A stretch of 64,000 bases of DNA. Source: [Clostridium] aerotolerans DSM 5434 (GTDB taxonomy: Bacteria; Bacillota; Clostridia; Lachnospirales; Lachnospiraceae). The position numbers and the translations under genes are program-made. This document shows positions 1 through 64,000 of the stretch, piece by piece (position 1 is the first letter of the stretch; each line of letters begins with the position of its first letter). Location: NCBI RefSeq assembly GCF_000687555.1, contig NZ_JHWJ01000006.1, forward strand, positions 1 through 64,000, given 5' to 3'. The notes under the pieces are model-generated. The model had not been told where the DNA came from, searched no databases, and saw only the letters and a program-made list of their open reading frames with translations.

Positions 1-266
1 ATGTCTCCGTAACTAGTATGTAATGTTTTTGAATTATAACCATTCCTGCTATTATCTGTTTCTTTGTTACGGAAATCGTACTTGGAGTAACCAAGTTCCT
101 CCTCCATTTCACCATCCAGACTACCTTCCAGGATGACAGACATCATTTCTCTCATGAGACCATTGACATCTGTACCATTCTTAACTGGATTTTCTTTCAG
201 ATATCCATTCATCATTTCACGTAGTGCCTGTCTTTCGGGAGACTCGTCCCTTCTTCTTTTTGCCAT
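1..266 (-). CDS. IS256-family transposase, N-terminal part (cut by window edge)
   Basis: The minus strand encodes 88 residues starting MAKRRRDESPERQ and running off the window. The segment with LREMMNGYLKE, then MEEELGYSKYDF, then NSRNGY is the typical N-terminus of IS256-type (Transposase_mut, DDE) transposases, which move the element by copy-out paste-in chemistry. The catalytic DDE residues lie outside the window, so activity cannot be judged. The ATG at 264-266 follows a perfect GGAGGT ribosome-binding site 8 bases upstream. That site is buried in a hairpin (see 275-316). A shorter relic of the same 5' end lies near 59.1 kb. Confidence 0.85.
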   Translation of the reverse strand, partial: MAKRRRDESPERQALREMMNGYLKENPVKNGTDVNGLMREMMSVILEGSLDGEMEEELGYSKYDFRNKETDNSRNGYNSKTLHTSYGD

Positions 267-274
267 AAAATAAA

Positions 275-316
275 ACCTCCAAACTGAGTAATTTTATTTT
301 ACATCAGTTTGAAGGT
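275..316 (-). promoter_or_regulatory. Hairpin covering the transposase ribosome-binding site
   Basis: On the minus strand ACCTTCAAACTGA (304-316) pairs with TCAGTTTGGAGGT (275-287) across a 16-base loop, all 13 positions paired if one G-U is allowed. The second arm contains the GGAGGT Shine-Dalgarno sequence. Such 5' hairpins in insertion sequences are known to block transposase translation when transcription reads in from outside DNA; that role is inferred here. Confidence 0.6.
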
Positions 317-449
317 TTACACAAACTTTGGGATTCTCCCCATCCACATTGGAAAAATCTAGATGTATAGAGGACTTCGGTGTTAGATAGCCCTTTTTTA
401 TTATTCGGATTAGTTCGGTACCATGGTTAAACTAATTTTATATTTATTA

Positions 450-480
450 TTGACCTGTCTATTACTTCATGGTTTATAGT
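450..480 (+). promoter_or_regulatory. MerR-type promoter with 19-bp spacer
   Basis: TTGACC (450-455) and TATAGT (475-480) are separated by exactly 19 bp. An over-long spacer with an embedded operator is the hallmark of promoters switched by MerR-family activators. It lies 42 bp before the MFS gene, and a MerR gene follows at 1816, so an autoregulated exporter unit is likely. The spacer carries a weak ACC/GGT dyad. Confidence 0.6.
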
Positions 481-522
481 TGTAAATGCAAGATTCTTTA
501 CGATAATAATTAGGAGGTCAAT

Positions 523-1743
523 ATGAAAATTATTAATATCAATAAAAATCTTTATCTTTTATTATGCGGACAGCTCATATCGCAAATAGGTGATAAATTC
601 TATGCGCTTGCACTTGCTTACTGGGTTCTTCAGACCACAAACTCACCTTCGATGATGGGTCTTGTGCTGTTTTCCTCCATGGCTCCCGCAATCGTGGCAG
701 GTTTTCTTTCGGCGGGTATTATTGACCTTTATAGCAGAAAAACACTTCTTGTCAGTACCGATATTATCAGGGGACTTGTTGTAACTGCGGTAGCCGCATC
801 ATATTATATAGGAGTATTGAATCTTTATATAATCATAGTTGCAGAAGTAATACTTTCCATATGCTCTGCATTCTTTGATCCTACAGTCCAGGCAGTAATT
901 CCACAGATTGTGAATAAGGAAGAGCTGACCGAAGCTAATGCTAAAAGCCAGTTTTTAGGTGGCATTGCACTTGTCGCAGGGCCTTTGCTGGGGGGCATTT
1001 GTGCAGCATGGTGGGGATATGGTTTTGTCTTTTCATTTAATGCCCTATCTTTTTTTATAGCTTCCATTCTTGCATCCATGCTTGCCATTAAACCTGTATT
1101 GAGAGAAGCTCATTTTAAGAAAAAGATCAAAGAAAATATTTTTGATAGTTTTATATATGTTTTCTATAAAAGGAGTATAATTTCAATTGTGTCAGTAGTT
1201 GCCATTTTGCACTTTTTTGTGGGTTCAGTCCAGGTAATAATGCCAGTGTTTGCCATAACCTTGAAGGGAAACGGGGCACAAAACCTAGGATACATTGAAT
1301 CCTTTTATGGGATAGGTGTTATTTTAACAGGTTTTTTACTAAGTTTGATAAGCATAAATAATAAGGAAAGGAAATTCATGTACGGAGGCATTTGCTTTAT
1401 CGGTCTGATCTATATGGCATTCGGCATTCTCAGCAATTCGGGTATCCATGATATTTTTCCATACTTTTTCATATTCTTTTTAATGAGTTCTGCGGTTGTT
1501 GGCATTAGCACTTGCTATCGCGCGATTCTGCAGAAAAATGTTGAGAATGAAATGGCAGGAGGGGTCTTCGGCATAATAGGCTCAGTGGCTAATTTCACCT
1601 ATCCGCTTGCAATGCTCATATTTGGAGTATTGTTAGATTGGTTTCAATATGGACAATTGTTGATATTTTGCGGAATATTAATCATAATTCTGGGTCTTGT
1701 TTTATTAAGGCTTAATAGACAGAGTACTGTAGCTTCAGTTTAA
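523..1743 (+). CDS. MFS exporter (MefA/EntS-like, 12 TM)
   Basis: A 406-residue polytopic membrane protein of the major facilitator superfamily. The N-terminal half shows the family pattern LISQIGDKFYALALAYWV in TM1 and an intracellular loop with DLYSRKTLL, equivalent to the MFS motif A (G-x-x-x-D-R-x-G-R-R); a long loop with KKKIKENIF separates the halves. The best family match from memory is the MFS_3/macrolide-efflux-like group, so proton-driven export of a drug or siderophore is likely, but the substrate cannot be read. The start follows TAGGAGGTC with 6 bases spacing. The MerR gene 72 bp downstream is very probably its ligand-sensing regulator, acting at the promoter 450-480. Confidence 0.85.
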   Translation: MKIININKNLYLLLCGQLISQIGDKFYALALAYWVLQTTNSPSMMGLVLFSSMAPAIVAGFLSAGIIDLYSRKTLLVSTDIIRGLVVTAVAASYYIGVLNLYIIIVAEVILSICSAFFDPTVQAVIPQIVNKEELTEANAKSQFLGGIALVAGPLLGGICAAWWGYGFVFSFNALSFFIASILASMLAIKPVLREAHFKKKIKENIFDSFIYVFYKRSIISIVSVVAILHFFVGSVQVIMPVFAITLKGNGAQNLGYIESFYGIGVILTGFLLSLISINNKERKFMYGGICFIGLIYMAFGILSNSGIHDIFPYFFIFFLMSSAVVGISTCYRAILQKNVENEMAGGVFGIIGSVANFTYPLAMLIFGVLLDWFQYGQLLIFCGILIIILGLVLLRLNRQSTVASV

Positions 1744-1815
1744 GGATTAGATAACCGACTGTTAACCTGGTAAAAGTTTCAGGATATTCTTAAATAAAGA
1801 AAAGATGAGGTATTT

Positions 1816-2352
1816 ATGGAATTATCTATAAGCAAAATTGCAGCCAAATTCGGAATTTCCAGGAGTACGTTATTATATTATGACTCAATAAACCTTCTCA
1901 AACCATCTGCAAGGAATAAGGCAGGGTACCGGTTGTATAGTGATGCAGATACAGAGCGACTAAGTAAAATTATGCTTTTTAGGGAAGCTGGAGTTCCGTT
2001 GGCTGAAATCGCAAATCTTTTAAATGCAGCAAATTTGGAGGTTACCGCACTGCTTTTGAAGAGGCTGGGAGAACTGAATAAAGAAATAGAAATAGTAAAA
2101 AGGCAACAGAATATAATTATAAAATTATTAGAAAATAGTATTTTGTATAAAAATTTAAGGAATCTTGATGAAAGCATATGGCTGACAATATTAAATTCGG
2201 CAGGCATAAAAAGAGAAACGGCGGAGGAATGGCATTCTCAATTTGAAAAGCATTCGCCCTTGCAACATCAAAATCTTCTGGAGCTACTTGGATTTGATGA
2301 TGATGAAATACACCAACAAAGAGAGCATTACAGAAACTTGGACAAAAAGTAA
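1816..2352 (+). CDS. MerR-family transcriptional regulator
   Basis: 178 residues. The N-terminal winged helix has the MerR signature ISKIAAKFGISRSTLLYYD followed by a second-helix region GYRLYSDADTERLSKIMLFREAGVPLAEI. A coiled-coil dimerisation helix spans about residues 75-105 and a roughly 70-residue C-terminal region presumably binds the effector. No Cys pair typical of metal sensors is visible, so a drug-type ligand is more likely. No strong Shine-Dalgarno precedes the ATG (AAAGATGAGG is the nearest). It follows the MFS gene by 72 bp in the same direction and is probably co-transcribed with it from the 19-bp-spacer promoter. Confidence 0.9.
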   Translation: MELSISKIAAKFGISRSTLLYYDSINLLKPSARNKAGYRLYSDADTERLSKIMLFREAGVPLAEIANLLNAANLEVTALLLKRLGELNKEIEIVKRQQNIIIKLLENSILYKNLRNLDESIWLTILNSAGIKRETAEEWHSQFEKHSPLQHQNLLELLGFDDDEIHQQREHYRNLDKK

Positions 2353-2357
2353 ATACT

Positions 2358-2441
2358 TTAATCTCAGCACATACAAAGGCTGCAACCGTAGTTAATTCCG
2401 CTATGGTTCAGGCATACTGGGAAATTGGTGAACAGATATAA
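2358..2441 (+). pseudogene. DUF1016 (PDDEXK nuclease family N-terminal domain) fragment
   Basis: A 27-codon open stretch without a start reads LISAHTKAATVVNSAMVQAY and then WEIGEQI before a stop. The pattern VN-x6-YWEIGxxI is characteristic of the DUF1016 N-terminal domain of YhcG-type proteins linked to restriction loci. No continuation is found in any frame downstream, so this is a scar of a lost gene. Confidence 0.55.
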
Positions 2442-2537
2442 TAGGAATGAAAATGTTTGTTGCAGATCCAGCTTATAAGACAGCAGCTATTGCGAGTCAC
2501 AAATAAAAGCACAGGAGAACCATAATAGACATTAATA

Positions 2538-2574
2538 GTTCTTGCATTCCCCTACCAAATGGGAATGCAAGAAC
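2538..2574. terminator. Hairpin between convergent MerR and reductase genes
   Basis: GTTCTTGCATTCCC (2538-2551) and its exact complement GGGAATGCAAGAAC (2561-2574) form a perfect 14-bp stem with a 9-base loop. It lies between two convergent transcription units. There is no good T run on either side, so termination may be factor-assisted or the hairpin may protect 3' ends. Confidence 0.55.
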
Positions 2575-2604
2575 CACATAGCTTTTGGTAGATCTAGGAT
2601 CTAA

Positions 2605-3537
2605 TTACTGTTTCGTAATCAGGCTTTCTACTTCGCTAAGCCGTGGTGTTTTTATTCCGTACTTTCTGGCATCTGTAATAACTTCCTGTACGGTATAGCC
2701 AACTTTAAAGTGGTTATGCGCAACAAGGGAATAGGATATGCTTTTTGGAGAAAAAACAACGTGACTCATAAGAAATCCAACAACTCTCGGCGGCAGACCG
2801 CCCAACACTTTTGTCATAATATCAAGTTTTGAGCCCCTTGCTTTTAAAACAGGAATCATTTCTTTCATGTTCAGGCCTAATCCCTCCAGTGCTTCGCGTG
2901 AAGAAACTACCTCCTTAAAGCTGCCGCTTTTTAATACTTCGGTTTCCATTGCAGCGTTTAATGCAAAGTGATTCCAGAGCCAGCTTTTTACATCTTTTTG
3001 TACCATCACCTGAAAGCCTGCCTGGGCAAAAAGCTTGCGAACCTCTAAATCCCTTATGGTAGGCTTGGATTCTAATGTTCCAAACTGAACCGTCTTGTAA
3101 AGCCCTCCGTACAGAGTGTTTCCTTCAAATCCACCGCCTGCACCGGGGAAGCCATAAACAATCTGACTGGGCGGAATCGGCGAAACAGCCAATCGAGGGT
3201 CTTGCCAGATGTTGCTGAAAAAAAGGACTGTTGCATTTCCAGTTCGCGGTGCCAGGTACTTCACCGCATTGGATATCTGTTCGGGGTTGACGCTCATAAA
3301 GATGAGGTCATAGTCGTGATTTTCCTTTATCTCTTCGTGCATAACAATGGGCCATTTTTCTTTTACCATCCGGTCTTTTTTTCGTTGTCTTGCATCCCAT
3401 AGTTCTAGATTTACATAAGAACCGTATTGTGCCTTCCTGCCTTCACGAACATAGAACTCAACGGTGTGGCCAGCATTTTCTAACGCCCAGGCATATTGTG
3501 TTCCAATGACACCGCGCCCAAAGAAAAGTATTTTCAT
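2605..3537 (-). CDS. Ketopantoate reductase (ApbA/PanE)-family oxidoreductase
   Basis: 310 residues with an N-terminal Rossmann fold: FFGRGVIG at about residues 5-12 is the GxGxxG dinucleotide motif, and LIFMSVNPEQI matches the strand that in PanE reads KaxD/xT. The C-terminal helical domain has WLWNHFALNAA, in the position of the catalytic Lys/Asn region; the classical K-x3-N is not clear, so the substrate may not be 2-dehydropantoate. No pantothenate genes are nearby. It is divergent from a TetR gene, with two identical dyads in the 158-bp gap, so it is most likely the target of that repressor. The start follows a GGAGGG site (minus strand, 3544-3549). Confidence 0.75.
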   Translation of the reverse strand: MKILFFGRGVIGTQYAWALENAGHTVEFYVREGRKAQYGSYVNLELWDARQRKKDRMVKEKWPIVMHEEIKENHDYDLIFMSVNPEQISNAVKYLAPRTGNATVLFFSNIWQDPRLAVSPIPPSQIVYGFPGAGGGFEGNTLYGGLYKTVQFGTLESKPTIRDLEVRKLFAQAGFQVMVQKDVKSWLWNHFALNAAMETEVLKSGSFKEVVSSREALEGLGLNMKEMIPVLKARGSKLDIMTKVLGGLPPRVVGFLMSHVVFSPKSISYSLVAHNHFKVGYTVQEVITDARKYGIKTPRLSEVESLITKQ

Positions 3538-3561
3538 AAAAATCCCTCCATAATAATCATG

Positions 3562-3577
3562 TGTTGACTTTTCAACA
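3562..3577. promoter_or_regulatory. Operator 1, TGTTGA-N4-TCAACA dyad
   Basis: Perfect inverted repeat TGTTGA-CTTT-TCAACA, 24 bp upstream of the reductase start. The same arms recur at 3642-3657. Presumed binding site for the divergent TetR-family regulator. Confidence 0.6.
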
Positions 3578-3641
3578 TCTGTTTGATATTCTGAGTATAG
3601 TGATTTGTAGTGAGAATTTCAATCGTTACAATTGTTCCAAC

Positions 3642-3657
3642 TGTTGATAATTCAACA
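3642..3657. promoter_or_regulatory. Operator 2, TGTTGA-N4-TCAACA dyad
   Basis: Perfect inverted repeat TGTTGA-TAAT-TCAACA, 38 bp before the TetR start, with both arms identical to operator 1 and a centre-to-centre distance of exactly 80 bp. A further half site TGTTGA sits at 3671-3676. Two sites on both sides of a divergent promoter region suggest repression of both genes. Confidence 0.6.
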
Positions 3658-3695
3658 CATTACGCTAATTTGTTGATTATAGGGAGGAGAACCCT

Positions 3696-4262
3696 GTGGA
3701 TAGAAGAATAAAAAAAACAAGGCAGTTGGTTATGGATACCTTCATCGACTTGTTGGCCGAAAAAGGATTTGAGAAAATAACCATTAATGATATAGCAGAA
3801 CGCGCAGATATAAACCGTGGGACTGTTTATCTGCACTACGTGGATAAATTCGACTTACTGGACAAGTGTATTGAAAAATATGTTGAGCTGCTGCTAAATT
3901 ACTGTGCCAATAGTACGGATACCACTCTAAGTATAAATGCATTGCAAAGTATATTTGAATATATAGAGGAAAATTTCACGATTTACAAGTTGCTTCTTAA
4001 TAATGAGAAATTTGGATTTTTCCGTAGCCGCTTATATTCATTAATTGAGCAAACAGTAACCGAGGTTATGGGTGGAAAGTCAGAAAATAAAGCATTCTCC
4101 AATGGTGTCGCGTCTCATTTTTTGGCCTCCGGGTTCATTGGAGTATTGGAATGGTGGATCAATAATTCCATGCCTTGCAATGTACAGGAGATTACGAAGC
4201 AGCTTATGCTTATGCTGGAACCATATACCAAGCATCTTGTATCAACTTATGAAAGCACTTAA
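3696..4262 (+). CDS. TetR/AcrR-family regulator
   Basis: 188 residues starting with GTG, 9 bases after GGGAGGAG. The N-terminal helix-turn-helix is clear: KGFEKITINDIAERADINRG then TVYLHYVDKFDLLDKCIE at about residues 22-60. The C-terminal domain (residues 70-188) resembles the TetR_C group found in clostridial regulators with EWWINNSMP near the end. It probably represses itself and the divergent reductase through the two TGTTGA dyads. The VanX-type gene begins 21 bp downstream and may be co-transcribed. Confidence 0.9.
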   Translation: MDRRIKKTRQLVMDTFIDLLAEKGFEKITINDIAERADINRGTVYLHYVDKFDLLDKCIEKYVELLLNYCANSTDTTLSINALQSIFEYIEENFTIYKLLLNNEKFGFFRSRLYSLIEQTVTEVMGGKSENKAFSNGVASHFLASGFIGVLEWWINNSMPCNVQEITKQLMLMLEPYTKHLVSTYEST

Positions 4263-4283
4263 TCAGTATATACGGGTACCCCA

Positions 4284-5147
4284 ATGATTATCAAGTCATT
4301 AGAATCAAAAGCAATCGATCCTTACTGTTCAGAACAAATGGCCGAATTGTTTCGGAGAGATAAGTCTACTATCTTTCGCCACAATAAAAATGTTTTTAAT
4401 GAAGGTGAATTAACTCGAGATGAAGTTGTTGCAAATCTTGCGACAGCTTCATTTTTTGAATTGGTTAATTGTAAGCGCTTAAGCGCTTACGATGAAAGAA
4501 TCGCAAAAGTAACAATCAAAGATAATAAAGAGAAAATAATAACGCTAAGAAACATACACAAAAATGTGTTAATTGATGAATCTCGAAATCAGATATCAAG
4601 TAAATCTGATTTATTTTGCTTTGCCCGGGAAGAAATAGTTAATAAGTTAAAGAAAGCTGCAGACGGTTTACCAAGTGGTTATCAGTTTTTAGTAAAAGAG
4701 GCATACAGACCTCTTTCACGTCAAAAAAAGTCGTTTAGGGAAGCTTATGATAATTATAAATCAGAATATCCATTAAAGAGCGAAGATGAAATTTATAAAT
4801 TAACTTGCCAATATGTTGCACCGATTGAAGTCGCAGGTCATCCTACGGGTGGAGCAATTGATATAACATTATTAGAAAACGGAACAGAGGTAGACATGGG
4901 GACGGAATTTAACGATATTCCTATTGAACCAGAGAATTTGACCTATCTTTATTCTGAAAATATTAGTGATACTGCAAAAGCAAACCGCAAAATACTAATT
5001 GATAATATGGAGAAGGCAGGATTCACAAATTATCCAACAGAATGGTGGCACTGGTCATATGGAGATTGTTATTGGGCGTTTATAAATAACAGCAACGCGA
5101 TATATTCCGGAGTTAAAGAAAGTGATATAACTCAAATGAATCTATAA
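4284..5147 (+). CDS. D-alanyl-D-alanine dipeptidase, VanX type (peptidase M15D)
   Basis: 287 residues. The VanX zinc site is complete: H186 and D193 in GHPTGGAIDITL (same 7-residue spacing as VanX H116/D123), and E253 and H256 in EWWHWSYGD (same spacing as E181/H184). VanX-type enzymes hydrolyse cytoplasmic D-Ala-D-Ala; in resistance clusters this removes the vancomycin target, while stand-alone homologues salvage peptidoglycan peptides. No signal peptide is seen and no vanH or vanA ligase is nearby, so a stand-alone role is favoured. There is no convincing Shine-Dalgarno, which suggests coupling to the TetR gene. The N-terminal 70 residues are longer than in classical VanX. An exact 20-bp palindrome lies inside the gene at 4471-4490. 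Confidence 0.85.
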   Translation: MIIKSLESKAIDPYCSEQMAELFRRDKSTIFRHNKNVFNEGELTRDEVVANLATASFFELVNCKRLSAYDERIAKVTIKDNKEKIITLRNIHKNVLIDESRNQISSKSDLFCFAREEIVNKLKKAADGLPSGYQFLVKEAYRPLSRQKKSFREAYDNYKSEYPLKSEDEIYKLTCQYVAPIEVAGHPTGGAIDITLLENGTEVDMGTEFNDIPIEPENLTYLYSENISDTAKANRKILIDNMEKAGFTNYPTEWWHWSYGDCYWAFINNSNAIYSGVKESDITQMNL

Positions 5148-5167
5148 GGTCTTGCAGAGTGTGGTGT

Positions 5168-5320
5168 CTAGCATAAAGGAAAAGCTTCAATAACGAGTTT
5201 TTCGCCATCATGGCGGTTGTCTTGGAAAGATAGGGAATCACCGTCGTAAGAATCAATCCTTGAAGCAGCTATGACTGATTTGCCCAGATAACAACCAATG
5301 TATTTTATAACAGTGGTAGG
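5168..5320 (-). pseudogene. IS91-type (Y2) transposase C-terminal relic
   Basis: About 50 codons on the minus strand read TTVIKYIGCYLGKSVIAASR followed by IDSYDGDSLSFQDNRHDGEK and a stop. The series KY-IGxYLGK-xxIAxSRIxSYDG-xxxFxxNRHxxEK is the conserved region just after the catalytic tyrosines in IS91/IS801-like rolling-circle transposases. No upstream catalytic part is found in any frame, so this is a decayed fragment. Assignment is from memory of the family pattern. Confidence 0.5.
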
Positions 5321-5559
5321 GGGGAGAAGGTAAAAAGCTCGGCAGAAACAATAGTATTTGTCAAAACCAAATTACGCCTTGTAAGAATCCGAATCACAGC
5401 CTCAACACATACAGAAGTTGTTTGCTTACTTAAACGTATTTAAAGCGTTAGAAATAATGAGGGTTAAGCACATTAGCAATAGCCATAAGTATTGAGATAC
5501 TTGAGGAATATAAGACATCTAAGTGAAATGTGGATATTTTTATCCCAAAGCAAAAAAGG

Positions 5560-5600
5560 ACCTCCTGTCGTAATTACCATTCTACGAGAGGAGGTTTTTT
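5560..5600. terminator. Bidirectional rho-independent terminator
   Basis: ACCTCCTGTCGTA (5560-5572) pairs with TACGAGAGGAGGT (5583-5595), one mismatch, followed by TTTTT on the plus strand and preceded by AAAAAA so that it also works on the minus strand. It marks the end of transcription from the VanX side and of a lost gene on the other side. Confidence 0.7.
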
Positions 5601-5804
5601 CGTTATTGTCTTTTTTTGGTTCTGTATTGTTCTATAATTAAGCTTTCTACATCTGAAAGCAAACTAATACAATGAACAGAATTAAATCGTAAACCTGTCG
5701 GGGTACTTGTTTTCTTTCGTCTCGATTTTCTTTCTCAATCATATCGAATCTTGATAAACAGACTTAATGGAGATACAATGGTCTAAACAAAGGAACGATT
5801 AAAC
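5601..5804. other. Non-coding or decayed stretch between transposon scars
   Basis: No supported gene. The minus strand has a short open stretch reading SDVESLIIEQYRTKKRQ before a stop at about 5608-5610, which may be the tail of a lost gene, but I do not recognise it. Confidence 0.3.
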
Positions 5805-6077
5805 TTATTGACGAGACTGATTTAGGATATGAACCTGAAAATCTTTAGAAAACAGATAGTTTGTGATATTTGTGCTGTAATGACCTGTGGATTCAAGTCC
5901 TATTTTTACGTGCTCCAGGTTCTTAGAACCAAGAATGGAAAGGATGGAAGAATAGAGAGAATCAAAACCATCCTTAGAATTTGCAATACGTAATGAGTCG
6001 GTGTGAATTACACCATCAGAATCGATAATACAGCAGTCATGTTTGTATTTGGCAACATCGATACCAACAAAAATCAT
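5805..6077 (-). pseudogene. Truncated IS110-family transposase (N-terminal RuvC-like domain only)
   Basis: 90 residues from ATG 6077 reading MIFVGIDVAKYKHDCCIIDS, then VKIGLESTGHYSTNITNYL, then a stop shortly after HILN. GIDVAK is the first acidic motif and GLESTGHY the second of the DEDD catalytic domain of IS110/IS492-type recombinases. A complete protein is about 400 residues, so the second half with the serine-containing Tnp_20 domain is missing. The internal ATG at 6077 is preferred over an upstream one because AAGGAG stands 8 bases before it. The element is inactive on its own. Confidence 0.8.
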
Positions 6078-6300
6078 AATAAGAACTCCTTTAAAATAAT
6101 GTAAGCTGTGTTTTCGCAAACTCTATGTTGAATGTATCCTTGCTATATATAAAACGTCGAGCGTTATCTAACTAATTAACAAATAAACATAGAGCTGTGG
6201 TTAGAGCCTCCTGAGAAAACAGTCAGCTATATAGGGAAGCTGCCGTAGGTAATATAACTAATCCACAGCGTCTAAATAAGATTATACAGAAAATAATCCA
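6078..6300 (-). other. Upstream non-coding end of the IS110 relic (possible bridge-RNA region)
   Basis: In IS110-family elements the long non-coding end before the recombinase gene encodes the bridge (seek) RNA that guides target choice. Here about 220 bp upstream of the truncated gene are non-coding and contain several complementary segments (for example ACATAGAG near 6186 with CTCTATGT near 6120). Whether a functional RNA fold remains cannot be decided by eye. Confidence 0.3.
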
Positions 6301-6353
6301 GAAAGGAAAAGTATAGTGAAAATCCCTATGTGTTCATTATACAAGGTAATATT

Positions 6354-6689
6354 ATGGATGACAAAGCAATGCTAAACCAATTTGCTGCTTGTCGCAAGCT
6401 GCTGAGTGCAATTGGCGACGAAACGCGGCAGATAATAATCACTGTACTCGCCAGCGCTGACTGCAAAGAGGGTTTGCGCGTGGGGGAGATAACCGAAAGG
6501 ACGCACTTATCCCGCCCTGCCGTGTCGCATCACCTTAAAATTCTGCTTGATACTGAAGTGATCGGGCTGCGCCGACAAGCCACGATGAACTTTTATTATC
6601 TAGAACTCGGCGGGGCTTGGAGTGAACTTGTAACTCTTGTGAACCATATTGAGGAACTCCGTAAAATTTGTGAATGCGAGGAAGAATAA
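6354..6689 (+). CDS. ArsR-family winged-helix regulator
   Basis: About 111 residues from ATG 6354 (a GTG at 6330 would add eight). The winged helix is obvious: ACRKLLSAIGDETRQIIITVL, LRVGEITERTHLSRPAVSHH and a wing ending RRQATMNFYYLELG. No paired Cys in the recognition helix, so it is not a classical ArsR/SmtB arsenic sensor; a CECEEE tail is present and could bind metal or be redox sensitive. It stands one base before the aldo/keto reductase start and is surely co-transcribed, which suggests that it controls this redox operon. Confidence 0.85.
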   Translation: MDDKAMLNQFAACRKLLSAIGDETRQIIITVLASADCKEGLRVGEITERTHLSRPAVSHHLKILLDTEVIGLRRQATMNFYYLELGGAWSELVTLVNHIEELRKICECEEE

Positions 6690-6690
6690 T

Positions 6691-7881
6691 ATGCAATACC
6701 GTGTTGACCCGAAATCGGGTAATAAACTGTCTGTGTTGGGCTTTGGCTGTATGCGATTCCCTCGCGGAATCAGCATTGACTTTGCCAAAAGCGAAAAGCT
6801 GGTGCTTGATGCAATTGAAAGAGGAGTAAATTATTTCGACACCGCCTATGTTTACGGTGGGAGCGAGGACACGCTCGGAGAAATTTTGTATAAAAATAAT
6901 GTGCGCGAGAAGATTTTTCTTGCGACAAAATTGCCTCATGGCAAATGCAAAACCTATGAAGACTTCGACCGTTTGTTCAACGAACAGCTCAGACGACTGA
7001 AAACGGACTATATCGACTATTATCTGATTCATAATCTACCCGATATGGCGGCTTGGAACGCTGTGTCGGCAGTCGGCTTGGAGAAATGGCTCGCTGAAAA
7101 GAAGACAAGCGGACAAATTCGTCACGTTGGGTTTTCATTTCACGGCACACAAGCGGCGTTTATGGAGCTGCTTGACGTGTACCCTTGGGAGTTTTGCCAG
7201 ATCCAGTATAACTATATGAACGAGACCTATCAGGCGGGCCGACTTGGACTGCAAAAGGCTCATGAAAAAGGCCTGCCTGTGATTATTATGGAGCCTTTGT
7301 TGGGCGGTCGGCTTGCAAGTGGTGTCCCGAAAAAGGCTGTGAAGCTGTTCGGCGAGGCAAATCCTGACCTTACACCTGCCGCCTGGGCTATGAAGTGGCT
7401 GTGGAATCAGCCGGAGGTGACGGTAGTGCTGTCGGGAATGAATGCTTCCGAGCAGCTTGATGATAATATCAGCACCGCCGAAAATGCGATTGTCGACTCG
7501 CTTGCGGACAGCGAGCTTGCAGTATTTCGCAAAGTTAAAGCGGTGTTCGAGGAGAGCTACAAAGTGCCTTGTACGGGTTGCAACTACTGTATGCCCTGCC
7601 CCAAAAACGTGAATATCCCGGGATGCTTTGCGGCATACAATGCAAGCTATGCAAACGGCTTTGTCACGGGGATGACACAGTATCTCACAAGCACGGATGC
7701 CCTTCATTCATCGGGCGGTATGCGGGTTACAAACTGCGCAAACTGCGGTGCTTGCGTGAAAAAATGTCCGCAGCATATCAACATACCATTAGAACTAGGC
7801 AACGTAAAGAAGAGATTAGAACCGTTTTGGTTCGGTGCAGCACTGAAAATTGCAGGACAGATGACAGGAGGAAAACAATGA
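6691..7881 (+). CDS. Aldo/keto reductase with C-terminal 4Fe-4S domain
   Basis: 396 residues from ATG 6691 (GAGGAAG upstream). The AKR barrel has D50 and Y55 in NYFDTAYVYGGSE and the lysine in FLATKLPHGK. The last 90 residues carry two Cys clusters, CTGCNYCMPCP and CANCGACVKKCP, typical of the predicted oxidoreductases that join an AKR barrel to a ferredoxin-like domain. The natural substrate of this group is not firmly known; electron transfer from a ferredoxin or flavodoxin is plausible. The stop overlaps the next start (ATGA), and that gene encodes a flavodoxin-ferredoxin, a natural electron partner. Confidence 0.9.
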   Translation: MQYRVDPKSGNKLSVLGFGCMRFPRGISIDFAKSEKLVLDAIERGVNYFDTAYVYGGSEDTLGEILYKNNVREKIFLATKLPHGKCKTYEDFDRLFNEQLRRLKTDYIDYYLIHNLPDMAAWNAVSAVGLEKWLAEKKTSGQIRHVGFSFHGTQAAFMELLDVYPWEFCQIQYNYMNETYQAGRLGLQKAHEKGLPVIIMEPLLGGRLASGVPKKAVKLFGEANPDLTPAAWAMKWLWNQPEVTVVLSGMNASEQLDDNISTAENAIVDSLADSELAVFRKVKAVFEESYKVPCTGCNYCMPCPKNVNIPGCFAAYNASYANGFVTGMTQYLTSTDALHSSGGMRVTNCANCGACVKKCPQHINIPLELGNVKKRLEPFWFGAALKIAGQMTGGKQ

Positions 7882-8648
7882 CTATTTTCTATTTTACATC
7901 CACAGGGAATTGCCTAGCTGTTGCAAAGAAAATCGGTATCGGTAACACGAAACTCATTTCTATTCCGCAAGTCGTTGGCAAACCAGACTTAGCTTTTGCA
8001 GACGATGTAATCGGTGTGGTCTTCCCGATTTACGGTTTTGGACTGCCGAAAATGGTGAAAAAGTTCCTTGAAACAGCAAAGTTTCAAGGAGCCTATATGT
8101 TCGCTATAGGTACCTACGGCAATCTTCCCGGCGCGTGTATGATGAATGTTCAGAGACTCGCCGAGCAGCATGGTTACAAGTTTGACTATGCCGAAAGTCT
8201 GCTGATGGTTGACAATTATCTGCCGGGCTTTAATATAAATGACCAGGTTGCTAAGCTGCCGGAGAAACACGTTGACGAAAATCTTGCACGGATCATAGCA
8301 GATATTCAAAACCGGAAAACACTTGATGCTACGGTCGGAATCGGTTGGAGGTTCATGACTGCAATGATAAAACGTGGTGAAAATCTCTTAGTGAACGGCA
8401 AGCAGGGGCAGCGTTATGAAGTCAATCAAAATTGCAATCAGTGCGGTACCTGTTCAAAGGTCTGCCCTGCCGGAAATATTACCGTTCATGATAAAGTGAT
8501 ATTTGCAGATCAATGTGAAGGCTGCCTGGGTTGTGTCCACCTTTGCCCTAAAAATGCGATCCATTTGAGGCATGAAAAGAATGCAGTAAGATGGCGCAAC
8601 CCTGATGTTTCCTTGAAAGAGATGATTGCTGCGAATAACAGAAAATAA
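7878..8648 (+). CDS. EFR1-type flavodoxin-ferredoxin fusion protein
   Basis: 256 residues from ATG 7878, overlapping the AKR stop by four bases; GGAGG precedes it. The N-terminal flavodoxin fold starts with FYFTSTGNCLAVAKKI, where TSTGN is the FMN phosphate loop, and the C-terminal 80 residues carry two 4Fe-4S sites, CNQCGTCSKVCP and CEGCLGCVHLCP. EFR1 proteins are small soluble electron carriers common in Clostridia. Translational coupling with the AKR makes it the likely electron donor or acceptor of that enzyme. Confidence 0.9.
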   Translation: MTIFYFTSTGNCLAVAKKIGIGNTKLISIPQVVGKPDLAFADDVIGVVFPIYGFGLPKMVKKFLETAKFQGAYMFAIGTYGNLPGACMMNVQRLAEQHGYKFDYAESLLMVDNYLPGFNINDQVAKLPEKHVDENLARIIADIQNRKTLDATVGIGWRFMTAMIKRGENLLVNGKQGQRYEVNQNCNQCGTCSKVCPAGNITVHDKVIFADQCEGCLGCVHLCPKNAIHLRHEKNAVRWRNPDVSLKEMIAANNRK

Positions 8649-8847
8649 CTATCCGTACATTAATCCTAATTTAAAAATAGTCGCCGAATTCGTCTTTCCA
8701 TCGCAGATGAAACCCGGCAGTCCATTAGAAGGAATATACATTCCCGCCAAGGAGGTACCAGAGAGGGGCGACATCTTTTTTACTCACTCAAGGCACGTGG
8801 AAGCGATAATTCTGATGACGAAATGTGGTTCAGAAAAGAAAAAGTAG
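8626..8847 (+). pseudogene. Unrecognised protein fragment
   Basis: A 73-codon open frame begins inside the end of the EFR1 gene at a TTG without a proper ribosome-binding site. From residue 8 on it reads like a real protein core (YPYINPNLKIVAEF, then PGSPLEGIYIPAKEVPERGD and IFFTHSRHVEAIILM). The abrupt start suggests a 3' fragment of a gene whose 5' part was lost, fused by chance behind the redox operon. I do not recognise the family. Confidence 0.35.
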
Positions 8848-9047
8848 GCAGTGATTACAAGATGTTGTGGCTTAAAGAGTATAAATGGAAATATATAAGT
8901 ATGAAAAATTGTGTCTTTGAAAATTTTACATGCTTATATATTTTTTTATTATTGTGAATTTGATTTAAACCCCATTATTTAATAGAGTTAGCTACTTCTA
9001 TAATAAACTACGAGTATTTGAACATTCTCGAGATTTTGGAGGAAGGT

Positions 9048-9206
9048 ATGGTATCAGATATATTATGTCAAATACATTACTGTAAAGGGCAAAAATTAAA
9101 GGAACCTAGAAAAGTAAAGTGCGGAGAAACAAGGACATTGCAACATCATGAATTGATTTTTGTTTGCGAGGCGAACGGCCATATCGTGATTGGAGGTAAG
9201 AGTTGA
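9048..9206 (+). CDS. Small hypothetical protein (52 aa)
   Basis: ATG 9048 follows TTGGAGGAAGG at good distance and opens a 52-residue frame, MVSDILCQIHYCKGQKLKEP through a Cys and His containing middle to GHIVIGGKS. The CxxxxxC spacing and a later Cys near residue 28 could suggest a metal-binding fold, but the surroundings are decayed and I do not recognise it. It may be a pseudogene fragment. Confidence 0.35.
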   Translation: MVSDILCQIHYCKGQKLKEPRKVKCGETRTLQHHELIFVCEANGHIVIGGKS

Positions 9207-9266
9207 GCCAGGAAAAACAAGGTCATTTAAAACCATGTCAATGCTTCTGGAGTTCTGATTCAGCAG

Positions 9267-9376
9267 AATGTAACTAATTCAGCCCAGCAACAATTAACAA
9301 TGATACAAATAATTTTTACGGCAATATTAAAGATACACAGACACAGCAGGATACGAAAGATTCCCTGCAAGACTAA
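9267..9376 (+). pseudogene. Decayed gene tail with frameshift
   Basis: Two frames in succession look like one lost protein: VTNSAQQQLT (frame starting 9267) and then NNDTNNFYGNIKDTQTQQDT ending in a stop at 9374-9376. The NNFYGN-I-x-QxQQ pattern resembles C-terminal tails of abortive-infection or phage-associated proteins, but this is a weak memory match. The frame switch near 9296 shows it is broken. Confidence 0.35.
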
Positions 9377-9401
9377 GAAGCTACATATGCTTTTAGATGC
9401 A

Positions 9402-9432
9402 AGGGGTACTATAAGAATGGTACTCCTTTTTT
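9402..9432 (+). terminator. Rho-independent terminator
   Basis: AGGGGTAC (9402-9409) pairs with GTACTCCT (9420-9427, one G-U) and is followed by TTTTTT. It ends the decayed transcription unit before it. Confidence 0.65.
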
Positions 9433-9808
9433 CTTATGTTATAGGAAAGTACATCTGACGATGTCATTAGAGATATAAAAGCCTTCTTCAAATTTGTCAT
9501 CATCAAGGTTGCCATCCTCTATAAGGAAATAATGCATGTTTAGTAAATCAAAGTCTGTCATGTTTCAAACAAATTTTTGCAGTCATTCCTTCCGGAAGAT
9601 TTACGATATAGTTTTGTCTGAGCTCCACTATAAGTTTTGGCATAAACGTAGAATCCATTTTTATCTTTATGGTAAATATAAGCCTTTGCTTTGTTGAAAG
9701 AGGCAGTCAAGGAGAGAATGGACTTCTAAAGAGAGGTGGCGGAGTTGAAGTGTCATAAACACTTATTTATTACTGACGCTAAAAACCGAAAAAAGAAAAA
9801 AATATTTA
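9433..9808. other. Decayed intergenic stretch
   Basis: No gene with start and ribosome-binding site is evident. The minus strand has two short open stretches, one of about 40 codons beginning MTDFDLLNMHYFLIEDGN (9441-9560) and one reading YIYHKDKNGFYVYAKTYSGA (around 9690), which look like coding relics but are not recognised. Confidence 0.35.
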
Positions 9809-9837
9809 TTGACATAGGAACTGGAGAAGAGTAAAAT
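9809..9837 (+). promoter_or_regulatory. Strong sigma-A promoter of the MarR-ABC operon
   Basis: TTGACA (9809-9814), 17-bp spacer, TAAAAT (9832-9837), 58 bp before the MarR start. Just downstream, at 9841-9870, GTTGATAAATGTTAACGATG contains a GTTAAC dyad that could be the MarR operator. Confidence 0.7.
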
Positions 9838-9895
9838 CATGAACGTTGATAAATGTTAACGATGTTAAGTAATTAAAAGGGGAAGAAAATTTTTG

Positions 9896-10390
9896 ATGGA
9901 TGAAAAAGAGAAATACATAAAAAAGGTAAAAACCCACCTTGCAGTTATGATGGGCAAAGGGAGAAAGGTCGATAAAATCCTGCTGTCTCAGGGGCTGACC
10001 CGTCTTGAGCTGTTTGCGATTCAGCAGATTTATGAAGCAGCAAACGGAGATAAGGAACACAAAGGTATCTATGTATCGGCACTGGCTAAAAAAATGGATA
10101 TTGTCTTATCTTCCGCATCACGGACTTTGAATTCTCTGGAAAAGCGGGGACTGATATCCAGGGAGATTGATCCTGACAACAGAAGAAATATTTGTGTCAT
10201 GCTTACGGAAAAAGGATATTTAGTAAGGAAGCTGTGTCTGGAAAAGGTGAACCTGATGTTGGGAAGAGTCGTGGATGGCATGGGAATGGAAGAAATGGAA
10301 CAGCTGATCAAATTGTGGAACCGATTTATTGATCAGATGGAAAATGCAGTGAATGATATGACGGAAGAAATAGACGAATCGACAGATTGA
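9896..10390 (+). CDS. MarR-family regulator
   Basis: 164 residues from ATG 9896; AAAGGGGAAG lies 11 bases upstream. The winged helix is typical: LTRLELFAIQQIYEA, then VSALAKKMDIVLSSASRTLN and SLEKRGLISREIDPDNRRNI, where DxRR is the wing signature. MarR proteins repress drug-exporter operons until a ligand binds. It is the first gene of an operon with two ABC exporter halves and two membrane-fusion adaptors, separated from the first ABC gene by 24 bp, so it almost certainly controls that pump. Confidence 0.9.
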   Translation: MDEKEKYIKKVKTHLAVMMGKGRKVDKILLSQGLTRLELFAIQQIYEAANGDKEHKGIYVSALAKKMDIVLSSASRTLNSLEKRGLISREIDPDNRRNICVMLTEKGYLVRKLCLEKVNLMLGRVVDGMGMEEMEQLIKLWNRFIDQMENAVNDMTEEIDESTD

Positions 10391-10414
10391 TGAGACAGAA
10401 AAGAGGGAACTGAC

Positions 10415-12145
10415 TTGAAAGTATTTTTCCGATATTTCAAACCCCATTTGATATCTTTAGCAGCGGCCATGCTTCTGCTGTTCGGGCAGGCTGCCTGTGA
10501 TTTATCGCTTCCTGATTATATGTCTGATATCGTAAACAAGGGTATCACTACGGGAGACACGATTTACATAGTCAAAGCCGGATTTCAAATGATGGGAATT
10601 GCCTTTTTAAGCGCGTTCTGCACCGTAATTGTGGGACTGATCGGTGCGAGAATGGCAGCGGGAATCTGCCGTAATCTGCGGCAGGATGTATTTACGAGAA
10701 TTGAGAGTTTTTCCAGTGCGGAGATGGAAAAGTATTCCACTTCCTCATTAATAACCAGAACCACGAATGATATTACCCAGATCCAGCAGCTGATTGTTAT
10801 GCTGGTCCGAATCGTGTTTTATGCGCCCATTCTTGGAGTCGGCGGGGTCATTCATGCCCTGGAAAAGGATAAATCCATGTCGTGGATTATAGCCTTATCC
10901 GTGGGATTGCTGTTAGTAATGATTTTTTCTATGATGATGGTGGTTATGCCCAGATTCCAGTATGTGCAGAAGTTAATCGACCGGTTAAATCTTGTAGTCA
11001 GGGAAAGCCTTGACGGAACTCTGGTCATTCGTGCATTTAATACTCAGAGATTTGAGGAAAAGCGGTTTGATAAGGTAAATGCAAGACTGACAGAAACAAA
11101 TTTATTTGTCAACAGGGTTACCTCTGGTATGATGCCTGCCATGATGCTTATCATGAATCTGACCAACTTATTAATCGTCTGGGTGGGATCAAAAGCAGTA
11201 TCCGGCTTTAAAATGGAAGTAGGAGATATGATGGCATATATGCAGTATGCCATGCAGATTATTATGGCTTTTTTAATGATGGCAATGATGTTTATCATGA
11301 TTCCAAGAGCCATTGTATCCATAAAGAGAGTGGTTGAGATCCTGACAACGGAGTCAACCATCAAGGAGCCTTTAAAAGCTGCTGTCATTTCAGAGTCCCC
11401 GAAAGGAACCGTGGAATACCGGGGAGTGTCCTTTTGCTACCCCGATGCCGACGAAGCGGTTCTTCATGATATTACGTTTACGGCACTCCCGGGACAAACA
11501 ACTGCTTTTATCGGCGCAACCGGAAGCGGAAAAAGCACACTGGTCAATTTGCTGCCCCGCTTTTACGATGTGACAGAGGGTGAAATCTTAATTGATGGCA
11601 TTGATATCAGAAAATGGCCGTTAAAGAAGCTGAGAGATATGATTGGCTTTGTGCCCCAGAAGGGAATCTTATTTTCCGGCACAATTGAGAGCAATTTAAA
11701 ATATGGTGACAGAGAGGCCGGCAAAGAAGTAGTGGAGGAAGCCGCCAAAACGGCTCAGGCGGAAGAATTCATCGATTCCAAGCCGGAGGGCTATTTAACA
11801 GAGATTTCCCAGGGCGGTCAGAACGTATCGGGCGGTCAGAAGCAGCGTCTTTCCATTGCAAGGGCACTGGTTAAAAAAGCACCGGTCAATGTATTTGATG
11901 ATAGCTTCTCCGCTCTGGATTTTAAGACAGATGCGAAGCTTCGTGCTGCGCTGAAAGACAAAACAAAAGACAGCGTTACCATTCTGGTAGCCCAGCGAAT
12001 CAGCACCATCATGAATGCGGATCAGATTATAGTTTTGGATCAGGGCAAAATTGCCGGAAGAGGGACTCATCAGGAACTGATGAAAACCTGCGAAATATAC
12101 CGGGAAATCGCGCTGTCACAGCTGAGTGAGGAGGAACTGAAATGA
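10415..12145 (+). CDS. ABC exporter half-transporter, degenerate-site subunit
   Basis: 576 residues from TTG 10415 with AGAGGG 8 bases upstream. Six TM helices (about residues 10-310) precede an ATPase domain with Walker A GATGSGKST, signature VSGGQKQR and D-loop SALD. Two catalytic positions deviate: the Walker B glutamate is Asp (NVFDDSFSALD) and the H-loop histidine is Gln (VAQRIST). In heterodimeric exporters such as BmrCD, LmrCD or TM287/288 one subunit carries exactly such a degenerate ATP site. The partner overlaps by four bases. Substrate unknown; MarR control and adaptors suggest drug efflux. Confidence 0.9.
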   Translation: MKVFFRYFKPHLISLAAAMLLLFGQAACDLSLPDYMSDIVNKGITTGDTIYIVKAGFQMMGIAFLSAFCTVIVGLIGARMAAGICRNLRQDVFTRIESFSSAEMEKYSTSSLITRTTNDITQIQQLIVMLVRIVFYAPILGVGGVIHALEKDKSMSWIIALSVGLLLVMIFSMMMVVMPRFQYVQKLIDRLNLVVRESLDGTLVIRAFNTQRFEEKRFDKVNARLTETNLFVNRVTSGMMPAMMLIMNLTNLLIVWVGSKAVSGFKMEVGDMMAYMQYAMQIIMAFLMMAMMFIMIPRAIVSIKRVVEILTTESTIKEPLKAAVISESPKGTVEYRGVSFCYPDADEAVLHDITFTALPGQTTAFIGATGSGKSTLVNLLPRFYDVTEGEILIDGIDIRKWPLKKLRDMIGFVPQKGILFSGTIESNLKYGDREAGKEVVEEAAKTAQAEEFIDSKPEGYLTEISQGGQNVSGGQKQRLSIARALVKKAPVNVFDDSFSALDFKTDAKLRAALKDKTKDSVTILVAQRISTIMNADQIIVLDQGKIAGRGTHQELMKTCEIYREIALSQLSEEELK

Positions 12146-13983
12146 GTGAAGAAAAATCCTCAGGCGGACCTATAGGGCGGGGCGGCGGACTTGGCCAGAA
12201 GACTGAAAAAGCAAAGAACTTTAAAGGCACCATGCTCCATCTTGCCGGGTATTTAAAACATTACAAAATTTCTGTTATTGTTGTAATCTTGTTTGCATGC
12301 TGTTCCTCTGTATTTTCCATTGTAGGACCAAAGGTATTAGGAAAAGCCACTACCAAGCTTTTTGAAGGCCTTATGGCATGGGCCATGGGAACTGGATTGC
12401 TTACGGATTTTCGCTATATCAGAAACCGGCTTCTGCTTTTAGTTGTTTTGTATCTTGTATCGGCTGTCTTTTCCTATCTGCAAAGTTACATTATGTCAGG
12501 GGTCAGTATGAAGATCACCTACGAACTGAGAAAAAACATATCGGAGAAGATGAACCGCCTTCCGTTAAATTATTATGATACCAGAACTCACGGGGAGATA
12601 CTTTCTAGAATTACCAACGATGTGGATACGGTAAGCCAGACATTAAATCAGAGTCTGACCCAGATGATTACATCGGTGACCACCTTAATCGGTATTATTG
12701 CTATGATGCTTTCCATCAGCATACGAATGACTCTGGTGGCAGTTTTCGTCCTCCTTGTTTCCATGGGCTTAATCGGCACGGTAGTGAAAAAGTCACAGAA
12801 ATATTTTACCCAGCAGCAGAAAAGCCTGGGGAACTTAAACGGTCACATTGAAGAAATATATTCAGGTCACAACGTCGTCCAGATTTTTAACGGTGAGAAA
12901 GAGGCCATTGAAAAATTCCGGCTGATCAACGATAAACTATATGGATCTGCGTGGAAATCCCAGTTTTTATCAGGGATGATGATGCCAATTATGTCTTTCG
13001 TGGGCAATCTCGGATTTGTATGTGTTTGTCTGTTAGGAGGATATTTAACGGTGAAAAAGGCGATTGAGATCGGTGACGTTCAGGCATTTATCCAGTACAT
13101 GAGATCATTCATGCAGCCAATCTCCCAGATCGCCAACGTTTCCAATACTCTGCAGTCAACAGCTGCAGCGGCAGAGCGTGTATTTGAATTCTTAGACGAA
13201 GAGGATGAAGTCAGGGAGACAGAAAGTCCCATTGTATTATCTGAGGTTTATGGAAATGTGGAATTTAAAAATGTCTGTTTTGGTTATCAGCCGGATACCA
13301 TGATTATCAATCATTTTTCATCCAATGTGGAGGCAGGGCAGACGGTTGCGATTGTAGGTCCTACAGGAGCTGGAAAAACTACCATAGTAAAGCTTCTGAT
13401 GCGTTTTTATGAGCTTAATTCCGGACAGATCCTGATTGATGGGCATGACAGTCTTACATTTACAAGAAGGGATTTACGTGCTATGTTCGGCATGGTGCTT
13501 CAGGATACCTGGCTTTATAACGCCACGGTTATGGATAACATCCGCTACGGTAATTTTGATAAGACAGATGAAGAAGTGATAGCGGCGGCAAAAGCGGCTC
13601 ATTGTGATGAATTTATACGAACTCTGCCGGGAGGTTATCATATGGTGATTAATGAAGAATCCAGTAACTTATCCCAGGGACAGAAACAGCTGTTAACAAT
13701 TGCAAGAACCATTCTGGCAGATCCCAAAATCCTGATTCTTGATGAAGCAACCAGTTCTATTGATACACGGACCGAGGTCTTTATTCAGAGAGCCATGGAT
13801 AAATTAATGAAAAACAGAACCAGCTTTGTCATCGCCCATCGTCTTTCCACCATCCGGGACGCGGATATGATTCTGGTCATGAAGGATGGCGATATCATTG
13901 AACAGGGAAATCACGAAACATTGCTTGAAAAGAAAGGATTCTATTCCGATCTCTATCACAGCCAGTTTGCAGAACAATCATAG
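12142..13983 (+). CDS. ABC exporter half-transporter, catalytic subunit
   Basis: 613 residues, start overlapping the previous stop (ATGA) with GAGGAACTG upstream. An extra Gly-rich, charged N-terminus of about 30 residues precedes six TM helices. The ATPase domain has Walker A GPTGAGKTT, canonical Walker B glutamate ILILDEATSSID and H-loop histidine VIAHRLSTI, but a variant signature LSQGQKQ. In a head-to-tail dimer, this variant signature faces the degenerate Walker B of the partner, so one site is consistently weak and the other (this Walker B with VSGGQ of the partner) is competent. This is the expected architecture of BmrCD-like heterodimers. Confidence 0.9.
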   Translation: MSEEKSSGGPIGRGGGLGQKTEKAKNFKGTMLHLAGYLKHYKISVIVVILFACCSSVFSIVGPKVLGKATTKLFEGLMAWAMGTGLLTDFRYIRNRLLLLVVLYLVSAVFSYLQSYIMSGVSMKITYELRKNISEKMNRLPLNYYDTRTHGEILSRITNDVDTVSQTLNQSLTQMITSVTTLIGIIAMMLSISIRMTLVAVFVLLVSMGLIGTVVKKSQKYFTQQQKSLGNLNGHIEEIYSGHNVVQIFNGEKEAIEKFRLINDKLYGSAWKSQFLSGMMMPIMSFVGNLGFVCVCLLGGYLTVKKAIEIGDVQAFIQYMRSFMQPISQIANVSNTLQSTAAAAERVFEFLDEEDEVRETESPIVLSEVYGNVEFKNVCFGYQPDTMIINHFSSNVEAGQTVAIVGPTGAGKTTIVKLLMRFYELNSGQILIDGHDSLTFTRRDLRAMFGMVLQDTWLYNATVMDNIRYGNFDKTDEEVIAAAKAAHCDEFIRTLPGGYHMVINEESSNLSQGQKQLLTIARTILADPKILILDEATSSIDTRTEVFIQRAMDKLMKNRTSFVIAHRLSTIRDADMILVMKDGDIIEQGNHETLLEKKGFYSDLYHSQFAEQS

Positions 13984-13997
13984 CGGAGGATAATGAT

Positions 13998-14678
13998 ATG
14001 CAGGAAAACGAACACATCAATATTGAAGATCAGGAGATCAGCAAGGGAACGGGAAAACTGAAAAAAGTACTCCTTCCCCTTTTACTGGCAGTTATTTTTT
14101 TGGGAGCTGCCGCCGCAGGGTATTTCTATTATGTGAGCACAAACTATTTTAAAACGGACAATGCCAGAGTAACAGCAAAGCTGTATTCGGTAAAAGCCGT
14201 AGCAAATGGAAAGCTTTTATCCTGGGAGGTAGAAAATGGAGATCTGGTGGAACAGGACCAGGTGCTTGGACGTCAGGAAACCCTTCCTTATATTACATCT
14301 CCAATAACCGGAACCGTAGTAAAAAATGAGGGAGCTGCCAATCAGGCAGTTGCCATGGGTTCAGAACTGGCAGTTGTGGCGGATACATCCGATCTTTATA
14401 TCGGGGTAAACGTGGAAGAGACAGATATTATGAAAATAAAGCTGGGACAGAAAGTGGATATTAAACTGGATGCCTATCCAGGAAAACTGTTTAAGGGACA
14501 GGTAATTGAGATTGATCCAGCGACCCAGACCTATTTTTCAGGAGGAACCAGTTTTACCACCAGTGGCGACTATACTAAGGTAACACAGCTGATACCGATT
14601 AAGGTAGCAATTGAAAATCAGCAGAATCTTCCTCTTGTTTTTGGAATGAATGCTTCTGTGAAAGTTCATTTAAAATAA
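13998..14678 (+). CDS. HlyD-family membrane-fusion protein, membrane anchored
   Basis: 226 residues; GGAGGATAATGAT precedes the ATG, 14 bp after the ABC gene. One TM segment at about residues 24-46 (LLLAVIFLGAAAAGYFYYV) follows an acidic cytoplasmic tail. The rest is a short biotinyl-lipoyl and beta-barrel module (VKAVANGKLLSWEVENGDLV, then SPITGTVVKNEGAANQAV). The long coiled-coil hairpin of classical HlyD proteins is missing, so it resembles the short EmrA-like adaptors. It probably works outside the membrane with the ABC heterodimer of the same operon. Confidence 0.8.
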   Translation: MQENEHINIEDQEISKGTGKLKKVLLPLLLAVIFLGAAAAGYFYYVSTNYFKTDNARVTAKLYSVKAVANGKLLSWEVENGDLVEQDQVLGRQETLPYITSPITGTVVKNEGAANQAVAMGSELAVVADTSDLYIGVNVEETDIMKIKLGQKVDIKLDAYPGKLFKGQVIEIDPATQTYFSGGTSFTTSGDYTKVTQLIPIKVAIENQQNLPLVFGMNASVKVHLK

Positions 14679-14700
14679 TAGTCTGAGAAGGAGAAAACAG

Positions 14701-15882
14701 ATGAAGAAGATAGCAGCAGTTTTAATGGTAACAGCAATACTTTCGTCGGCTCTTACAGGCTGTGCGGGAGCTGGAAAACAAACAGAAGTAACGGTTGCTG
14801 CAGCGAAAGAAGGAAAAGATTTATCTGCCATGGTATGGCAGGGAACGGTAGAGGCATTAAGCAGCGTTGATATTATTCCCGTTGCAAGCGGTAAGGTGAC
14901 CCAGATTTTAGCCAAAGAAGGCGATCATGTAGAAGCAGGTGCTCCCTTATTTCAGATCGACAATCAGGATGCCAGTCTGCAGCTAGAGCAGGCGAAAGCA
15001 GGCCGCCAGGCAGCCCAGGCTTCTTATGACAGCGCACTAAAGGCAAATCAGTTAAACACAGTGGTAAAGCCTGCCCAGATCAGCTTCAACACGGCAAGTG
15101 ACAATTTTAACCGGATTAAAGTACTTTATGCAAGCGGTGATATATCCCAGGCAGATTACGAGGCAGCTAAGGCCCAGATGGATGTGGCCCAGGTTCAGCT
15201 TCAGGCAGCCCAGAACAGTCAGACCACAAGCTGTGAGGTGACAAAGGCTCAGCTTGAAAGTGCTATGGCAGCTCTTAATATTGCCCAGAAAAAATACGAT
15301 GACTGTATGGTAGCATCACCTATAAAAGGTCTGGTGACTAAAATAAGTGTGGAAGCAGGTCAGACGGTTTCTCCCCAGATTAAAGCGGCCACTGTTATCG
15401 ATGACAGCGGTAAAAAAGTGGAGATCAAGGTGGCTGACATGGATATAGACCAGATTAATATCGGAACAGAAGTAGAAGTAAATCTTCAGACGCTTGGGGA
15501 AAATTTAAAGGGCAGTGTCAGCGATATTTCTGCAGTCAGTGATTCCAGTACCGGAATGTTTCTTGTGACAGTCTCTTTGGGAGAGGAAAGTACAAACAAC
15601 GCAATCGGACTCATGGCGGATATCAGACTTGTCGGCAATAAGGGGGGAAATTCAGTCTATATTCCGGCGAAGTCCGTTCAGTCCGATGATTCAGGGGTAT
15701 ATGTTTATCGGGTATCTGAGAGCAGCGTTGTGAAAGCACCCGTCACACTGGGAAAGAAAAAGAATGCTTATATTGAAGTGACAAAAGGACTTTCAACTGG
15801 TGACCTGGTTGTGTTGCAAAGCAGTAAACCATTGTCAGATGGAGAAAAAATCAGCATATTGACTGTGAAACAGCAGGGTTAA
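14701..15882 (+). CDS. HlyD/RND-type adaptor lipoprotein
   Basis: 393 residues after GAGAAGGAG. Lipoprotein signal peptide with lipobox LTGC at residues 18-21, so it should be attached to the outer face of the membrane by Cys21. It then shows a lipoyl half-motif (VASGKVTQILAKEGDHVEAG), a coiled-coil hairpin rich in Gln and Ala (residues about 95-200), a second lipoyl half and a beta-barrel and membrane-proximal domain ending in GLSTGDLVVLQSSKPLSDGE. This is the MacA/AcrA-like adaptor architecture. Last gene of the operon, followed by a strong terminator. Confidence 0.85.
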   Translation: MKKIAAVLMVTAILSSALTGCAGAGKQTEVTVAAAKEGKDLSAMVWQGTVEALSSVDIIPVASGKVTQILAKEGDHVEAGAPLFQIDNQDASLQLEQAKAGRQAAQASYDSALKANQLNTVVKPAQISFNTASDNFNRIKVLYASGDISQADYEAAKAQMDVAQVQLQAAQNSQTTSCEVTKAQLESAMAALNIAQKKYDDCMVASPIKGLVTKISVEAGQTVSPQIKAATVIDDSGKKVEIKVADMDIDQINIGTEVEVNLQTLGENLKGSVSDISAVSDSSTGMFLVTVSLGEESTNNAIGLMADIRLVGNKGGNSVYIPAKSVQSDDSGVYVYRVSESSVVKAPVTLGKKKNAYIEVTKGLSTGDLVVLQSSKPLSDGEKISILTVKQQG

Positions 15883-15932
15883 CTAGAAAAAGGGGAAGTG
15901 AAATTTTATAAAATATATGAAAGGGATTAATG

Positions 15933-15977
15933 AACGCAGTCACTGCCGGTATTTACCGGCGGAAACTGCGTTTTTTT
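15933..15977 (+). terminator. Rho-independent terminator of the ABC-adaptor operon
   Basis: AACGCAGT (15933-15940) pairs with ACTGCGTT (15965-15972), with an inner stem GCCGG/CCGGC, followed by seven T residues. Confidence 0.85.
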
Positions 15978-16110
15978 GTTGTATAAAGGATTTTCACCCT
16001 GACTGAATCCGGTTGAAAATTGTCTGTAAGTATCCACTGGATACTTGCTTGGAAGGGTGTCAATATTATGGAAGATTCTATCATAAGAAGATAGAGGCAA
16101 AAGGATATTC

Positions 16111-16941
16111 TTATTGGAGTGCTTTTATTTTAGGGATAGAAGCTTCGCAAGGAACTGCTACCTGGCATTTCCCACAGCCATATCTTGGTTTATAGATTGC
16201 AAGGGTCTGATTGGAAAAGTCAGAGCATAAGGTGTGATCTTTTCCATGTTCCAGTGATATTGCTTGGGCTGGACATCTTTTTGCACAGGCACCGCACATG
16301 GAGCAGTATTCATATATGTTATGGTATTGCCTTGAATCACGGGGAAAGTGCATGGTAGTAATTAGACTTCCAAAGCGTCCTGCCATGCCCTTTTTTGTAA
16401 TCAGACCTTTAGAAAGCCCAAAGGTACCAAGACCACAGACAAACGCAGCATGTCGCTCCGACCAATTGCTGGAATACAAAAGGCTGGAGGCAGGGGGATT
16501 TTTAAATGTCTGAAATCTGGAATCAAGGGCGGGAATCACACTGTCATACCCGGCCTCTGAAATCTTATTTTGTAAGTGAAGGCAGAGCTGTTCTACCATA
16601 TGCTGCCCCTCGATCCGCCCGTGTAGCCAGCCGTGAGACGGAACGGAAGGGTCAATTCGGTTACTTTCGCGAACTTCTTTTGAGTAGGGAAGAAAAAAGG
16701 AGATTACTGTTTGAGCCTGCGGGAGCCACTGAGTCGGAAGCAGAAAATCAGGTCCTATAATATCAGGGTCTTGATACAAATGAAAATAGGTATCTTCGGA
16801 ATCTCCAAATCCCAGAATTGGAGGGTCAAAGATACTTATGCCCTCTATTTGTTTTGATAAAGCAACCTCTGGTCCAATTAGATTATCTGCTGAATGGATT
16901 AAAAAATCTTGTGCTTCTTTTATTAATTCGTCTTTCTTCAT
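16111..16941 (-). CDS. 4Fe-4S double-cluster protein, QueG-like fold without known substrate
   Basis: 276 residues from ATG 16941, preceded by GGGAGGAG. The C-terminal ferredoxin part has CSMCGACAKRCP followed by a later Cys group CGKCQVAVPC. The upstream region (HGRIEGQHMVEQL, FVCGLGTFGLSKGLITKKGM and GRFGSLITT) is the conserved core that in epoxyqueuosine reductase binds cobalamin; related clostridial proteins of this size are annotated only as epoxyqueuosine reductase-like. A second, longer relative is at 54858. It is divergent from a LysR gene whose product probably controls it. Confidence 0.75.
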   Translation of the reverse strand: MKKDELIKEAQDFLIHSADNLIGPEVALSKQIEGISIFDPPILGFGDSEDTYFHLYQDPDIIGPDFLLPTQWLPQAQTVISFFLPYSKEVRESNRIDPSVPSHGWLHGRIEGQHMVEQLCLHLQNKISEAGYDSVIPALDSRFQTFKNPPASSLLYSSNWSERHAAFVCGLGTFGLSKGLITKKGMAGRFGSLITTMHFPRDSRQYHNIYEYCSMCGACAKRCPAQAISLEHGKDHTLCSDFSNQTLAIYKPRYGCGKCQVAVPCEASIPKIKALQ

Positions 16942-17005
16942 GTTACCACTCCTCCCGCCTATGATACAAATCCTGATTTGCACTTTACAAAAGCTGGACT
17001 TTATT

Positions 17006-17025
17006 ATAACATAAAACTGTGTTAT
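17006..17025. promoter_or_regulatory. Candidate LysR operator dyad
   Basis: ATAACA (17006-17011) and TGTTAT (17020-17025) with an 8-base gap, in the 149-bp divergent region between the Fe-S gene and the LysR gene. Weak but well placed. Confidence 0.35.
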
Positions 17026-17076
17026 TATAAAAATTGATAATTATAATAGAAATGATTATAAAATATAATACTGGTT

Positions 17077-17093
17077 AAAGGAGAATAGTCATC
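17077..17093 (+). promoter_or_regulatory. Ribosome-binding site that points to an ATC start codon
   Basis: AAAGGAG (17077-17083) is followed after 7 bases by ATC (17091-17093) exactly where the family N-terminus should begin. No ATG, GTG or TTG occurs in this frame until ATG 17121. Confidence 0.6.
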
Positions 17094-17996
17094 GAAATCA
17101 AACAGCTAAAGACATTTGCCATGGTGGCAAAGACAGAGAATTTCAGCAATGCTTCGGAAGAGTTAGGATATGCCCAGCCAACGGTAACAACACATATAAA
17201 ACTGTTGGAAGACGAACTGCAAGTTAAACTTTTTGAACGTCTGGGTCATAAGATTAAATTGACGGAAGAAGGAAAACGCCTTCTTTCTTATGCAGAGAGC
17301 ATCATACGTCTTTCCGATGATGCCTTGTCTTCTTTTGCTCAGATGGAGTCCGTGCAAGGAAAGATTACCATTGGGGCCAACGAATCCTTTAGCGTAGCAA
17401 AGCTGCCTGAGATATTAAAAGCGTTTATAAAACAGCATAAAGAGACGAGAATCGAATTAAAATTTGGTTCTGTAAAAGAGATACGTGATGGGATGCAAAA
17501 AAATGAAGTAGATGTGGCATTCTTTCTTGGGAAAGAAGTGTCCTATCCAGATCTGATCGTGGAAAAACTGGTAAAAGAATCCGTTGTGGCAGTGGTACCG
17601 ATCAGTCACCCCTTTGCAGCCATGGATTGTTTAAGTATCGAAGATTTTAATGACCAGGACCTTATTATTACGAGAGAAAATTGCACGTACCGGGAATTGA
17701 TTGAAACGCTGTTAAAGGAAAGAGATGTTAAGCTTAGGAGTGTAATTGGAATTAATAACGTCTCTGCAATCAAACAGCTTGTTATGAGTGGCTTAGGAAT
17801 TGCCATCTTACCACGAGCTACGACAGAACTTGAGCTAGAGGAGAAGCTTCTGATTGAGATTCCGATAATTGGGTACGAGTTTCCGGTCTATACCCAGATT
17901 GCTTATCACAAAGATAAGTGGATATCACCTGTGATTCTTTGTTTTATGGATCAGGTGAGAGAGATATTACACCAGGAAGAGAGGGAATATGAATGA
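17091..17996 (+). CDS. LysR-family regulator with probable ATC start
   Basis: About 301 residues if translation begins at ATC 17091, giving (M)EIKQLKTFAMVAKTENFSNA, which matches the usual LysR N-terminus residue by residue; starting at ATG 17121 would delete the first helix of the winged helix-turn-helix. The helix-turn-helix ASEELGYAQPTVTTHIKLLE and the periplasmic-binding-protein-like effector domain (residues about 95-295) are intact. Likely targets are the divergent Fe-S gene and the HxlR gene that overlaps its stop by four bases. Confidence 0.85.
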   Translation: MEIKQLKTFAMVAKTENFSNASEELGYAQPTVTTHIKLLEDELQVKLFERLGHKIKLTEEGKRLLSYAESIIRLSDDALSSFAQMESVQGKITIGANESFSVAKLPEILKAFIKQHKETRIELKFGSVKEIRDGMQKNEVDVAFFLGKEVSYPDLIVEKLVKESVVAVVPISHPFAAMDCLSIEDFNDQDLIITRENCTYRELIETLLKERDVKLRSVIGINNVSAIKQLVMSGLGIAILPRATTELELEEKLLIEIPIIGYEFPVYTQIAYHKDKWISPVILCFMDQVREILHQEEREYE

Positions 17997-18376
17997 AAAT
18001 TCGAGAAAATTATACTTGCCCGCTGGAAATTGTTCATGATTTTGTGAAAGGGAAGTGGAAAACAATTTTGATATTTCAACTTAGACATGGAACGAAGACA
18101 TTTTCAGAATTAAAAAATGGAATCCAGGGTATTTCAGAGAAAATGCTGATTCAGCAATTGAAAGAGTTACAGGAGTTTGGAATTATTAATAAAACAAGTA
18201 ATGAAGTGTATCCTCTTCACGTGGAATACTCTCTAACGGCTAGAGGGACAAAGCTATTAGAAGCTGTTCTCATTATGCAGGATATAGGAGTAACTTATAT
18301 GATAGAACATGGACAGGTTGAACTACTTGAGCAAAAAGGAATTGTCTGTCCCAATTCGATACCTACCAAAAAGTAA
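17993..18376 (+). CDS. HxlR-family regulator
   Basis: 127 residues starting inside the LysR stop (ATGA), with AGAGAGGG upstream. The HxlR pattern is clear: CPLEIVHDFVKGKWKTILIF, then FSELKNGIQGISEKMLIQQL and HVEYSLTARG. The usual lone N-terminal Cys is present at position 9 (YTCPLE), which in some HxlR/HypR proteins senses aldehydes or electrophiles. It is translationally coupled to LysR and lies before the isochorismatase gene, whose promoter it might control. Confidence 0.9.
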   Translation: MKIRENYTCPLEIVHDFVKGKWKTILIFQLRHGTKTFSELKNGIQGISEKMLIQQLKELQEFGIINKTSNEVYPLHVEYSLTARGTKLLEAVLIMQDIGVTYMIEHGQVELLEQKGIVCPNSIPTKK

Positions 18377-18452
18377 GTAATTTACTTTTCATTTTATTAG
18401 GCTTAAACTTTCATTGAAGAACGAAATAATTATGAGAAGAGAGGTAGTTGCT

Positions 18453-19004
18453 ATGAAAGTTGGTTTGATTTTGATAGATATTCAAAATGATTATTTTAGG
18501 GGTGGAAAGTATGAATTGGTTCATCCAGAGCAAGCAGTAATGCAGACGAATAAAATTCTTGGTTTTTTTAGAGAACAAAATTGGCCGATCTACCATGTGC
18601 GCCACATAAGTATAAATCCAGGTGCTGTATTTTTTATACCAGACACTACTGGTGCTGATTTTTATAAAGATTGCAATCCTGTGGGCGGAGAAGAAATCAT
18701 AATTAAGCATAGACCTGATAGTTTTTTGGGAACGAGCCTGAAGGATAAACTGGAGGAAAAGGGGATTGACACTTTGGTTGTGTGCGGTATGATGACGCAT
18801 ATGTGTATTGATACAACTGTCCGATCCGCCGTTAATTACGGATACTCTGTTGAACTAATCGAAGATGCAGTTGCGACGAGAGATTTGGTATGGCGAGGAA
18901 TCACCGTTTCAGCAGAACAGGTTCAGTATGCATATATGGCAGCGCTGAATGGAACGTTCGCTAAGGTTCAAAATGCGGATGCGTGGATTAAAGAGCATAT
19001 GTAA
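18453..19004 (+). CDS. Isochorismatase-family cysteine hydrolase
   Basis: 183 residues from ATG 18453 (AGAGAGGT upstream). The catalytic triad of the superfamily is visible: D9 in ILIDIQNDYF, K85 in IIIKHRPDSF and C118 in CGMMTHMCID, preceded by the usual non-proline cis-peptide region. Members hydrolyse amides such as nicotinamide, N-carbamoylsarcosine or ureidoacrylate; the exact substrate cannot be told here. It is a single-gene unit behind two regulators and ends at a strong terminator. Confidence 0.9.
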   Translation: MKVGLILIDIQNDYFRGGKYELVHPEQAVMQTNKILGFFREQNWPIYHVRHISINPGAVFFIPDTTGADFYKDCNPVGGEEIIIKHRPDSFLGTSLKDKLEEKGIDTLVVCGMMTHMCIDTTVRSAVNYGYSVELIEDAVATRDLVWRGITVSAEQVQYAYMAALNGTFAKVQNADAWIKEHM

Positions 19005-19122
19005 GCCCCATCAGCTTAAGGCGGCCTCTTTTTATACCTCTCTTTGTATTGTGAAGTCTGCGTTTAGATATATCGAAAATAAAGTGGGAAATTATTGAGT
19101 CATGGAAGTTTGTTAACACAAG

Positions 19123-19155
19123 AAAAGGCTGCTGGAGCGTTTCCAGTAGCCTTTT
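19123..19155. terminator. Rho-independent terminator
   Basis: AAAAGGCTGCTGGA (19123-19136) and TCCAGTAGCCTTTT (19142-19155) form a 14-bp stem, one G-U allowed, with a 5-base loop and A and T tracts on both sides, serving the isochorismatase gene and probably the convergent gene. Confidence 0.8.
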
Positions 19156-19196
19156 CCTATCTAAATCCTTGAATCATGATACTTTATAGTAATTAT

Positions 19197-20189
19197 TTAT
19201 TTAACTTGTTGGGAACCCTTAATTTCGTTTTGAATAGCTTTTTTACTTAAAATATAAATTCCACTCCAGCCTAACAATAATAACACCTGTGCCAGTACAA
19301 CAAGCCATAATATCTCCATGTACCCACCAAAAATACAAAATAAGGTATTAGCCAAAGGAAAACCCAGGAAAGTAAACATGATAGGAAAATCTTTTTTGAA
19401 ATTCAAAGAGCTAATAACCTTACGATCCCAGCACTTGAAGAAGGCTAATGCTAAAATTACCACTGAAATTGCAGTTAAAGAGACCAGCATAACTCATTGC
19501 ATATTAGAAGTTCTGTTGAAAAATGGTCCCATAAAATTAAAGAAATTGGATATAGGTGAAACCAAACAAACTAGAGAAAGAATGGAAGCCAGAACTGGAT
19601 ATATATAACCAATTAGCTTACTGTAACCTTTCTTTTTATGCCACCATTCACCGATTAAAATAAAGGCAGTCCAGTATCCGGCTATATAAATCCATCCTGT
19701 AAAATTCATGACGGGTTCCCCATATATTAAAGGTTCACCAGGAATCGGGTAATAACTCCACCTGCCAATGATACCTTCCGAAGTTTGAAAAATCTGTTTT
19801 ACTGCGACTGGATCCAGTGAAAAGTCAAAAATCATAGCACTAAGTCCAGCAATGAATGGTTTAGTCCATGACGGTATATTAATCGTCTTCAAAACACGTA
19901 ACGTTGAATAAACGATAAGAAACTCGATAATTGGAACAGTTATTGGTACATTGAATATCATTAGGATACTTTTCCCATATGAGTAAAAACCTTCTTTCCC
20001 TATAGATCCCATAAATACAGCAACATTTTCAAAGACCGAAGCGTAAAAAAAGACAAAGCATACGAATTGCATTAATACAATCTTAGGACGCTCTTCGTTA
20101 TCAATTATATAAAAAACCATTAAAGTGGCAATAATTAAAACTAAAACATCTTGTATTATCCATACAGGAACCAGCGTTATATTTCCCAT
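19197..20189 (-). pseudogene. Polytopic membrane protein, CruF/DUF422-like, interrupted by an in-frame TGA
   Basis: The minus strand holds two membrane-protein frames, 231 codons (20189-19494) and 97 codons (19490-19197), in the same reading frame and separated only by TGA-GTT. Read through the stop they would make one protein of about 330 residues with 8-9 TM segments. The first part has FDFSLDPVA and then MNFTGWIYIAGYW, reminiscent of carotenoid-biosynthesis CruF (DUF422) proteins. The second part could restart at ATG 19490. Either a nonsense mutation (TGG to TGA would do) or a split gene. A divergent TetR gene begins 160 bp away. Confidence 0.55.
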
Positions 20190-20272
20190 TGCATTACCTC
20201 CATTTTAAATTTTTATTGAGTTGAACCGCTCAAATATATTATAATTACACAGTGTTACTTAATCAACAGGCA

Positions 20273-20295
20273 GTTCGATAACGTTACGTTCGATA
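20273..20295. promoter_or_regulatory. Direct repeat and TAACGTTA dyad before the TetR gene
   Basis: GTTCGATA occurs at 20273-20280 and 20288-20295, with the palindrome TAACGTTA (20279-20286) between. This compact cluster in the divergent region is the best candidate for the TetR operator. Confidence 0.45.
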
Positions 20296-20349
20296 TCTTA
20301 CAAAACACAAAAGTATTGTTCGTTTACTGATTTATTTAAGGAGGATTAT

Positions 20350-20910
20350 ATGGCATACGAAAAAGCAGACCAACGAGTGAGATATACAAAGATGGTTATA
20401 AAAAACAGCTTACTGGAACTAATGAGAGAACGTTCTATCAGCAAAGTTACAGTAACCGATATATGCAAGAAAGCAAATATAAATCGCAATACTTTTTATT
20501 CACATTATGCGAATCAGTTTGAACTTTTATCAATTATTGAAGATGAGTTATATGAAGAAATTAGGCAGGTTGTAGGACGTACTATGAACCTTGAAGCCCC
20601 TGGAAATCTATCATATGAAATTTGCAAGTATATAAAAGCAAATAGGAATATATGCGAAGTACTATTTTCAGAAAATGGGAATAAGGATTTATTAGAACGT
20701 ATTCTTTATATCAGTCACGATTTTAATATTGAAAAATGGAAAAATGAAGCAAAGCATATCGATCAAAAGTCAATCGATAATTGGTATACATTTACAGCAT
20801 ATGGCAGTATAGCAGTAATAGAAAAGTGGGTCAATAGTGGTATGAAGGAAAGTCCCAGTAAAATTGCTGCTTTTATTGATAAAGCGACACAAGCAATACC
20901 GAAATATTGA
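20350..20910 (+). CDS. TetR/AcrR-family regulator
   Basis: 186 residues; AAGGAGG is 7 bases before the ATG. The helix-turn-helix reads ISKVTVTDICKKANINRNTF followed by YSHYANQFELLSIIEDEL. The C-terminal domain carries EKWVNSGMKESPSKIAAFID, typical of the clostridial TetR_C group related to the regulator at 3696. It is divergent from the interrupted membrane-protein gene, its probable target. Confidence 0.9.
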   Translation: MAYEKADQRVRYTKMVIKNSLLELMRERSISKVTVTDICKKANINRNTFYSHYANQFELLSIIEDELYEEIRQVVGRTMNLEAPGNLSYEICKYIKANRNICEVLFSENGNKDLLERILYISHDFNIEKWKNEAKHIDQKSIDNWYTFTAYGSIAVIEKWVNSGMKESPSKIAAFIDKATQAIPKY

Positions 20911-21407
20911 ATGAATGAACCATCTAATGATAATAACCTGTAAATTTTACAATATCGAAAGAGCAAAAGAGCGATTTCTTAGACATATGAAATGTCTATC
21001 AATTCTAGTAAGTGTCTTATCGCTATCTATACATGTCCGAAAGATCAAAATCCTTGGCAAGGCGTCTGCAAGGAGATACTTATCAGACGTGTACAATATC
21101 GTTTTTCATCCATCGAATGGCCAAATTGTTACAGAGAGATAATCTACTATCTCATAAAATATAAAAATGATTTTAATAAGGTTGAATTAATTCAAGAAGG
21201 AGTTATTGGGAAAATTACTATATCACCTCATTTTTGATTGATTAATATAATGAAAAAATAATGTATTTAACAATATCTATAAATTAGTTTACAAAATAAC
21301 TTTTTATTTCCTTTATATTATATAACTGAAACGAATATAAAACGCCGGCAGCATATTGATTCAGTTATATCCTAACTAAATGTTAAAATCTAAAGGAGGA
21401 AATAAAA
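20911..21407 (+). other. Long leader or decayed region before the GH9 gene
   Basis: 497 bp without a convincing gene. An 81-codon open frame (20992-21237) lacks a ribosome-binding site and is not recognised. The last 150 bp are very AT-rich and hold the promoter area of the cellulase; AAAGGAGG precedes its ATG. No signal-peptide-like hydrophobic stretch is encoded in any frame before the cellulase start. Confidence 0.4.
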
Positions 21408-23366
21408 ATGAATGTTAATTCTTCAAGAAAAACTTTTACTAAGGAACATGAAAATATGGGTGAAAATCCAGACTTAACAGGGCTCGAATCAGCAAATATT
21501 GCAAAAGCGCAGTCGAATTATAATTACGGAGAAGCTTTACAAAAAGCAATCATGTTTTATGAGTTCCAGCGCTCAGGAAAGCTTCCGAAAACCATCCGGA
21601 ATAACTGGAGAGGGGATTCCGGTCTGACAGACGGAGCAGACGCCGGAATCGATCTGACCGGCGGTTGGTACGATGCAGGTGATCACCCCAAATTTAACCT
21701 GCCGTTGGCGTACACGGCTGCTATGTTGGCATGGAGTGTTTATGAATCAAGGGCTGCCTTAAAACAGAGCGGTCAGCTTGATTATTTGCTGGAGGAAATC
21801 AAGTGGGCAACCGACTATCTGATAAAATGTCATCCATCTGCCAATGTATTCTACTATCAGGTAGGTGACGGCAATATTGATCATAACTGGTGGGGACCTG
21901 CAGAGGTGATGCAGATGGTACGTCCTTCCTTTAAGGTGGATTTATCAAGGCCCGGTTCTTCCGTAGCGGCTGGGTCAGCAGCAGCTTTAGCAGCCGCAGG
22001 TGCTATATTTGCAGAGAGCAATCCTACTTATGCCGCAGAATGCATCCGCCATGCCAAGGAGCTGTTTGCTTTTGCAGATAACACAAAGAGTGATGCAGGT
22101 TATACTGCAGCCAATGGTTTTTACACCTCCTTCAGCGGTTTTTATGATGAACTTAGCTGGGCAGGTACCTGGCTGTATCTTGCAACAGGAGAAACCACTT
22201 ATTTAAACAAAGCAGAATCCTATGTGGGAAACTGGGGAACGCAAGGACAGTCCAATACGATAGCTTACAAATGGGCTCATAACTGGGATGATGTACATAA
22301 TGGTACAGCAATCCTTCTTGCCAGAATAACAAATAAAGCAATCTATAAGACAGCAACAGAAATGCATTTGGATTATTGGAGCACCGGTTATAACGGAGAT
22401 CGTATCTCCTATACACCAAAAGGCCTTGCCTGGCTGGATTCCTGGGGAGCTTTGCGTTATGCAACTACCACAGCTTTCTTAGCAAGTGTTTATGCAGACT
22501 GGTCCGGCTGTACCGCTTCCAAGGTAACTACTTATAATACCTTCGCCAAGCAGCAGGTGGATTATGCACTGGGCAGCGCAGGACATAGTTTTGTGGTTGG
22601 CTTCGGTGAGAATCCTCCGAAGAGACCTCACCACAGAACTGCTCATAGCTCTTGGGCTGACAGTCAGTCAGTTCCTACTTATCACAGACATACAATCTAC
22701 GGTGCTTTAGTTGGTGGTCCAGGAAGAGATGACAGCTACACCGATGATATCGGTAATTATGTAAATAATGAAATTGCCTGCGATTACAATGCAGGATTTG
22801 TAGGGGCCCTTGCTAAATTATATGGCAAGTACGGTGGAACGCCCATTGCTGATTTTAAAGCAATCGAGCCGGTAACCAATGATGAGTTCTTTGTTGAAGC
22901 CGGAATCAATGCCTCTGGCAATAATTTTATAGAGATCAAGGCACTACTAAACAACCGTTCTGGTTGGCCTGCTAAAATGGGAGATAAGCTGTCCTTTAAA
23001 TACTTCATCGATATTTCAGAAGCGACAAAGTTGGGATATAGAGCTTCTGATTTTACGGTAACGACCAATTACAATAACGGAGCTGTGGTATCCAAATTAT
23101 TGCCATGGAATGAAGCAGCTAATATCTACTATGTCAGTGCAGATTTTACCGGAACCAAGATTTATCCCGGCGGTCAGTCTGCTTACAAAAAAGAAGTACA
23201 GTTTCGGATTGCAGCGCCAGGCTCAGTAACCTGGAACAATGCCAATGATTTCTCCTATAAGGATCTTTCTGGAGTCACCTCCGGAAATACTGTAAAAACT
23301 GCTTATATTCCGGTATATGATGCAGGAGTAAAAGTATTTGGCAATGAACCTGGTGGTACCGTATAG
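21408..23366 (+). CDS. Glycoside hydrolase family 9 cellulase with CBM3c, no signal peptide
   Basis: 652 residues. The GH9 catalytic domain (about 37-480) has the catalytic acids D89/D92 in [13 protein letters not shown] and general acid E455 in [13 protein letters not shown], plus the histidine signature [19 protein letters not shown]3c module (about 485-635) follows directly, the arrangement of processive endoglucanases such as Clostridium thermocellum CelI. Two oddities: the N-terminus [20 protein letters not shown] is hydrophilic, with no export signal although a mature-like AKAQSNYNY follows; and the protein ends in a linker-like PGGTV where related enzymes continue with X2/CBM3b modules or a dockerin. 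Terminator at 23445. Confidence 0.92.
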
Positions 23367-23444
23367 TTCTACCATAAAAATTGGGCATGCGAAATAGACA
23401 TAGTTGTTGATAGACATTCTTGGCGTTCTTTCATTGTATTCATT

Positions 23445-23484
23445 AAATCCCCAAACCAGATAACAGTGGTTTGGGGATTTTTTA
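23445..23484 (+). terminator. Rho-independent terminator of the cellulase gene
   Basis: AAATCCCCAAACCA (23445-23458) pairs perfectly with TGGTTTGGGGATTT (23467-23480), followed by TTT. Confidence 0.85.
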
Positions 23485-23554
23485 ATACTCATTTTGTGAT
23501 AGGCGGATGCTGAATCCATTCCCTACCACATATTGACTGTTTTTGATATTGATT

Positions 23555-24433
23555 TCATGTGATGACTTTATCTTTAAACAGTAACGCAGCCAAAAGACCT
23601 ATCAGCACTAGAGCCCCGCCGATGATATGGTAAATCGTGAACGATTCATTCAGTACAATTACGGCAAATACAGCGGTAAGTATCGGTTGAAGCAATGTAA
23701 GTATTGAAACTGTGGACGAATCAATATAACCGAGAGCATAATTGATTGAAAAGTATCCACCAACCTGTGTGATCAGGCCCAAGCATAATAAATAGGCCCA
23801 GGATGACAGGGAGAAACCATATAACGGGCTTCCCGTAAAAATGCAGCAGATCAGTAATGTAATGGTACACCCTAAGAAAGTGAAAAATACGACCTGAATC
23901 GTGCTGTTGTTCTGTCTGACTTCTTTTACCGATAAAAGATACAGTGCAAGAAATATACTTGCAATAATAGAAAACACAAAGCCGGTATCAATTTTCATAT
24001 GTATGATATTGTTGAATCCGATGATTATAGCAACCCCAAGAATCGCAATTCCATTGCCCGCCCAATGGAAACGGTTCAATTTTTCCCGGAAAAGCAACAT
24101 TGCCCCTATCCCGACCCATACCGAAGAAAGATTTACAATCAATGTAGGAAATGTCGTATTGGATAAAATTACAGCCGTATTCCAGAATACCAGTTCAAAA
24201 GCGAAAAACATGCCGCCCAGTAAAGAAAAGCAGATTCCTATTAAATTCATATCCTTGGTCTTTACCCGGATATAGAAGGGGAATATGAATAACGTGGCGA
24301 AAAATACCCTATAAAATGAAACAGATATGCCATTGACATGAGCCTTCTTTACAAAGAATGCCGATATGGATATGCATGCAATTCCAAAGAACAACAATAT
24401 CCAGGGCAGCTTTTTTTGTTTTCCTGTATTCAT
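23555..24433 (-). CDS. EamA/DMT-family transporter (RhaT/YdcZ-like)
   Basis: 292 residues with ten predicted TM helices arranged as two EamA repeats (about 10-140 and 150-285). Typical motifs are FFVKKAHVNGISVSFYRVFF in the first repeat and YIDSSTVSILTLLQPILTAV near the end of the second. Family members export metabolites or drugs; no substrate can be inferred. It converges with the cellulase gene and stands alone, with no strong ribosome-binding site visible directly before ATG 24433. Confidence 0.88.
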   Translation of the reverse strand: MNTGKQKKLPWILLFFGIACISISAFFVKKAHVNGISVSFYRVFFATLFIFPFYIRVKTKDMNLIGICFSLLGGMFFAFELVFWNTAVILSNTTFPTLIVNLSSVWVGIGAMLLFREKLNRFHWAGNGIAILGVAIIIGFNNIIHMKIDTGFVFSIIASIFLALYLLSVKEVRQNNSTIQVVFFTFLGCTITLLICCIFTGSPLYGFSLSSWAYLLCLGLITQVGGYFSINYALGYIDSSTVSILTLLQPILTAVFAVIVLNESFTIYHIIGGALVLIGLLAALLFKDKVIT

Positions 24434-24659
24434 ACTTTTACCAGCCTTTTTTCTATTAATTATTGATATTTAAACTGTTTTATTATAATTCATTTCAAAA
24501 TCCTGGTCAATACAGTTGCGATATCTAATATAGAATAGGATTCACTTGCAACCTGGGAAAACATGTATGGGCTTAAGCTATGCAACACAGACAGGCAACT
24601 ATCCTTTGCTTGATTTGCCTTTGAGTCTGCGATATTCTGAATATAAGGAGGTAACTCTT

Positions 24660-25343
24660 ATGTTTGATATAAAAAAATTTGGTGCATATATTTCAAGGCT
24701 TCGTAAGAAAGCAGACATGACCCAATCTGAACTTGCTGAACAGCTTAACGTGACCCGTCAGGCAATATCAAAATATGAGTGCGGAGACAGTTTCCCCGAT
24801 ATATCCATTTTAATTGAGGTTGCAGATGTTTTCGGCATCACTCTTGATGAACTTATTAGTTCTGGCCATCCAACTGAAAAGGAAGCCGTCATTCTTGAAG
24901 GTGCTGTGAAAGGGCAAGATTTATGCAGTGAATTGGACAAAGAGTGCATATCCGACATTGTAAATATCGCACCGCTACTAAAGCCCCGTTTGCTTGACAA
25001 AATGGCAAAAGGTCTTGCAAAACATGGAATAGATATTTCAAGCATTGTTTCACTTGTGGAATACATAAATGACGATACAGTTGTCAAACTGCTGGAAAAT
25101 GCAACGTATGAAACAATCAATGAAACTTTGCTTGAGCGATTAATTCCGTTTCTTGACGGAAATTCAATTTCTATAATATTTCAAAAAATCCTTGAAGGAG
25201 ATCTTGATTATAGATTAATCAGGATTATGCTGCCGTATGCAGAATATATCTATCCTCAAGTTGAAGCTGCTGTTTTATATGGTGCTCTTAACAGGAAAGC
25301 GCTTCAAATTCTAAGAGATTATGAATCCCAAAATGATAGATGA
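24660..25343 (+). CDS. XRE-family regulator with helical C-terminal domain
   Basis: 227 residues from ATG 24660, 7 bases behind a perfect AAGGAGGT. The Cro/C1 helix-turn-helix (residues 6-61) reads ISRLRKKADMTQSELAEQLN then VTRQAISKYECGDSFPDISI. Residues 75-225 are all-helical with repeated units of about 20-25 residues (LLKPRLLDKMAKGLAKHGID, LLENATYETINETLLERLIP, FLDGNSISIIFQKILEGDLD), like a HEAT- or TPR-type solenoid. Such stand-alone regulators are widespread in Clostridia. It precedes the esterase-like gene by 63 bp and may regulate it. Confidence 0.88.
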   Translation: MFDIKKFGAYISRLRKKADMTQSELAEQLNVTRQAISKYECGDSFPDISILIEVADVFGITLDELISSGHPTEKEAVILEGAVKGQDLCSELDKECISDIVNIAPLLKPRLLDKMAKGLAKHGIDISSIVSLVEYINDDTVVKLLENATYETINETLLERLIPFLDGNSISIIFQKILEGDLDYRLIRIMLPYAEYIYPQVEAAVLYGALNRKALQILRDYESQNDR

Positions 25344-25406
25344 AATATTATTGCAAAGGAAATGAAAGATAAAAATTAAAATGGTAAGTAAATAAGGAGG
25401 TAAACA

Positions 25407-26333
25407 ATGTATTCAGAATTCGATGAATTTAAATATTATCCAATACCTGAAGATGTAGATAAATGGGTAGAATCTATATGGAAAATGGCTAACTCAATAA
25501 AATGTGATGTTGAAGTTCTTTCTGACAATGGATTTTCCTTCAGTTTTGGGATCAGACACGTAAAAAATGAGTTTAGATATGTGAAATTCAAGCCTGAAGG
25601 TATGGAGGAATTTTATGGGTACTGGCAACCAGTAATGTATGGACCAGCACCATTACTAATCCATACTCCTGGATATAGTGCAGAAATCAGTACTCATCCA
25701 GAACTTGTGTCACAAGGATATAATGTTCTTCACATTTCACCACTAGGATATACTACGCCAAATGGACCAAATGAAAGCAAACAACGGGATAATACTTGGC
25801 CTGTATTGGCTGACACGATAATAAGCCATGCCGAAAAAGGATATAAAGAATGGCTTGTAAACTGTATTTTAGCAATTAAGTGGGCAATGGAGCAAAATGA
25901 AGTAATAGAAAATAGGATTTCATTTTTTGGAACAAGTCAAGGCGGAGGTTGCTCTTTGTTATTAGGTTCGATTTTTAAAGACAAGGGAGTAAGATGTGTA
26001 GCGGCAGATGTACCTTTTCTTACTAATTTGCCTATGGCAAAGAGTGTGGGAGCTATTACATATAACTACGAACCACTTTGTTCAATTGATCATATAGATG
26101 GTGGCTGGCAAGCTTTGGGGTTTGTAGACACTATTTCTCATGTTAAAAGATTAAATTGTCCTGTATTACTAACTGCAGGTGGAAAAGATAATATCTGTCC
26201 TGCTGAAGCTATAAAATCTTTATCTGAAATATATACTGGTACTTGTTCTTATAATTACTTTAATAACTTAGAGCACAGATGTTCAAGAGAATTTGTAATG
26301 CTTTTATTATCTTGGGTACGTATGTATGCTTGA
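25407..26333 (+). CDS. Alpha/beta hydrolase, acetyl xylan esterase (AXE1)-like
   Basis: 308 residues after AAGGAGG. The alpha/beta-hydrolase triad is visible: nucleophile S177 in FFGTSQGGGCS, the acid Asp in TAGGKDNICPAEA and the His in NNLEHRCSRE. GTSQGGG and the acid-loop pattern fit the AXE1/cephalosporin-C deacetylase family, which removes acetyl groups from xylo-oligosaccharides. There is no signal peptide, consistent with intracellular action on imported sugars. Proximity to the GH9 gene supports a role in plant-polymer use, but a different acyl substrate is possible. Confidence 0.8.
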   Translation: MYSEFDEFKYYPIPEDVDKWVESIWKMANSIKCDVEVLSDNGFSFSFGIRHVKNEFRYVKFKPEGMEEFYGYWQPVMYGPAPLLIHTPGYSAEISTHPELVSQGYNVLHISPLGYTTPNGPNESKQRDNTWPVLADTIISHAEKGYKEWLVNCILAIKWAMEQNEVIENRISFFGTSQGGGCSLLLGSIFKDKGVRCVAADVPFLTNLPMAKSVGAITYNYEPLCSIDHIDGGWQALGFVDTISHVKRLNCPVLLTAGGKDNICPAEAIKSLSEIYTGTCSYNYFNNLEHRCSREFVMLLLSWVRMYA

Positions 26334-26914
26334 CGGTTATGCACAAGAAATGTATGGGATAGCATCGTGTTAAGTTTGAGATAGGAGTTGTTGATTAATA
26401 GTAAATACGTAAATACATTCTAGGCAATTTTCTGGTATAAGGGGACTGTAGTGCATTCTATCATAGAAGAACCGAGCGTAGCGAAGTTTTATAAAGATGT
26501 GCCACTAGAATTGAATATGACAAAAATGAGTTTGTTCTAACCCCTGCGCTAAATGAAGAGTAAAGCGGATAAAAATGAAATTTATGACAGACATATTTTA
26601 GTTAATGGATAAGCCGGGGCAAGTGTAAAGCAACGAAATTCATTTTGTTAAAGTGTTTTTTATTCTGTGAATGTGTTATAATTTATATGTAAAAATGAAT
26701 CACGGTGTAGTTCAAATAATATCTATTTATCCCAGGAGAATGTTGGTTGTAGCAGAAAGGTTATGCCAACTTGACTGATTAAAACAATTAAGTAATAATA
26801 CAGTAATAAAAGATAAACATTAGCGTAATTGTACCGTATGGTAAATACGTGATTGCCTTGGTAGAAGAATGCTCTGAAATGCAGCAATCTTGAACAAATG
26901 AAAGAAGGTTTTTA
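26334..26914. other. Intergenic region with no supported gene
   Basis: 581 bp. A short plus-strand frame from 26452 (VHSIIEEPSVAKFYKDVPLE and on to a stop) looks like a coding relic but lacks a ribosome-binding site. A TATAAT at 26677-26682 behind a poor -35 may be the promoter of the deformylase-like operon with a leader of about 230 bases. I see no riboswitch fold that I can name. Confidence 0.4.
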
Positions 26915-27325
26915 ATGATTAGATCAGTAATGAAGGATGTCATTTTCCTGAATCAGAAGTCGGAACCGGCAACGGAAGAGGACAAGCAGGTGGTTCAGGA
27001 TTTGCTTGATACTTTAAAAGCGAATGAAGCAGGCTGTGTAGGAATGGCGGCTAATATGATTGGTGTCAAGAAGAGGATTATAGCAGTGAATATGGGTTTT
27101 GCAAATATTGCTATGATTAATCCAGTGATTGTAAAGAAGTCTGGTGCGTACGAGACGGAAGAAGGCTGTCTTTCTTTAACTGGAGTTCGCAAGACCACCA
27201 GATATAAGGATATCGAAGTGGAGTTTCAGGATATGAATTTCAATAGACAGTGCCAAAAGTTTTCCGGATGGATTGCACAGATCATACAGCATGAAGTCGA
27301 CCACTGCGATGGCATAGTGATATAG
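26915..27325 (+). CDS. Peptide deformylase-like protein with altered motif I
   Basis: 136 residues after GAAAGAAGG. Motif II EGCLSL (Cys85) and motif III QHEVDHCDG (H126, E127, H130) keep the metal ligands and catalytic glutamate of peptide deformylase. Motif I, normally GxGxAAxQ, is GCVGMAANM, so the conserved glutamine that stabilises the transition state is Met48. Short clostridial deformylases of this variant exist; formyl removal from nascent proteins is not assured. It is first of three genes with a peroxiredoxin and YaaA, so a stress-related role is possible. Confidence 0.8.
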   Translation: MIRSVMKDVIFLNQKSEPATEEDKQVVQDLLDTLKANEAGCVGMAANMIGVKKRIIAVNMGFANIAMINPVIVKKSGAYETEEGCLSLTGVRKTTRYKDIEVEFQDMNFNRQCQKFSGWIAQIIQHEVDHCDGIVI

Positions 27326-27365
27326 AAGGATTTAATACTTAAAATAGGAATCAGGAGGTCAGATT

Positions 27366-27818
27366 ATGATAGAAATAGGAACAAAAGCACCAGCATTTTC
27401 ATTGCCGGATCAGAATGGATTGATGCATACGTTAGAGGAGTACAAGGGAAAGAAGGTTATTTTATATTTCTATCCAAAGGACAATACTCCGGGCTGTACC
27501 AAGCAGGCTTGCAACTTTGGAGAGCTGTATCCGCAGTTTAAAGAAAAGGGAGCTGTGGTTCTTGGGGTGAGCAAGGACAGCGTGGCATCTCATAAAAAAT
27601 TTGAGGAAAAGTATGGGCTGCCATTTACATTGCTTTCTGATACGGAGCTTACCTGTATTAAGGCATATGATGTCTGGCAGGAAAAGATGAATTATGGTAA
27701 GGTCAGCATGGGAGTGGTTCGAACCACATATCTCATCGATGAAGATGGGGTAATTGTAAAAGCCTTTGATAAAGTGAAGGCAGAGGAGAATCCGGCACAA
27801 ATGCTGGAGCAGTTATAG
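27366..27818 (+). CDS. bcp: Thioredoxin-dependent thiol peroxidase, Bcp/PrxQ type
   Basis: 150 residues after AGGAGGT. Peroxidatic C44 and resolving C49 stand in DNTPGCTKQACNF with the five-residue spacing of atypical 2-Cys Bcp/PrxQ enzymes, which reduce hydrogen peroxide and organic peroxides at the cost of thioredoxin. The remaining fold (GAVVLGVSKDSVASHKKFEE, then TTYLIDEDGVIVKAF) is standard and full length. It lies 40 bp after the deformylase-like gene and 3 bp before yaaA, clearly one operon. Confidence 0.93.
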   Translation: MIEIGTKAPAFSLPDQNGLMHTLEEYKGKKVILYFYPKDNTPGCTKQACNFGELYPQFKEKGAVVLGVSKDSVASHKKFEEKYGLPFTLLSDTELTCIKAYDVWQEKMNYGKVSMGVVRTTYLIDEDGVIVKAFDKVKAEENPAQMLEQL

Positions 27819-27821
27819 GAT

Positions 27822-28562
27822 ATGAAGATAATAATTTCTCCGGCAAAGAAGATGAATGAGGATACGGATTCCATTGAGATTACCGGAATGCCCGGATTTA
27901 TTAATGATGCTAAAATATTGATGCATGAGATGAAGTCCATGTCCTTATCAGAGGGGAAAAAATTGTGGAGATGCAATGATAAATTAGCAGAATTAAACCA
28001 TAAGCGCTACAAAGATATGACTTTAATTCATAGACTGACACCAGCAGTAATAGCATATGAGGGCTTGCAGTATCAGCATATGGCTCCGAAGGTGCTTACA
28101 ACCAGAGCGCTTTCGTACTTATCAGATCATTTGCGGATACTGTCAGGCTTCTATGGAGTACTGAGGCCCTTTGATGGGGTAACGCCATATAGACTGGAAA
28201 TGCAGGCAAAGCTTTCCGTGAATGATTGTAAAGATTTATATGATTTCTGGGGAGACCGGTTGTATCATAGCCTAATGGACGATGACAGGATTATCCTTAA
28301 CTTGGCTTCCAGGGAATACTCACAATGCATCGAGAAATATATCACACCTAAGGATCGGTTTATTACGATTGAGTTTGGTGAGCTGGTGGAGGGGAAAGTA
28401 AAGCAAAAGGGAACAATTTCGAAGATGGCTCGCGGTGGTATGGTACGGTTCATGGCAGAGAATAATATTTCTGATTTAAATGGTCTCAAGGATTTTAAGG
28501 AACTGGGATTCACTTACTCTAAGGAGCTTTCCAGCGATTCAAAATACGTATTTTTGATGTGA
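27822..28562 (+). CDS. yaaA: Peroxide stress protein YaaA
   Basis: 246 residues. The start MKIIISPAKKMNED and the core SYLSDHLRILSGFYGVLRPF with DGVTPYRLEM are diagnostic for YaaA (DUF328). In Escherichia coli YaaA limits intracellular iron and DNA damage under hydrogen peroxide and is part of the OxyR regulon; the family adopts a DNA-binding cantaloupe fold. It sits 3 bp after bcp, so peroxidase and iron-control functions are made together. Confidence 0.93.
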   Translation: MKIIISPAKKMNEDTDSIEITGMPGFINDAKILMHEMKSMSLSEGKKLWRCNDKLAELNHKRYKDMTLIHRLTPAVIAYEGLQYQHMAPKVLTTRALSYLSDHLRILSGFYGVLRPFDGVTPYRLEMQAKLSVNDCKDLYDFWGDRLYHSLMDDDRIILNLASREYSQCIEKYITPKDRFITIEFGELVEGKVKQKGTISKMARGGMVRFMAENNISDLNGLKDFKELGFTYSKELSSDSKYVFLM

Positions 28563-28693
28563 GATGAGAGATTTCCATGAGAATCAGTAAAGAGGTATCG
28601 CTTATTGCCTTATATTCAAAGATAATCATAGATACGTTTATTTAGATTCAAGAGGGAAAAAATTATGATAATCTGTGAATGGAGGTATTAAGA

Positions 28694-29674
28694 ATGGAAC
28701 GCAAACAAAAAGAACTACCGAATGGCAATAAGTTGTTATCGAATAATTCTGAGGTTATTAATACCAGATTACGCAGATTTATTCTTGCAGGAACCATAGT
28801 ATATGCAGTTTTAATTTTGTACTTCATGTTCTTTGGGTTTAATAGATTGGATCCGAAAAGCAGTTATAATCAATATACTTTTATATTTGTCCCAGAAGGG
28901 ATTCCCCTAAGGTTTCCGAAACTAACGATGTCATGGTTATACGATTTTGGAAACATTGCTGCTTTTATCCCTTTTGGAATTATATTTCCGTTGCTGTATC
29001 GAATCCGCTTTAGAAAGTTCATCCCATTATTTATATTAGTGATCGCCTTCTTGGAGGTGCTGCAGTCTTTGACTTTCCTGGGGACGTTTGATGTTATGGA
29101 TATTATATCCAATACATTGGGGGCGATCATAGGATTTGTTGCTTATAAAGCAGGGTTTTCCTCAGAGATCACCTTTAAAAAGCTAATTGCTTCGACCATC
29201 TCTATTTTTATACTATTTATTGGGATTATGACTGTTTCTGAAGCAGTTGATTATGTTGTGCATGTGAATGAAAGAATAGGACCTGTTGAAGCAATAAACG
29301 AAATAAGCTCAACCGCACCGGAATCTGAAAGTATTTCAACTTTCACGGTGCAAGGTGAAAAAATAGAGCCTGCACTAAATTTGTTTAGCAGTAAGGATGG
29401 GATTAGCAAGGAGTATCAATTTAATCTGAATAAGAAAAGTTTGTGGTTCTATGCCAATTGTGGTATTCCCGACGGAGAAGAATATAAAGGGTCGGTTATG
29501 ATTATGGTTAATGGAGAAGAACTGATTCAATTTAGTGATAAAGACGAAGATAAAAATGTGTGGAGAGTGAAGACGTTTATTGATACAGATATAGAAGATT
29601 TTAAAATTATTGTTAACGGAAACGCTAAAGTATGGGACGTTGGTATCGCAGAAATAAAGCATTGGTGGGAGTAA
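28694..29674 (+). CDS. VanZ-family membrane protein with extracytoplasmic C-terminal domain
   Basis: 326 residues from ATG 28694, 7 bases after GGAGGT. The VanZ domain (about 15-160) shows TM1, a loop with LDPKSSYNQYTFIFVPE, then WLYDFGNIAAFIPFGIIFPL and FLEVLQSLTFLGTFDVMDII, the family core. A fifth TM (about 165-190) leads to a 135-residue extracellular region of beta type (FYANCGIPDGEEYKGSVMIM, then FKIIVNGNAKVWDVGIAEIK), similar to an NPCBM-like sugar-binding fold. VanZ proteins lower sensitivity to teicoplanin and lipoglycopeptides. The extra domain suggests contact with cell-wall sugars. Confidence 0.82.
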   Translation: MERKQKELPNGNKLLSNNSEVINTRLRRFILAGTIVYAVLILYFMFFGFNRLDPKSSYNQYTFIFVPEGIPLRFPKLTMSWLYDFGNIAAFIPFGIIFPLLYRIRFRKFIPLFILVIAFLEVLQSLTFLGTFDVMDIISNTLGAIIGFVAYKAGFSSEITFKKLIASTISIFILFIGIMTVSEAVDYVVHVNERIGPVEAINEISSTAPESESISTFTVQGEKIEPALNLFSSKDGISKEYQFNLNKKSLWFYANCGIPDGEEYKGSVMIMVNGEELIQFSDKDEDKNVWRVKTFIDTDIEDFKIIVNGNAKVWDVGIAEIKHWWE

Positions 29675-29757
29675 TTACCATTACGATGAAATCAACTAAT
29701 CGCTTTTTCCGTTAATAATAATTTATTTTCATTTGCAAAATATAGTAAAATAGTGAC

Positions 29758-29786
29758 TTGACAAAAGTGTATAGCAACCATATACT
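29758..29786 (+). promoter_or_regulatory. Promoter with embedded operator 1 (MarR mini-regulon)
   Basis: TTGACA (29758-29763), 17-bp spacer, TATACT (29781-29786). The spacer and -10 region carry AGTGTATAG-CAAC-CATATACT, the same dyad as at 30280 and 30578 but with a spacing two bases longer. The -10 ends 6 bases before the MarR ATG, so the transcript would be leaderless. Confidence 0.65.
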
Positions 29787-29792
29787 GTTGGT

Positions 29793-30266
29793 ATGGAAAA
29801 AAGTAAAAATAACAATCATAAAATTGCAAATGAATCATTAGACTTGGCGTTTGCCTTAATGGAACTAGATAAAAAGACGCGATATTACGGAACGGATGTT
29901 CCGATTTTTCACTCTGAAATTCATGTAATAAAGGCAATAGCCGAACATTCCTGCATTCATGTAGGAGGGCTGGCGGATATCCTGGGTGTAACAAAGGGAG
30001 CTGTTTCCGAAATTCTCAAAAAGCTGGAGAGAAAGGCTCTGGTAAAAAAGGAAGTTGATGAACTGAATTTATCCAGGTATCTACTGAGTCTAACGGAAAA
30101 AGGAGAAAAAGCCCATAAAATTCACATGCATTACCATGATATTATAGACAGCATGGTGGAAGATGAGCTGGAAAATGCGACTGAGTCAGAAATACAATTT
30201 TTGTCAAATTTTTTGTCAGCCTTAATAAACAGGATTGAAAACTTTGATGAAAATATGATTAAATAA
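29793..30266 (+). CDS. MarR-family regulator, probably made from a leaderless mRNA
   Basis: 157 residues. Winged helix: FHSEIHVIKAIAEHSCIHVG, then GLADILGVTKGAVSEILKKL and a short wing with DELNLSRYLLSLTEKG. No Shine-Dalgarno precedes the ATG, whose A is the expected transcription start of the promoter at 29758-29786. The operator overlaps the spacer and -10, implying autorepression. The same operator type occurs twice downstream, before a 73-codon frame and before a DtxR-type gene, so this MarR (or the DtxR protein) controls three promoters. Ligand unknown; the neighbour suggests a metal. Confidence 0.88.
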   Translation: MEKSKNNNHKIANESLDLAFALMELDKKTRYYGTDVPIFHSEIHVIKAIAEHSCIHVGGLADILGVTKGAVSEILKKLERKALVKKEVDELNLSRYLLSLTEKGEKAHKIHMHYHDIIDSMVEDELENATESEIQFLSNFLSALINRIENFDENMIK

Positions 30267-30279
30267 AAATTTTGCATAA

Positions 30280-30298
30280 GTGTATGGCAACTATACAC
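30280..30298. promoter_or_regulatory. Operator 2 of the MarR/DtxR mini-regulon
   Basis: GTGTATGG-CAA-CTATACAC, a 19-bp dyad with one G-T mismatch, overlapping TATACA (30292-30297) as -10 with TTTTGC 16 bp upstream as a poor -35. It precedes the 73-codon gene at 30330. Confidence 0.65.
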
Positions 30299-30316
30299 AT
30301 TTTGCGCATAGCAGTT

Positions 30317-30332
30317 AGGAGGAACTAACATT
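30317..30332 (+). promoter_or_regulatory. Ribosome-binding site that points to an ATT start codon
   Basis: AGGAGG (30317-30322), 7 bases, ATT (30330-30332). No ATG, GTG or TTG occurs in the following 73-codon frame. Confidence 0.55.
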
Positions 30333-30551
30333 AAAAAGAAAATAATAAAACATCAAGTCTTTGATAGTAGTGAGGCCAGGGAACGGGAGTATCAACAAAA
30401 ATTAAAAGCTGACCAAAGAATATTCCAATCATTTTTTAGTTCTTTTTTCCAATGCTTCCGTGTTCCATTTTATCCATATGATTTTACTAAATTTCCAGAA
30501 ATCGATCCGTTCATCGATCAAACAGAGGATAATGAGAATAAAAAGTATTAA
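30330..30551 (+). CDS. 73-residue protein with probable ATT start, unrecognised
   Basis: The frame runs ATT-AAA-AAG-AAA to TAA 30549-30551 and encodes (M)KKKIIKHQVFDSSEARERE, then a middle with FQSFFSSFFQCFRVPFYPYD and an acidic end DQTEDNENKKY. It has its own operator-promoter (30280-30298) and an ideal AGGAGG site. The sequence has an amphipathic charged N-terminus, an aromatic-rich centre with one Cys, and no TM segment. I do not know the family. Its position between a MarR and a DtxR gene under the same operator type suggests a role in metal homeostasis or a small protein that modulates a transporter. Confidence 0.6.
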   Translation: MKKKIIKHQVFDSSEAREREYQQKLKADQRIFQSFFSSFFQCFRVPFYPYDFTKFPEIDPFIDQTEDNENKKY

Positions 30552-30577
30552 TAGTCAAAAACTTTAATTTTGCCAAA

Positions 30578-30596
30578 GAGTATAGCAACTATACTC
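30578..30596. promoter_or_regulatory. Operator 3 of the MarR/DtxR mini-regulon (perfect dyad)
   Basis: GAGTATAGCAACTATACTC, a perfect 8-3-8 palindrome. It overlaps TATACT (30590-30595), the likely -10 of the DtxR gene, with TTTTGC 16 bp upstream. Confidence 0.7.
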
Positions 30597-30628
30597 ATTG
30601 TGTTGAAATTCAAAATGGAGGGGTAGAT

Positions 30629-31042
30629 GTGAAACAAAATAAGAGTCATCATTTGGAGAAAAAACTTAGTCCTTCAAGGGAGGAATATTTAAAGGCTATA
30701 TATAAGCTTTCTAAAAAAAATAAATTAGTACGCTCCATTGACATTGCGGTATATTTAGGAGTCACGAAGCCTAGCGTTCATAGTGCTGTGAATGAATTGC
30801 AAAAAGAAGGACTGGTTATCAAGCCTTTGGGTGGTGAAATAGAGCTCACGGAGGAAGGCCGTAAACGAGGAGAGATTATTACAACTAAGTATCAGATTAT
30901 AAGACAATTTTTAATTACCTGCTGTCATATGGATGAATTGATAGCAAGCGCAGACGCCTGCAAAATGGAACATATTATCAGCAATGATGCCATTTTTGCT
31001 ATAAAGAAATATATAGGGTTAGAGCAAGGAGATGCTCTTTGA
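30629..31042 (+). CDS. DtxR/MntR-family metal-dependent regulator
   Basis: 137 residues starting with GTG behind GGAGGGG. The N-terminal helix-turn-helix is typical for DtxR/MntR: SPSREEYLKAIYKLSKKNKL, VRSIDIAVYLGVTKPSVHSA and a wing LGGEIELTEEGRKRGE. The C-terminal dimerisation domain includes CCHMDELIASADACKMEHII, in which C, E and H residues take the place of the MntR ligands, although the pattern is not identical to MntR or DtxR. No SH3-like domain, so it is of MntR size. Controlled by the perfect dyad 30578-30596. Confidence 0.88.
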   Translation: MKQNKSHHLEKKLSPSREEYLKAIYKLSKKNKLVRSIDIAVYLGVTKPSVHSAVNELQKEGLVIKPLGGEIELTEEGRKRGEIITTKYQIIRQFLITCCHMDELIASADACKMEHIISNDAIFAIKKYIGLEQGDAL

Positions 31043-31269
31043 AGAATTACAGATTTGCTATTAGTTACAAAAAACTTAATATTTAAATATAATTATTCCA
31101 ATTTGTAATGATTCTTATTCCCATTAATTTGTAAACTGATGTAAGCCGATTAAATGATTGAGGCTTATATCTACGTATTGATTTTAAAATCAGAACCTAT
31201 CTGGCAGTGAACTTAAATCCATGCGCAGAAGCCGTATTTGAAAATAGAGTTCATTACGGAGGAAAAATT

Positions 31270-33510
31270 GTGAATAAGAAAAAAGGTGGCATGTATTTAG
31301 TTGTAATTCTGTTGATTCATCTATTTGTTTTTAATTGGTATGGGGTAACTGCAAAGGCGGCTTCCGTATATTATGTTTCTACGACGGGAAATGACAAAAC
31401 GGGAACCGGTACATTATCAAATCCATGGAAAACCATACAAAAGGCAGCAGATGTCATGAAAGCCGGAGATACCTGTATCATACGAGGTGGTACATACCGG
31501 GAAACGGTAACACTTTCTACTTCCGGAACTTCTGCAAATCCCATAGCCTTTAAGGCTTATACAGGAGAGCCAGTAACAGTATCCGGTGCCGATCCAGTCA
31601 CTGGCTGGGTAAAGCACTCCGGATCCATCTATTATGCGACCATGGCTGATTCTCTTGGTACCCAAAATCAGATATTTGTTAATAAGCAAATGCAATTTGA
31701 AGCCAGATGGCCAAATTCTGCAACGCTCGATCCCTTAAATTCAACACTTGCAGCAGTTGATTCTGGTTCCGCCACGACCATCAAGGATGGAGATTTAATT
31801 CAGGCAGCAGGATACTGGGTCGGTAAAACGGTTTGGTGTGTTCCGGGAACAGGCTACAAATCCTTTAAAAGTACTATCACAAGCTCAAGCTCCGGCTCTA
31901 TTACCTTTGATAAAATGGATATTGGAGCTAAAGCTGGTAACAGCTATTACATGATCGGAGATCTTAAAGATCTTGACAGCTCAGGAGAATGGTATTATGA
32001 CAGTGGTACCAGCAGGCTTTATTTATGGGCACCTGGTGGAGTTAATCCGAACTCTCTGACTGTGGAAGCAAAAAAGCGGACTTATGCGTTTGATTTAAGT
32101 TCCTGTTCTTACATAAATATTACCGGAATTAATATCTTTGCTTCCAGTATTAATATGTCTGCTTCTAATTACTGTAAAGTCTCTGATATGACTGCGGAAT
32201 ACATCAGTCATGATTCCGATGTTACAAACCAATACCGTACAGGGATATTTATGTCTGGCACCAATAATGAGCTTAGAAATAGTACTTTGACCTACAGTTC
32301 CGGTAATTTGATCAGTATACAGGGAACCGGAAATAAGGTAATTAATAATCTTATGCACGAAGCAGATTATTCTGCAGCAGATATGCCGGCGATCTATCTG
32401 CTGGGGGCAAACCACCTAATCAGTCATAATACGGTATATAACGCTGGGCGCCATCTTATATTTATGCCTACCCAAAATAGTCGTATACAGTATAATGATC
32501 TATACAATGCAGGAAAGCTGACAAACGACTGCGGAATCGTCTATGAGTTTGGCTGGGATGGGAATGGGACAGTGATTGATCATAATTTCATACATGATAA
32601 TCTGGCAAAGAATTATTCCGGCACTGGCATCTATCTGGATAACGGCAGCAAGGGGTATATCGTACACCACAATGTTGTATGGGGAAACTACTCTGGGATA
32701 AGGCTGAATACACCCAGTAATTTTAACCTGATCTATAATAACACCGCTTACGGTAACGGAAATATAGGATACTGGGGAAGTGATTTTCAAACAGATATGT
32801 ATGGTGACAGAATTTTTAATAATATATTTACAACGGCCTTTACATTGCCTGGTACTCATATAGAGAAAAATAATATTACCTCAGGAACCAATCCTTTGTT
32901 TGTGAATCCCACAGCACATAATTTCAGGCTGCAGGCTGCTTCTCCGGCTATAAATGCAGGAGCTGTAATACCTGGAATCACGGATGGTTATGTTGGCACG
33001 GCACCGGATATTGGAGCATATGAGTATGGCGGAACGGATTGGACTGCCGGGCATAATTTTGCTTCACCACCAAACCCGATTTTTGAGAATGTCAGCATAC
33101 TTTATAATAATAACGTGAGGCAATCTGATTTTGAGAAAGGGGTAGTCTCACCCTGGATAACAACGTATTCACGTACTGCTGCAAGTGTATCTTCATCAAG
33201 GAGCTGCTCTAAGAGTGTTAGACTGGGTACCGGAGAAGATGGTATCAAGCAGGTACTTACCGGGCTAAATCCTGATACCAGCTATATATGTACTGCCTGG
33301 GTTAAGGCAGACCCAGGGGAGCAGATTCAGATTGGTGTTAATGGTTTTGGTGGAACAGATGTATCTGCTTCATCTGCCAGTACGACCTGGACAATGGTAA
33401 GCATTCCTTTTAAAACCGTAGCAGGTGCCACCAGTGCAACGGTGTATGCGTGCAAGAAGCCTGGTTCAGCATATGTCTATGTGGATGATTTTGGGGTAGT
33501 AGAAGATTAA
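31270..33510 (+). CDS. Secreted right-handed beta-helix protein with C-terminal carbohydrate-binding-like domain
   Basis: 746 residues from GTG 31270 behind ACGGAGGAA. Signal peptide: MNKKKGGMYLVVILLIHLFV, cleaved near TAKAASVYY. A DUF1565-type start (YYVSTTGNDKTGTGTLSNPW and the strand IIRGGTYRETV) leads into a parallel beta-helix (about 250-530) with repeated short strands rich in Asn, as in polysaccharide lyases of PL1/PL9 type and some glycosidases. Residues about 600-746 (DFEKGVVSPWITTYSRTAAS and so on) form a beta-sandwich like CBM4/9 domains. Likely a plant-polysaccharide lyase or hydrolase; exact activity unclear. Confidence 0.82.
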   Translation: MNKKKGGMYLVVILLIHLFVFNWYGVTAKAASVYYVSTTGNDKTGTGTLSNPWKTIQKAADVMKAGDTCIIRGGTYRETVTLSTSGTSANPIAFKAYTGEPVTVSGADPVTGWVKHSGSIYYATMADSLGTQNQIFVNKQMQFEARWPNSATLDPLNSTLAAVDSGSATTIKDGDLIQAAGYWVGKTVWCVPGTGYKSFKSTITSSSSGSITFDKMDIGAKAGNSYYMIGDLKDLDSSGEWYYDSGTSRLYLWAPGGVNPNSLTVEAKKRTYAFDLSSCSYINITGINIFASSINMSASNYCKVSDMTAEYISHDSDVTNQYRTGIFMSGTNNELRNSTLTYSSGNLISIQGTGNKVINNLMHEADYSAADMPAIYLLGANHLISHNTVYNAGRHLIFMPTQNSRIQYNDLYNAGKLTNDCGIVYEFGWDGNGTVIDHNFIHDNLAKNYSGTGIYLDNGSKGYIVHHNVVWGNYSGIRLNTPSNFNLIYNNTAYGNGNIGYWGSDFQTDMYGDRIFNNIFTTAFTLPGTHIEKNNITSGTNPLFVNPTAHNFRLQAASPAINAGAVIPGITDGYVGTAPDIGAYEYGGTDWTAGHNFASPPNPIFENVSILYNNNVRQSDFEKGVVSPWITTYSRTAASVSSSRSCSKSVRLGTGEDGIKQVLTGLNPDTSYICTAWVKADPGEQIQIGVNGFGGTDVSASSASTTWTMVSIPFKTVAGATSATVYACKKPGSAYVYVDDFGVVED

Positions 33511-33560
33511 AATATAATACTAAAACTGCATTCAACCACTTGACACACTGTTGTCATGTT

Positions 33561-33581
33561 CTTATTCTATAATAGAATAAG
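33561..33581. promoter_or_regulatory. Perfect 21-bp palindrome over the -10 of the WYL gene
   Basis: The left arm CTTATTCTAT (33561-33570), a central A and the exact complementary right arm up to 33581. The -10 hexamer TATAAT (33568-33573) lies in its centre. It ends 15 bp before the WYL regulator start, so bound protein would block transcription; autoregulation is likely. Confidence 0.65.
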
Positions 33582-33596
33582 ATTGGAGAATAAATC

Positions 33597-34505
33597 ATGC
33601 AGATAAACAGACTTTTTGAAATTATATATCTTTTGCTGAACAAAAAGTTTACGACTGCCAGTGAACTGGCAGAATATTTTGAGGTATCAGTCAGAACCAT
33701 TTACCGGGATATCGATACGCTGTCTTCGGCAGGAATCCCGATTTATGCCCTTCAAGGAAAGGGTGGCGGAATTTCCCTGCTGGATAATTACGTTCTGGAT
33801 AAATCAGTTCTATCGGAACAAGAGCAAAATGAGATATTATATGCGCTACAAAGCCTGTCAATAACACAAGCCCCGGAGGCGGATAAAGTTCTTGCTAAAT
33901 TAAGCAATCTTTTTAATAAGAATAGAACCAGTTGGATCGAGGTGGATTTAAGCCCCTGGGGCAGTGATGATAAAGGGATAAGTCAATTTAAGCTTATAAA
34001 GGATGCAATTTTAAGCCATAGAATGATTGAATTCAATTATTTTGGCTCTTCGGGTGAAAAAACGGTACGCAGAGTTGAACCAATGAAACTGATTTTTAAA
34101 ATAAATGCCTGGTATTTGCAAGCCTTCTGCCTGACTCGAAATGCAATAAGAATGTTTAAAATTGTAAGAATGTCAGACGTCCAAATGACACAGGAAGTTT
34201 TCATCGAAAAAATGCCGGAATCATTACCAAGTGGCAGTCAAACACAGGAAGACTCAAAATGGATTGAAATATGCTTAAAAATATCTGCTGATGGTGCCTA
34301 CCGGGTATATGATGAATTTGAAGAGAAAGATATAACTAAAAATAAGGATGGCTCCTTCACAATCATTACCCATCTGCCTGAAAATGAATGGCTGATACGC
34401 TATATCCTATCTTTTGGTGCCGACGCCGAAGTGGTAAGTCCACAACACATACGTGATACGATTGAAAATGAGTTAAATAAAATTATCTTGAAATATAAAA
34501 TATAA
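33597..34505 (+). CDS. HTH_11-WYL domain regulator (YafY/DeoR-like)
   Basis: 302 residues after TTGGAG. The N-terminal winged helix reads RLFEIIYLLLNKKFTTASEL, AEYFEVSVRTIYRDIDTLSS, followed by the GGGISL wing. The WYL domain (about 135-215) keeps FNYFGSSGEKTVRRVEPMKL and WYLQAFCLTRNAIRMFKIVR. The C-terminal WCX part ends LPENEWLIRYILSFGADAEV. Such regulators bind nucleotides or small ligands. A 3' copy of the last 38 codons plus terminator is found at 37167-37310. Confidence 0.92.
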   Translation: MQINRLFEIIYLLLNKKFTTASELAEYFEVSVRTIYRDIDTLSSAGIPIYALQGKGGGISLLDNYVLDKSVLSEQEQNEILYALQSLSITQAPEADKVLAKLSNLFNKNRTSWIEVDLSPWGSDDKGISQFKLIKDAILSHRMIEFNYFGSSGEKTVRRVEPMKLIFKINAWYLQAFCLTRNAIRMFKIVRMSDVQMTQEVFIEKMPESLPSGSQTQEDSKWIEICLKISADGAYRVYDEFEEKDITKNKDGSFTIITHLPENEWLIRYILSFGADAEVVSPQHIRDTIENELNKIILKYKI

Positions 34506-34542
34506 AATATAACCTGACGCGATGTTGTCAGGTTATATTTAG
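34506..34542 (+). terminator. Rho-independent terminator of the WYL gene
   Basis: AATATAACCTGAC (34506-34518) and GTCAGGTTATATT (34527-34539) make a perfect 13-bp stem. An almost identical copy is at 37277-37310. Confidence 0.8.
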
Positions 34543-34766
34543 GGATATAGATAGGAGATGTTCTTAAAAAAGCAAAAACGTGATTTTTTGTGAACTGTGG
34601 TTAGTCTCTGCTTACTAATCAACAAATTTATGCATAGTAAACAGCGTGCTCGATACCATAAGAATATGGCAAATACATTTATTAAAAATACGATTATTAT
34701 AAACACATGGTTATGGGAGTCTGCTTAAATAATAAAAGCGGGGCGTAAAATATTGTAATTTATATG

Positions 34767-35678
34767 TTACAGCATGGTGCAATAGATAGCTCTGAATTCA
34801 GAAGGAGAGTAGCCGAAGTTTTTTTTGAACATCCGTCCAAAATGTGTTATATCAGAAAAGCCCACTCTCTCAATAATCTCAGAAATAGGTAATAGAGTTT
34901 CTTTGAGCATTTTCGACGCTAAATACAGTCTTAGTCTAATAAGATAATCCATTACTGGATAACCTGTGATTTCACGAAAACGTTCTGTTAAGGAAGTTCT
35001 ATTGATATGGAATTTATCCGTAAGCTCCTGTATGGTTATTTTATTCATATAATTTGTGTACAAATACAGAATGATCTCTTTGATTTCACCAGGGTCTTTA
35101 TCAAGTTCCACGCTTTCAATGGTCTCATCAATAATTAGCAGTCTTGACAATAAAAAAAGCATTTCAATTAAATAGGTTCTGCTTCGACAGGGCCAATCTT
35201 TATCCATTTGAATGTCTAAGGCATTTTTAATATTCTCTATAATGTTACGGATCCTTTGCGTATTGCTGGGACCAAGATGCAACAGACCTGTAAATTCATT
35301 TGTTTTTCTTAAAAACGGATTTAACCAGTATAGGTCTTGTATTTCATTAACAGATAGCTGATTATTAGTTGCTTTAAGTACAGGAAAATCGAAATGTTGA
35401 TTGATGATTTGTGGATGAAAGATGATAACGTTACACTGAAGTGATACTTCTGATTCCAAAGAAAATGTATCTGTTTCATTCAGACAGAGGGCCGATGGAG
35501 CTACAAGGATTTGCGTATGATTATTAAGAGTAAGTAATCCAGTACCTGAGATAACAAAAATCATTTTATAATAATCTCGCTTAATTGCGCCATCTGAGAA
35601 GCAATTTTCACTTGTATGACAGATTGGAAACTGAAAGCCTGGATAAAAGTCCCTTCCTAATGTAAAATACGTACTCAT
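34767..35678 (-). CDS. AraC-family regulator with N-terminal cupin-like sensor
   Basis: 303 residues from ATG 35678 behind AGGAGGT. The N-terminal half is an AraC-type jelly-roll (FVISGTGLLTLNNHTQILVA). The C-terminal 100 residues carry two helix-turn-helix units: ITIQELTDKFHINRTSLTER and LPISEIIERVGFSDITHFGR, followed by FKKNFGYSPSEFRA, the AraC signature. It lies downstream of the tandem DJ-1 gene on the same strand; a 15-bp hairpin between them partly covers its ribosome-binding site. Confidence 0.9.
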   Translation of the reverse strand: MSTYFTLGRDFYPGFQFPICHTSENCFSDGAIKRDYYKMIFVISGTGLLTLNNHTQILVAPSALCLNETDTFSLESEVSLQCNVIIFHPQIINQHFDFPVLKATNNQLSVNEIQDLYWLNPFLRKTNEFTGLLHLGPSNTQRIRNIIENIKNALDIQMDKDWPCRSRTYLIEMLFLLSRLLIIDETIESVELDKDPGEIKEIILYLYTNYMNKITIQELTDKFHINRTSLTERFREITGYPVMDYLIRLRLYLASKMLKETLLPISEIIERVGFSDITHFGRMFKKNFGYSPSEFRAIYCTML

Positions 35679-35687
35679 ACGGCACCT

Positions 35688-35725
35688 CCTGAGCAATGAT
35701 ATTTTTAATTATATCACTGCTCAGG
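35688..35725 (-). promoter_or_regulatory. Hairpin between DJ-1 and AraC genes touching the AraC ribosome-binding site
   Basis: On the minus strand CCTGAGCAGTGATAT (35711-35725) pairs with ATATCATTGCTCAGG (35688-35702), 15 bp with one G-U, 8-base loop. The end of the second arm overlaps the AGGAGGT site of AraC, so the fold could act as a terminator-like block or limit AraC translation. Confidence 0.55.
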
Positions 35726-35746
35726 AAAAAAATATAGAATTCTATC

Positions 35747-36907
35747 TCAATGACCAAGTATTTTTAACTCTTCACACAGCTTTAATCCGAAAGCCACAGA
35801 AGCATCTGGATTTCTTCCTGTTACAATATTACCGGATACAACAACCTCTTGATCAACGTATTTAGCATCATGGTTGGTTAATTCCTTAATGCCATCGCTC
35901 CAGGGGAACATGGTTGCTTTTTTGTTTTTAAGAAGACCGGCTCTTGCCAGAATTGGTGGTGCCGCACATATTGCTGCTATCATTTTGTTTTCTTTATCTG
36001 CATCCTTTAATAGGCTTCTGAGATCTGTATCATTCCACAGACTATTAATTACTCCTGTACCGCCAACGATAACGATTCCATCATAATCCTTTGATTTTGC
36101 ATCGGAGATTAAAATATCAGTGGTACAAGCAGATCCATTTAACCCAAACGCTGTTGAGGTAGTGCTTGCTACCGTCACATTAGCTCCATTTATCTCAAGC
36201 AGCGTTTTAGGAGTGTAGAACTCTACATCCTCAAAATCTTTTGGAGCTACAACGATAAGTATGTTTTTAGAAAACTTTCTAATGTTCAAAGCATTACAGA
36301 TAGCAAGACCAAAACTTTTCGATGCAGCTGGATTCTTGCCTGTTACGATATTTCCGTCAGTAACAGTCTCTTCATTCACATATATGGCACCTCTTGTGGT
36401 AAGCTCCTTTATTCCATCGTCCCAAGGGAACATGGTAACTGTTTTATCCTTTAAAATTCCTGCCTTAGCGAGAGCAGGGGGAGCTGCACACATAGCTGCT
36501 ACTATTTTGTTTTGAGAATTAAATTGCTGAAGCAGTGTTCTCAATTCTTCGTTATCCCATATATGACTGATAGCGCCTGTTCCTCCTGGTAAAACGATGG
36601 CATCGTAGTCATCAGCGTTAGCATCACTAATTTTGATGTCTGGTGTTATCCTAAATCCATTAATACCAATCGCTGGATCCATTGTTGTACTTGCTACTGT
36701 TACCTCTGCTCCGTTAGCCTTTAAAATAGCCGTAGGTTCAACCACTTCACAATCTTCAAAATCCTTAGGTGCAATCACCATAAGAACTTTCTTCTTTGGA
36801 GATGTTTCCATTGCGCTAACGGTTCTGATTGGCCCACATACAAGAGCTCCTATTACCATAAATAAAGTCACTGCAAAACAAATCACTTTTATGAATACTC
36901 TCTTCAT
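35747..36907 (-). CDS. Exported protein with two tandem DJ-1/PfpI domains
   Basis: 386 residues behind AAGGAGGT. A signal peptide (VFIKVICFAVTLFMVIGALV, cut near VSAMETS) is followed by two DJ-1/PfpI domains, about 39-207 and 213-386, roughly half identical to each other. Each has the family parts: VLMVIAPKDFEDCE or ILIVVAPKDFEDVE, YDAIVLPGGTG or YDGIVIVGGTG, and the nucleophile elbow AAMCAAPP (C140) or AAICAAPP (C314), so both active sites look intact. DJ-1 proteins act as chaperones, glyoxalases or proteases, nearly always in the cytoplasm; an exported tandem form is unusual. Probably in one operon with the AraC gene. Confidence 0.88.
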   Translation of the reverse strand: MKRVFIKVICFAVTLFMVIGALVCGPIRTVSAMETSPKKKVLMVIAPKDFEDCEVVEPTAILKANGAEVTVASTTMDPAIGINGFRITPDIKISDANADDYDAIVLPGGTGAISHIWDNEELRTLLQQFNSQNKIVAAMCAAPPALAKAGILKDKTVTMFPWDDGIKELTTRGAIYVNEETVTDGNIVTGKNPAASKSFGLAICNALNIRKFSKNILIVVAPKDFEDVEFYTPKTLLEINGANVTVASTTSTAFGLNGSACTTDILISDAKSKDYDGIVIVGGTGVINSLWNDTDLRSLLKDADKENKMIAAICAAPPILARAGLLKNKKATMFPWSDGIKELTNHDAKYVDQEVVVSGNIVTGRNPDASVAFGLKLCEELKILGH

Positions 36908-37039
36908 CTCAATTACCTCCTTCTAATATCCATAGTTTATCAAATGTGTATTTGTTCTGTAATAGCGGATCATCAGTGCTTTTCGGCGTATTAACAGGCG
37001 GTTGCAGAAACAATTGAAATATTTACATTTTTACAACAT

Positions 37040-37169
37040 TTGAAAAAAGTGAATGGAATAAAAGCAGTAAAATATAATGCAGTTAGATTTATAGGGAAAG
37101 AAGTAATCGTCGGAAAGAAAAATCCTGTTCCAGATCTATGGAAAAAGATGTTATACGATGGAACAAATG
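37040..37169 (+). pseudogene. Fragment of a GyrI-like/effector-binding domain
   Basis: The frame VNGIKAVKYNAVRFIGKEVI followed by VGKKNPVPDLWKKMLYDGTN matches the first half of the effector-binding domain found behind AraC-type helix-turn-helix units in clostridial regulators (pattern RFIGKEV...PxLWxxxxxDG). It breaks off at 37169, where the sequence continues, in another frame, as the 3' end of a WYL regulator gene. No start with ribosome-binding site. Confidence 0.5.
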
Positions 37170-37283
37170 TTGATTCGCTATATCCTTTCCTTTGGCGCCG
37201 ATGCAGAAGTGGTAAGATCACATCATATACGTGATACGCATCTGAATGAACGAAATAAAATAACTTTAAAATATAAAATATAA
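37167..37283 (+). pseudogene. 3' fragment of a WYL regulator gene (paralogue of 33597-34505)
   Basis: 38 codons reading MLIRYILSFGADAEVVRSHH, then IRDTHLNERNKITLKYKI and a stop, nearly the same as the end of the WYL protein (WLIRYILSFGADAEVVSPQH...). The following terminator is also the same. This is a remnant of a second gene copy or of a local duplication, truncated at its 5' side by fusion to the effector-domain fragment. Confidence 0.75.
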
Positions 37284-37314
37284 CCTGACACGATGTTGTC
37301 AGGTTATATTTTAT
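37277..37314 (+). terminator. Second copy of the WYL-type terminator
   Basis: AATATAACCTGAC (37277-37289) pairs with GTCAGGTTATATT (37298-37310) and is followed by TTATAT; loop ACGATGTT against GCGATGTT in the copy at 34506. Confidence 0.75.
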
Positions 37315-37364
37315 ATAATGGAAAAGTGTAAGCAATCTTTCAATCAGAATAAGGAGGTCTATTG

Positions 37365-38168
37365 ATGGAACAGTCAGACCATACAACGATGGATTCCAAG
37401 GAGCTTAAGGGAAAGCGTGTTCTTGTAACAGGCGGTACGAAGGGGGGAATGGGAGAGGCAATTGTAAAGCGCCTTGCAAAAGCTGGGGCTACAGTGATAA
37501 CGACAGCGCGAACCACTCCGGATGAATTAAAAGAGTCAAAATTATTTATACAAGCCGATATCAGCACACCTGAGGGCACTGCGAAAATAGTGGAATATGT
37601 ACTGGAACAATTTGGCGGTGTGGATATTCTGGTAAATAATGTAGGTGGTTCTTCAACACCCACCGGCGGTGTTTTGCTGCAATCAGATGAGGATTGGCAG
37701 CGTACCTTTGATACCAATTTATTTGCTGCGGTTCGCTTGGATCGTGGATTACTTCCGCCGATGTTAAAACAAGGCAATGGCGTCATTCTGCATATCACGT
37801 CCATACAGCGTCGGTTTCCAGGTGAAAATACTATGGCGTACTCAGCGGCTAAGGCGGCTCTTGGAAATTACAGCAAGGCGCTTGCGACAGAACTTGCGCC
37901 AAAAGGAATTCGAGTTAACAGCGTTGCCCCCGGATTCACGGAAACGAAGGCAGCTGAACGACTCATAGAACGAATGGCACAGGAACGTGGATGCGATTAT
38001 AAGGATGCGAGGAAGATTCTAATGGATTCATTGGGAGGTATCCCAATCGGGCGCACCGCACGTCCGGAGGAAATAGCAGAACTGGTTGCATTTCTTGTTT
38101 CAGACCGCGCTTCCTACATAGTGGGCGCGGAGCATACTATTGATGGCGGAATTGTCCGTACCATATAA
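37365..38168 (+). CDS. Short-chain dehydrogenase/reductase
   Basis: 267 residues from ATG 37365 behind AAGGAGG. The cofactor loop is [13 protein letters not shown] (residues 21-33) rather than the usual TGxxxGIG, and [12 protein letters not shown] replaces NNAG. Catalytic Ser in [10 protein letters not shown] and Tyr/Lys in [10 protein letters not shown] are present, and the C-terminus [20 protein letters not shown] is typical for classical SDRs. Substrate not readable. It is 15 bp before the SnoaL-type gene, so the pair may act in one small-molecule pathway. Confidence 0.9.
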
Positions 38169-38183
38169 AGGAGAAGAATAAAT

Positions 38184-38882
38184 ATGACAAACTATAAAAA
38201 TCAATTACCTAAAGCTGTTGAAATGCATTTTCAGGCAACTAACTCGGACGACCCTGAGGCCTTTCTTTCCATATTTGCGGAGCATGCTGTCGTAATGGAT
38301 GCGGGAAAGGTATATCATGGGAAGCCAGCCATTAAAGAGTGGTGTGAACGGGAATATTTTGGTGTACATCTAAGGCTTGAGGTTATCAATGCAGTTTCCG
38401 TTACTGGAGAAATTGTTGTAACTGCAAAATGTGATGGTGATTATAATAAGGCTGGTCTGCCAGATCCATTGTTTCTTGATTTTCATTTTTCCATGGACGG
38501 GGATAAAATTACACGGCTTTGCAATGTTATCTCCTCTAACAGCAGAGCAATTCCATTGCCGCAGCCGGTAGCAGCCTTTTATTATGCTTCAGATATTCTT
38601 GATGAGAGTCTTCTTTCAGGCTGTTTTGAGGAGGAGGTCATGATGATCGATGAGGGGAAAGCATACCATGGACCCAAATCGGTCAGTGGACATATTCTTG
38701 AAGCAAACAGGTCTGCAAAGGTTATGACTGAAATCACTAATTCTATAGAGAAAAATGGTGAAACAGTTGTGACTGCCATTATTTCTGGTGATTTTGATGG
38801 CAGTCCTGTTCCATTGGATTTCCATTTCACTCTAAATGAGGACAAAATTAAAAATTTAAATATTATAGTGGCAGGAGAATAA
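38184..38882 (+). CDS. Tandem SnoaL/NTF2-like protein
   Basis: 232 residues behind AAAGGAGAAG. Two NTF2-like halves are visible: residues 1-115 with HAVVMDAGKVYHGKPAIKEW and DFHFSMDGDKITRLCNVIS, and 122-232 with EVMMIDEGKAYHGPKSVSGH and DFHFTLNEDKIKNLNIIVAG. Such folds act as polyketide cyclases, hydratases or isomerases, usually as dimers of one-domain chains; here the dimer seems fused into one chain. Follows the SDR gene by 15 bp. Confidence 0.82.
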   Translation: MTNYKNQLPKAVEMHFQATNSDDPEAFLSIFAEHAVVMDAGKVYHGKPAIKEWCEREYFGVHLRLEVINAVSVTGEIVVTAKCDGDYNKAGLPDPLFLDFHFSMDGDKITRLCNVISSNSRAIPLPQPVAAFYYASDILDESLLSGCFEEEVMMIDEGKAYHGPKSVSGHILEANRSAKVMTEITNSIEKNGETVVTAIISGDFDGSPVPLDFHFTLNEDKIKNLNIIVAGE

Positions 38883-39261
38883 GGTAGCTGTAGAAATTCT
38901 ACCATCTTCGTACTATAATATCATATTTCCTTAAAGCTTTGAAAATTCACTCCCTTTGTCAAAATAGATGATATAAATTCTTTTAGAGAATGGCTAAACA
39001 AGAAACTTAAATGGATTTATTACTGATACAAGTCTATAAGAAAATCTAAAACTGGTAATTTAGAAATGAAATAATTTGATTGTATAAGGAATTATGATAT
39101 AATGAACATACAAAATGCAAACGTAAAACATTTATTTTCATTATTTTATAATACACAGGCATTATTAAAGTGAAAAGTGATAACACTAGGATTTGTATCA
39201 ATATCAATGACAAAAGTCAGTCTAATAATGTTTTTAATGGAAGGCAAAGGAGGACTTATTT
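38883..39261 (+). other. Intergenic region with promoter of the cupin gene
   Basis: 379 bp without a supported gene. TTGATT (39076-39081), 16 bp, TATAAT (39098-39103) with an extended TG at 39095-39096 is a good promoter about 160 bp before the cupin start. A 23-codon frame (39102-39173) in the leader has no ribosome-binding site. Confidence 0.45.
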
Positions 39262-39609
39262 ATGAATAAGTATATTTTTAAAGATTATTTTCATGAGCCA
39301 GAAGGAAAAATTGCAAAACGAATGCTTTTCAAAAGCAATGATGTTATAGCTTTTGTTTTAAACATTGCAAAAGGAGAAATATTACCAGGACACACCCATA
39401 TGGAATCAACTCTTTTCCTACAGGTCATGGAGGGCAATGCCAAGGTTGTTACGGACGGCAAAGAGACCTCTTTACAGGTGGGGGAATTAATGCAGGTTGA
39501 TGGGCAGGAAAGCTTGCAGGTCATAAATATGGGTGACGACGTGCTGCGCCTTTATGTCACTATTTCTCCAATGGGCTCAGAAGCTTTTGCGACAGATGCT
39601 AATGTTTAG
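39262..39609 (+). CDS. Single-domain cupin protein
   Basis: 115 residues behind AAAGGAGG. Cupin motif 1 is GEILPGHTHMESTLFLQVME with metal ligands H-x-H and E; motif 2 is weaker (GELMQVDGQESLQVINMGDD, without the final His). It is a small beta-barrel that probably binds a metal and a small ligand. No enzymatic role can be assigned. It stands alone between its own promoter and two terminators. Confidence 0.82.
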   Translation: MNKYIFKDYFHEPEGKIAKRMLFKSNDVIAFVLNIAKGEILPGHTHMESTLFLQVMEGNAKVVTDGKETSLQVGELMQVDGQESLQVINMGDDVLRLYVTISPMGSEAFATDANV

Positions 39610-39650
39610 TGATACCCCCTGCAATAATTAGAATGACCTATACGTAAAAA

Positions 39651-39731
39651 AAGCCGACTCTTTATCGGCTTCATGTATAACTTTACTTTATGAAAGGCCA
39701 GATGAAAAGAGTATCCTTTTCATCTGGCCTT
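39651..39731. terminator. Two successive hairpin terminators
   Basis: AAGCCGA (39651-39657) with TCGGCTT (39665-39671), preceded by an A run, works for the minus strand; the larger hairpin AAGGCCAGATGAAAA (39694-39708) with TTTTCATCTGGCCTT (39717-39731) is perfect over 15 bp. They separate the convergent cupin and cell-wall protein genes. Confidence 0.75.
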
Positions 39732-39750
39732 AGTTATTTGTTGTATTAAA

Positions 39751-40476
39751 TTATCTTACCTTATTATAGATTACCAAACTACCGCTGTTGTTGTCATCAG
39801 GAAGTAAAACAGGCTTTCCATCTCTTTTCCCTAATTCAAAGGTAGCAGTATAGGTACTTTTACTATCATTATTAGTGTGGTCTATTAAATCGACAGTTAT
39901 TGTAAATATATTATTTGTGATAGCTACGCCATTACTAAAGTCACCATTTAAAGTATAAAAATTGGAAAGAGGATTATAGATTCCATATATCTTACCGTTT
40001 TCAATTTTTGTAATTGTAAGTTCTTCAAACCATTCAAATTTTCCTGTTTCATCATATGAACCATCACTAAATGTACCAATGAATTCACTGTATTCGGATG
40101 TAGTGCTATTATTATTCATAATTAATCCGGTTTGATCAACCTTTTTTCCGTCAGGAGTTGTGGTATTTACATACATTGCTCCATCTGAACCTACATAGTA
40201 TTTTCCATCGACCCATGTGTCATGAGCCATTTCCCCATTTGCATTACAATAATACCATTTTCCACTTATAGAAACCCAACCAGTACTCATATAACCGTCT
40301 TGATTAAAATGAAACCATTTGTTATCTACTTTTTGCCAATTATTGATAGTATAACTTCCGTTACCGTTATCATACCACCAACCGTGTCCTGTTTGTTTCC
40401 ATTCCCCTGCGAGTGAAATGATTGTGCTGCTTAGAGCAAAGGTAGTTGTCATTAATACAACCAAAAACTTTTTCAT
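39751..40476 (-). CDS. Exported cell-wall-binding-repeat protein
   Basis: 241 residues. Signal peptide MKKFLVVLMTTTFALSSTII, cut near SLAGEW. Residues 25-105 hold aromatic/Gly repeats of the choline/glucan-binding type (GHGWWYDNGNGSYTINNWQK, GYMSTGWVSISGKWYYCNAN, GEMAHDTWVDGKYYVGSDGA). The C-terminal 115 residues form an unrecognised domain starting YSEFIGTFSDGSYDETGKFE. It should sit on the cell wall. ATG 40476 is preceded by AAAGGAG. Confidence 0.82.
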   Translation of the reverse strand: MKKFLVVLMTTTFALSSTIISLAGEWKQTGHGWWYDNGNGSYTINNWQKVDNKWFHFNQDGYMSTGWVSISGKWYYCNANGEMAHDTWVDGKYYVGSDGAMYVNTTTPDGKKVDQTGLIMNNNSTTSEYSEFIGTFSDGSYDETGKFEWFEELTITKIENGKIYGIYNPLSNFYTLNGDFSNGVAITNNIFTITVDLIDHTNNDSKSTYTATFELGKRDGKPVLLPDDNNSGSLVIYNKVR

Positions 40477-40493
40477 GCATTTTCTCCTTTAGT

Positions 40494-41107
40494 AAATATT
40501 TAGTAATATTATAACACATTTTTAAAAGATTTGGTAGATATAAAAAGAATACAATTATCAATAAAGAACAGCTCGGGAAGTTGAATACTAAATTATTTAA
40601 ATTGTGTATTTCAGCCGATTAAAATCACATGATTAATCATTGAGAAGAGTGATGAAATATGACAATTATTAAATGCAGTTAAGAACAGAAATATGACTGA
40701 TATAAGCGAAAATAGTATGTTTATAAAAAAAATATTTACATTAATAGCATAAAGTGTTAATATTGTAATATAAATATGTTATATTTTTGTCAATTAACTA
40801 TTTTTAAGCTGTTAGTATATAGACTGAAAATGTTAAATTTTAGCTATGCTCACTATAATTAAAAACGGTTTATATAAGAATAAAATGTCTTCTTTTTTAG
40901 TAAGATTAGCAAGATTATATGCAGCACCTGGAATTAAGATACCGCTGAAGTGCAGAAGGTCTAACGCTTATATTTGGCTTATAATACGATAAATAAGCAA
41001 TGAGCGCATCTGGCATTTCCATGCAAATGAAAAGGAAAAAGAACCTGAAGCCATAAAATTTTGGCTTTGAAATTATATAAAGTAATAATATTAATGGGGG
41101 TAATAAA
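40494..41107. other. AT-rich intergenic region, no supported gene
   Basis: 614 bp. Very AT-rich, no frame with start and ribosome-binding site. Near 41050 the short hairpin AAGCCA...TGGCTT precedes the methyltransferase gene, and GGGGG lies 8 bases before its ATG. I see no named regulatory fold. Confidence 0.4.
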
Positions 41108-42148
41108 ATGAGTAAATTTGTGAGTGAGGAAAAAGAAAAGGCAACACTGTACCTAATGGAAATTGCCTCGGGTTTCTGGGCATCTAAAACCTTGGCAACC
41201 GCTGTGGAACTGGAAATTTTCAACCTGATTTCAGAAGAAGGAATAGATATTAATGGACTATCAAAAAAGCTGAGAATAGCGTATCGTCCTGCCGAGATGC
41301 TGCTCATAGGATGCGCTTCCCTGGGATTACTGGTTAAGAAAGATTCCCTTTATTATAATTCAGCTTTATCGGAAGAGTATTTAGTAAAAGGTAAGCCGTA
41401 TTATTTTGGTGGGGTCGTTACAATGATGGATCTACGAGAATATATGCCCTGGAGCAGACTGACAGAGGCGGTGAAAAAGAATGAGAGACAAGCAGGAAAA
41501 GGAGGATCTGTAGGGCTGTTTGAAGATATAGAGGGGTATTCTCAGGAACAGAGAGTTTTTACGGAAGCTATGCATAGCTGGAGTGTTCAAAGTGGGAAAG
41601 AACTGGCCGAAAAAGTTGACTTTTCCAAATATAAGCAATTGATGGACGTGGGAGGAGGTTCGGGAGCATATTGCATAGAGGTGGCGAAAAGGTATCCAAC
41701 GATGAATGCAGCTGTGTTTGATCTGCCTTCTACCCTTAGTATTACGGCCGAGAAAATTATGGAAGCAGACTTATCTGCGCGGATCAAGACCTACCCTGGA
41801 AGTTTCTTCACGGATGAGTTGCCTAAAGGGTCGGATGTTATCTTGCTTTCTATGATTCTACATGATTGGTCACCCGCTGAGAACCTGGATATTCTAAAGA
41901 AATGCTATGACGCTCTGCCTTCCGGTGGAGAGGTCATTATAAGTGAATTAATGGTTAATGATGATAAGACAGGTCCTGTATTTGCTGCACTTATGTCCTT
42001 AAATATGCTGATTGAAACAAAGGAAGGGCAAAATTATACATGGCTCGAATATACGGAGTGGTTAACAGAAGTTGGATTTGCAGACATAAGAAGAGTGGAG
42101 CTTTCTTCCCCGGCAAGTAATGGGGTTCTCATTGGACGTAAGCCATAA
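41108..42148 (+). CDS. SAM-dependent O-methyltransferase (plant-type/ASMT-like family 2)
   Basis: 346 residues. N-terminal dimerisation domain with winged-helix-like ASKTLATAVELEIFNLISEE, then the class I methyltransferase fold with motif I DVGGGSGAYCIEVAKRYP and a catalytic-type histidine in LSMILHDWSPAENLDILKKC. Family members methylate hydroxyls of aromatic or polyketide natural products (TcmO, CrtF, ASMT). No biosynthetic partner is adjacent, so its substrate is open. It ends at a very strong terminator. Confidence 0.9.
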   Translation: MSKFVSEEKEKATLYLMEIASGFWASKTLATAVELEIFNLISEEGIDINGLSKKLRIAYRPAEMLLIGCASLGLLVKKDSLYYNSALSEEYLVKGKPYYFGGVVTMMDLREYMPWSRLTEAVKKNERQAGKGGSVGLFEDIEGYSQEQRVFTEAMHSWSVQSGKELAEKVDFSKYKQLMDVGGGSGAYCIEVAKRYPTMNAAVFDLPSTLSITAEKIMEADLSARIKTYPGSFFTDELPKGSDVILLSMILHDWSPAENLDILKKCYDALPSGGEVIISELMVNDDKTGPVFAALMSLNMLIETKEGQNYTWLEYTEWLTEVGFADIRRVELSSPASNGVLIGRKP

Positions 42149-42188
42149 ATTACATAAGGAATGAGCAGTATAAGTTCCGGCTTATTAA

Positions 42189-42234
42189 GGCAGCCCGGTC
42201 ACATGACATTGTGACCGGGCTGCCTGGATTTTTA
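42189..42234 (+). terminator. Very strong rho-independent terminator
   Basis: GGCAGCCCGGTCACA (42189-42203) pairs perfectly with TGTGACCGGGCTGCC (42210-42224), 6-base loop, followed by TTTTT shortly after. Confidence 0.85.
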
Positions 42235-42466
42235 AACGACTATAAAGCTTGTTTCAGGTAAACACTTAACAGGTTCTTTCCAGAATGGATTAAAAGTGCA
42301 ACGCATTGGAACGTGAAATATGTGGACGATAGAATGAAAATAAGATATTAAGGTTAGAATCTTATGAAAATCTTAGTAATTCCTCATGCAAGAATTTATA
42401 AATAGAAAGGCATCCTTTGATACAATAATAAAGTACCTTAATATGCCTGAAAGGAGGACACCAGTT

Positions 42467-43162
42467 ATGAATGATATCATTCTTGTAGTAGATGACGAAC
42501 AGGATATTGCAGATTTAATAGAAGTCTATTTACAGAACGAAAACTATACCGTATTTAAGTATTATTCATCGAAGGAAGCACTTGCCTGCATAGAAGGTAC
42601 GGAGCTTGATCTTGCTATTTTGGATATTATGATGCCGGATATAAACGGATTTGAGCTTTGCCGCAAAATTCGCGAACATCATACTTTTCCGGTTATTATG
42701 CTGACTGCGAAAGATGAGGAAACAGATAAAATAACAGGACTAACTTTAGGGGCCGATGATTATGTAACGAAACCATTTCGCCCTCTCGAATTAATTGCCA
42801 GAGTGAAAGCGCAGCTACGCCGTTACAAAAAATACAATCCCGGGAAAGAAGAATTGGATGCAAGTCCAATTTTATGTTATTCAGGTCTGGAAATTAACAC
42901 GAAAACACATGAATGCCTCATTAATGAAAAACCTATTTCGCTTACACCAACGGAATTCTCCATACTCTGTATCCTACTCCAGAACAAGGGAACGGTTGTA
43001 AGCGCGGAAAAGCTGTTCCATGAGATATGGCAAGATGAGTATTACAGTAAAAGCAATAATACCATTACCGTTCATATCCGGCATTTACGGGAAAAGATAG
43101 GGGATACTGCAGAGGAACCCAAATACATCAAGACAATATGGGGAGTAGGGTATAAAATTTAG
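42467..43162 (+). CDS. VanR-like OmpR-family response regulator (pair 1)
   Basis: 231 residues from ATG 42467 behind AAGGAGG. Receiver domain with acidic pocket DD9-10, phospho-acceptor D53 in LAILDIMMPDINGF, Thr/Lys switch in MLTAKDEETDK and TKPFRPLELIARVKAQLRRY. The C-terminal winged helix (about 135-231) reads LTPTEFSILCILLQNKGTVV and ends IKTIWGVGYKI. Closest group from memory: VanR of glycopeptide resistance loci. The cognate kinase follows after an interposed VanZ gene. A paralogue at 47276 has the same layout. Confidence 0.92.
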   Translation: MNDIILVVDDEQDIADLIEVYLQNENYTVFKYYSSKEALACIEGTELDLAILDIMMPDINGFELCRKIREHHTFPVIMLTAKDEETDKITGLTLGADDYVTKPFRPLELIARVKAQLRRYKKYNPGKEELDASPILCYSGLEINTKTHECLINEKPISLTPTEFSILCILLQNKGTVVSAEKLFHEIWQDEYYSKSNNTITVHIRHLREKIGDTAEEPKYIKTIWGVGYKI

Positions 43163-43196
43163 ATTCTACATGTTATGAGGAAAGGAATACTTTGCT

Positions 43197-43712
43197 ATGG
43201 AGAAAAAGGGAATAGGATTAAGAACCATTGCTTCAGTATTATTTATACTATACTTGGTACTATTGGTTTGGATCATACTGTTTAAGCTGCAATTTTCATT
43301 GAGTGATATGGATCATAGAAGAAGTATTAATTTGATACCATTTTATTATTCTACTGCTGTGGGCGAACGATTTCATATAAAAGAAGTCAGGGATAATGTA
43401 TTGATTTTTATCCCATTCGGAATTTTCTTGTCTATGCTGGCCTTTGAGATGAAGCTTCGAAGTAAGATTCTTATCCTTTTGGGTACAAGCTTTGCTTTGG
43501 AAGTAATGCAGTATGTTCTTGCAATTGGCGGGACGGATATTACGGATATCATAACCAATGCTTCCGGTGGAGTTGTCGGTATTATCTTGTACTCACTTTT
43601 GCTTAAGATGTTAAAAGATAAGAAGAGAGCAGATATCATAATTTTAGTGATTGCAGTAATCGTTACGGTTCTTTTCTTTGTCTTAATGGCTTTCCTGATG
43701 CTTGCCAATTAA
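43197..43712 (+). CDS. VanZ-family membrane protein
   Basis: 171 residues; GAAAGGAATAC precedes the ATG. Four TM segments and the VanZ core: LVLLVWIILFKLQFSLSDMD, NVLIFIPFGIFLSMLAFEM, FALEVMQYVLAIGGTDITDI and TNASGGVVGIILY. VanZ proteins give low-level teicoplanin resistance by an unknown envelope effect. Its place between VanR-like and VanS-like genes (34 and 24 bp gaps) suggests induction by the cell-wall signal that the kinase senses. Confidence 0.88.
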   Translation: MEKKGIGLRTIASVLFILYLVLLVWIILFKLQFSLSDMDHRRSINLIPFYYSTAVGERFHIKEVRDNVLIFIPFGIFLSMLAFEMKLRSKILILLGTSFALEVMQYVLAIGGTDITDIITNASGGVVGIILYSLLLKMLKDKKRADIIILVIAVIVTVLFFVLMAFLMLAN

Positions 43713-43736
43713 CAATATATAAATAGAGGTATAGCA

Positions 43737-44813
43737 ATGAAAAATAATATAGAAAAGAAAATGCGGGGCAAGCTTTTCGTTACCTTAATCCTTTATACGT
43801 TGACTGGCTATATACTGACGGTATTATTAGATTATGGATTCGGAAAATTTTCCAATTCTTTTTTTCAGTGGTTGCAGCTAAGGATTGAAGTTGTCTATTT
43901 TCTGTATCTGATCGTTGGATTTTGCTGTCTATTCTATCATTACTGGAAAAAACCATGGTTATATTTTGAGGAGGTTGTCAATGCCACTAAAACCGTTTAT
44001 CAACTAGATGACAGCACAATTGAATTGTCTGAACCCCTTAAAGATGTGGAAAAGCAGATGAATCAAATTAAAATGGCTGTTCTTCTCAGCCAGCAGGCTG
44101 TGAAAGAGGCAGAAAATAAAAAGAATGAATTGGTGATGTACCTGGCCCATGATATTCGTACGCCGCTTACCTCTATAATCGGTTATTTGAGCTTGCTTTA
44201 TGAAGCACCTGACATGCCGGTAGAACAAAAAGCGAAATATGTTGGGATTACATTGAAGAAAGCCACCAGGCTTGAAAAGCTAATTAACGAATTCTTTGAA
44301 ATAGCACGGTATAATACACAGCAGATCAAGCTGGAGAAAGCAAATGTGGATTTATATTATATGCTTGTTCAATTGATTGACGAGTTTTATCCTGTCTTAT
44401 CGGCTAAAGGAAATTTCGCCATTCTCCACGCAGAAGAAACGCTGACGGTTTACGGTGACTCTGAAAAATTGGCCCGTGTGTTTAATAATATCCTCAAAAA
44501 TGCCGCTGCATACAGCAGCCCGGATTCAGAAATTCTCATTACGGCAGAACAGCAGCAGGATAAGGTTATTATCACTTTTACTAACCATGGGAATACAATT
44601 CCCCATGATCAGCTGTCTGCAATCTTTGAAAAATTTAACCGTTTGGATGATGCCCGTAAATCAGATACTGGCGGTGCGGGACTTGGTTTATCCATTGCAG
44701 AGGAAATTGTTCGTTTACATGGTGGGAAAATTACCGCGGATAGTGAAGATAATATGGTTACCTTTACCGTATCATTACCTGCTCATTTTAGTGAAAAATC
44801 AATGGGTTGTTAG
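43737..44813 (+). CDS. VanS-like sensor histidine kinase (pair 1)
   Basis: 358 residues, ATG behind AGAGGTAT. Two TM helices (about 12-32 and 50-70) with a loop of only about 18 residues, so little extracellular sensor. A HAMP-like linker leads to the H box LVMYLAHDIRTPLTSIIGYL (H138), then N box FNNILKNAAAYS, F box IFEKFNRLDDARKSDT and G box GGAGLGLSIAEEI. VanS-type kinases phosphorylate VanR and control cell-wall resistance genes. A strong hairpin (44854) separates it from the ABC genes. Confidence 0.92.
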   Translation: MKNNIEKKMRGKLFVTLILYTLTGYILTVLLDYGFGKFSNSFFQWLQLRIEVVYFLYLIVGFCCLFYHYWKKPWLYFEEVVNATKTVYQLDDSTIELSEPLKDVEKQMNQIKMAVLLSQQAVKEAENKKNELVMYLAHDIRTPLTSIIGYLSLLYEAPDMPVEQKAKYVGITLKKATRLEKLINEFFEIARYNTQQIKLEKANVDLYYMLVQLIDEFYPVLSAKGNFAILHAEETLTVYGDSEKLARVFNNILKNAAAYSSPDSEILITAEQQQDKVIITFTNHGNTIPHDQLSAIFEKFNRLDDARKSDTGGAGLGLSIAEEIVRLHGGKITADSEDNMVTFTVSLPAHFSEKSMGC

Positions 44814-44853
44814 GATTTTCTTAGGAAATTATCCTCTTCATCTTAAAGTATCA

Positions 44854-44892
44854 GACGTCCTTGTTCTGTAAAATAAAACAGAACAAGGACGT
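44854..44892 (+). terminator. Strong hairpin between the VanS-like gene and the ABC genes
   Basis: ACGTCCTTGTTCTGT (44854-44868) pairs perfectly with ACAGAACAAGGACGT (44878-44892). The T tract is poor (TTGGCGTTTT), so it may only attenuate read-through into the ABC operon. Confidence 0.6.
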
Positions 44893-44931
44893 TTGGCGTT
44901 TTAATCGAAATAAAAATTGAGGAGAAAAGAC

Positions 44932-45819
44932 ATGGAACTGACAATTACAAACCTTAGTAAACAGTTTAAGGATAAAACGGCAGTTGATGATGTTAGCTTA
45001 AGTCTTACACCAGGAGTTTGGGGACTGCTTGGAGCCAACGGAGCCGGGAAGACTACACTAATGCGGATGATTGCAGATATTTTGAAGCCAACCAGCGGGA
45101 AAATTCTTTTTGATGGCAAGGATATTCATGCAATGGGAGAAGAATACAGAAATTTATTTGGCTTTTTACCCCAGGATTTTGGATTTTTTCAAGATTTTAC
45201 AGTAAAGGATTATTTGGAGTATGTAGCTGCGTTAAAGGGCGTACCTGTAAGGGAAACAAGAAATAAGATTGACAATCTGCTGCATACACTGACCTTGACT
45301 GATGTAAGAGACAAGAAAATCATAAAGTTATCCGGTGGAATGAAACGGCGGGTGGGAATTGCACAGGCGATGCTGAATGATCCTAAAATACTGATTATGG
45401 ATGAACCGACAGCAGGACTTGATCCCGGTGAGCGGGTTCGTTTTCGAAATCTTGTTTCGGAATTTTCCCACGGAAGAATCGTTTTAATTTCAACCCATAT
45501 CGTATCCGATATTGAGTATATCTCTACGAAAAATGCAATTATGAAGGCAGGTAAAATTGTTGATGTAGGTACAACGGATGAATTGGTAAAGCAGGTGAAA
45601 GGAAAGGTCTGGACTTGTGTTGTACCTGCCGAAAAGATAACCTTGTATGAAATGCAGCTACGGATTATTAACCAGCGAAGTGAAGGTAACAACCAGGTGT
45701 CAATCCGTTATCTATCAGATGAGGGCAAGACCAGTAACTCCGTACTGGCGTCTCCGCGTTTGGAAGATTTATATTTATGGTTATTTCCGCAAGAGGAAAT
45801 CAGTGAGAGGGGGATATAA
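44932..45819 (+). CDS. ABC transporter ATP-binding protein (BcrA-like)
   Basis: 295 residues from ATG 44932 behind GAGGAGA. Walker A GANGAGKTT, Q-loop LPQDFGF, signature LSGGMKRR, Walker B ILIMDEPTAGLDPGE and H-loop LISTHIVSD. LSGGMKRR with a C-terminal extension of about 85 residues is typical for ABC-2 type drug, lantibiotic and bacitracin transporters. It is followed after 3 bp by its permease. Placement behind the VanRZS-like genes and before a RiPP locus fits peptide immunity or envelope-stress defence. Confidence 0.92.
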   Translation: MELTITNLSKQFKDKTAVDDVSLSLTPGVWGLLGANGAGKTTLMRMIADILKPTSGKILFDGKDIHAMGEEYRNLFGFLPQDFGFFQDFTVKDYLEYVAALKGVPVRETRNKIDNLLHTLTLTDVRDKKIIKLSGGMKRRVGIAQAMLNDPKILIMDEPTAGLDPGERVRFRNLVSEFSHGRIVLISTHIVSDIEYISTKNAIMKAGKIVDVGTTDELVKQVKGKVWTCVVPAEKITLYEMQLRIINQRSEGNNQVSIRYLSDEGKTSNSVLASPRLEDLYLWLFPQEEISERGI

Positions 45820-45822
45820 TCT

Positions 45823-47067
45823 ATGCGCATTTATTGCCTGGAAATAAAACGTGTGCTTAAGTCACGCCGTGTAATTATTTTATTAGCCATTGCACTACTA
45901 ATGTCTATGGTAATGGCCTGGCTTCCTGTAATCTTTGAGGATATCAATCAATATGACGATAGCGGCAACAAAGTAGCCGAATTAAATGGTCTGTCTGCAA
46001 TTACCTATAAAAAATCGTTGCGTCAAACCAATAACGGAGAAGTCACCCCGGAAAAAATTAAGGAGGCTTTAATAATCTATCAAAATACAGTTTCACAGTA
46101 TGGAGAGAACAGCCTATACAGCGGTGAGTTTCCAAAGGACCTTTATATGAAAAAGGTTTTTCCCGTGGAATCGCTTTTAGGAAGACTGCCGGAAGCGTTC
46201 TCAAATCCAAAGACTGGTCAGGCAGCAAGTCTAATGGACATAGACCCGGACAAAACAGACAATTATTATGAACAAGTAGAACAGCACTTAAAGGATATCA
46301 TGAAGATGGAGCATAAGGATAATCCAATTGCACAGGAGCAGGCCCTGAAAAAATTTGCCCAGGTAACAAAACCATTTCAGTTTTATGCTGGGTATTCAAG
46401 AGATGCTTTTGATTATATTATGCTTTATATTTTCCTTCTTGTTATTCTATGTACAGCAGCGGTCACACCTACGTTCTCCAATGAATATCAAACCGGATCC
46501 GACAGCATTTTACGCTGTACCAAGCACGGGCGCAGCAGATTGGGAGTGGTGAAGGTATTTGCTGCAGTGACAGTTTTTTCAATCGCATTTATCCTATGTA
46601 TTTTACTGCACTTATTAATCTCTAACATGGCATTCGGACCAGAAAGTATGAAAACATCTATGCAGATGTTGTTTTCTGTCATTAGCCTTCCTGCACTTAA
46701 TTTAGGCCAGCTTCAAGCTGTTTTGGCAATTGGAGGTCTTGTTTCCTTGTTGGCAACCATTAGTTTTACATTATTTCTATCAGCAAGATTCAAGGATTCT
46801 ATTTCCGTTATTTTGAGTGCAATTGTAATATGTCTGCTCCCGATGTTTATGTATTCAGCTGGATCCGGTTGGCTTGGTTTTATATTGCCGTCAGGAGGAG
46901 TCGGTATGCAAAATAGCTTGCTTTATCAGCTGACTAACTTTAATTATCTGCATATTGGTTCCATAAGCATTTGGTCCCCTTATGTTATAATGGCGGCGGC
47001 ATTAATCGAAATACCATTATTTCTTTTTCTTGCTGTACGCACATATTGCAACCATCAGGTTGATTGA
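45823..47067 (+). CDS. ABC-2 type permease
   Basis: 414 residues, GAGGGGG upstream of ATG 45823. TM1 (about 14-34), then a large extracytoplasmic region of about 160 residues (FEDINQYDDSGNKVAELNGL and so on), then a bundle of five TM helices from about 190 to 410 (YIMLYIFLLVILCTAAVTPT and TFSNEYQTGSDSILRCTKHG, the coupling loop). This layout is that of single-subunit ABC-2 exporters acting as homodimers with the ATPase of the gene before. Terminator follows. Confidence 0.88.
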   Translation: MRIYCLEIKRVLKSRRVIILLAIALLMSMVMAWLPVIFEDINQYDDSGNKVAELNGLSAITYKKSLRQTNNGEVTPEKIKEALIIYQNTVSQYGENSLYSGEFPKDLYMKKVFPVESLLGRLPEAFSNPKTGQAASLMDIDPDKTDNYYEQVEQHLKDIMKMEHKDNPIAQEQALKKFAQVTKPFQFYAGYSRDAFDYIMLYIFLLVILCTAAVTPTFSNEYQTGSDSILRCTKHGRSRLGVVKVFAAVTVFSIAFILCILLHLLISNMAFGPESMKTSMQMLFSVISLPALNLGQLQAVLAIGGLVSLLATISFTLFLSARFKDSISVILSAIVICLLPMFMYSAGSGWLGFILPSGGVGMQNSLLYQLTNFNYLHIGSISIWSPYVIMAAALIEIPLFLFLAVRTYCNHQVD

Positions 47068-47094
47068 TGAATTAATTTATTTTAAACTTTCATG

Positions 47095-47151
47095 CCCTTA
47101 TAATAAGTCACAGAGTAGGTAACTGTGATTTATTATAAGGGTATTTTTTTG
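47095..47151 (+). terminator. Rho-independent terminator of the ABC operon
   Basis: CCCTTATAATAA then TCACAG (47095-47113) pairs with CTGTGA then TTATTATAAGGG (47123-47141), followed by seven T residues after one TA. Confidence 0.85.
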
Positions 47152-47202
47152 CAGATAGATATAAAATTTAGAAAAATATAACTTTCTTGTATGAAAAAGT
47201 TT

Positions 47203-47233
47203 AAGTTACTTTATTAAAGTTACATGCTATAAT
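47203..47233 (+). promoter_or_regulatory. Promoter region of the second VanRS/RiPP unit
   Basis: TATAAT (47228-47233) with extended TG (47225-47226). Upstream, AAGTTAC occurs as direct repeats at 47203-47209 and 47217-47223 in place of a good -35; this is what one expects from an OmpR/VanR-activated promoter, so autoactivation is possible. Confidence 0.5.
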
Positions 47234-47275
47234 GTTAGATAAAATGTTGTGGTTTGTAATAGGGGGGAATTAATT

Positions 47276-47968
47276 ATGTCTAATAAGATTTTAGTTGTCG
47301 AAGATGAAAAAAGCATAGTTGAATTCATTGAATTATACTTGGAGAATGAGGATTTTGAGGTTTACAAATGCTTTACGGCTGAAGCTGCTTTAAAAATTAT
47401 TGATACAGTGGAATTTGATCTTGTGCTTTTGGATATTATGCTGCCAGGAAAGGATGGCTTCTTTTTATGCAAAAAAATCAGAGAAGTATATCGATATCCA
47501 ATTATAATGCTGACTGCCAAAAATGATGAAGTCAGTAAAATTAATGGGTTAACATTAGGTGCAGACGACTATATTACAAAACCTTTTCTGCCATTGGAAA
47601 TGATTGCAAGAGTGAAAGCACAGCTTAGAAGATATAAAAAATATAATCAGACAGATGCAGAAGATTATTCTGGCGTTTTATCATACCTAGGACTAGAGCT
47701 CAACATAAAAACAAGAGAGTGCAGTTTAAAGGGAAAACAGCTTAGCCTGACGCCAAGTGAATATGATATATTACGATTGCTGTTGGAACATAAAGGGGAA
47801 GTAGTTAGCTCCGATGAGCTTTTTAGACTGATTTGGCATGATGATTATTATACAAAAAATAACACCATTTCTGTTCACGTGCGTCATCTGCGTGAAAAGT
47901 TAGGGGACAAGGCGGGGAACCCCAAATACATTAAAACGGTATGGGGGGTCGGCTATAAAATTGTGTAG
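47276..47968 (+). CDS. VanR-like response regulator (pair 2, RiPP locus)
   Basis: 230 residues from ATG 47276 behind GGGGGGAA. The receiver has D53 in LVLLDIMLPGKDGF and TKPFLPLEMIARVKAQLRRY; the winged helix reads LTPSEYDILRLLLEHKGEVV and ends IKTVWGVGYKIV. Clearly a paralogue of the regulator at 42467, with the linker RRYKKYN in common. The kinase gene overlaps its end by 8 bp. It is the first gene of the unit that leads into the radical SAM gene and is its probable activator. Confidence 0.92.
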   Translation: MSNKILVVEDEKSIVEFIELYLENEDFEVYKCFTAEAALKIIDTVEFDLVLLDIMLPGKDGFFLCKKIREVYRYPIIMLTAKNDEVSKINGLTLGADDYITKPFLPLEMIARVKAQLRRYKKYNQTDAEDYSGVLSYLGLELNIKTRECSLKGKQLSLTPSEYDILRLLLEHKGEVVSSDELFRLIWHDDYYTKNNTISVHVRHLREKLGDKAGNPKYIKTVWGVGYKIV

Positions 47969-49028
47969 GGAAAATCAAAAGCGTATTAAATGCAGTAAAA
48001 AGCTGGTGTGCCATCTTTTTGTTAGTCTATTTCTTTATTTTGTAGTTGGTTGGATTTTAAGAGTTATTTTCGATTATTATGCAAGCAAAGTCCAAACATC
48101 GATAGTTCAATGGTTAGCTCTTCGAGTTGAATTAATTCAGTTCCTGTATATATTTATAGGTTTTATCAGTATATTTATGTATTATTGGTATAAGCCTTGG
48201 AGATATCTAAATGAAATAATTAATGCTGCAGAGATTTTATTTAAAAAAGATGATTGTGTAATTAAATTATCTCAACCATTAAAGGAAATAGAAATACAAA
48301 TGAATCAGATTAAGATGTCGGTTTTAATGGCAGATCAGTCAATGAAGGTTGCCGAGAGCAAAAAAAGTGAATTAGTTGCATATATTGCTCATGATATCCG
48401 AACACCATTAACCTCTATTATTGGGTATTTAAGTCTGATCAGAGATATGCCGGATTTATCAGTAAGTAAAAGACAAGAATACGTAGAAATATTACTTGAT
48501 AAGGCTATGCATCTAGAGCAAATGGTAAATGAGTTTTTCGAGATCACTCAATATAATACTCAAAAAATTGAAATTAATAAACAAGAAGTAGATTTATATT
48601 ATTTGTTTATACAACTGACAGATGAGTTCTATCCAATGCTCGTGGAAAATGGTAATACTCTAAAATTAGAGATAAACGAAAATTTGTATTGCAGTATAGA
48701 TCCCGAGAAAATGTCTAGAGCATTTAGCAATTTATTGAAAAATGCAATAAGTTATAGTTATTCATGGACTGAGATATTTATATCGGCAGAAATCAAAAAC
48801 GATACGCTTGTTATCGTATTTAAAAATGAGGGTGAAACTTTATCAGAAGTGGAACTATCCCGTATTTTCGAAAAGTTTAACAGGCTGGACAAATCAAGAA
48901 CATCTGTCTCTAACGGAGCTGGTCTGGGTTTGTCAATAGCAAAAGAAATTATACAGTTGCATTGTGGTGATATTGTTGCACAGAGTGAAGATGAAACAAT
49001 TACATTTATAATTACAATACCAATTTAG
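47961..49028 (+). CDS. VanS-like sensor histidine kinase (pair 2, RiPP locus)
   Basis: 355 residues from TTG 47961, overlapping the regulator gene by 8 bp, chosen because the N-terminus then aligns with the kinase at 43737. Two TM helices (about 18-38 and 57-76) with a short loop, H box LVAYIAHDIRTPLTSIIGYL (H144), N box FSNLLKNAISYS, F box IFEKFNRLDKSRTSVS and G box GAGLGLSIAKEI. Probably senses a peptide or cell-wall damage at the membrane and controls the maturase-precursor-exporter genes downstream. Confidence 0.9.
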   Translation: MCRENQKRIKCSKKLVCHLFVSLFLYFVVGWILRVIFDYYASKVQTSIVQWLALRVELIQFLYIFIGFISIFMYYWYKPWRYLNEIINAAEILFKKDDCVIKLSQPLKEIEIQMNQIKMSVLMADQSMKVAESKKSELVAYIAHDIRTPLTSIIGYLSLIRDMPDLSVSKRQEYVEILLDKAMHLEQMVNEFFEITQYNTQKIEINKQEVDLYYLFIQLTDEFYPMLVENGNTLKLEINENLYCSIDPEKMSRAFSNLLKNAISYSYSWTEIFISAEIKNDTLVIVFKNEGETLSEVELSRIFEKFNRLDKSRTSVSNGAGLGLSIAKEIIQLHCGDIVAQSEDETITFIITIPI

Positions 49029-49071
49029 TGAATGATTATATATTATAAATAAATTAGCAAATCGTCTGTGT

Positions 49072-49101
49072 TTGTATAAAAAGATTGTAATTATTATACA
49101 A
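49072..49101 (+). promoter_or_regulatory. Inverted repeat before the radical SAM gene
   Basis: TTGTATAA (49072-49079) and TTATACAA (49094-49101) with a 14-base gap, in the 261-bp region between kinase and maturase genes. It may be an operator or a small stem in a leader. Confidence 0.4.
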
Positions 49102-49191
49102 TAAATACTTCATTGATCCATGAGTTTTGTAACATAATCCATTAATTTCTTAATCAATTCTCATGACTTTTAATATAGAATCTTAAAATAG

Positions 49192-49239
49192 AAATCTTTT
49201 TTGTTTGATATCATAATACCAGACAAGAAAGATTTTTTC
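49192..49239 (+). terminator. Terminator or attenuator in the leader of the radical SAM gene
   Basis: AAATCTTTTTTGT (49192-49204) pairs with ACAAGAAAGATTT (49223-49235), one G-U, followed by TTTTCT. Only about 50 bp separate it from the maturase start and no promoter is seen in that interval, so transcripts reaching the maturase must pass it. Confidence 0.6.
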
Positions 49240-49289
49240 TTTGAGTAACTTTCATCTAAGAAGAGATTAACAATGGAAGGAGAATTGAT

Positions 49290-50843
49290 ATGGTCGCTGT
49301 TAACAATAGTATGAAAGATCTTTATGATGAACTTTGTTCCAGTGGTAGACCGGGAAGACTGGGAAAAGTTTTTAAGACGGAGAGAAATTATTATTTTCTG
49401 GATACCGGAACAGGTAAGGTTGCATGCTTGAAAGAAAATGTATATAAAGTTTTAAAATGTTTCATGCAAAGCGATAGCTACGAAGATTTAAAAGAGCTTG
49501 ACCTGAATGAGGACGAAATAGAAAGCGCGATTCATGAAATTAAAGAAGCAGTGAAGGCAGAGCATATATTATCCGCACCAGTTCTAAAGACATTAACCGG
49601 TTCAGCAGTAACTCACTTAAAGGAAACATTAGAAAGTGGAGTGGAAAATGTCACACTAGAGGTGACTGAAAAATGTAATTTGCGATGTAAGTACTGTATT
49701 TATAATCCTTCACATAAAGAGTATCGGGAATTTGGGCATCGAAATATGTCTTGGGATACTGCTAAAAAAGCAATAGACTTATTAATTAATCATTCGAAAG
49801 ATGCAGAGCAGGTCCATATTGGTTTTTATGGTGGAGAACCTTTATTAAATTTCGGATTGATTAAACAAGCCGTTGAATATGCAAGAAGAAATTTTAAAGA
49901 GATTACGTTTGCAATGACTACCAATGCAGCTTTGGTAACTGATGAAATTGCGGAGTATCTATTACAAAATGACTTTGATATTATTGTCAGCTTAGATGGT
50001 CCTGAAGATCTTCATGATGCGAATCGAATCACTGTAGAGGGAACGGGAAGCTTTCGTAAAACAGTTGCAGGTGCTAAGATTTTATTAAATACACAAAACA
50101 GGTTGGGAAAGCAATCAAAGATATCATTTAATATGGTGGTCTCTGGCCCGGATTATGATGAAAACTATAATAAAATACAACAGTTTTTAGAGCATGAAGA
50201 TTGGATTCCTAAAGGTATTATGGTCTTAACAGCGTCTGTGGATCATGGTCCTAAAGATAGTGAGTATTTTATTCCACAAAGCATTCAGGAGCGTGAATTT
50301 ACAGATGGATCATACGATCCCTTAAATGAATGGGACTTGAATTACCGGAGAGAAATGAAAGATAGCAACGAAAAAAAGGGGCTTTTCTCAGATGGTGTTA
50401 TGGATAAAGGAATGCTCATTATACATAAACGTCTATTATCAGAGTATCCAGTTAAGGCTTATGGAATGAACGGTTGTTGTGTTCCAGGACAAAGAAGAAT
50501 ATATGTAACGGTAGACGGTAAATTTCTTCTCTGTGAAAAGGTGGGAAATATTCCGGACATTGGAAATGTTGATACTGGGTTTGATTTAGAGGGTATTCAG
50601 AAATTGTATGTTGATGATTTTATAGATAATGCGAAAGAATACTGCAAAGACTGTTGGGCGGTTAATCTTTGCACCATGTGTTATGTGAATTGCTATGATC
50701 AAAAAGGCCCGCATTTCTCATATAGGCACAATTCCTGTAGAAACGAAAGGTTGTATTTGGAAAACAATCTTGTTCGTTATCATATAGCGCTGGAGGAAAA
50801 TCCTGAAGAACTCATGGAGTATAACGAGAAGGGGTTTCGTTAG
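49290..50843 (+). CDS. Radical SAM/SPASM peptide maturase (CcpM-like)
   Basis: 517 residues behind GGAAGGAG. An N-terminal region of 115 residues (RYYF-type start ERNYYFLDTGTGKVACLKEN) probably binds the precursor leader. The radical SAM cluster motif is C129-NLR-C133-KY-C136, followed by IGFYGGEPLLNF and VSLDGPEDLHDANR. The C-terminal SPASM part (about 396-500) has CCVPGQRR, LLCEKVG, CKDCWAVNLCTMC and NSCRNE for auxiliary 4Fe-4S clusters. This is the architecture of enzymes that cross-link Cys sulfur to carbon in sactipeptides and ranthipeptides. The next gene encodes a Cys-rich precursor. Confidence 0.93.
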   Translation: MVAVNNSMKDLYDELCSSGRPGRLGKVFKTERNYYFLDTGTGKVACLKENVYKVLKCFMQSDSYEDLKELDLNEDEIESAIHEIKEAVKAEHILSAPVLKTLTGSAVTHLKETLESGVENVTLEVTEKCNLRCKYCIYNPSHKEYREFGHRNMSWDTAKKAIDLLINHSKDAEQVHIGFYGGEPLLNFGLIKQAVEYARRNFKEITFAMTTNAALVTDEIAEYLLQNDFDIIVSLDGPEDLHDANRITVEGTGSFRKTVAGAKILLNTQNRLGKQSKISFNMVVSGPDYDENYNKIQQFLEHEDWIPKGIMVLTASVDHGPKDSEYFIPQSIQEREFTDGSYDPLNEWDLNYRREMKDSNEKKGLFSDGVMDKGMLIIHKRLLSEYPVKAYGMNGCCVPGQRRIYVTVDGKFLLCEKVGNIPDIGNVDTGFDLEGIQKLYVDDFIDNAKEYCKDCWAVNLCTMCYVNCYDQKGPHFSYRHNSCRNERLYLENNLVRYHIALEENPEELMEYNEKGFR

Positions 50844-50905
50844 TTAGTCAAATACGTTTGTTTTACATAAATGTATTTAGAAAAAGATGGAAAGGAGATT
50901 TAACT

Positions 50906-51103
50906 ATGAAATTCATCAATCCAATTGGGAGAAACCCAGGAAGTGGTATTCAGCCTCAGGCATGTACATGCTCTAGCGGTTACGCTGGATACAGAGGCAA
51001 TGATGATGGCTGCGTTCACTGTGGTTGTGGCTGTAGTGGCAGTGGCGAATATCGTACAGGAAATAGAGTAAAATCTGTTACTACCGTGCGTTCCTCATCA
51101 TAA
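50906..51103 (+). CDS. Cys-rich RiPP precursor peptide (65 aa)
   Basis: 65 residues from ATG 50906 behind AAAGGAG. The start MKFINPIGRN is a leader motif known from clostridial Cys-rich peptides matured by radical SAM enzymes; cysteines stand at 20, 22, 36, 39, 41 and 43 in ACTC and CVHCGCGC, with Gly, Ser and Tyr between them. The tail (residues 44-65) is Ser/Thr/Arg rich. Family names such as CA_C0660-type or Clo7bot-type bacteriocin precursor come from memory and need a search. Six cysteines would permit several thioether links. Flanked by maturase and exporter. Confidence 0.9.
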   Translation: MKFINPIGRNPGSGIQPQACTCSSGYAGYRGNDDGCVHCGCGCSGSGEYRTGNRVKSVTTVRSSS

Positions 51104-51123
51104 TTAACTTGCCGTTAAAGAAA

Positions 51124-51160
51124 GTAGCATCTGAGAATATCTCTCAGATGCTACCTCTTT
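51124..51160 (+). terminator. Hairpin between precursor and exporter genes
   Basis: GTAGCATCTGAGA (51124-51136) pairs perfectly with TCTCAGATGCTAC (51142-51154), 5-base loop, followed by a mixed CTCTTTCT tract. It probably gives partial termination, so that the precursor is made in excess over the exporter. Confidence 0.65.
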
Positions 51161-51195
51161 CTAACTAAATCAATATACATTATCTGAGGATTATA

Positions 51196-52977
51196 ATGAA
51201 TAAATTTAAAAGCAATATAAAATTATTTATATACACGATCCGGTTGCTATGTAAGATAAATAAAAAAATTTTTGCTTTTTCAGTCCTGCTTTCTATCATA
51301 AATGGAGTGTTTCCTATTGCTACACTTTTATTAAGTCAAAGAATTATTAATGAGATACAATTACTGAAAAGACCATTCAGTATTTTGTTGCAATTAATAA
51401 TCATATATTTTGCAATATCTGGTATTGGAACTATATTGCAAAATATAAATGGATATGTATTAAGTAAGCTTAATAACATATTACAATATGGCATCAATAA
51501 AATTATTATTGAGAAGTGTTCAAAATTATCCTTAGAAACGCTTGAAAGAACAGAAACGTATGACACGATAGCACGTCTGGAGCAAGATATCGCGACGAAG
51601 CCTTATCAAACGTTACAAGCTATCATGAGTATATTTTCTAATGGGGTATCTGCTGTATTAGCTTCTGTCATAATAATCAGCTGGAATGTGTGGGTGGAAA
51701 TTATCTTGCTGATTATCTCCATATCAATGTTTATGGGTGAGATTTTTATAGGTAATAAAGAATTTATTATGAAATATAAAAGAAGTGATAAGGAAAGAGA
51801 ATCCTGGTACTACTCCTATCTTCTAACTCATGACACCGCCTTTAAAGAGATAAAATCTTATGGGTTAAAAAATCACTTTATAAATAAGTATATAGAGCTG
51901 AGTAATATCTTTATCTCCCAATCAAATCAAATTGAGAAATTTAAAACGATCCTAAATATATCAATTGCACTGATTCAAGACGTGTTCAGTCTGGTAACGA
52001 TGATTATGGCAATTCATGCCGCTTACATTGGCTCTATCATGATTGGTACAGCTATGTCATTTTTAAATGCAATTAACATGGTCCAGGGATCTACAAATGC
52101 TGTAGCCTCAGGAATTTATACTATATATAATTCAAATCTGTATATCAGATTACTGGAAGAGTTCTTGGATGATTCTGACGGAGAGGAAGAGTTAGACAGC
52201 GATACGAAATTAAACGTAGAAAGAATTTCTTCACTGGAGCTATCTGGAGTCGGATATGATTATCCGGAATTTAGAGACGTCTTAAGGAATGTTACGTTAA
52301 GACTCGATATTGGAGAGCAAATCGCCATTGTTGGTAAAAATGGATCAGGCAAGAGTACACTTTTTAAAATCATATGTGGGCTTTATAAAACCTCAAGAGG
52401 GAAATTTTTTGTCAATGGCCAGGATATAAATGAATGTAATGTTGAATCGTATAGAAAAAGAACCTCAGTATTATTTCAAGATTTCTTAAAATTTGAGGGG
52501 TCATTAGAAGAGAATATCGTGATTGGAGATATCAATCATCAGGCTAATAGGGAAGAAATACATATAGCATTGGATAAAGCAAATGTTAATTTCTTAAAAA
52601 GCAATGGTTACTATGATCTGGCTAAAACATTAGGAAATTGGTTTGATAATGGAAGTCAGCTTTCGGGAGGGCAATGGCAAAAGATAGCTTTAGCTAGAGC
52701 TTATTACAGGAAAGCAGATGTCATTTTACTAGATGAACCGAGCTCAGCTCTGGATGCAATGGCTGAAATGAAAATATTTAAAAGCTTTTTTGAAATTAGC
52801 AAAGATAAAATTGGTATATATATCACACATAGAGTAAAAATAGCAAAAAACGCCACTAAGATAGTTGTAATAGAAGGTGGTGAAATCGTTGGAATTGGTA
52901 ATCATGAAAGATTAATGCAAGAATGCGCCGTTTATAGAGATATGTATTGTGAAGAGCTAAAAGATATTAATGAATAA
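51196..52977 (+). CDS. ABC exporter of the RiPP locus
   Basis: 593 residues; no strong ribosome-binding site (TGAGGATTATA before ATG). Six TM helices (about 22-320) and an ATPase domain with Walker A GKNGSGKST, signature LSGGQWQK, Walker B VILLDEPSSALD and H-loop YITHRVKIA. No C39 peptidase domain, so the leader must be removed by another protease. The TM part resembles lantibiotic-type exporters (half transporter, homodimer). Its place behind the precursor makes it the presumed exporter of the mature peptide. Confidence 0.9.
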   Translation: MNKFKSNIKLFIYTIRLLCKINKKIFAFSVLLSIINGVFPIATLLLSQRIINEIQLLKRPFSILLQLIIIYFAISGIGTILQNINGYVLSKLNNILQYGINKIIIEKCSKLSLETLERTETYDTIARLEQDIATKPYQTLQAIMSIFSNGVSAVLASVIIISWNVWVEIILLIISISMFMGEIFIGNKEFIMKYKRSDKERESWYYSYLLTHDTAFKEIKSYGLKNHFINKYIELSNIFISQSNQIEKFKTILNISIALIQDVFSLVTMIMAIHAAYIGSIMIGTAMSFLNAINMVQGSTNAVASGIYTIYNSNLYIRLLEEFLDDSDGEEELDSDTKLNVERISSLELSGVGYDYPEFRDVLRNVTLRLDIGEQIAIVGKNGSGKSTLFKIICGLYKTSRGKFFVNGQDINECNVESYRKRTSVLFQDFLKFEGSLEENIVIGDINHQANREEIHIALDKANVNFLKSNGYYDLAKTLGNWFDNGSQLSGGQWQKIALARAYYRKADVILLDEPSSALDAMAEMKIFKSFFEISKDKIGIYITHRVKIAKNATKIVVIEGGEIVGIGNHERLMQECAVYRDMYCEELKDINE

Positions 52978-53107
52978 ATTTGTGAAAGAATTATTTTATA
53001 TTAATATTCGCCTCACAAATTTTTAAGATGACCATAACACTGATAATTATCAATTGATTTTTGAAGTATCATTTGTTGACCGAATCGACCAGAGTAACAG
53101 CGAGAAC

Positions 53108-53141
53108 AGGAATGCAGATAAATAATCTGCATTCCTATTTT
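53108..53141. terminator. Bidirectional hairpin terminator
   Basis: AGGAATGCAGAT (53108-53119) and ATCTGCATTCCT (53125-53136) form a perfect 12-bp stem with a 5-base loop between the convergent exporter and LysR genes, followed by ATTTT. It overlaps the last codons of the LysR gene. Confidence 0.7.
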
Positions 53142-54016
53142 GCCGTACAAAGATCTATAAAAGCCTGCATCAGTGGACTGATCCATTTGTTTTTATGATA
53201 ACCGCAGACAGCAGTAACCTGTACATTAGATAAATCTGTGGGTATCTCCACCAGTTCCCCGCGGTCAAGTTCCTCCTGTACGGAAAATTTGGGCAGAAAC
53301 GAGATGCCGACAGAGCTCTTAACCAGATTTTTAATCGTAGGGATACTCCATAATTCAATTGTGTGATCTAAAAGAATGGATTTTTCACGTATATACCGTT
53401 CAAAAAGTTGCCTGAAAATGCTATTAGGCTCATTAATTATAAATGAAATTGGAATTTGCTGATCGGGTGTTATAAAATCCGGAAAGCGCTTCTTTGTTTC
53501 AGGGGAAGCCACTAATATGATCGGAAAGGTTCCCATTGGGATAGTAATTAAATTGGATCCATATCCACTCACATTTTCATAAAATACCCCAATATCCAGA
53601 GTTCCATTGATAAGCTCATCACGAATATCGTAGCAATTCATGGATCGAAGAAATAAACGGGCATTGGGAGCCTGCTGATGAAATTCCTTGAGAATTGGCG
53701 GCATTTTATAGCATAACTGGGTTTCTGCAATACCTATCTGCAAATCTCCCTGGCATTCTGCAAGATCATTTTCAAAGTAACGCATTTTATTGACGGATGT
53801 GAGAACATCATTTACATATGGTACGAGCTGTTTTCCGGCTTTTGTCAACATCATGCGCCTGCCAATTTTTTCAAACAATTTTGTTGATAATTCCTGCTCC
53901 ATCTGTCCCATCTGAAATGTAATAGTAGATTGGGTATAATTTAGTTTTGCTGCGGCTTTAATGAAACTGCCTTCTTCAACAATTGTTTTAAAGGTATAAA
54001 GATATTTAAAGTCCAA
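53135..54016 (-). CDS. LysR-family regulator
   Basis: About 293 residues from TTG 54016, which is preferred over GTG 54025 because GAGGTGA then lies 5 bases before it and the protein starts (M)DFKYLYTFKTIVEEGSFIKA, the usual LysR length. Helix-turn-helix AAAKLNYTQSTITFQMGQME; effector-binding domain about 90-290 (FLRSMNCYDIRDELINGTLD). It is divergent from a LysE-type exporter gene, a classical pairing in which the regulator senses the exported amino acid. Perfect operator dyad at 54034-54054. Confidence 0.9.
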   Translation of the reverse strand: MDFKYLYTFKTIVEEGSFIKAAAKLNYTQSTITFQMGQMEQELSTKLFEKIGRRMMLTKAGKQLVPYVNDVLTSVNKMRYFENDLAECQGDLQIGIAETQLCYKMPPILKEFHQQAPNARLFLRSMNCYDIRDELINGTLDIGVFYENVSGYGSNLITIPMGTFPIILVASPETKKRFPDFITPDQQIPISFIINEPNSIFRQLFERYIREKSILLDHTIELWSIPTIKNLVKSSVGISFLPKFSVQEELDRGELVEIPTDLSNVQVTAVCGYHKNKWISPLMQAFIDLCTAK

Positions 54017-54033
54017 AGTAGTCACCTCACTAA

Positions 54034-54054
54034 TAGTTCAAAAATATTGAACTA
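54034..54054. promoter_or_regulatory. LysR operator, perfect 8-5-8 dyad
   Basis: TAGTTCAA (54034-54041) and TTGAACTA (54047-54054) with a 5-base gap, 18 bp before the LysR start and facing the LysE gene. It fits the T-N11-A type of LysR box. Confidence 0.65.
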
Positions 54055-54201
54055 TAAATATGAATATATCGATTTGAATGAATGATAATTTAATGATATC
54101 ATAACACTATGAAGAGACAAATGCAATCAGGCATTTATGAATTAATGGGATTCCCATGCTGTATGCATACAGTTAAATTACATCTCTGGAGGGTACATAC
54201 T

Positions 54202-54783
54202 ATGAATTTATCAGCCTTTTTTTCTTACACATTTTTAACTGCGTATACGCCTGGGCCAAATAACATTATGTCTATGACAAATGCTGGACGGGATGGTTTC
54301 AGGCGTTCTATTTCGTTTTTTACTGGTATCTTTACTGGATTTGTTATTGTGATGTCAGCGTGTGCTGCTTTTTCTACGTTGTTGTATGAGTATATCCCTT
54401 CCATTAAGCCAGCTATGATTTTTATAGGAGCGGCTTATATTCTTTATTTGGCATGGACCGTATGGAGAGATAAGCCGAATAAAAAAAACAATGGAATCAC
54501 GCAGGCAAATACTTTTTTATCTGGAATACTCCTCCAATTTGTTAATGTTAAAATCATATTGTACGGAATCACTGCAATGTCTTCGTATGTTCTGCCACAC
54601 TATCATGATGTGGTTACCATTGAGATGTTTGCTTTACTGCTTGCCTTGATTGGCACCTCAGGTTGCCTTTGCTGGGCTGTATTCGGCGCAGTGTTTGAAA
54701 AAATATTTAACAAATACCGTAAGGGTATTAATATCATTATGGCCTTATTACTGGTGTATTGTGCCTTGTCATTATTTTTATAG
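54202..54783 (+). CDS. LysE/RhtB-family amino-acid exporter
   Basis: 193 residues from ATG 54202, 7 bases behind GGAGGGT. Family start FLTAYTPGPNNIMSMTNAGR, with the conserved GPNN and a following G-R/K-x-G region, then six TM helices. An upstream in-frame ATG 54109 would add 31 non-conserved residues. LysE/RhtB proteins export basic or neutral amino acids such as lysine, threonine or homoserine; the substrate is not clear here. Divergent LysR regulator. Confidence 0.9.
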   Translation: MNLSAFFSYTFLTAYTPGPNNIMSMTNAGRDGFRRSISFFTGIFTGFVIVMSACAAFSTLLYEYIPSIKPAMIFIGAAYILYLAWTVWRDKPNKKNNGITQANTFLSGILLQFVNVKIILYGITAMSSYVLPHYHDVVTIEMFALLLALIGTSGCLCWAVFGAVFEKIFNKYRKGINIIMALLLVYCALSLFL

Positions 54784-54857
54784 AAGCTGAAAATTTTGAA
54801 GGTTGCAAATGAAGTTTGATATGGGTGAAATAAAATTTGGGAGGATAGGAATCTAAG

Positions 54858-55889
54858 ATGGATAAAACAGCACTGTTAATACATGAAAAGGCTCTTGAGC
54901 TTGGTTATGAAAAATGCGGTATCATCCCAGTTGAAATGATGTCCGGATACGAAGAAAAGTTTCATGAACGGACACAAAAGATACCAGGGTCCCAACCCTT
55001 TTATCAAGGGCAGGAGCGCCTTTTAAAATTTAAAGAGGAGTATCCGTGGGCAAAGTCAGTCGTGATCCTTGCGAAGTCATATTCAAAATACGAGGTACCA
55101 GAATCATTAAACGGACACATTGCAAAACATTATTTAATGGATACCCGTGTAAATGAAGGTACAACGGAATTTCAAAACAGCATTCTGCTGGAGCAATATA
55201 TGCAGGATTTGGGTATGCGTACAGCTATCAACCGAAAATTTGGAATCATTGGGATGCGCTGGGCCGCTATGCAGGCAGGGATAGGCGTCATTCGCCGTAA
55301 TAATTTTTTCTATACAGAATCAGGCTCATGGATTGGTTTAGAAGCATTTCTGGTGGACGGTGAAATGGAGCTGATCGAAGAGACGAGGCTGAAACCTTGC
55401 CCTCCAAACTGTGACCGCTGCATTAAGGCCTGTCCGACCAAATCGCTATGCGAAGCCTATGCCATGAATCCATTAAAATGTGTTTCTTTTCTAACAACAT
55501 TTGGGGGCAGAGATCTTTCTAATGAGCCTCTGGCTGCTGAGTTTGGGGATTGGATTTACGGCTGTGATATTTGCCAGGATGTTTGTCCCATGAATCATGG
55601 GAAATGGGGAGGCACCGAAAAGTTCCCTGAGTTAGAAGAACTATCAGACGTAGTAACGGTAGAAAACATATTAAACATGGATGAGGAGATCTATAAGGAG
55701 AAAATTCAACCTAAATTCTTTTACCTTGCTCCTGATGAGTTATGGAAATGGCAAGTAAACACACTAAATTACATGAATAATCATTTTGATCAAACATATA
55801 GTTCAGCTATTTCAGAGGCACGCAATAGTAAATATCCAAAGGTGAGGGAAATGGCAACTGCTATATGTCTGAAAAGAGAAATTTCGTAA
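54858..55889 (+). CDS. QueG-like (epoxyqueuosine reductase-related) 4Fe-4S protein
   Basis: 343 residues behind GGGAGGA. The cobalamin-binding-like core (FGIIGMRWAAMQAGIGVIRR and SWIGLEAFLVDGEM) and two 4Fe-4S sites, CPPNCDRCIKACPTKSL and CDICQDVCPMN, are as in QueG, which reduces epoxyqueuosine in tRNA. The C-terminal HEAT-like extension is short (ISEARNSKYPKVREMATAIC). No queuosine genes are nearby and the N-terminus differs from QueG, so a different reductive activity is possible, as for the smaller relative at 16111. Confidence 0.78.
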   Translation: MDKTALLIHEKALELGYEKCGIIPVEMMSGYEEKFHERTQKIPGSQPFYQGQERLLKFKEEYPWAKSVVILAKSYSKYEVPESLNGHIAKHYLMDTRVNEGTTEFQNSILLEQYMQDLGMRTAINRKFGIIGMRWAAMQAGIGVIRRNNFFYTESGSWIGLEAFLVDGEMELIEETRLKPCPPNCDRCIKACPTKSLCEAYAMNPLKCVSFLTTFGGRDLSNEPLAAEFGDWIYGCDICQDVCPMNHGKWGGTEKFPELEELSDVVTVENILNMDEEIYKEKIQPKFFYLAPDELWKWQVNTLNYMNNHFDQTYSSAISEARNSKYPKVREMATAICLKREIS

Positions 55890-55918
55890 AAAAGATTTAT
55901 TACAATCCGTCTCAAATT

Positions 55919-55970
55919 AGCACCTCAAATGTCTGCTGTAGTTTCAGTCCACATTTGAGGTGCTTTTTGT
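55919..55970 (+). terminator. Rho-independent terminator
   Basis: AGCACCTCAAATGT (55919-55932) pairs perfectly with ACATTTGAGGTGCT (55951-55964), followed by TTTT. Confidence 0.85.
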
Positions 55971-56079
55971 TGCAGCGGGTCCTTTATATAGAGCATGCTT
56001 TTCTGCGGAATAGATTCAAAGAACTACGTAATGGTAATTTGTATTTTCTCCTGACAGTCCGGAGTGATTCTTTGGTGTC

Positions 56080-56913
56080 TTAAATCAATTTCAACTTGAT
56101 AAATGCTTTATACAGTCCATCCTGATCTACATCATCCGTAATATAATCAGCCATTTCTTTAATTTCATTTCCTCCGTTGCCCATTGCAACGCCATAAGCA
56201 CAGCATTGTAGCATTGGTATATCAATTTTTGCATCACCAAAAGCTATGGTATTTGAAAGATCAGCCTGTAAATAAGTTAGTAAATGTTTAATTGCATTGG
56301 CTTTATTGATCCCTTTTGTGCATAGATCTCCGAAAAGTGCTTCTTCCCCTTTCCCGCCCCATATGCCAGATTCCAAGTCAGGAAAATGTTTTTTCGTATC
56401 CAGAAAGTCTTGATAGGAGTTCAGAACATAGCTGATTTTATTAACATCACTGCGATAAAGTTCTCCGCCGAAAATCATATCAGGAAAGACATCGCGAACG
56501 GTCAAACAATTTGCGCCTTCCTTGCCTTTTCTTTTGGAATATTCCTGAATCGTCACCTCTGCTCTGGTTTCAAATGCTTCACTTGCAAAAAGTCCATTAT
56601 TACTCTCTAAATAAAATTCAAGTCCCCGAAGATGTAACCAGTCCACAATATTCTTGCATTGTTCCTTGGTAATCATCTGATGCATTATGACATGACCATG
56701 ATCTTCCACATAGCTTCCATTTCCGCCGATCATTCCATCCAGGCCAATATCCCAGATGTTCTGATATACTTCTGCCTTGCTGCGGCCCGTGCTTATATAA
56801 ACTTTATGACCATTTTCTCTGGCTCTTCGGATTGCTTCTACAGCTGATTGAGGTAGATTGTTTTCGTAATCAACCAATGTTCCGTCTACATCTATGAATA
56901 TTATTTTTCCCAT
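56080..56913 (-). CDS. HAD-IIB (Cof-type) phosphatase
   Basis: 277 residues behind AAAGGAG. HAD motif I FIDVDGTLVDYENN with nucleophile D8 and acid D10, motif II YISTGRSKAEV, motif III lysine in KGINKANAIKHLL and motif IV AFGDAKIDIPMLQ. The C2B cap domain (about 85-195) marks the Cof family, which dephosphorylates sugar phosphates, nucleotides or flavin cofactors. Substrate not predictable. Confidence 0.9.
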   Translation of the reverse strand: MGKIIFIDVDGTLVDYENNLPQSAVEAIRRARENGHKVYISTGRSKAEVYQNIWDIGLDGMIGGNGSYVEDHGHVIMHQMITKEQCKNIVDWLHLRGLEFYLESNNGLFASEAFETRAEVTIQEYSKRKGKEGANCLTVRDVFPDMIFGGELYRSDVNKISYVLNSYQDFLDTKKHFPDLESGIWGGKGEEALFGDLCTKGINKANAIKHLLTYLQADLSNTIAFGDAKIDIPMLQCCAYGVAMGNGGNEIKEMADYITDDVDQDGLYKAFIKLKLI

Positions 56914-57140
56914 TATTAATCTCCTTTATCTTAATTAGTATAGCATCTCCTGAAAATACTCCACATGGGTTTAAAATAACCGATTTCATGAGAAATGGCA
57001 AGTGGTATCCTATATAATTTTGATCGTACTTGATTTAATATCACAAATTATTTTATAAGAAAGGCAGTGATATATGATACAATGTGTGAAGGGAATAAGT
57101 AACATTTTGTATTGGAATTTGTTTAAAGGGGGATATGATA

Positions 57141-58100
57141 ATGAAATACAGGTTTGCCTTTTATAAGAAAGAATATTTTGATGATATCGAGGAGTTAATT
57201 TTAAATTCATATCAATGGGAGAATCCCACTTTTGGTTTAAGCCGACTGGAATTTACCAATGGATTGCATCCATCTTTTTTGCGTTATTCAAATGTGTGGG
57301 AGCGAACCGTTGGTGTGTATTTTCTTGATAAGACCATCGTTGCCTGTGCAATGAATGAGGGCAATGATGATGGAACCGTCTTTTTTCTATTCAGAGAGAA
57401 AACGTTTGCCCAGGATAAAGAACTTCTAAAAGACATGATTCATTTTGCGAAAACAACCATGTCATGTGTGGAAGATAAGAATAAAATTAAGCGTTTTGTT
57501 CGTGTCTTGATTCCGGAGTGGAATTCTACTCTGTCAGATCTTATTTTAGAAGAAGGCTTTAAAAAAGAAGAGTGGGGAGAACGGATCCGCATTCGTACAT
57601 TTGATACGGATCCGTATCCTGTTAAGCTGACAGAGGGGTATCGATTCGCGGATGGAAACGAAACTCCTGCATTTTATTTAGCAAATGTACATATGGCTTC
57701 ATTTAACTATAGCATTCGTGAGGTGCCGGATTGTGCAAAGGCATTTTTTGAAATGCGCAACGAAAAGCATTACGATCCATACCTGGATCTTTGCATTTTA
57801 GATCCGCAAAACAGACCTGTAGCCATGGCAATCATATGGTATGACAAGAGGATGCCATATTGTGAATTAGAGCCATTGGGAGTTGCTTTTTGGGAACGGA
57901 GAAAAGGATTGGCGACTGCGATATTAAATGAGGCTTCCAATCGTGTTATGTTAAAATATCCGGAATGCAAAGGCATGACTGGTGGAGATCAACCATTTTA
58001 TGAGGCAACAGGTTATTATGTGACGGACCACGTACCTGCATATCGCTATGATATGGAAATATATCCTTCCTGGGATGAGAGATCAAGGAAGAAGATATGA
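57141..58100 (+). CDS. GNAT-family acetyltransferase, two-domain
   Basis: 319 residues from ATG 57141, 8 bases after AAAGGGGG (ATG 57135 would be too close). Two GNAT-like halves: the first (1-160) is degenerate, the second (about 165-319) has the acetyl-CoA segment LEPLGVAFWERRKGLATAIL with the R/Q-x-x-G-x-A loop. The end QPFYEATGYYVTDHVPAYRY is typical. Tandem GNAT proteins often acetylate antibiotics or small amines; the substrate is unknown. Confidence 0.82.
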   Translation: MKYRFAFYKKEYFDDIEELILNSYQWENPTFGLSRLEFTNGLHPSFLRYSNVWERTVGVYFLDKTIVACAMNEGNDDGTVFFLFREKTFAQDKELLKDMIHFAKTTMSCVEDKNKIKRFVRVLIPEWNSTLSDLILEEGFKKEEWGERIRIRTFDTDPYPVKLTEGYRFADGNETPAFYLANVHMASFNYSIREVPDCAKAFFEMRNEKHYDPYLDLCILDPQNRPVAMAIIWYDKRMPYCELEPLGVAFWERRKGLATAILNEASNRVMLKYPECKGMTGGDQPFYEATGYYVTDHVPAYRYDMEIYPSWDERSRKKI

Positions 58101-58203
58101 ATTGACATAAATGTCCCCACCATCACATAAAATGATAAGGTAAGTTATTGAAAGATTGTCCAAATTAAATATCTTACAGTATTAAAATGTGGAGGTTGGT
58201 TCA

Positions 58204-59046
58204 ATGATAAGGAAAACCAAAAGCTTTAAAGTATTAACTACAGTTGCTATGGTCAGTTGTATGCTCTGGGTAAGTGGTTTCACTGCGAAAGCCCAAACTG
58301 TAAATGAAACAGAACCGAATGATAGTATGGAAACGGCACAACTTATCCAGGCAAATTACGAAAGTGCGGCACAGGTTATTAGCGGCAATAGACCAAATCA
58401 ATATGTAGTAAAAGGGAATACAAGTAAAACAGATGAGGATTGGTATAAGGTCTATTTAAATGCTGGCGTACAATATATTACCTGTAATGATAATCCATTT
58501 GATTATGAAATATATAATTCTGATGGTAATTTAGTAACTTCAGGTACATATACCAAGAGTCGATTATTCCCAGTAGGGTATCCTTTTAACGTATCTTCAA
58601 ACGGAAATTATTATGTTAAAGTCAAGGGTATGACATCTGCATCTTCAAGCTATATATTATTGGTTGGCGGACCTACTTATTCAGTCGCAACCTGTACTGT
58701 TTCATTAGGAAGTATTAATATGAGTGGCAAAGATGTTACTGTTCCTGTTGATTTACGATCAAAGGACACAATACCGGAAGGTTCCGTCGTATACACCATA
58801 TCAATGAGTGGGGTAAAAAGTACTTCTGTAAATGGTATTACAGTAAAAAATGTATCTAAAAACAATACGATTTCTTTGAACAATTATTCATGGGATAAAA
58901 CTGGTCTTGTTTCATTGAATATGCCGCTTAAAAGCAGTTGGCAAATAAATTTCAAATACAATAAAAATAATACTTTTACACCAAAAATCAATTTGTTTTT
59001 TGCATATCCGATAACATCAACGTATGTAAGTGATATAGAATTTTAG
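58204..59046 (+). CDS. Exported PPC-domain protein
   Basis: 280 residues from ATG 58204 behind GGAGGT. Signal peptide KVLTTVAMVSCMLWVSGF, cut near AKAQTVNE. A bacterial pre-peptidase C-terminal (PPC) domain follows at about 35-160: ETEPNDSMETAQLI, DWYKVYLNAGVQYITCND, YYVKVKGM. The remaining 120 residues are beta-rich and unrecognised (VPVDLRSKDTIPEGSVVYTI). There is no protease domain, so it may be a surface or matrix protein. Confidence 0.82.
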   Translation: MIRKTKSFKVLTTVAMVSCMLWVSGFTAKAQTVNETEPNDSMETAQLIQANYESAAQVISGNRPNQYVVKGNTSKTDEDWYKVYLNAGVQYITCNDNPFDYEIYNSDGNLVTSGTYTKSRLFPVGYPFNVSSNGNYYVKVKGMTSASSSYILLVGGPTYSVATCTVSLGSINMSGKDVTVPVDLRSKDTIPEGSVVYTISMSGVKSTSVNGITVKNVSKNNTISLNNYSWDKTGLVSLNMPLKSSWQINFKYNKNNTFTPKINLFFAYPITSTYVSDIEF

Positions 59047-59100
59047 ACGGGGGAATAGTAGGAACCTAGAAAAAATTGTTTGATATAGGGTGTGATATAG

Positions 59101-59185
59101 AAGTATCAAATGTTTGTTTAGACCTTCAAACTGAGGTATAATAATATAACTCAGTTTGAAGGTTTTCTTTATGGGCAAAATAACT
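59101..59185 (+). mobile_element. Relic of an IS256-type 5' end
   Basis: Over about 80 bp this matches the reverse complement of 255-335: first GTTTGT-x-TA then ACCTTCAAACTGA, a similar A/T loop, TCAGTTTG-x-AGGTTTT and an ATG (59171) followed by a similar GGCAAAA. Here the transposase frame stops after seven codons. The element is thus reduced to its leader hairpin, placed just behind the PPC gene. Confidence 0.65.
59122..59167 (+). terminator. IS-derived hairpin that may end PPC-gene transcripts
   Basis: ACCTTCAAACTGAG (59122-59135) and CTCAGTTTGAAGGT (59150-59163) form a perfect 14-bp stem followed by TTTCTTT. Its sequence is that of the IS256-type leader hairpin at 275-316; it could have been recruited as a terminator. 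Confidence 0.55.
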
Positions 59186-59419
59186 GGTAAGTAACAATAA
59201 AGCACAAGTTTGATAATATGGCATAGACGTAATTCAATCATGACAGAAATAATATCTGCCCTTTTGAAAAGTGGCCTCATGGCCCAGGCAGTTTCCTTTC
59301 CCTATGACCAGTATTATACCTCTTTTATAAATGGTGCAGAGTATGTATGAGTTCATTTTAAAGTACATACTATTATGGTAGCAAGATTTATCACCTGTTT
59401 TGTATGGGGGGGGAAATAT

Positions 59420-60477
59420 ATGAGAAAGTATTATATTGATAATATTCGTAATCTATGCATTCTGTTGTTGTTTCCGTATCATACAGCCATGATATTTAAT
59501 AACTACGGTGATAGTTGGTATGTACATAGTAGAGGCACTGAGGCTGCAGGCTTATTCCTCATATCTCTCTATCCCTGGTGGATGGCAATCCTGTTTGCGT
59601 TGGCCGGTATGTCCACGGTTTATGCGTTGAATAAAAGAACAGCGAAAGAATTTTTGGTTGAGAGAGTACATAAGCTTCTCATTCCTTGTATATCCGGAAT
59701 CATTTTACTGGTGCCGGTGCAGACCTATATCGCGCGCCGTAGTTTTTACGGCTATGGTGGAACCTATCTCCAACACCTTCGAGTATTCTTTCAAATGACT
59801 GACTTGAGAGGCTATGATGGACATTTTACACCGGGACATCTTTGGTTTATTATGGATCTCTTTGTTTTTTCCTCTGTTTTTTATTTCCTATGGTCTGGTA
59901 CAGGAACAAAGAAAAGAAACTTAAGGGAGAGAAATTCACTTTGATCCCGCTGATCTCTATGTTTATACTGATTGTTGTGGCAACTCCTATCTTAAATATT
60001 GGGAATAAGAGTCTGGGAGAATATGCTTCTTATTTCTTATTAGGTTACTTTATTCTTAGCATGGAAGAAGTCCAGGAGAGGCTTAAGAGGCATCGTGCAA
60101 TATTGGCTGTACTCTGGGGAGCGCTTATTGTCTGGCGCTGTGTTATGTATAAAATGGGATTAAGCAATTCTCTTCTATGGAACGTGGAGCAGAGACTTCT
60201 GGCATGGGTAGGAATACTGGCAGTATTGGGGCTTGGAAGAAAATATCTGGAGTTTCATAATAAATTTACTGTATACTTTACACCGGTTGCTTTTCCCTTA
60301 TATATATTCCACCAGTCTATCATAGTAATGATAGGGTATTTTACGATTCGTCACGTAAAGGCTGCAATAATTCAGTATATGATTATATGCCTGGCCTCCT
60401 TTGGATTTACCTTACTGGTATATGAGTTATTCAAACGAATCAAAATAGCCAGATTCTTATTCGGAATTAAAAAATAA
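59420..60477 (+). pseudogene. Acyltransferase-3 family membrane protein, frameshifted
   Basis: ATG 59420 opens a frame with the acyltransferase-3 start YYIDNIRNLCILLLFPYHTA and TM segments as far as GHLWFIMDLFVFSSVFYFL, then stops at 59942-59944 after a nonsense tail. The second half (about 59895-60477) continues in another frame as WYRNKEKKLKGEKFTLIPLI and further TM helices to FGIKK. A single insertion or deletion near 59885-59905 explains the break. Family members acylate surface polysaccharides or antibiotics. A run of eight G residues (59406-59413) forms the ribosome-binding site. Confidence 0.75.
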
Positions 60478-60582
60478 AGGGTATGCTGCCAGCTAAACCA
60501 AGAGATATGATAATGAAATAAACGAAAGGTCAAATAACAGAAGGCAAAAATGTACAGAATATAAGAAGAGAGGTATGATAAG

Positions 60583-61332
60583 ATGAAAATCCAATTTGAT
60601 CCGAACAATAACATTGTTAGATTATGTATGATAGGAATGGGCATGGAAGACAGCGGCAAACTCAAAGAAGCAGGTGAATCCTTTCAAAAAGCATGGAGTG
60701 AAGCAACCAATGACTTTGAACGATTTATTTCAGCGTATTATATAGCCAGGCGCCAATTAGATCGTTTCGAGAAATTAAAATGGTTTGAAACATCTTTGCA
60801 GTTCGCCTTAAAATGGAATGATGAAAGCGTTAAGAGTGTTTTCCCAGCATTATATCGAAACATAGCAAAATGCTATGAGGATATGGGCAATTTAGATAAG
60901 GCAAAAATGAATGACCAACAATCAAAATTACATGAGGTTCCGCCAACGGATAAAGGCCCCTTTTATCATGGGACAAAAGCGGATTTACAGGTGGGTGATT
61001 TATTGACTCCAGGAGGAGAATCCAATTATAAACCCGAACTAAAGATGAACCATATTTATTTTACTGCTCTTTTAAATGGTGCAGGGCTTGCAGCTTCCTT
61101 AGCAAAAGGAGATGGAAGAGAACGAATTTATATCGTGGAACCAACAGGGGAATATGAAAATGACCCTAATGTTACAGATAAGAAATTCCCAGGCAATTTG
61201 ACACGTTCTTACCGCTCATCAGAGCCTCTTAAGATTGTAGGAGAAGAAACAGAATGGTTAAAACAGACCCCGGAGCAAGTGCGAAAGTGGCGTGAAAAGC
61301 TGGCCAATAACAAAGGGGAAATCATTAATTAA
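60583..61332 (+). CDS. arr: Rifampin ADP-ribosyltransferase (Arr) with N-terminal TPR-like domain
   Basis: 249 residues behind AGAGAGGT. Residues 127-249 are a complete Arr domain: FYHGTKADLQVGDLLTPG with the NAD-binding H-G-T, then MNHIYFTALLNGAGLAASLA, RIYIVEPTGEYENDPNVTDK, FPGNLTRSYRSSEPLKIVGE. Arr transfers ADP-ribose from NAD to rifamycins and so inactivates them. Ordinary Arr proteins have about 140 residues; here about 120 extra N-terminal residues form helical pairs of TPR type (GKLKEAGESFQKAWSEATND, LYRNIAKCYEDMGNLDKAKM). The fused domain could steer oligomerisation or recognise another target. Confidence 0.9.
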   Translation: MKIQFDPNNNIVRLCMIGMGMEDSGKLKEAGESFQKAWSEATNDFERFISAYYIARRQLDRFEKLKWFETSLQFALKWNDESVKSVFPALYRNIAKCYEDMGNLDKAKMNDQQSKLHEVPPTDKGPFYHGTKADLQVGDLLTPGGESNYKPELKMNHIYFTALLNGAGLAASLAKGDGRERIYIVEPTGEYENDPNVTDKKFPGNLTRSYRSSEPLKIVGEETEWLKQTPEQVRKWREKLANNKGEIIN

Positions 61333-61469
61333 GGATATGTAAATGAATACTCCAATCGGACAGGGATTAAACAGATAGAAGATTTCACCCCAATAATAAA
61401 TTATAGATTCCTAAGAGAGGAATCAAATAGCAGTAACTTAATCATAAAAGAGAAAGGGAGAGTAATATC

Positions 61470-61820
61470 ATGACAAATGAGCGTGTATTTCAAATGGCGT
61501 TTTCCTCGGTCTATCCGTTGCTTGTTAAAAAGGCAGAGCGAAAAGGGCGTACCAAATCAGAAGTCGATGCCGTGATTTGCTGGCTGACGGGCTATGAGAT
61601 TTCCGGCTTGCAGGTGCAAATTGATAAGGATATTGACTACGAAACTTTCTTTTTGGAAGCCCCCAAGATAAACCCCAATGCGGTCAAAATCACAGGTGTG
61701 ATTTGCGGTCATCGTGTTGAGGAGATTAAAGACCCTCTCATGCAGAAAATCAGGTGGCTTGACAAACTGGTGGACGAGCTGGCAAAAGGAAAATCATTGG
61801 AGAAGATTTTCAGAAATTGA
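61470..61820 (+). CDS. DUF2200-family protein
   Basis: 116 residues behind AAAGGGAGAG. The start ERVFQMAFSSVYPLLVKKAE, then VDAVICWLTGYEISGLQ and the end KIRWLDKLVDELAKGKSLEK are characteristic for DUF2200, a small cytoplasmic family without known function. Its codon use looks somewhat richer in GC than the neighbours, which might hint at a separate origin. Confidence 0.85.
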   Translation: MTNERVFQMAFSSVYPLLVKKAERKGRTKSEVDAVICWLTGYEISGLQVQIDKDIDYETFFLEAPKINPNAVKITGVICGHRVEEIKDPLMQKIRWLDKLVDELAKGKSLEKIFRN

Positions 61821-61951
61821 ATCACAATGCATTGACCGCAGTCCTCCATTGAAATCATCGTTTATACATGTTCTTCTTATCTTTTAACGAAAATTAGTTA
61901 TGAAAGAACTGCGGTTGTGACATTCAGTAAATAAGCACGCTTAAAAGTGTA

Positions 61952-63109
61952 TCAACTTAAATATTCCAGAATTTCTTCTGCGATCTGATTATTTCCACCG
62001 GCATTAAGCATACTCTTTTGAAAGATTTGAATGCTTTTCTTATAAGAATCATCATTTAATATATTCATTGCATTATCTGCTAAGATTTCAGGAGTCAGAT
62101 GTTTTTTTGACAGTCTTTTCCCCATATGCAGGGTCTCTATTTGTCTTGCTACTGCAGGCTGGTCGTTTCCCACTGGCATTACAAGCATAGGGACTCCATA
62201 ATAAATAGATTCGTTGACACTATTCATTCCGCCATGAGTGATAAATACACTTGTTTGTTTTAAAATTTCTAACTGGGGTACAAATGGATAGATAAAAATG
62301 TTATCAGGGATGGAACCTAGTTTTTCCGCTTTCACAAGCAATCCGATTGATATAATTACAGTCACAGGTTTATCCTTGAATGCCTGAATACATTTTTTAA
62401 AAAAGGATGTGGAATTATTTAAAAGTGTGCCTAGAGAGATATAAATTAAGGGAGAGCGCAGCTCGGGAAAATGAAAGGATGGATCAATTGGCCTGTCACT
62501 GATTGCTGCTCCTATGTATTTATAATGGAATGGATCAAATTCTTCAGAGAAAATTTGAAATTCTTTGATTGTGTAGGTGAAGTTTAAAGGCGGGGCATTG
62601 TCGACCATTTCTTTTGCAATGCTGTTATAGCGCAAATGAAACTTTTTCTGAATTCTCTTAGAAATCAGGCTGCATAAAAAGGGATACCGGAAAATACAGG
62701 TCATATACCATCCCCCTGTTTGACCGAAATAACTCAGAACGTGCTCATTTAAAGAGAAGGTGGAAAACAGCCGGAATGCTGGGATTCCCAGTTCATCAGC
62801 CAGAGACTTGCCAGGTAAAAACAACATTTCATAAATGAGACAGTCATAATCACGGCCAATTCGTTTCACAGTCTTATAAGCAGAGCCCCAGCTTTTTAAC
62901 TCTTTTTGAGAGGGGGATAATGTTTCTGGATAATCATCATAGGGGATAAAATGAGCCCCTGTTTTTTCCACTTTTGTCTTCCAGTCAGGAGCCTGTACAT
63001 AGGTGACTTCATGCCCTAGGCTAATGATCACCTTTGCAAGTCCAAGGGTGGGGTTGGTATGACCGGAAAAGGGCAGATTGACCATTAAAATTTTCTTTTT
63101 ACTGTTCAT
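61952..63109 (-). CDS. UGT/MGT-type glycosyltransferase (GT1)
   Basis: 385 residues. N-terminal acceptor half with ILMVNLPFSGHTNPTLGLAK, C-terminal donor half with IYISLGTLLNN and the nucleotide-sugar motif FITHGGMNSVNESIYYGVPM followed by GNDQ. This is the MGT family of macrolide and flavonoid glycosyltransferases, some of which inactivate macrolides. It overlaps the TetR gene before it by 11 bp, so the two are translated together; drug-induced expression is a plausible model. Confidence 0.9.
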   Translation of the reverse strand: MNSKKKILMVNLPFSGHTNPTLGLAKVIISLGHEVTYVQAPDWKTKVEKTGAHFIPYDDYPETLSPSQKELKSWGSAYKTVKRIGRDYDCLIYEMLFLPGKSLADELGIPAFRLFSTFSLNEHVLSYFGQTGGWYMTCIFRYPFLCSLISKRIQKKFHLRYNSIAKEMVDNAPPLNFTYTIKEFQIFSEEFDPFHYKYIGAAISDRPIDPSFHFPELRSPLIYISLGTLLNNSTSFFKKCIQAFKDKPVTVIISIGLLVKAEKLGSIPDNIFIYPFVPQLEILKQTSVFITHGGMNSVNESIYYGVPMLVMPVGNDQPAVARQIETLHMGKRLSKKHLTPEILADNAMNILNDDSYKKSIQIFQKSMLNAGGNNQIAEEILEYLS

Positions 63110-63740
63110 AATATACTTTTAACCTTTCTTTGATTATATTTTCACTGGTTTCACTAATGAGAGGTGTCTCGAATTTTTGCAGCATTGTCACAATAAACTG
63201 GATTCTATTATATACTTCAATATATGTGCTGTTGACGATGATAGGATCCAGCCAAATATCAAATAGAAGTATAAAAATTTCTGCCATCTCTTTGGGATAC
63301 TTGCAGTTAAATTCCAAGGAAGCATTTCCCTGACGAATGATCTCTTCCACATACTTACTTAAAACATTGATGGAATTTCTTAATGTATTAAGTAAAGCAT
63401 AAGGAACTTTTTCCGCCCAATGATTTTGAGTTAGATTATAAAGAGTGTCATCCCCTTGTAATTCTCTTACAAGCAGATCAATTTTTTCTACGGAATTCAA
63501 ATCTCTGTTCTCAACCAATCTCTCAAACAAAATTTTTATAGCCTCTTTTCTTTGAGCAATGATATATTCCATAATTTCCTGCTTGCTGTTAAAGTGATGG
63601 TATAAAGCGCCCTTAGATAATCCAGTAGATTTCATAATATCCATCATGGTCGTATTTTCAAAGCCCTTTTGAGAAAAGAGAACGGTGGCTGTTGTTGTGA
63701 TCTTCTGTTTTGTAATACTGGCTTTATCTATTCTTGACAT
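63099..63740 (-). CDS. TetR/AcrR-family regulator
   Basis: 213 residues behind GGAGGTAAG. Helix-turn-helix FSQKGFENTTMMDIMKSTGL followed by SKGALYHHFNSKQEIMEYII. The C-terminal ligand domain (about 80-205) is typical in length. It heads a two-gene operon with the glycosyltransferase. A GACC-GCT-GGTC dyad directly upstream is the probable autoregulatory operator. Confidence 0.92.
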   Translation of the reverse strand: MSRIDKASITKQKITTTATVLFSQKGFENTTMMDIMKSTGLSKGALYHHFNSKQEIMEYIIAQRKEAIKILFERLVENRDLNSVEKIDLLVRELQGDDTLYNLTQNHWAEKVPYALLNTLRNSINVLSKYVEEIIRQGNASLEFNCKYPKEMAEIFILLFDIWLDPIIVNSTYIEVYNRIQFIVTMLQKFETPLISETSENIIKERLKVYYEQ

Positions 63741-63754
63741 CTATTCTTACCTCC

Positions 63755-63776
63755 AAAAAGACCGCTGGTCGGTTTT
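63755..63776. promoter_or_regulatory. Probable TetR operator
   Basis: GACC-GCT-GGTC (63760-63770) flanked by A5 and T5 tracts, just upstream of the ribosome-binding site of the TetR gene. The GACC/GGTC core is common in TetR-family operators. Confidence 0.55.
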
Positions 63777-63884
63777 TGTAATTGTATCAAAACAAATAAT
63801 ATCTGTCAACTAAAACATGCAATAATGATAAAAAAACAATAATGACTTAATATAAATAAAAATTACAAATATTTGCGCGTAATT

Positions 63885-63915
63885 AAAGTGGACAAAAAAC
63901 GACAGAAAGTGGACA
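63885..63915 (+). repeat. Direct repeats AAAGTGGACA (possible IS21-type end)
   Basis: AAAGTGGACA occurs at 63885-63894 and 63906-63915, 21 bp apart. Repeats containing TGGACA are typical of the multi-repeat ends of IS21-family elements. The following 85 bp to the window edge include ATG 63974 (MKRTGSEVF...), perhaps the start of the first transposase gene, but it cannot be confirmed. Confidence 0.35.
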
Positions 63916-64000
63916 TTTTTTTAAATTTGCTCATTTTTATGTTTTAATCCATAACAGATAAAATAATCTATCAATGAAAAGAACAGGATCTGAAGTATTC

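Follow-up and report, generated by a model that had tools for sequence, protein, structure and literature searches.

A probable RumC-like sactipeptide bacteriocin cluster of the Apre_1838 family with two paralogous VanRS-like regulator pairs in a Lacrimispora genome

The window, a 64,000-nucleotide stretch of a Lacrimispora genome, carries between positions 42467 and 52977 a gene set in the order response regulator (RR1), VanZ-like protein, histidine kinase (HK1), ABC-2 transporter ATPase and permease, second response regulator (RR2), second kinase (HK2), radical SAM enzyme, precursor peptide, and ABC exporter (Table 1). The preliminary description of this DNA had placed the locus at 47203..52977, so that the 5' boundary now lies about 5 kb upstream of that interval. 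Its gene calls inside the interval were correct: a response regulator and a kinase in the same direction, the kinase opening with a TTG that overlaps the regulator's end; a 517-residue enzyme with a CxxxCxxC motif (CNLRCKYC, residues 129 to 136) and a Cys-rich end; a peptide with cysteines at exactly 20, 22, 36, 39, 41, and 43; and an ABC half-transporter without a peptidase domain. It omitted, however, RR1, VanZ, HK1, and the ABC-2 pair, and thereby missed the presence of two paralogous two-component systems, which is the unusual part of the cluster. We assign these upstream genes to the cluster because genes of the same kinds adjoin the maturase in relatives. The gene order is conserved across genera among the relatives' loci compared, and this recurrence, together with a precursor score far above the curated cut-off, sets the locus apart from a chance assembly.

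Table 1. Coordinates of genes and candidate control elements of the cluster (window numbering)
Feature	Position	Strand	Evidence
Operator-like 11-bp direct repeat before RR1, TCTTATGAAAA/TCTTAGTAATT	42360..42381	+	Conserved in 5/5 loci
RR1, VanR-like OmpR-family response regulator	42467..43162	+	DIMMP and TKPF motifs; orthologues in L011-L013 and L024
VanZ-like membrane protein, 171 aa	43197..43712	+	Pfam PF04892, 78 bits (cut-off 30.1)
HK1, VanS-like histidine kinase	43737..44813	+	NF033091, 375.4 bits (below cut-off 400)
Operator-like direct repeat before ABC-2 pair, TGTTAGGATTT/TCTTAGGAAAT	44808..44829	+	18.4 bits
Conserved hairpin between HK1 and ABC-2 ATPase gene (attenuator or terminator)	44851..44896	+	
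ABC-2 type transporter ATPase, likely immunity	44932..45819	+	Pfam ABC_tran, 119 bits; homologues in relatives
ABC-2 type transporter permease, likely immunity	45823..47067	+	Pfam PF12679, 28.2 bits (cut-off 27.2)
RR2, VanR-like response regulator	47276..47968	+	NF033117, 335 bits (below cut-off 350)
HK2, VanS-like histidine kinase	47961..49028	+	NF033091, 337.5 bits (below cut-off 400)
Operator-like direct repeat before maturase gene, TCTTAATCAAT/TCTCATGACTT	49148..49169	+	14.6 bits
Radical SAM/SPASM maturase, RumMC-like	49290..50843	+	NF035951, 457 bits (below cut-off 720)
Precursor peptide, 65 aa, six Cys	50906..51103	+	TIGR04067, 105.2 bits (cut-off 45)
Terminator-like hairpin between precursor and exporter	51124..51154	+	13 pairs, T-rich tail
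ABC half-transporter, likely exporter of modified precursor	51196..52977	+	Pfam ABC_membrane, 28.7 bits (cut-off 28); ABC_tran

The precursor aligns through residues 1 to 58 of its 65 with the whole TIGR04067 model (positions 1 to 59 of 59), which NCBIfam titles "Apre_1838 family putative sactipeptide bacteriocin"; the cluster is a member of this already named database family. Its six cysteines, arranged as CxC ... CxxCxCxC, and N53 are invariant in all 14 aligned precursors, each of which is adjoined by a maturase of the same group. The start, 62 bases beyond the end of the maturase gene, is preceded by a ribosome-binding-site-like stretch. The CA_C0660 family putative sactipeptide model (NF035954) matches residues 1 to 51 weakly (22.5 bits, below its cut-off of 60), and a search reaching E = 1 gave no match between the precursor and the RumC family model. 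Phage records gave no match to the precursor, and the single match among solved structures, a repeat protein, was set aside as not meaningful.

The maturase retains its radical SAM cysteines (C129, C133, and C136) and eight cysteines of the SPASM region (C396, C397, C415, C452, C455, C461, C464, and C483) in 15 of 15 aligned rows, while the Pfam SPASM model scores 14.2 bits, below its cut-off of 21.5. In the profile search that the preliminary description had proposed for both proteins, the nearest model to the maturase was RumMC, the ruminococcin C sactisynthase (NF035951), ahead of CcpM (TIGR04068, 311 bits, cut-off 500). Models for lachnocin (202 bits), PapB (161 bits, cut-off 340), and SCIFF (148 bits, cut-off 425) maturases match too, and the genome holds a separate SCIFF maturase (774 bits). 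In a tree sampled from the fetched loci (four RumMC-like, three of six SCIFF, and six of eight CcpM loci; L035, the same gene as that of L009, and the broken pair L037/L039 were omitted from the RumMC-like group), the maturase and the RumMC-like enzymes form one supported clade (98/99), apart from the SCIFF and CcpM enzymes. Solved structures, including 5wgg and other radical SAM entries, match over part of the length; five plasmid records match, three over more than 80% of the query, and two of the five (H1 and H2) were examined.

Profile matches and invariant cysteines thus agree with the original reading of a RiPP locus built from a SPASM-type maturase, a Cys-rich precursor, and an exporter, and of the two product classes then proposed, sactipeptide or ranthipeptide, the model scores and the tree favor the sactipeptide, RumMC-type side. 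We infer a RumMC-like action and a sactipeptide cross-link chemistry for an enzyme that scores below the RumMC family cut-off. That the peptide is instead a ranthipeptide, or otherwise cross-linked (sulfur to a beta or gamma carbon, or carbon to carbon), with the remaining cluster roles unchanged, appears unlikely: relatives of the enzyme do include SPASM proteins making other links, and every curated maturase cut-off is missed, but the RumMC score is more than twice that of every ranthipeptide model, the enzyme groups with RumMC-like proteins, and NCBIfam names the precursor family, itself only by prediction, as sactipeptide-like. It is highly improbable that the six cysteines serve as metal ligands or form disulfides, with the maturase modifying another residue and no thioethers in the peptide. 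The CxC and CxxCxCxC spacings would suit metal binding, and no description of an Apre_1838 family product was found among the listed matches of the literature searched, a search that reports under other names would escape. RumC, however, also has two Cys groups, with all four of its cysteines thioether-linked according to passages of PMC6779426 and PMC8172795, and the pairing of each of the 14 aligned precursors with a maturase of one group likewise argues against unlinked cysteines.

The exporter shows Walker A, LSGGQ, and Walker B motifs, and Pfam assigns it ABC_membrane, ABC_tran, and P-loop relatives but no C39-type N-terminal peptidase domain. Pfam named no leader protease among ten cluster and neighboring proteins other than RR1, nor was a shared one seen by eye among the large open reading frames around ten relatives, in line with the earlier remark that the leader protease is missing. 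Passages of PMC13239113 report that a leader peptidase gene was likewise not found in the gnavucin D cluster; for ruminococcin C, activation by trypsin and an operon said to contain putative proteases are described in parts of PMC6779426. The window precursor has no basic residue of the RumC kind just before its first cysteine (Gln at 18; the nearest upstream is R9). Because the precursors of L009, L018, L020, and L024 carry an arginine two to three residues ahead of the first cysteine and the window precursor does not, such a cut would not be general.

Upstream of these biosynthetic genes lie the two regulator pairs. RR1 and RR2 are 60.9% identical over 230 aligned residues, and HK2 is 51.9% identical to HK1 over 349. 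HK1 has two predicted TM helices (13 to 31 and 48 to 66) joined by a short loop, and HDIRTPL at 138. The predicted helices of the cluster kinases are separated by only 16 and 18 residues, which makes direct extracytoplasmic binding of a peptide less obvious than for NisK. The permease of the ABC-2 pair has six predicted TM segments. VanZ homologues occur at L012, L014 to L016, L024, and L028, and none was found at L011 and L013.

The preliminary description had called a VanRS-type sensor an uncommon controller for such clusters. This was not supported: a VanRS-like pair is the rule, as 11 of the 12 relatives that exceed the TIGR04067 cut-off have one, and Murphy et al. 2011 (PMC3132745) printed a kinase or two-component system in the two Anaerococcus clusters. 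What is particular is the paralogous RR2-HK2 pair, found in the window and three same-genus carriers and in none of 13 other relatives. L. algidixylanolytica, a Lacrimispora, also has this cluster. One relative, on a Sarcina plasmid, has ABC-2 genes without a two-component system. Such counts are not independent, since L014, L015, L016, and L028 are mutually close, as are L008 and L021; L008 and L022 are one contig place, counted once as L008. The weak matches L010 and L023, which have no Apre_1838-type precursor beside the maturase, stand outside the counts, the 27-28% matches L025 to L027 lie outside the examined set, and the genes missing from L009 say little because its contig ends close by.

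Clostridia often carry VanRS-ABC modules, and RR1-VanZ-HK1-ABC-2 and RR2-HK2 could in principle be general modules for sensing and resisting cell-wall antibiotics that sit beside the RiPP genes by chance. The VanR and VanS models are indeed the best matches in a scan covering RR2, HK1, and HK2, making VanRS of glycopeptide resistance the closest named two-component family, and a VanZ gene is present. We nevertheless consider a chance neighborhood quite unlikely, as the VanR and VanS cut-offs are missed, the like pair stands beside the precursor in relatives of several genera, and the same operator-like repeat precedes the maturase as well as RR1 and the ABC-2 pair. By eye, no vancomycin-resistance-type ligase gene was noticed beside the cluster's regulator and ABC-2 genes, and the sole M15 dipeptidase found in the genome is about 37 kb distant. 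With cut-offs missed and no resistance operon noticed alongside, the window was dropped as a candidate vancomycin-resistance locus.

The repeat has the form TCT-N8-TCT, an 11-bp direct repeat with the spacing of the nisin box. The RR1-upstream copy, to which a third, weaker half-site extending to 42392 is added, was the sole training set of the repeat model, drawn from the window, L011 to L013, and L024. The copy before the ABC-2 pair begins within the last HK1 codons, and reads TGT-N8-TCT in the window and TCT-N8-TCT in L024; in all five loci, none of 1000 shuffles reached the site. These two are strong sites; the maturase box is weaker, being reached by 11 of 1000 shuffles in the window, 5 in L011, 6 in L012, and 3 in L013 (6, 2, 5, and 4, respectively, in a repeat run). 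It is present in four of the five loci and was not found in L024, where 525 of 1000 shuffles reach the site. In a different genus, Herbinix (L019), a repeat upstream of the maturase scores 17.2 bits (0 of 1000 shuffles). Elsewhere, matches before the ABC-2 genes are weak (26 of 1000 shuffles in L014, 18 in L015, 10 in L016, and 19 in L028), and L021 has no repeat at its response regulator, maturase, or ABC-2 genes. In L012 a match precedes the exporter gene, over the ribosome-binding site (0 of 1000 shuffles), and is absent in the window, where the trained model places no site before RR2, the precursor, or the exporter. By eye, an AGTTAC-N8-AGTTAC repeat is visible upstream of RR2 in the window, L011, and L012, and poorly in L013.

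Six fixed bases are common by chance; it is the repeat at its fuller length, and its conservation, that carry the case for an operator. A looser pattern gives at least two matches in 11 of 100 shuffled windows, and an intragenic window site at 17780 scores above the maturase box, whereas the pattern of the two strong sites, at up to two mismatches, has no further match in the 4.73-Mb genome, the strong form occurring only twice. A hairpin follows just downstream of the second strong site, ahead of the ABC-2 ATPase gene. Over the 14 stem pairs compared in five loci, 95.7% of cells are paired, and five pairs have changed on both sides (0 to 1 in slid controls).

An 11-bp-spaced TCT-type repeat thus stands before both structural and likely immunity genes, as in NisRK-type control, and passages of PMC9958725 and PMC7178509 place the same repeat form at the NisR-controlled structural and immunity promoters of nisin. 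The likeness has bounds: nisin is of lanthipeptide chemistry, the window has short-loop VanS-like kinases and two regulator pairs, and its RR1 carries a box, whereas nisRK is constitutive in L. lactis according to part of PMC7178509. Ruminococcin C (RumC1-5, RumMC1/2, Ruminococcus gnavus E1) shares a RumMC-like enzyme and two Cys groups and, as parts of PMC6779426 state, requires outside trypsin for activity; the window has six cysteines rather than four, with one precursor and one maturase. Closest are the Apre_1838 clusters of Anaerococcus prevotii (plasmid pAPRE01) and A. tetradius, treated in Murphy et al. 2011 (PMC3132745), with the same precursor Cys spacing and RR, HK, ABC-2, maturase, precursor, exporter, and VanZ all present. 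The window and its three same-genus relatives differ from these in having a second, paralogous RR-HK, placed after the ABC-2 pair and ahead of the maturase. In the window and L012 the RR1 and HK1 genes flank VanZ, and a second ABC-2 permease, 3' of the precursor, is missing from the window cluster.

The sequence itself shows which genes are present, an order that is conserved, six cysteines that do not vary, and operator-like repeats held in common. The cluster probably encodes a RumC-like sactipeptide bacteriocin of the Apre_1838 family with self-regulated production and immunity. On this reading, the RumMC-like maturase would tie each of the six cysteines through a thioether to the alpha carbon of another residue, with N53 and residues 23 to 35 as conjectural acceptors. 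The product would be a nested double hairpin resembling ruminococcin C, with two extra cysteines in its second half. The half-transporter, which has no peptidase domain, would export it with its short NPxGR leader attached, for trimming by an outside protease, and the ABC-2 pair, perhaps with VanZ, would protect the producer. We infer both the killing activity and the inducing signal, which RR1/HK1 may sense as the peptide itself or as membrane stress that the peptide causes; in NisRK-like fashion, the pair would then act via the TCT-N8-TCT repeats to activate the operon to which it belongs, along with the ABC-2 pair and the operon of maturase and precursor. RR2/HK2, seen here only in this lineage, may provide a paralogous additional input.

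A more speculative arrangement, which we hold to be possible but doubtful, is a split regulon, with RR1/HK1 acting through the strong repeat on itself and the immunity transporter, and RR2/HK2 acting through the diverged repeat on the maturase-precursor operon. The diverged form before the maturase, TCTTAATYAATTCTYWT, occurs in all four two-system loci, whereas L024, with one system, lacks it at that place, and RR2/HK2 lies between the immunity and the biosynthesis genes. If so, one signal would arm immunity and another release killing. The paralogous pair is in any case an interesting regulatory variant, and the window offers the cluster complete and in compact form, along with a precise hypothesis on regulator binding sites. 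Should the regulator pairs indeed split immunity from production, nature would here provide a clean example of an antimicrobial peptide under two-input control.

All of the features that the preliminary description had named for this RiPP locus are present in the window sequence, and a Pfam profile search finds no peptidase domain in the ABC exporter. The interval that it had drawn falls short of the cluster, which also takes in, immediately upstream and in the same orientation, a second regulator (RR1), a VanZ-like protein, a second kinase (HK1), and an ABC-2 ATPase/permease pair. The same kinds of genes (regulator, VanZ, kinase, and ABC-2) also accompany the maturase in relatives. Some 37 kb away from the VanRS-like genes is a lone D-Ala-D-Ala dipeptidase-like gene; its product scores 75.6 bits with PF01427 and 49.8 of 320 with the VanX model.

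Features of the cluster and of the window around it
Feature	Position	Setting and characteristics
D-Ala-D-Ala dipeptidase-like gene	4284-5147	
Box (operator-like 11-bp direct repeat)	42360	before RR1
RR1, second regulator	42467-43162	+ strand
VanZ-like protein		+ strand; PF04892, 78 bits against a cut-off of 30.1
HK1, second kinase	43737-44813	+ strand
Box	44808	before ABC-2 pair
Hairpin	44851-44896	between HK1 and ABC-2 ATPase gene; conserved in five loci
ABC-2 ATPase/permease pair	44932-47067	+ strand
Third hairpin	about 47094-47145	after permease gene; by eye
RR2, response regulator	47276-47968	+ strand
HK2, kinase	47961-49028	+ strand; TTG start, overlapping the end of RR2
Box	49148	before maturase
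Radical SAM maturase	49290-50843	+ strand; CNLRCKYC and Cys-rich C-terminus
Precursor	50906-51103	+ strand; 65 residues; Cys 20, 22, 36, 39, 41, 43
Terminator-like hairpin		between precursor and exporter
ABC exporter	51196-52977	+ strand

The search against RiPP profiles that had been asked for places the precursor over the cut-off of TIGR04067, the Apre_1838 family of putative sactipeptide bacteriocins (105.2 bits against 45). Across 14 aligned precursors, a set that leaves out the plasmid loci L028 and L029 and in which four score below the TIGR04067 cut-off, the six cysteines and M1, P6, G8, and N53 are invariant, as are three radical SAM and eight SPASM-region cysteines in 15 aligned maturases. 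The top model for the window maturase is RumMC at 457 bits, below its cut-off of 720, followed by CcpM (311, cut-off 500) and the lachnocin maturase (202, cut-off 550), also below threshold; the ranthipeptide models PapB and SCIFF score 161 and 148 bits, and the SCIFF maturase of the same genome is a separate gene (774 bits). A phylogeny of 28 enzymes groups the 15 maturases of our set with four RumMC-like enzymes in a clade (support 98/99) apart from six CcpM and three SCIFF enzymes; the backbone within this clade is partly unresolved, and none of its members exceeds the RumMC cut-off, nor does any enzyme in the 250 genomes searched. Excerpts of two reports describe RumC peptides as having four cysteines, all thioether-linked, and as active only once trypsin has removed the leader (PMC6779426, PMC8172795). 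The window precursor has no basic residue immediately before its first cysteine.

TIGR04067 is rare: with the window's own genome included in each count, its cut-off is exceeded in 4 of 25 genomes of the genus, 1 of 299 of the family, 2 of 391 of the class, and 1 of 398 of the phylum. The other three genus carriers correspond to loci L011, L012 (Lacrimispora algidixylanolytica), and L013 (L. amygdalina). Comparison was extended to 16 precursor-bearing relatives (L008, L009, L011-L021, L024, and the plasmids L028 and L029), of which 12 lie over the cut-off (L008, L011-L015, L016, L019, L021, L024, L028, and L029); counts over them are not independent, since many of the loci closely resemble one another. 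A VanRS-type controller, regarded at first as a surprise, proves to be the normal state in the Apre_1838 family, with a VanRS-like pair adjoining the cluster in 11 of the 12. Only the Sarcina plasmid L029 departs from this: no two-component system was found beside its cluster. Of the four relatives below the cut-off, L009, L018, and L020 have no such pair, and that of L017 is distant (32% and 22% identity). ABC-2 genes adjoin the cluster in 13 of the 16, the others being L009, L018, and L020. In L020 (Fontibacillus panacisegetis, 9001-12513), one seven-cysteine precursor follows a tandem of two maturases with about 40% identity to that of the window.

Identity between RR1 and RR2 is 60.9% over 230 residues, and between HK1 and HK2 51.9% over 349. 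A paralogous second pair of this kind occurs in 3 of the 16 relatives, all of the window's genus, and L013 bears one further, distant regulator-kinase pair. The second pair of Herbinix L019 is of a more distant kind (34% and 31%) on the other strand; it lies beside the cluster at 4370-6778, accompanied by an ABC ATPase gene. L024 has a single kinase, and the kinase phylogeny places it with HK1 (95/97) rather than with HK2; hence, the second pair either pre-dates the split between HK1 and the L024 kinase and was lost in L024, or was acquired from another source. Resolution in the regulator tree is too weak for it to inform this question. Upstream of the L024 cluster, at 85-3316, lies an AgrB-like gene (PF04647, 121.5 bits), with kinase- and regulator-like ORFs discerned by eye, a possible link to quorum sensing.

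In L014-L016, L024, and L028, each with a single pair, the permease and maturase genes are adjacent, whereas in the window RR2 and HK2 sit between them and the maturase has a box of its own. From this arrangement, we infer that RR1/HK1 and RR2/HK2 may serve different promoters. A maturase box does not require a second pair, since L019 combines one VanRS-like pair with such a box.

The block TCTTATGAAAA/TCTTAGTAATT upstream of RR1 is kept in all five loci that define the box (window, L011-L013, and L024). A half-site model trained solely on these blocks was applied elsewhere, and scores were judged against 1000 dinucleotide shuffles per upstream region. Upstream of the ABC-2 ATPase gene, the top score was matched by 0 of 1000 shuffles in each of the five loci, and upstream of the maturase by 11, 5, 6, and 3 per 1000 in the window, L011, L012, and L013. 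By this model, there is no box before the L024 maturase (525/1000) or upstream of RR2 (995, 972, 214, and 783 per 1000). Upstream of the exporter, L012 has a match over the ribosome-binding site (0/1000), with 14/1000 in L013 and 50/1000 in L011. Loci L014, L015, L016, and L028, in which the maturase gene overlaps the permease gene, give a weak ABC-2-upstream match (26, 18, 10, and 19 per 1000). The Herbinix maturase box (17.2 bits, 0/1000), the top match of its locus, comes to light when the tested region takes in 30 bases of the preceding gene, an extension that the ABC-2 site of the window needs too; tested from after the kinase stop, nothing appears before this maturase (254/1000). L021 has no box in either test.

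Taken alone, the window's maturase box is modest evidence, because a match outside the cluster at 17780, within a LysR-like ORF, scores above it, and because a looser pattern, with two sites in the 64 kb (before RR1 and before the maturase), yields at least two sites in 11 of 100 shuffles; it is conservation that carries weight. When a stricter pattern is derived from the two strong sites, these remain its sole matches within 4.73 Mb at up to two mismatches; the reversed pattern, used as a control, gives 0 matches there.

Of the 14 pairs in the hairpin between HK1 and the ABC-2 genes, 5 show changes in both partners, a level reached by 2 of 500 shuffles (slid controls, 0-1). This covariation, which rests on five related sequences, speaks for a genuine hairpin that probably acts as a terminator or attenuator. 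Because it lies between the box and the ABC-2 genes, box-started transcripts would cross it, making it a possible attenuator.

The repeat shares the TCT-N8-TCT form that excerpts of two reports give for NisR-controlled promoters of the nisin structural and immunity genes (PMC7178509, PMC9958725), a likeness that supports, by analogy, a NisRK-like working of the window's regulators. The likeness does not identify them as NisRK: the models closest to RR2, HK1, and HK2 are those of VanR and VanS, at scores below cut-off, and HK1 and HK2 have just 16 and 18 residues between two predicted TM helices.

The cluster appears to move between genera, given its presence on pAPRE01 of Anaerococcus prevotii (L028), a plasmid typed conjugative, very similar copies in Ezakiella and two other Anaerococcus (L014-L016), and a relaxase gene near the cluster in L014. 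On the Sarcina sp. JB2 plasmid NZ_CP051756.1 (L029 1-9935, L059), which looks like a phage-plasmid, an Apre_1838-type cluster directly follows phage tail/baseplate genes. In the literature, an excerpt from BMC Genomics 2014 lists Apre_1837 as the radical SAM enzyme of a putative sactipeptide cluster (PMC4289311), and one from Murphy et al. 2011 includes Anaerococcus clusters of the Apre_1838 kind, A. tetradius among them (PMC3132745). The literature matches listed for the family names and for sactipeptide autoinduction with histidine kinase include no study of an Apre_1838-family product, nor do the best 12 of 1,293 related-literature matches, from which Lacrimispora is absent as well. The locus is a real, well-conserved, sactipeptide-like bacteriocin cluster belonging to a named family, and what is unexpected about it is the presence of two regulator pairs together with nisin-like operator repeats.
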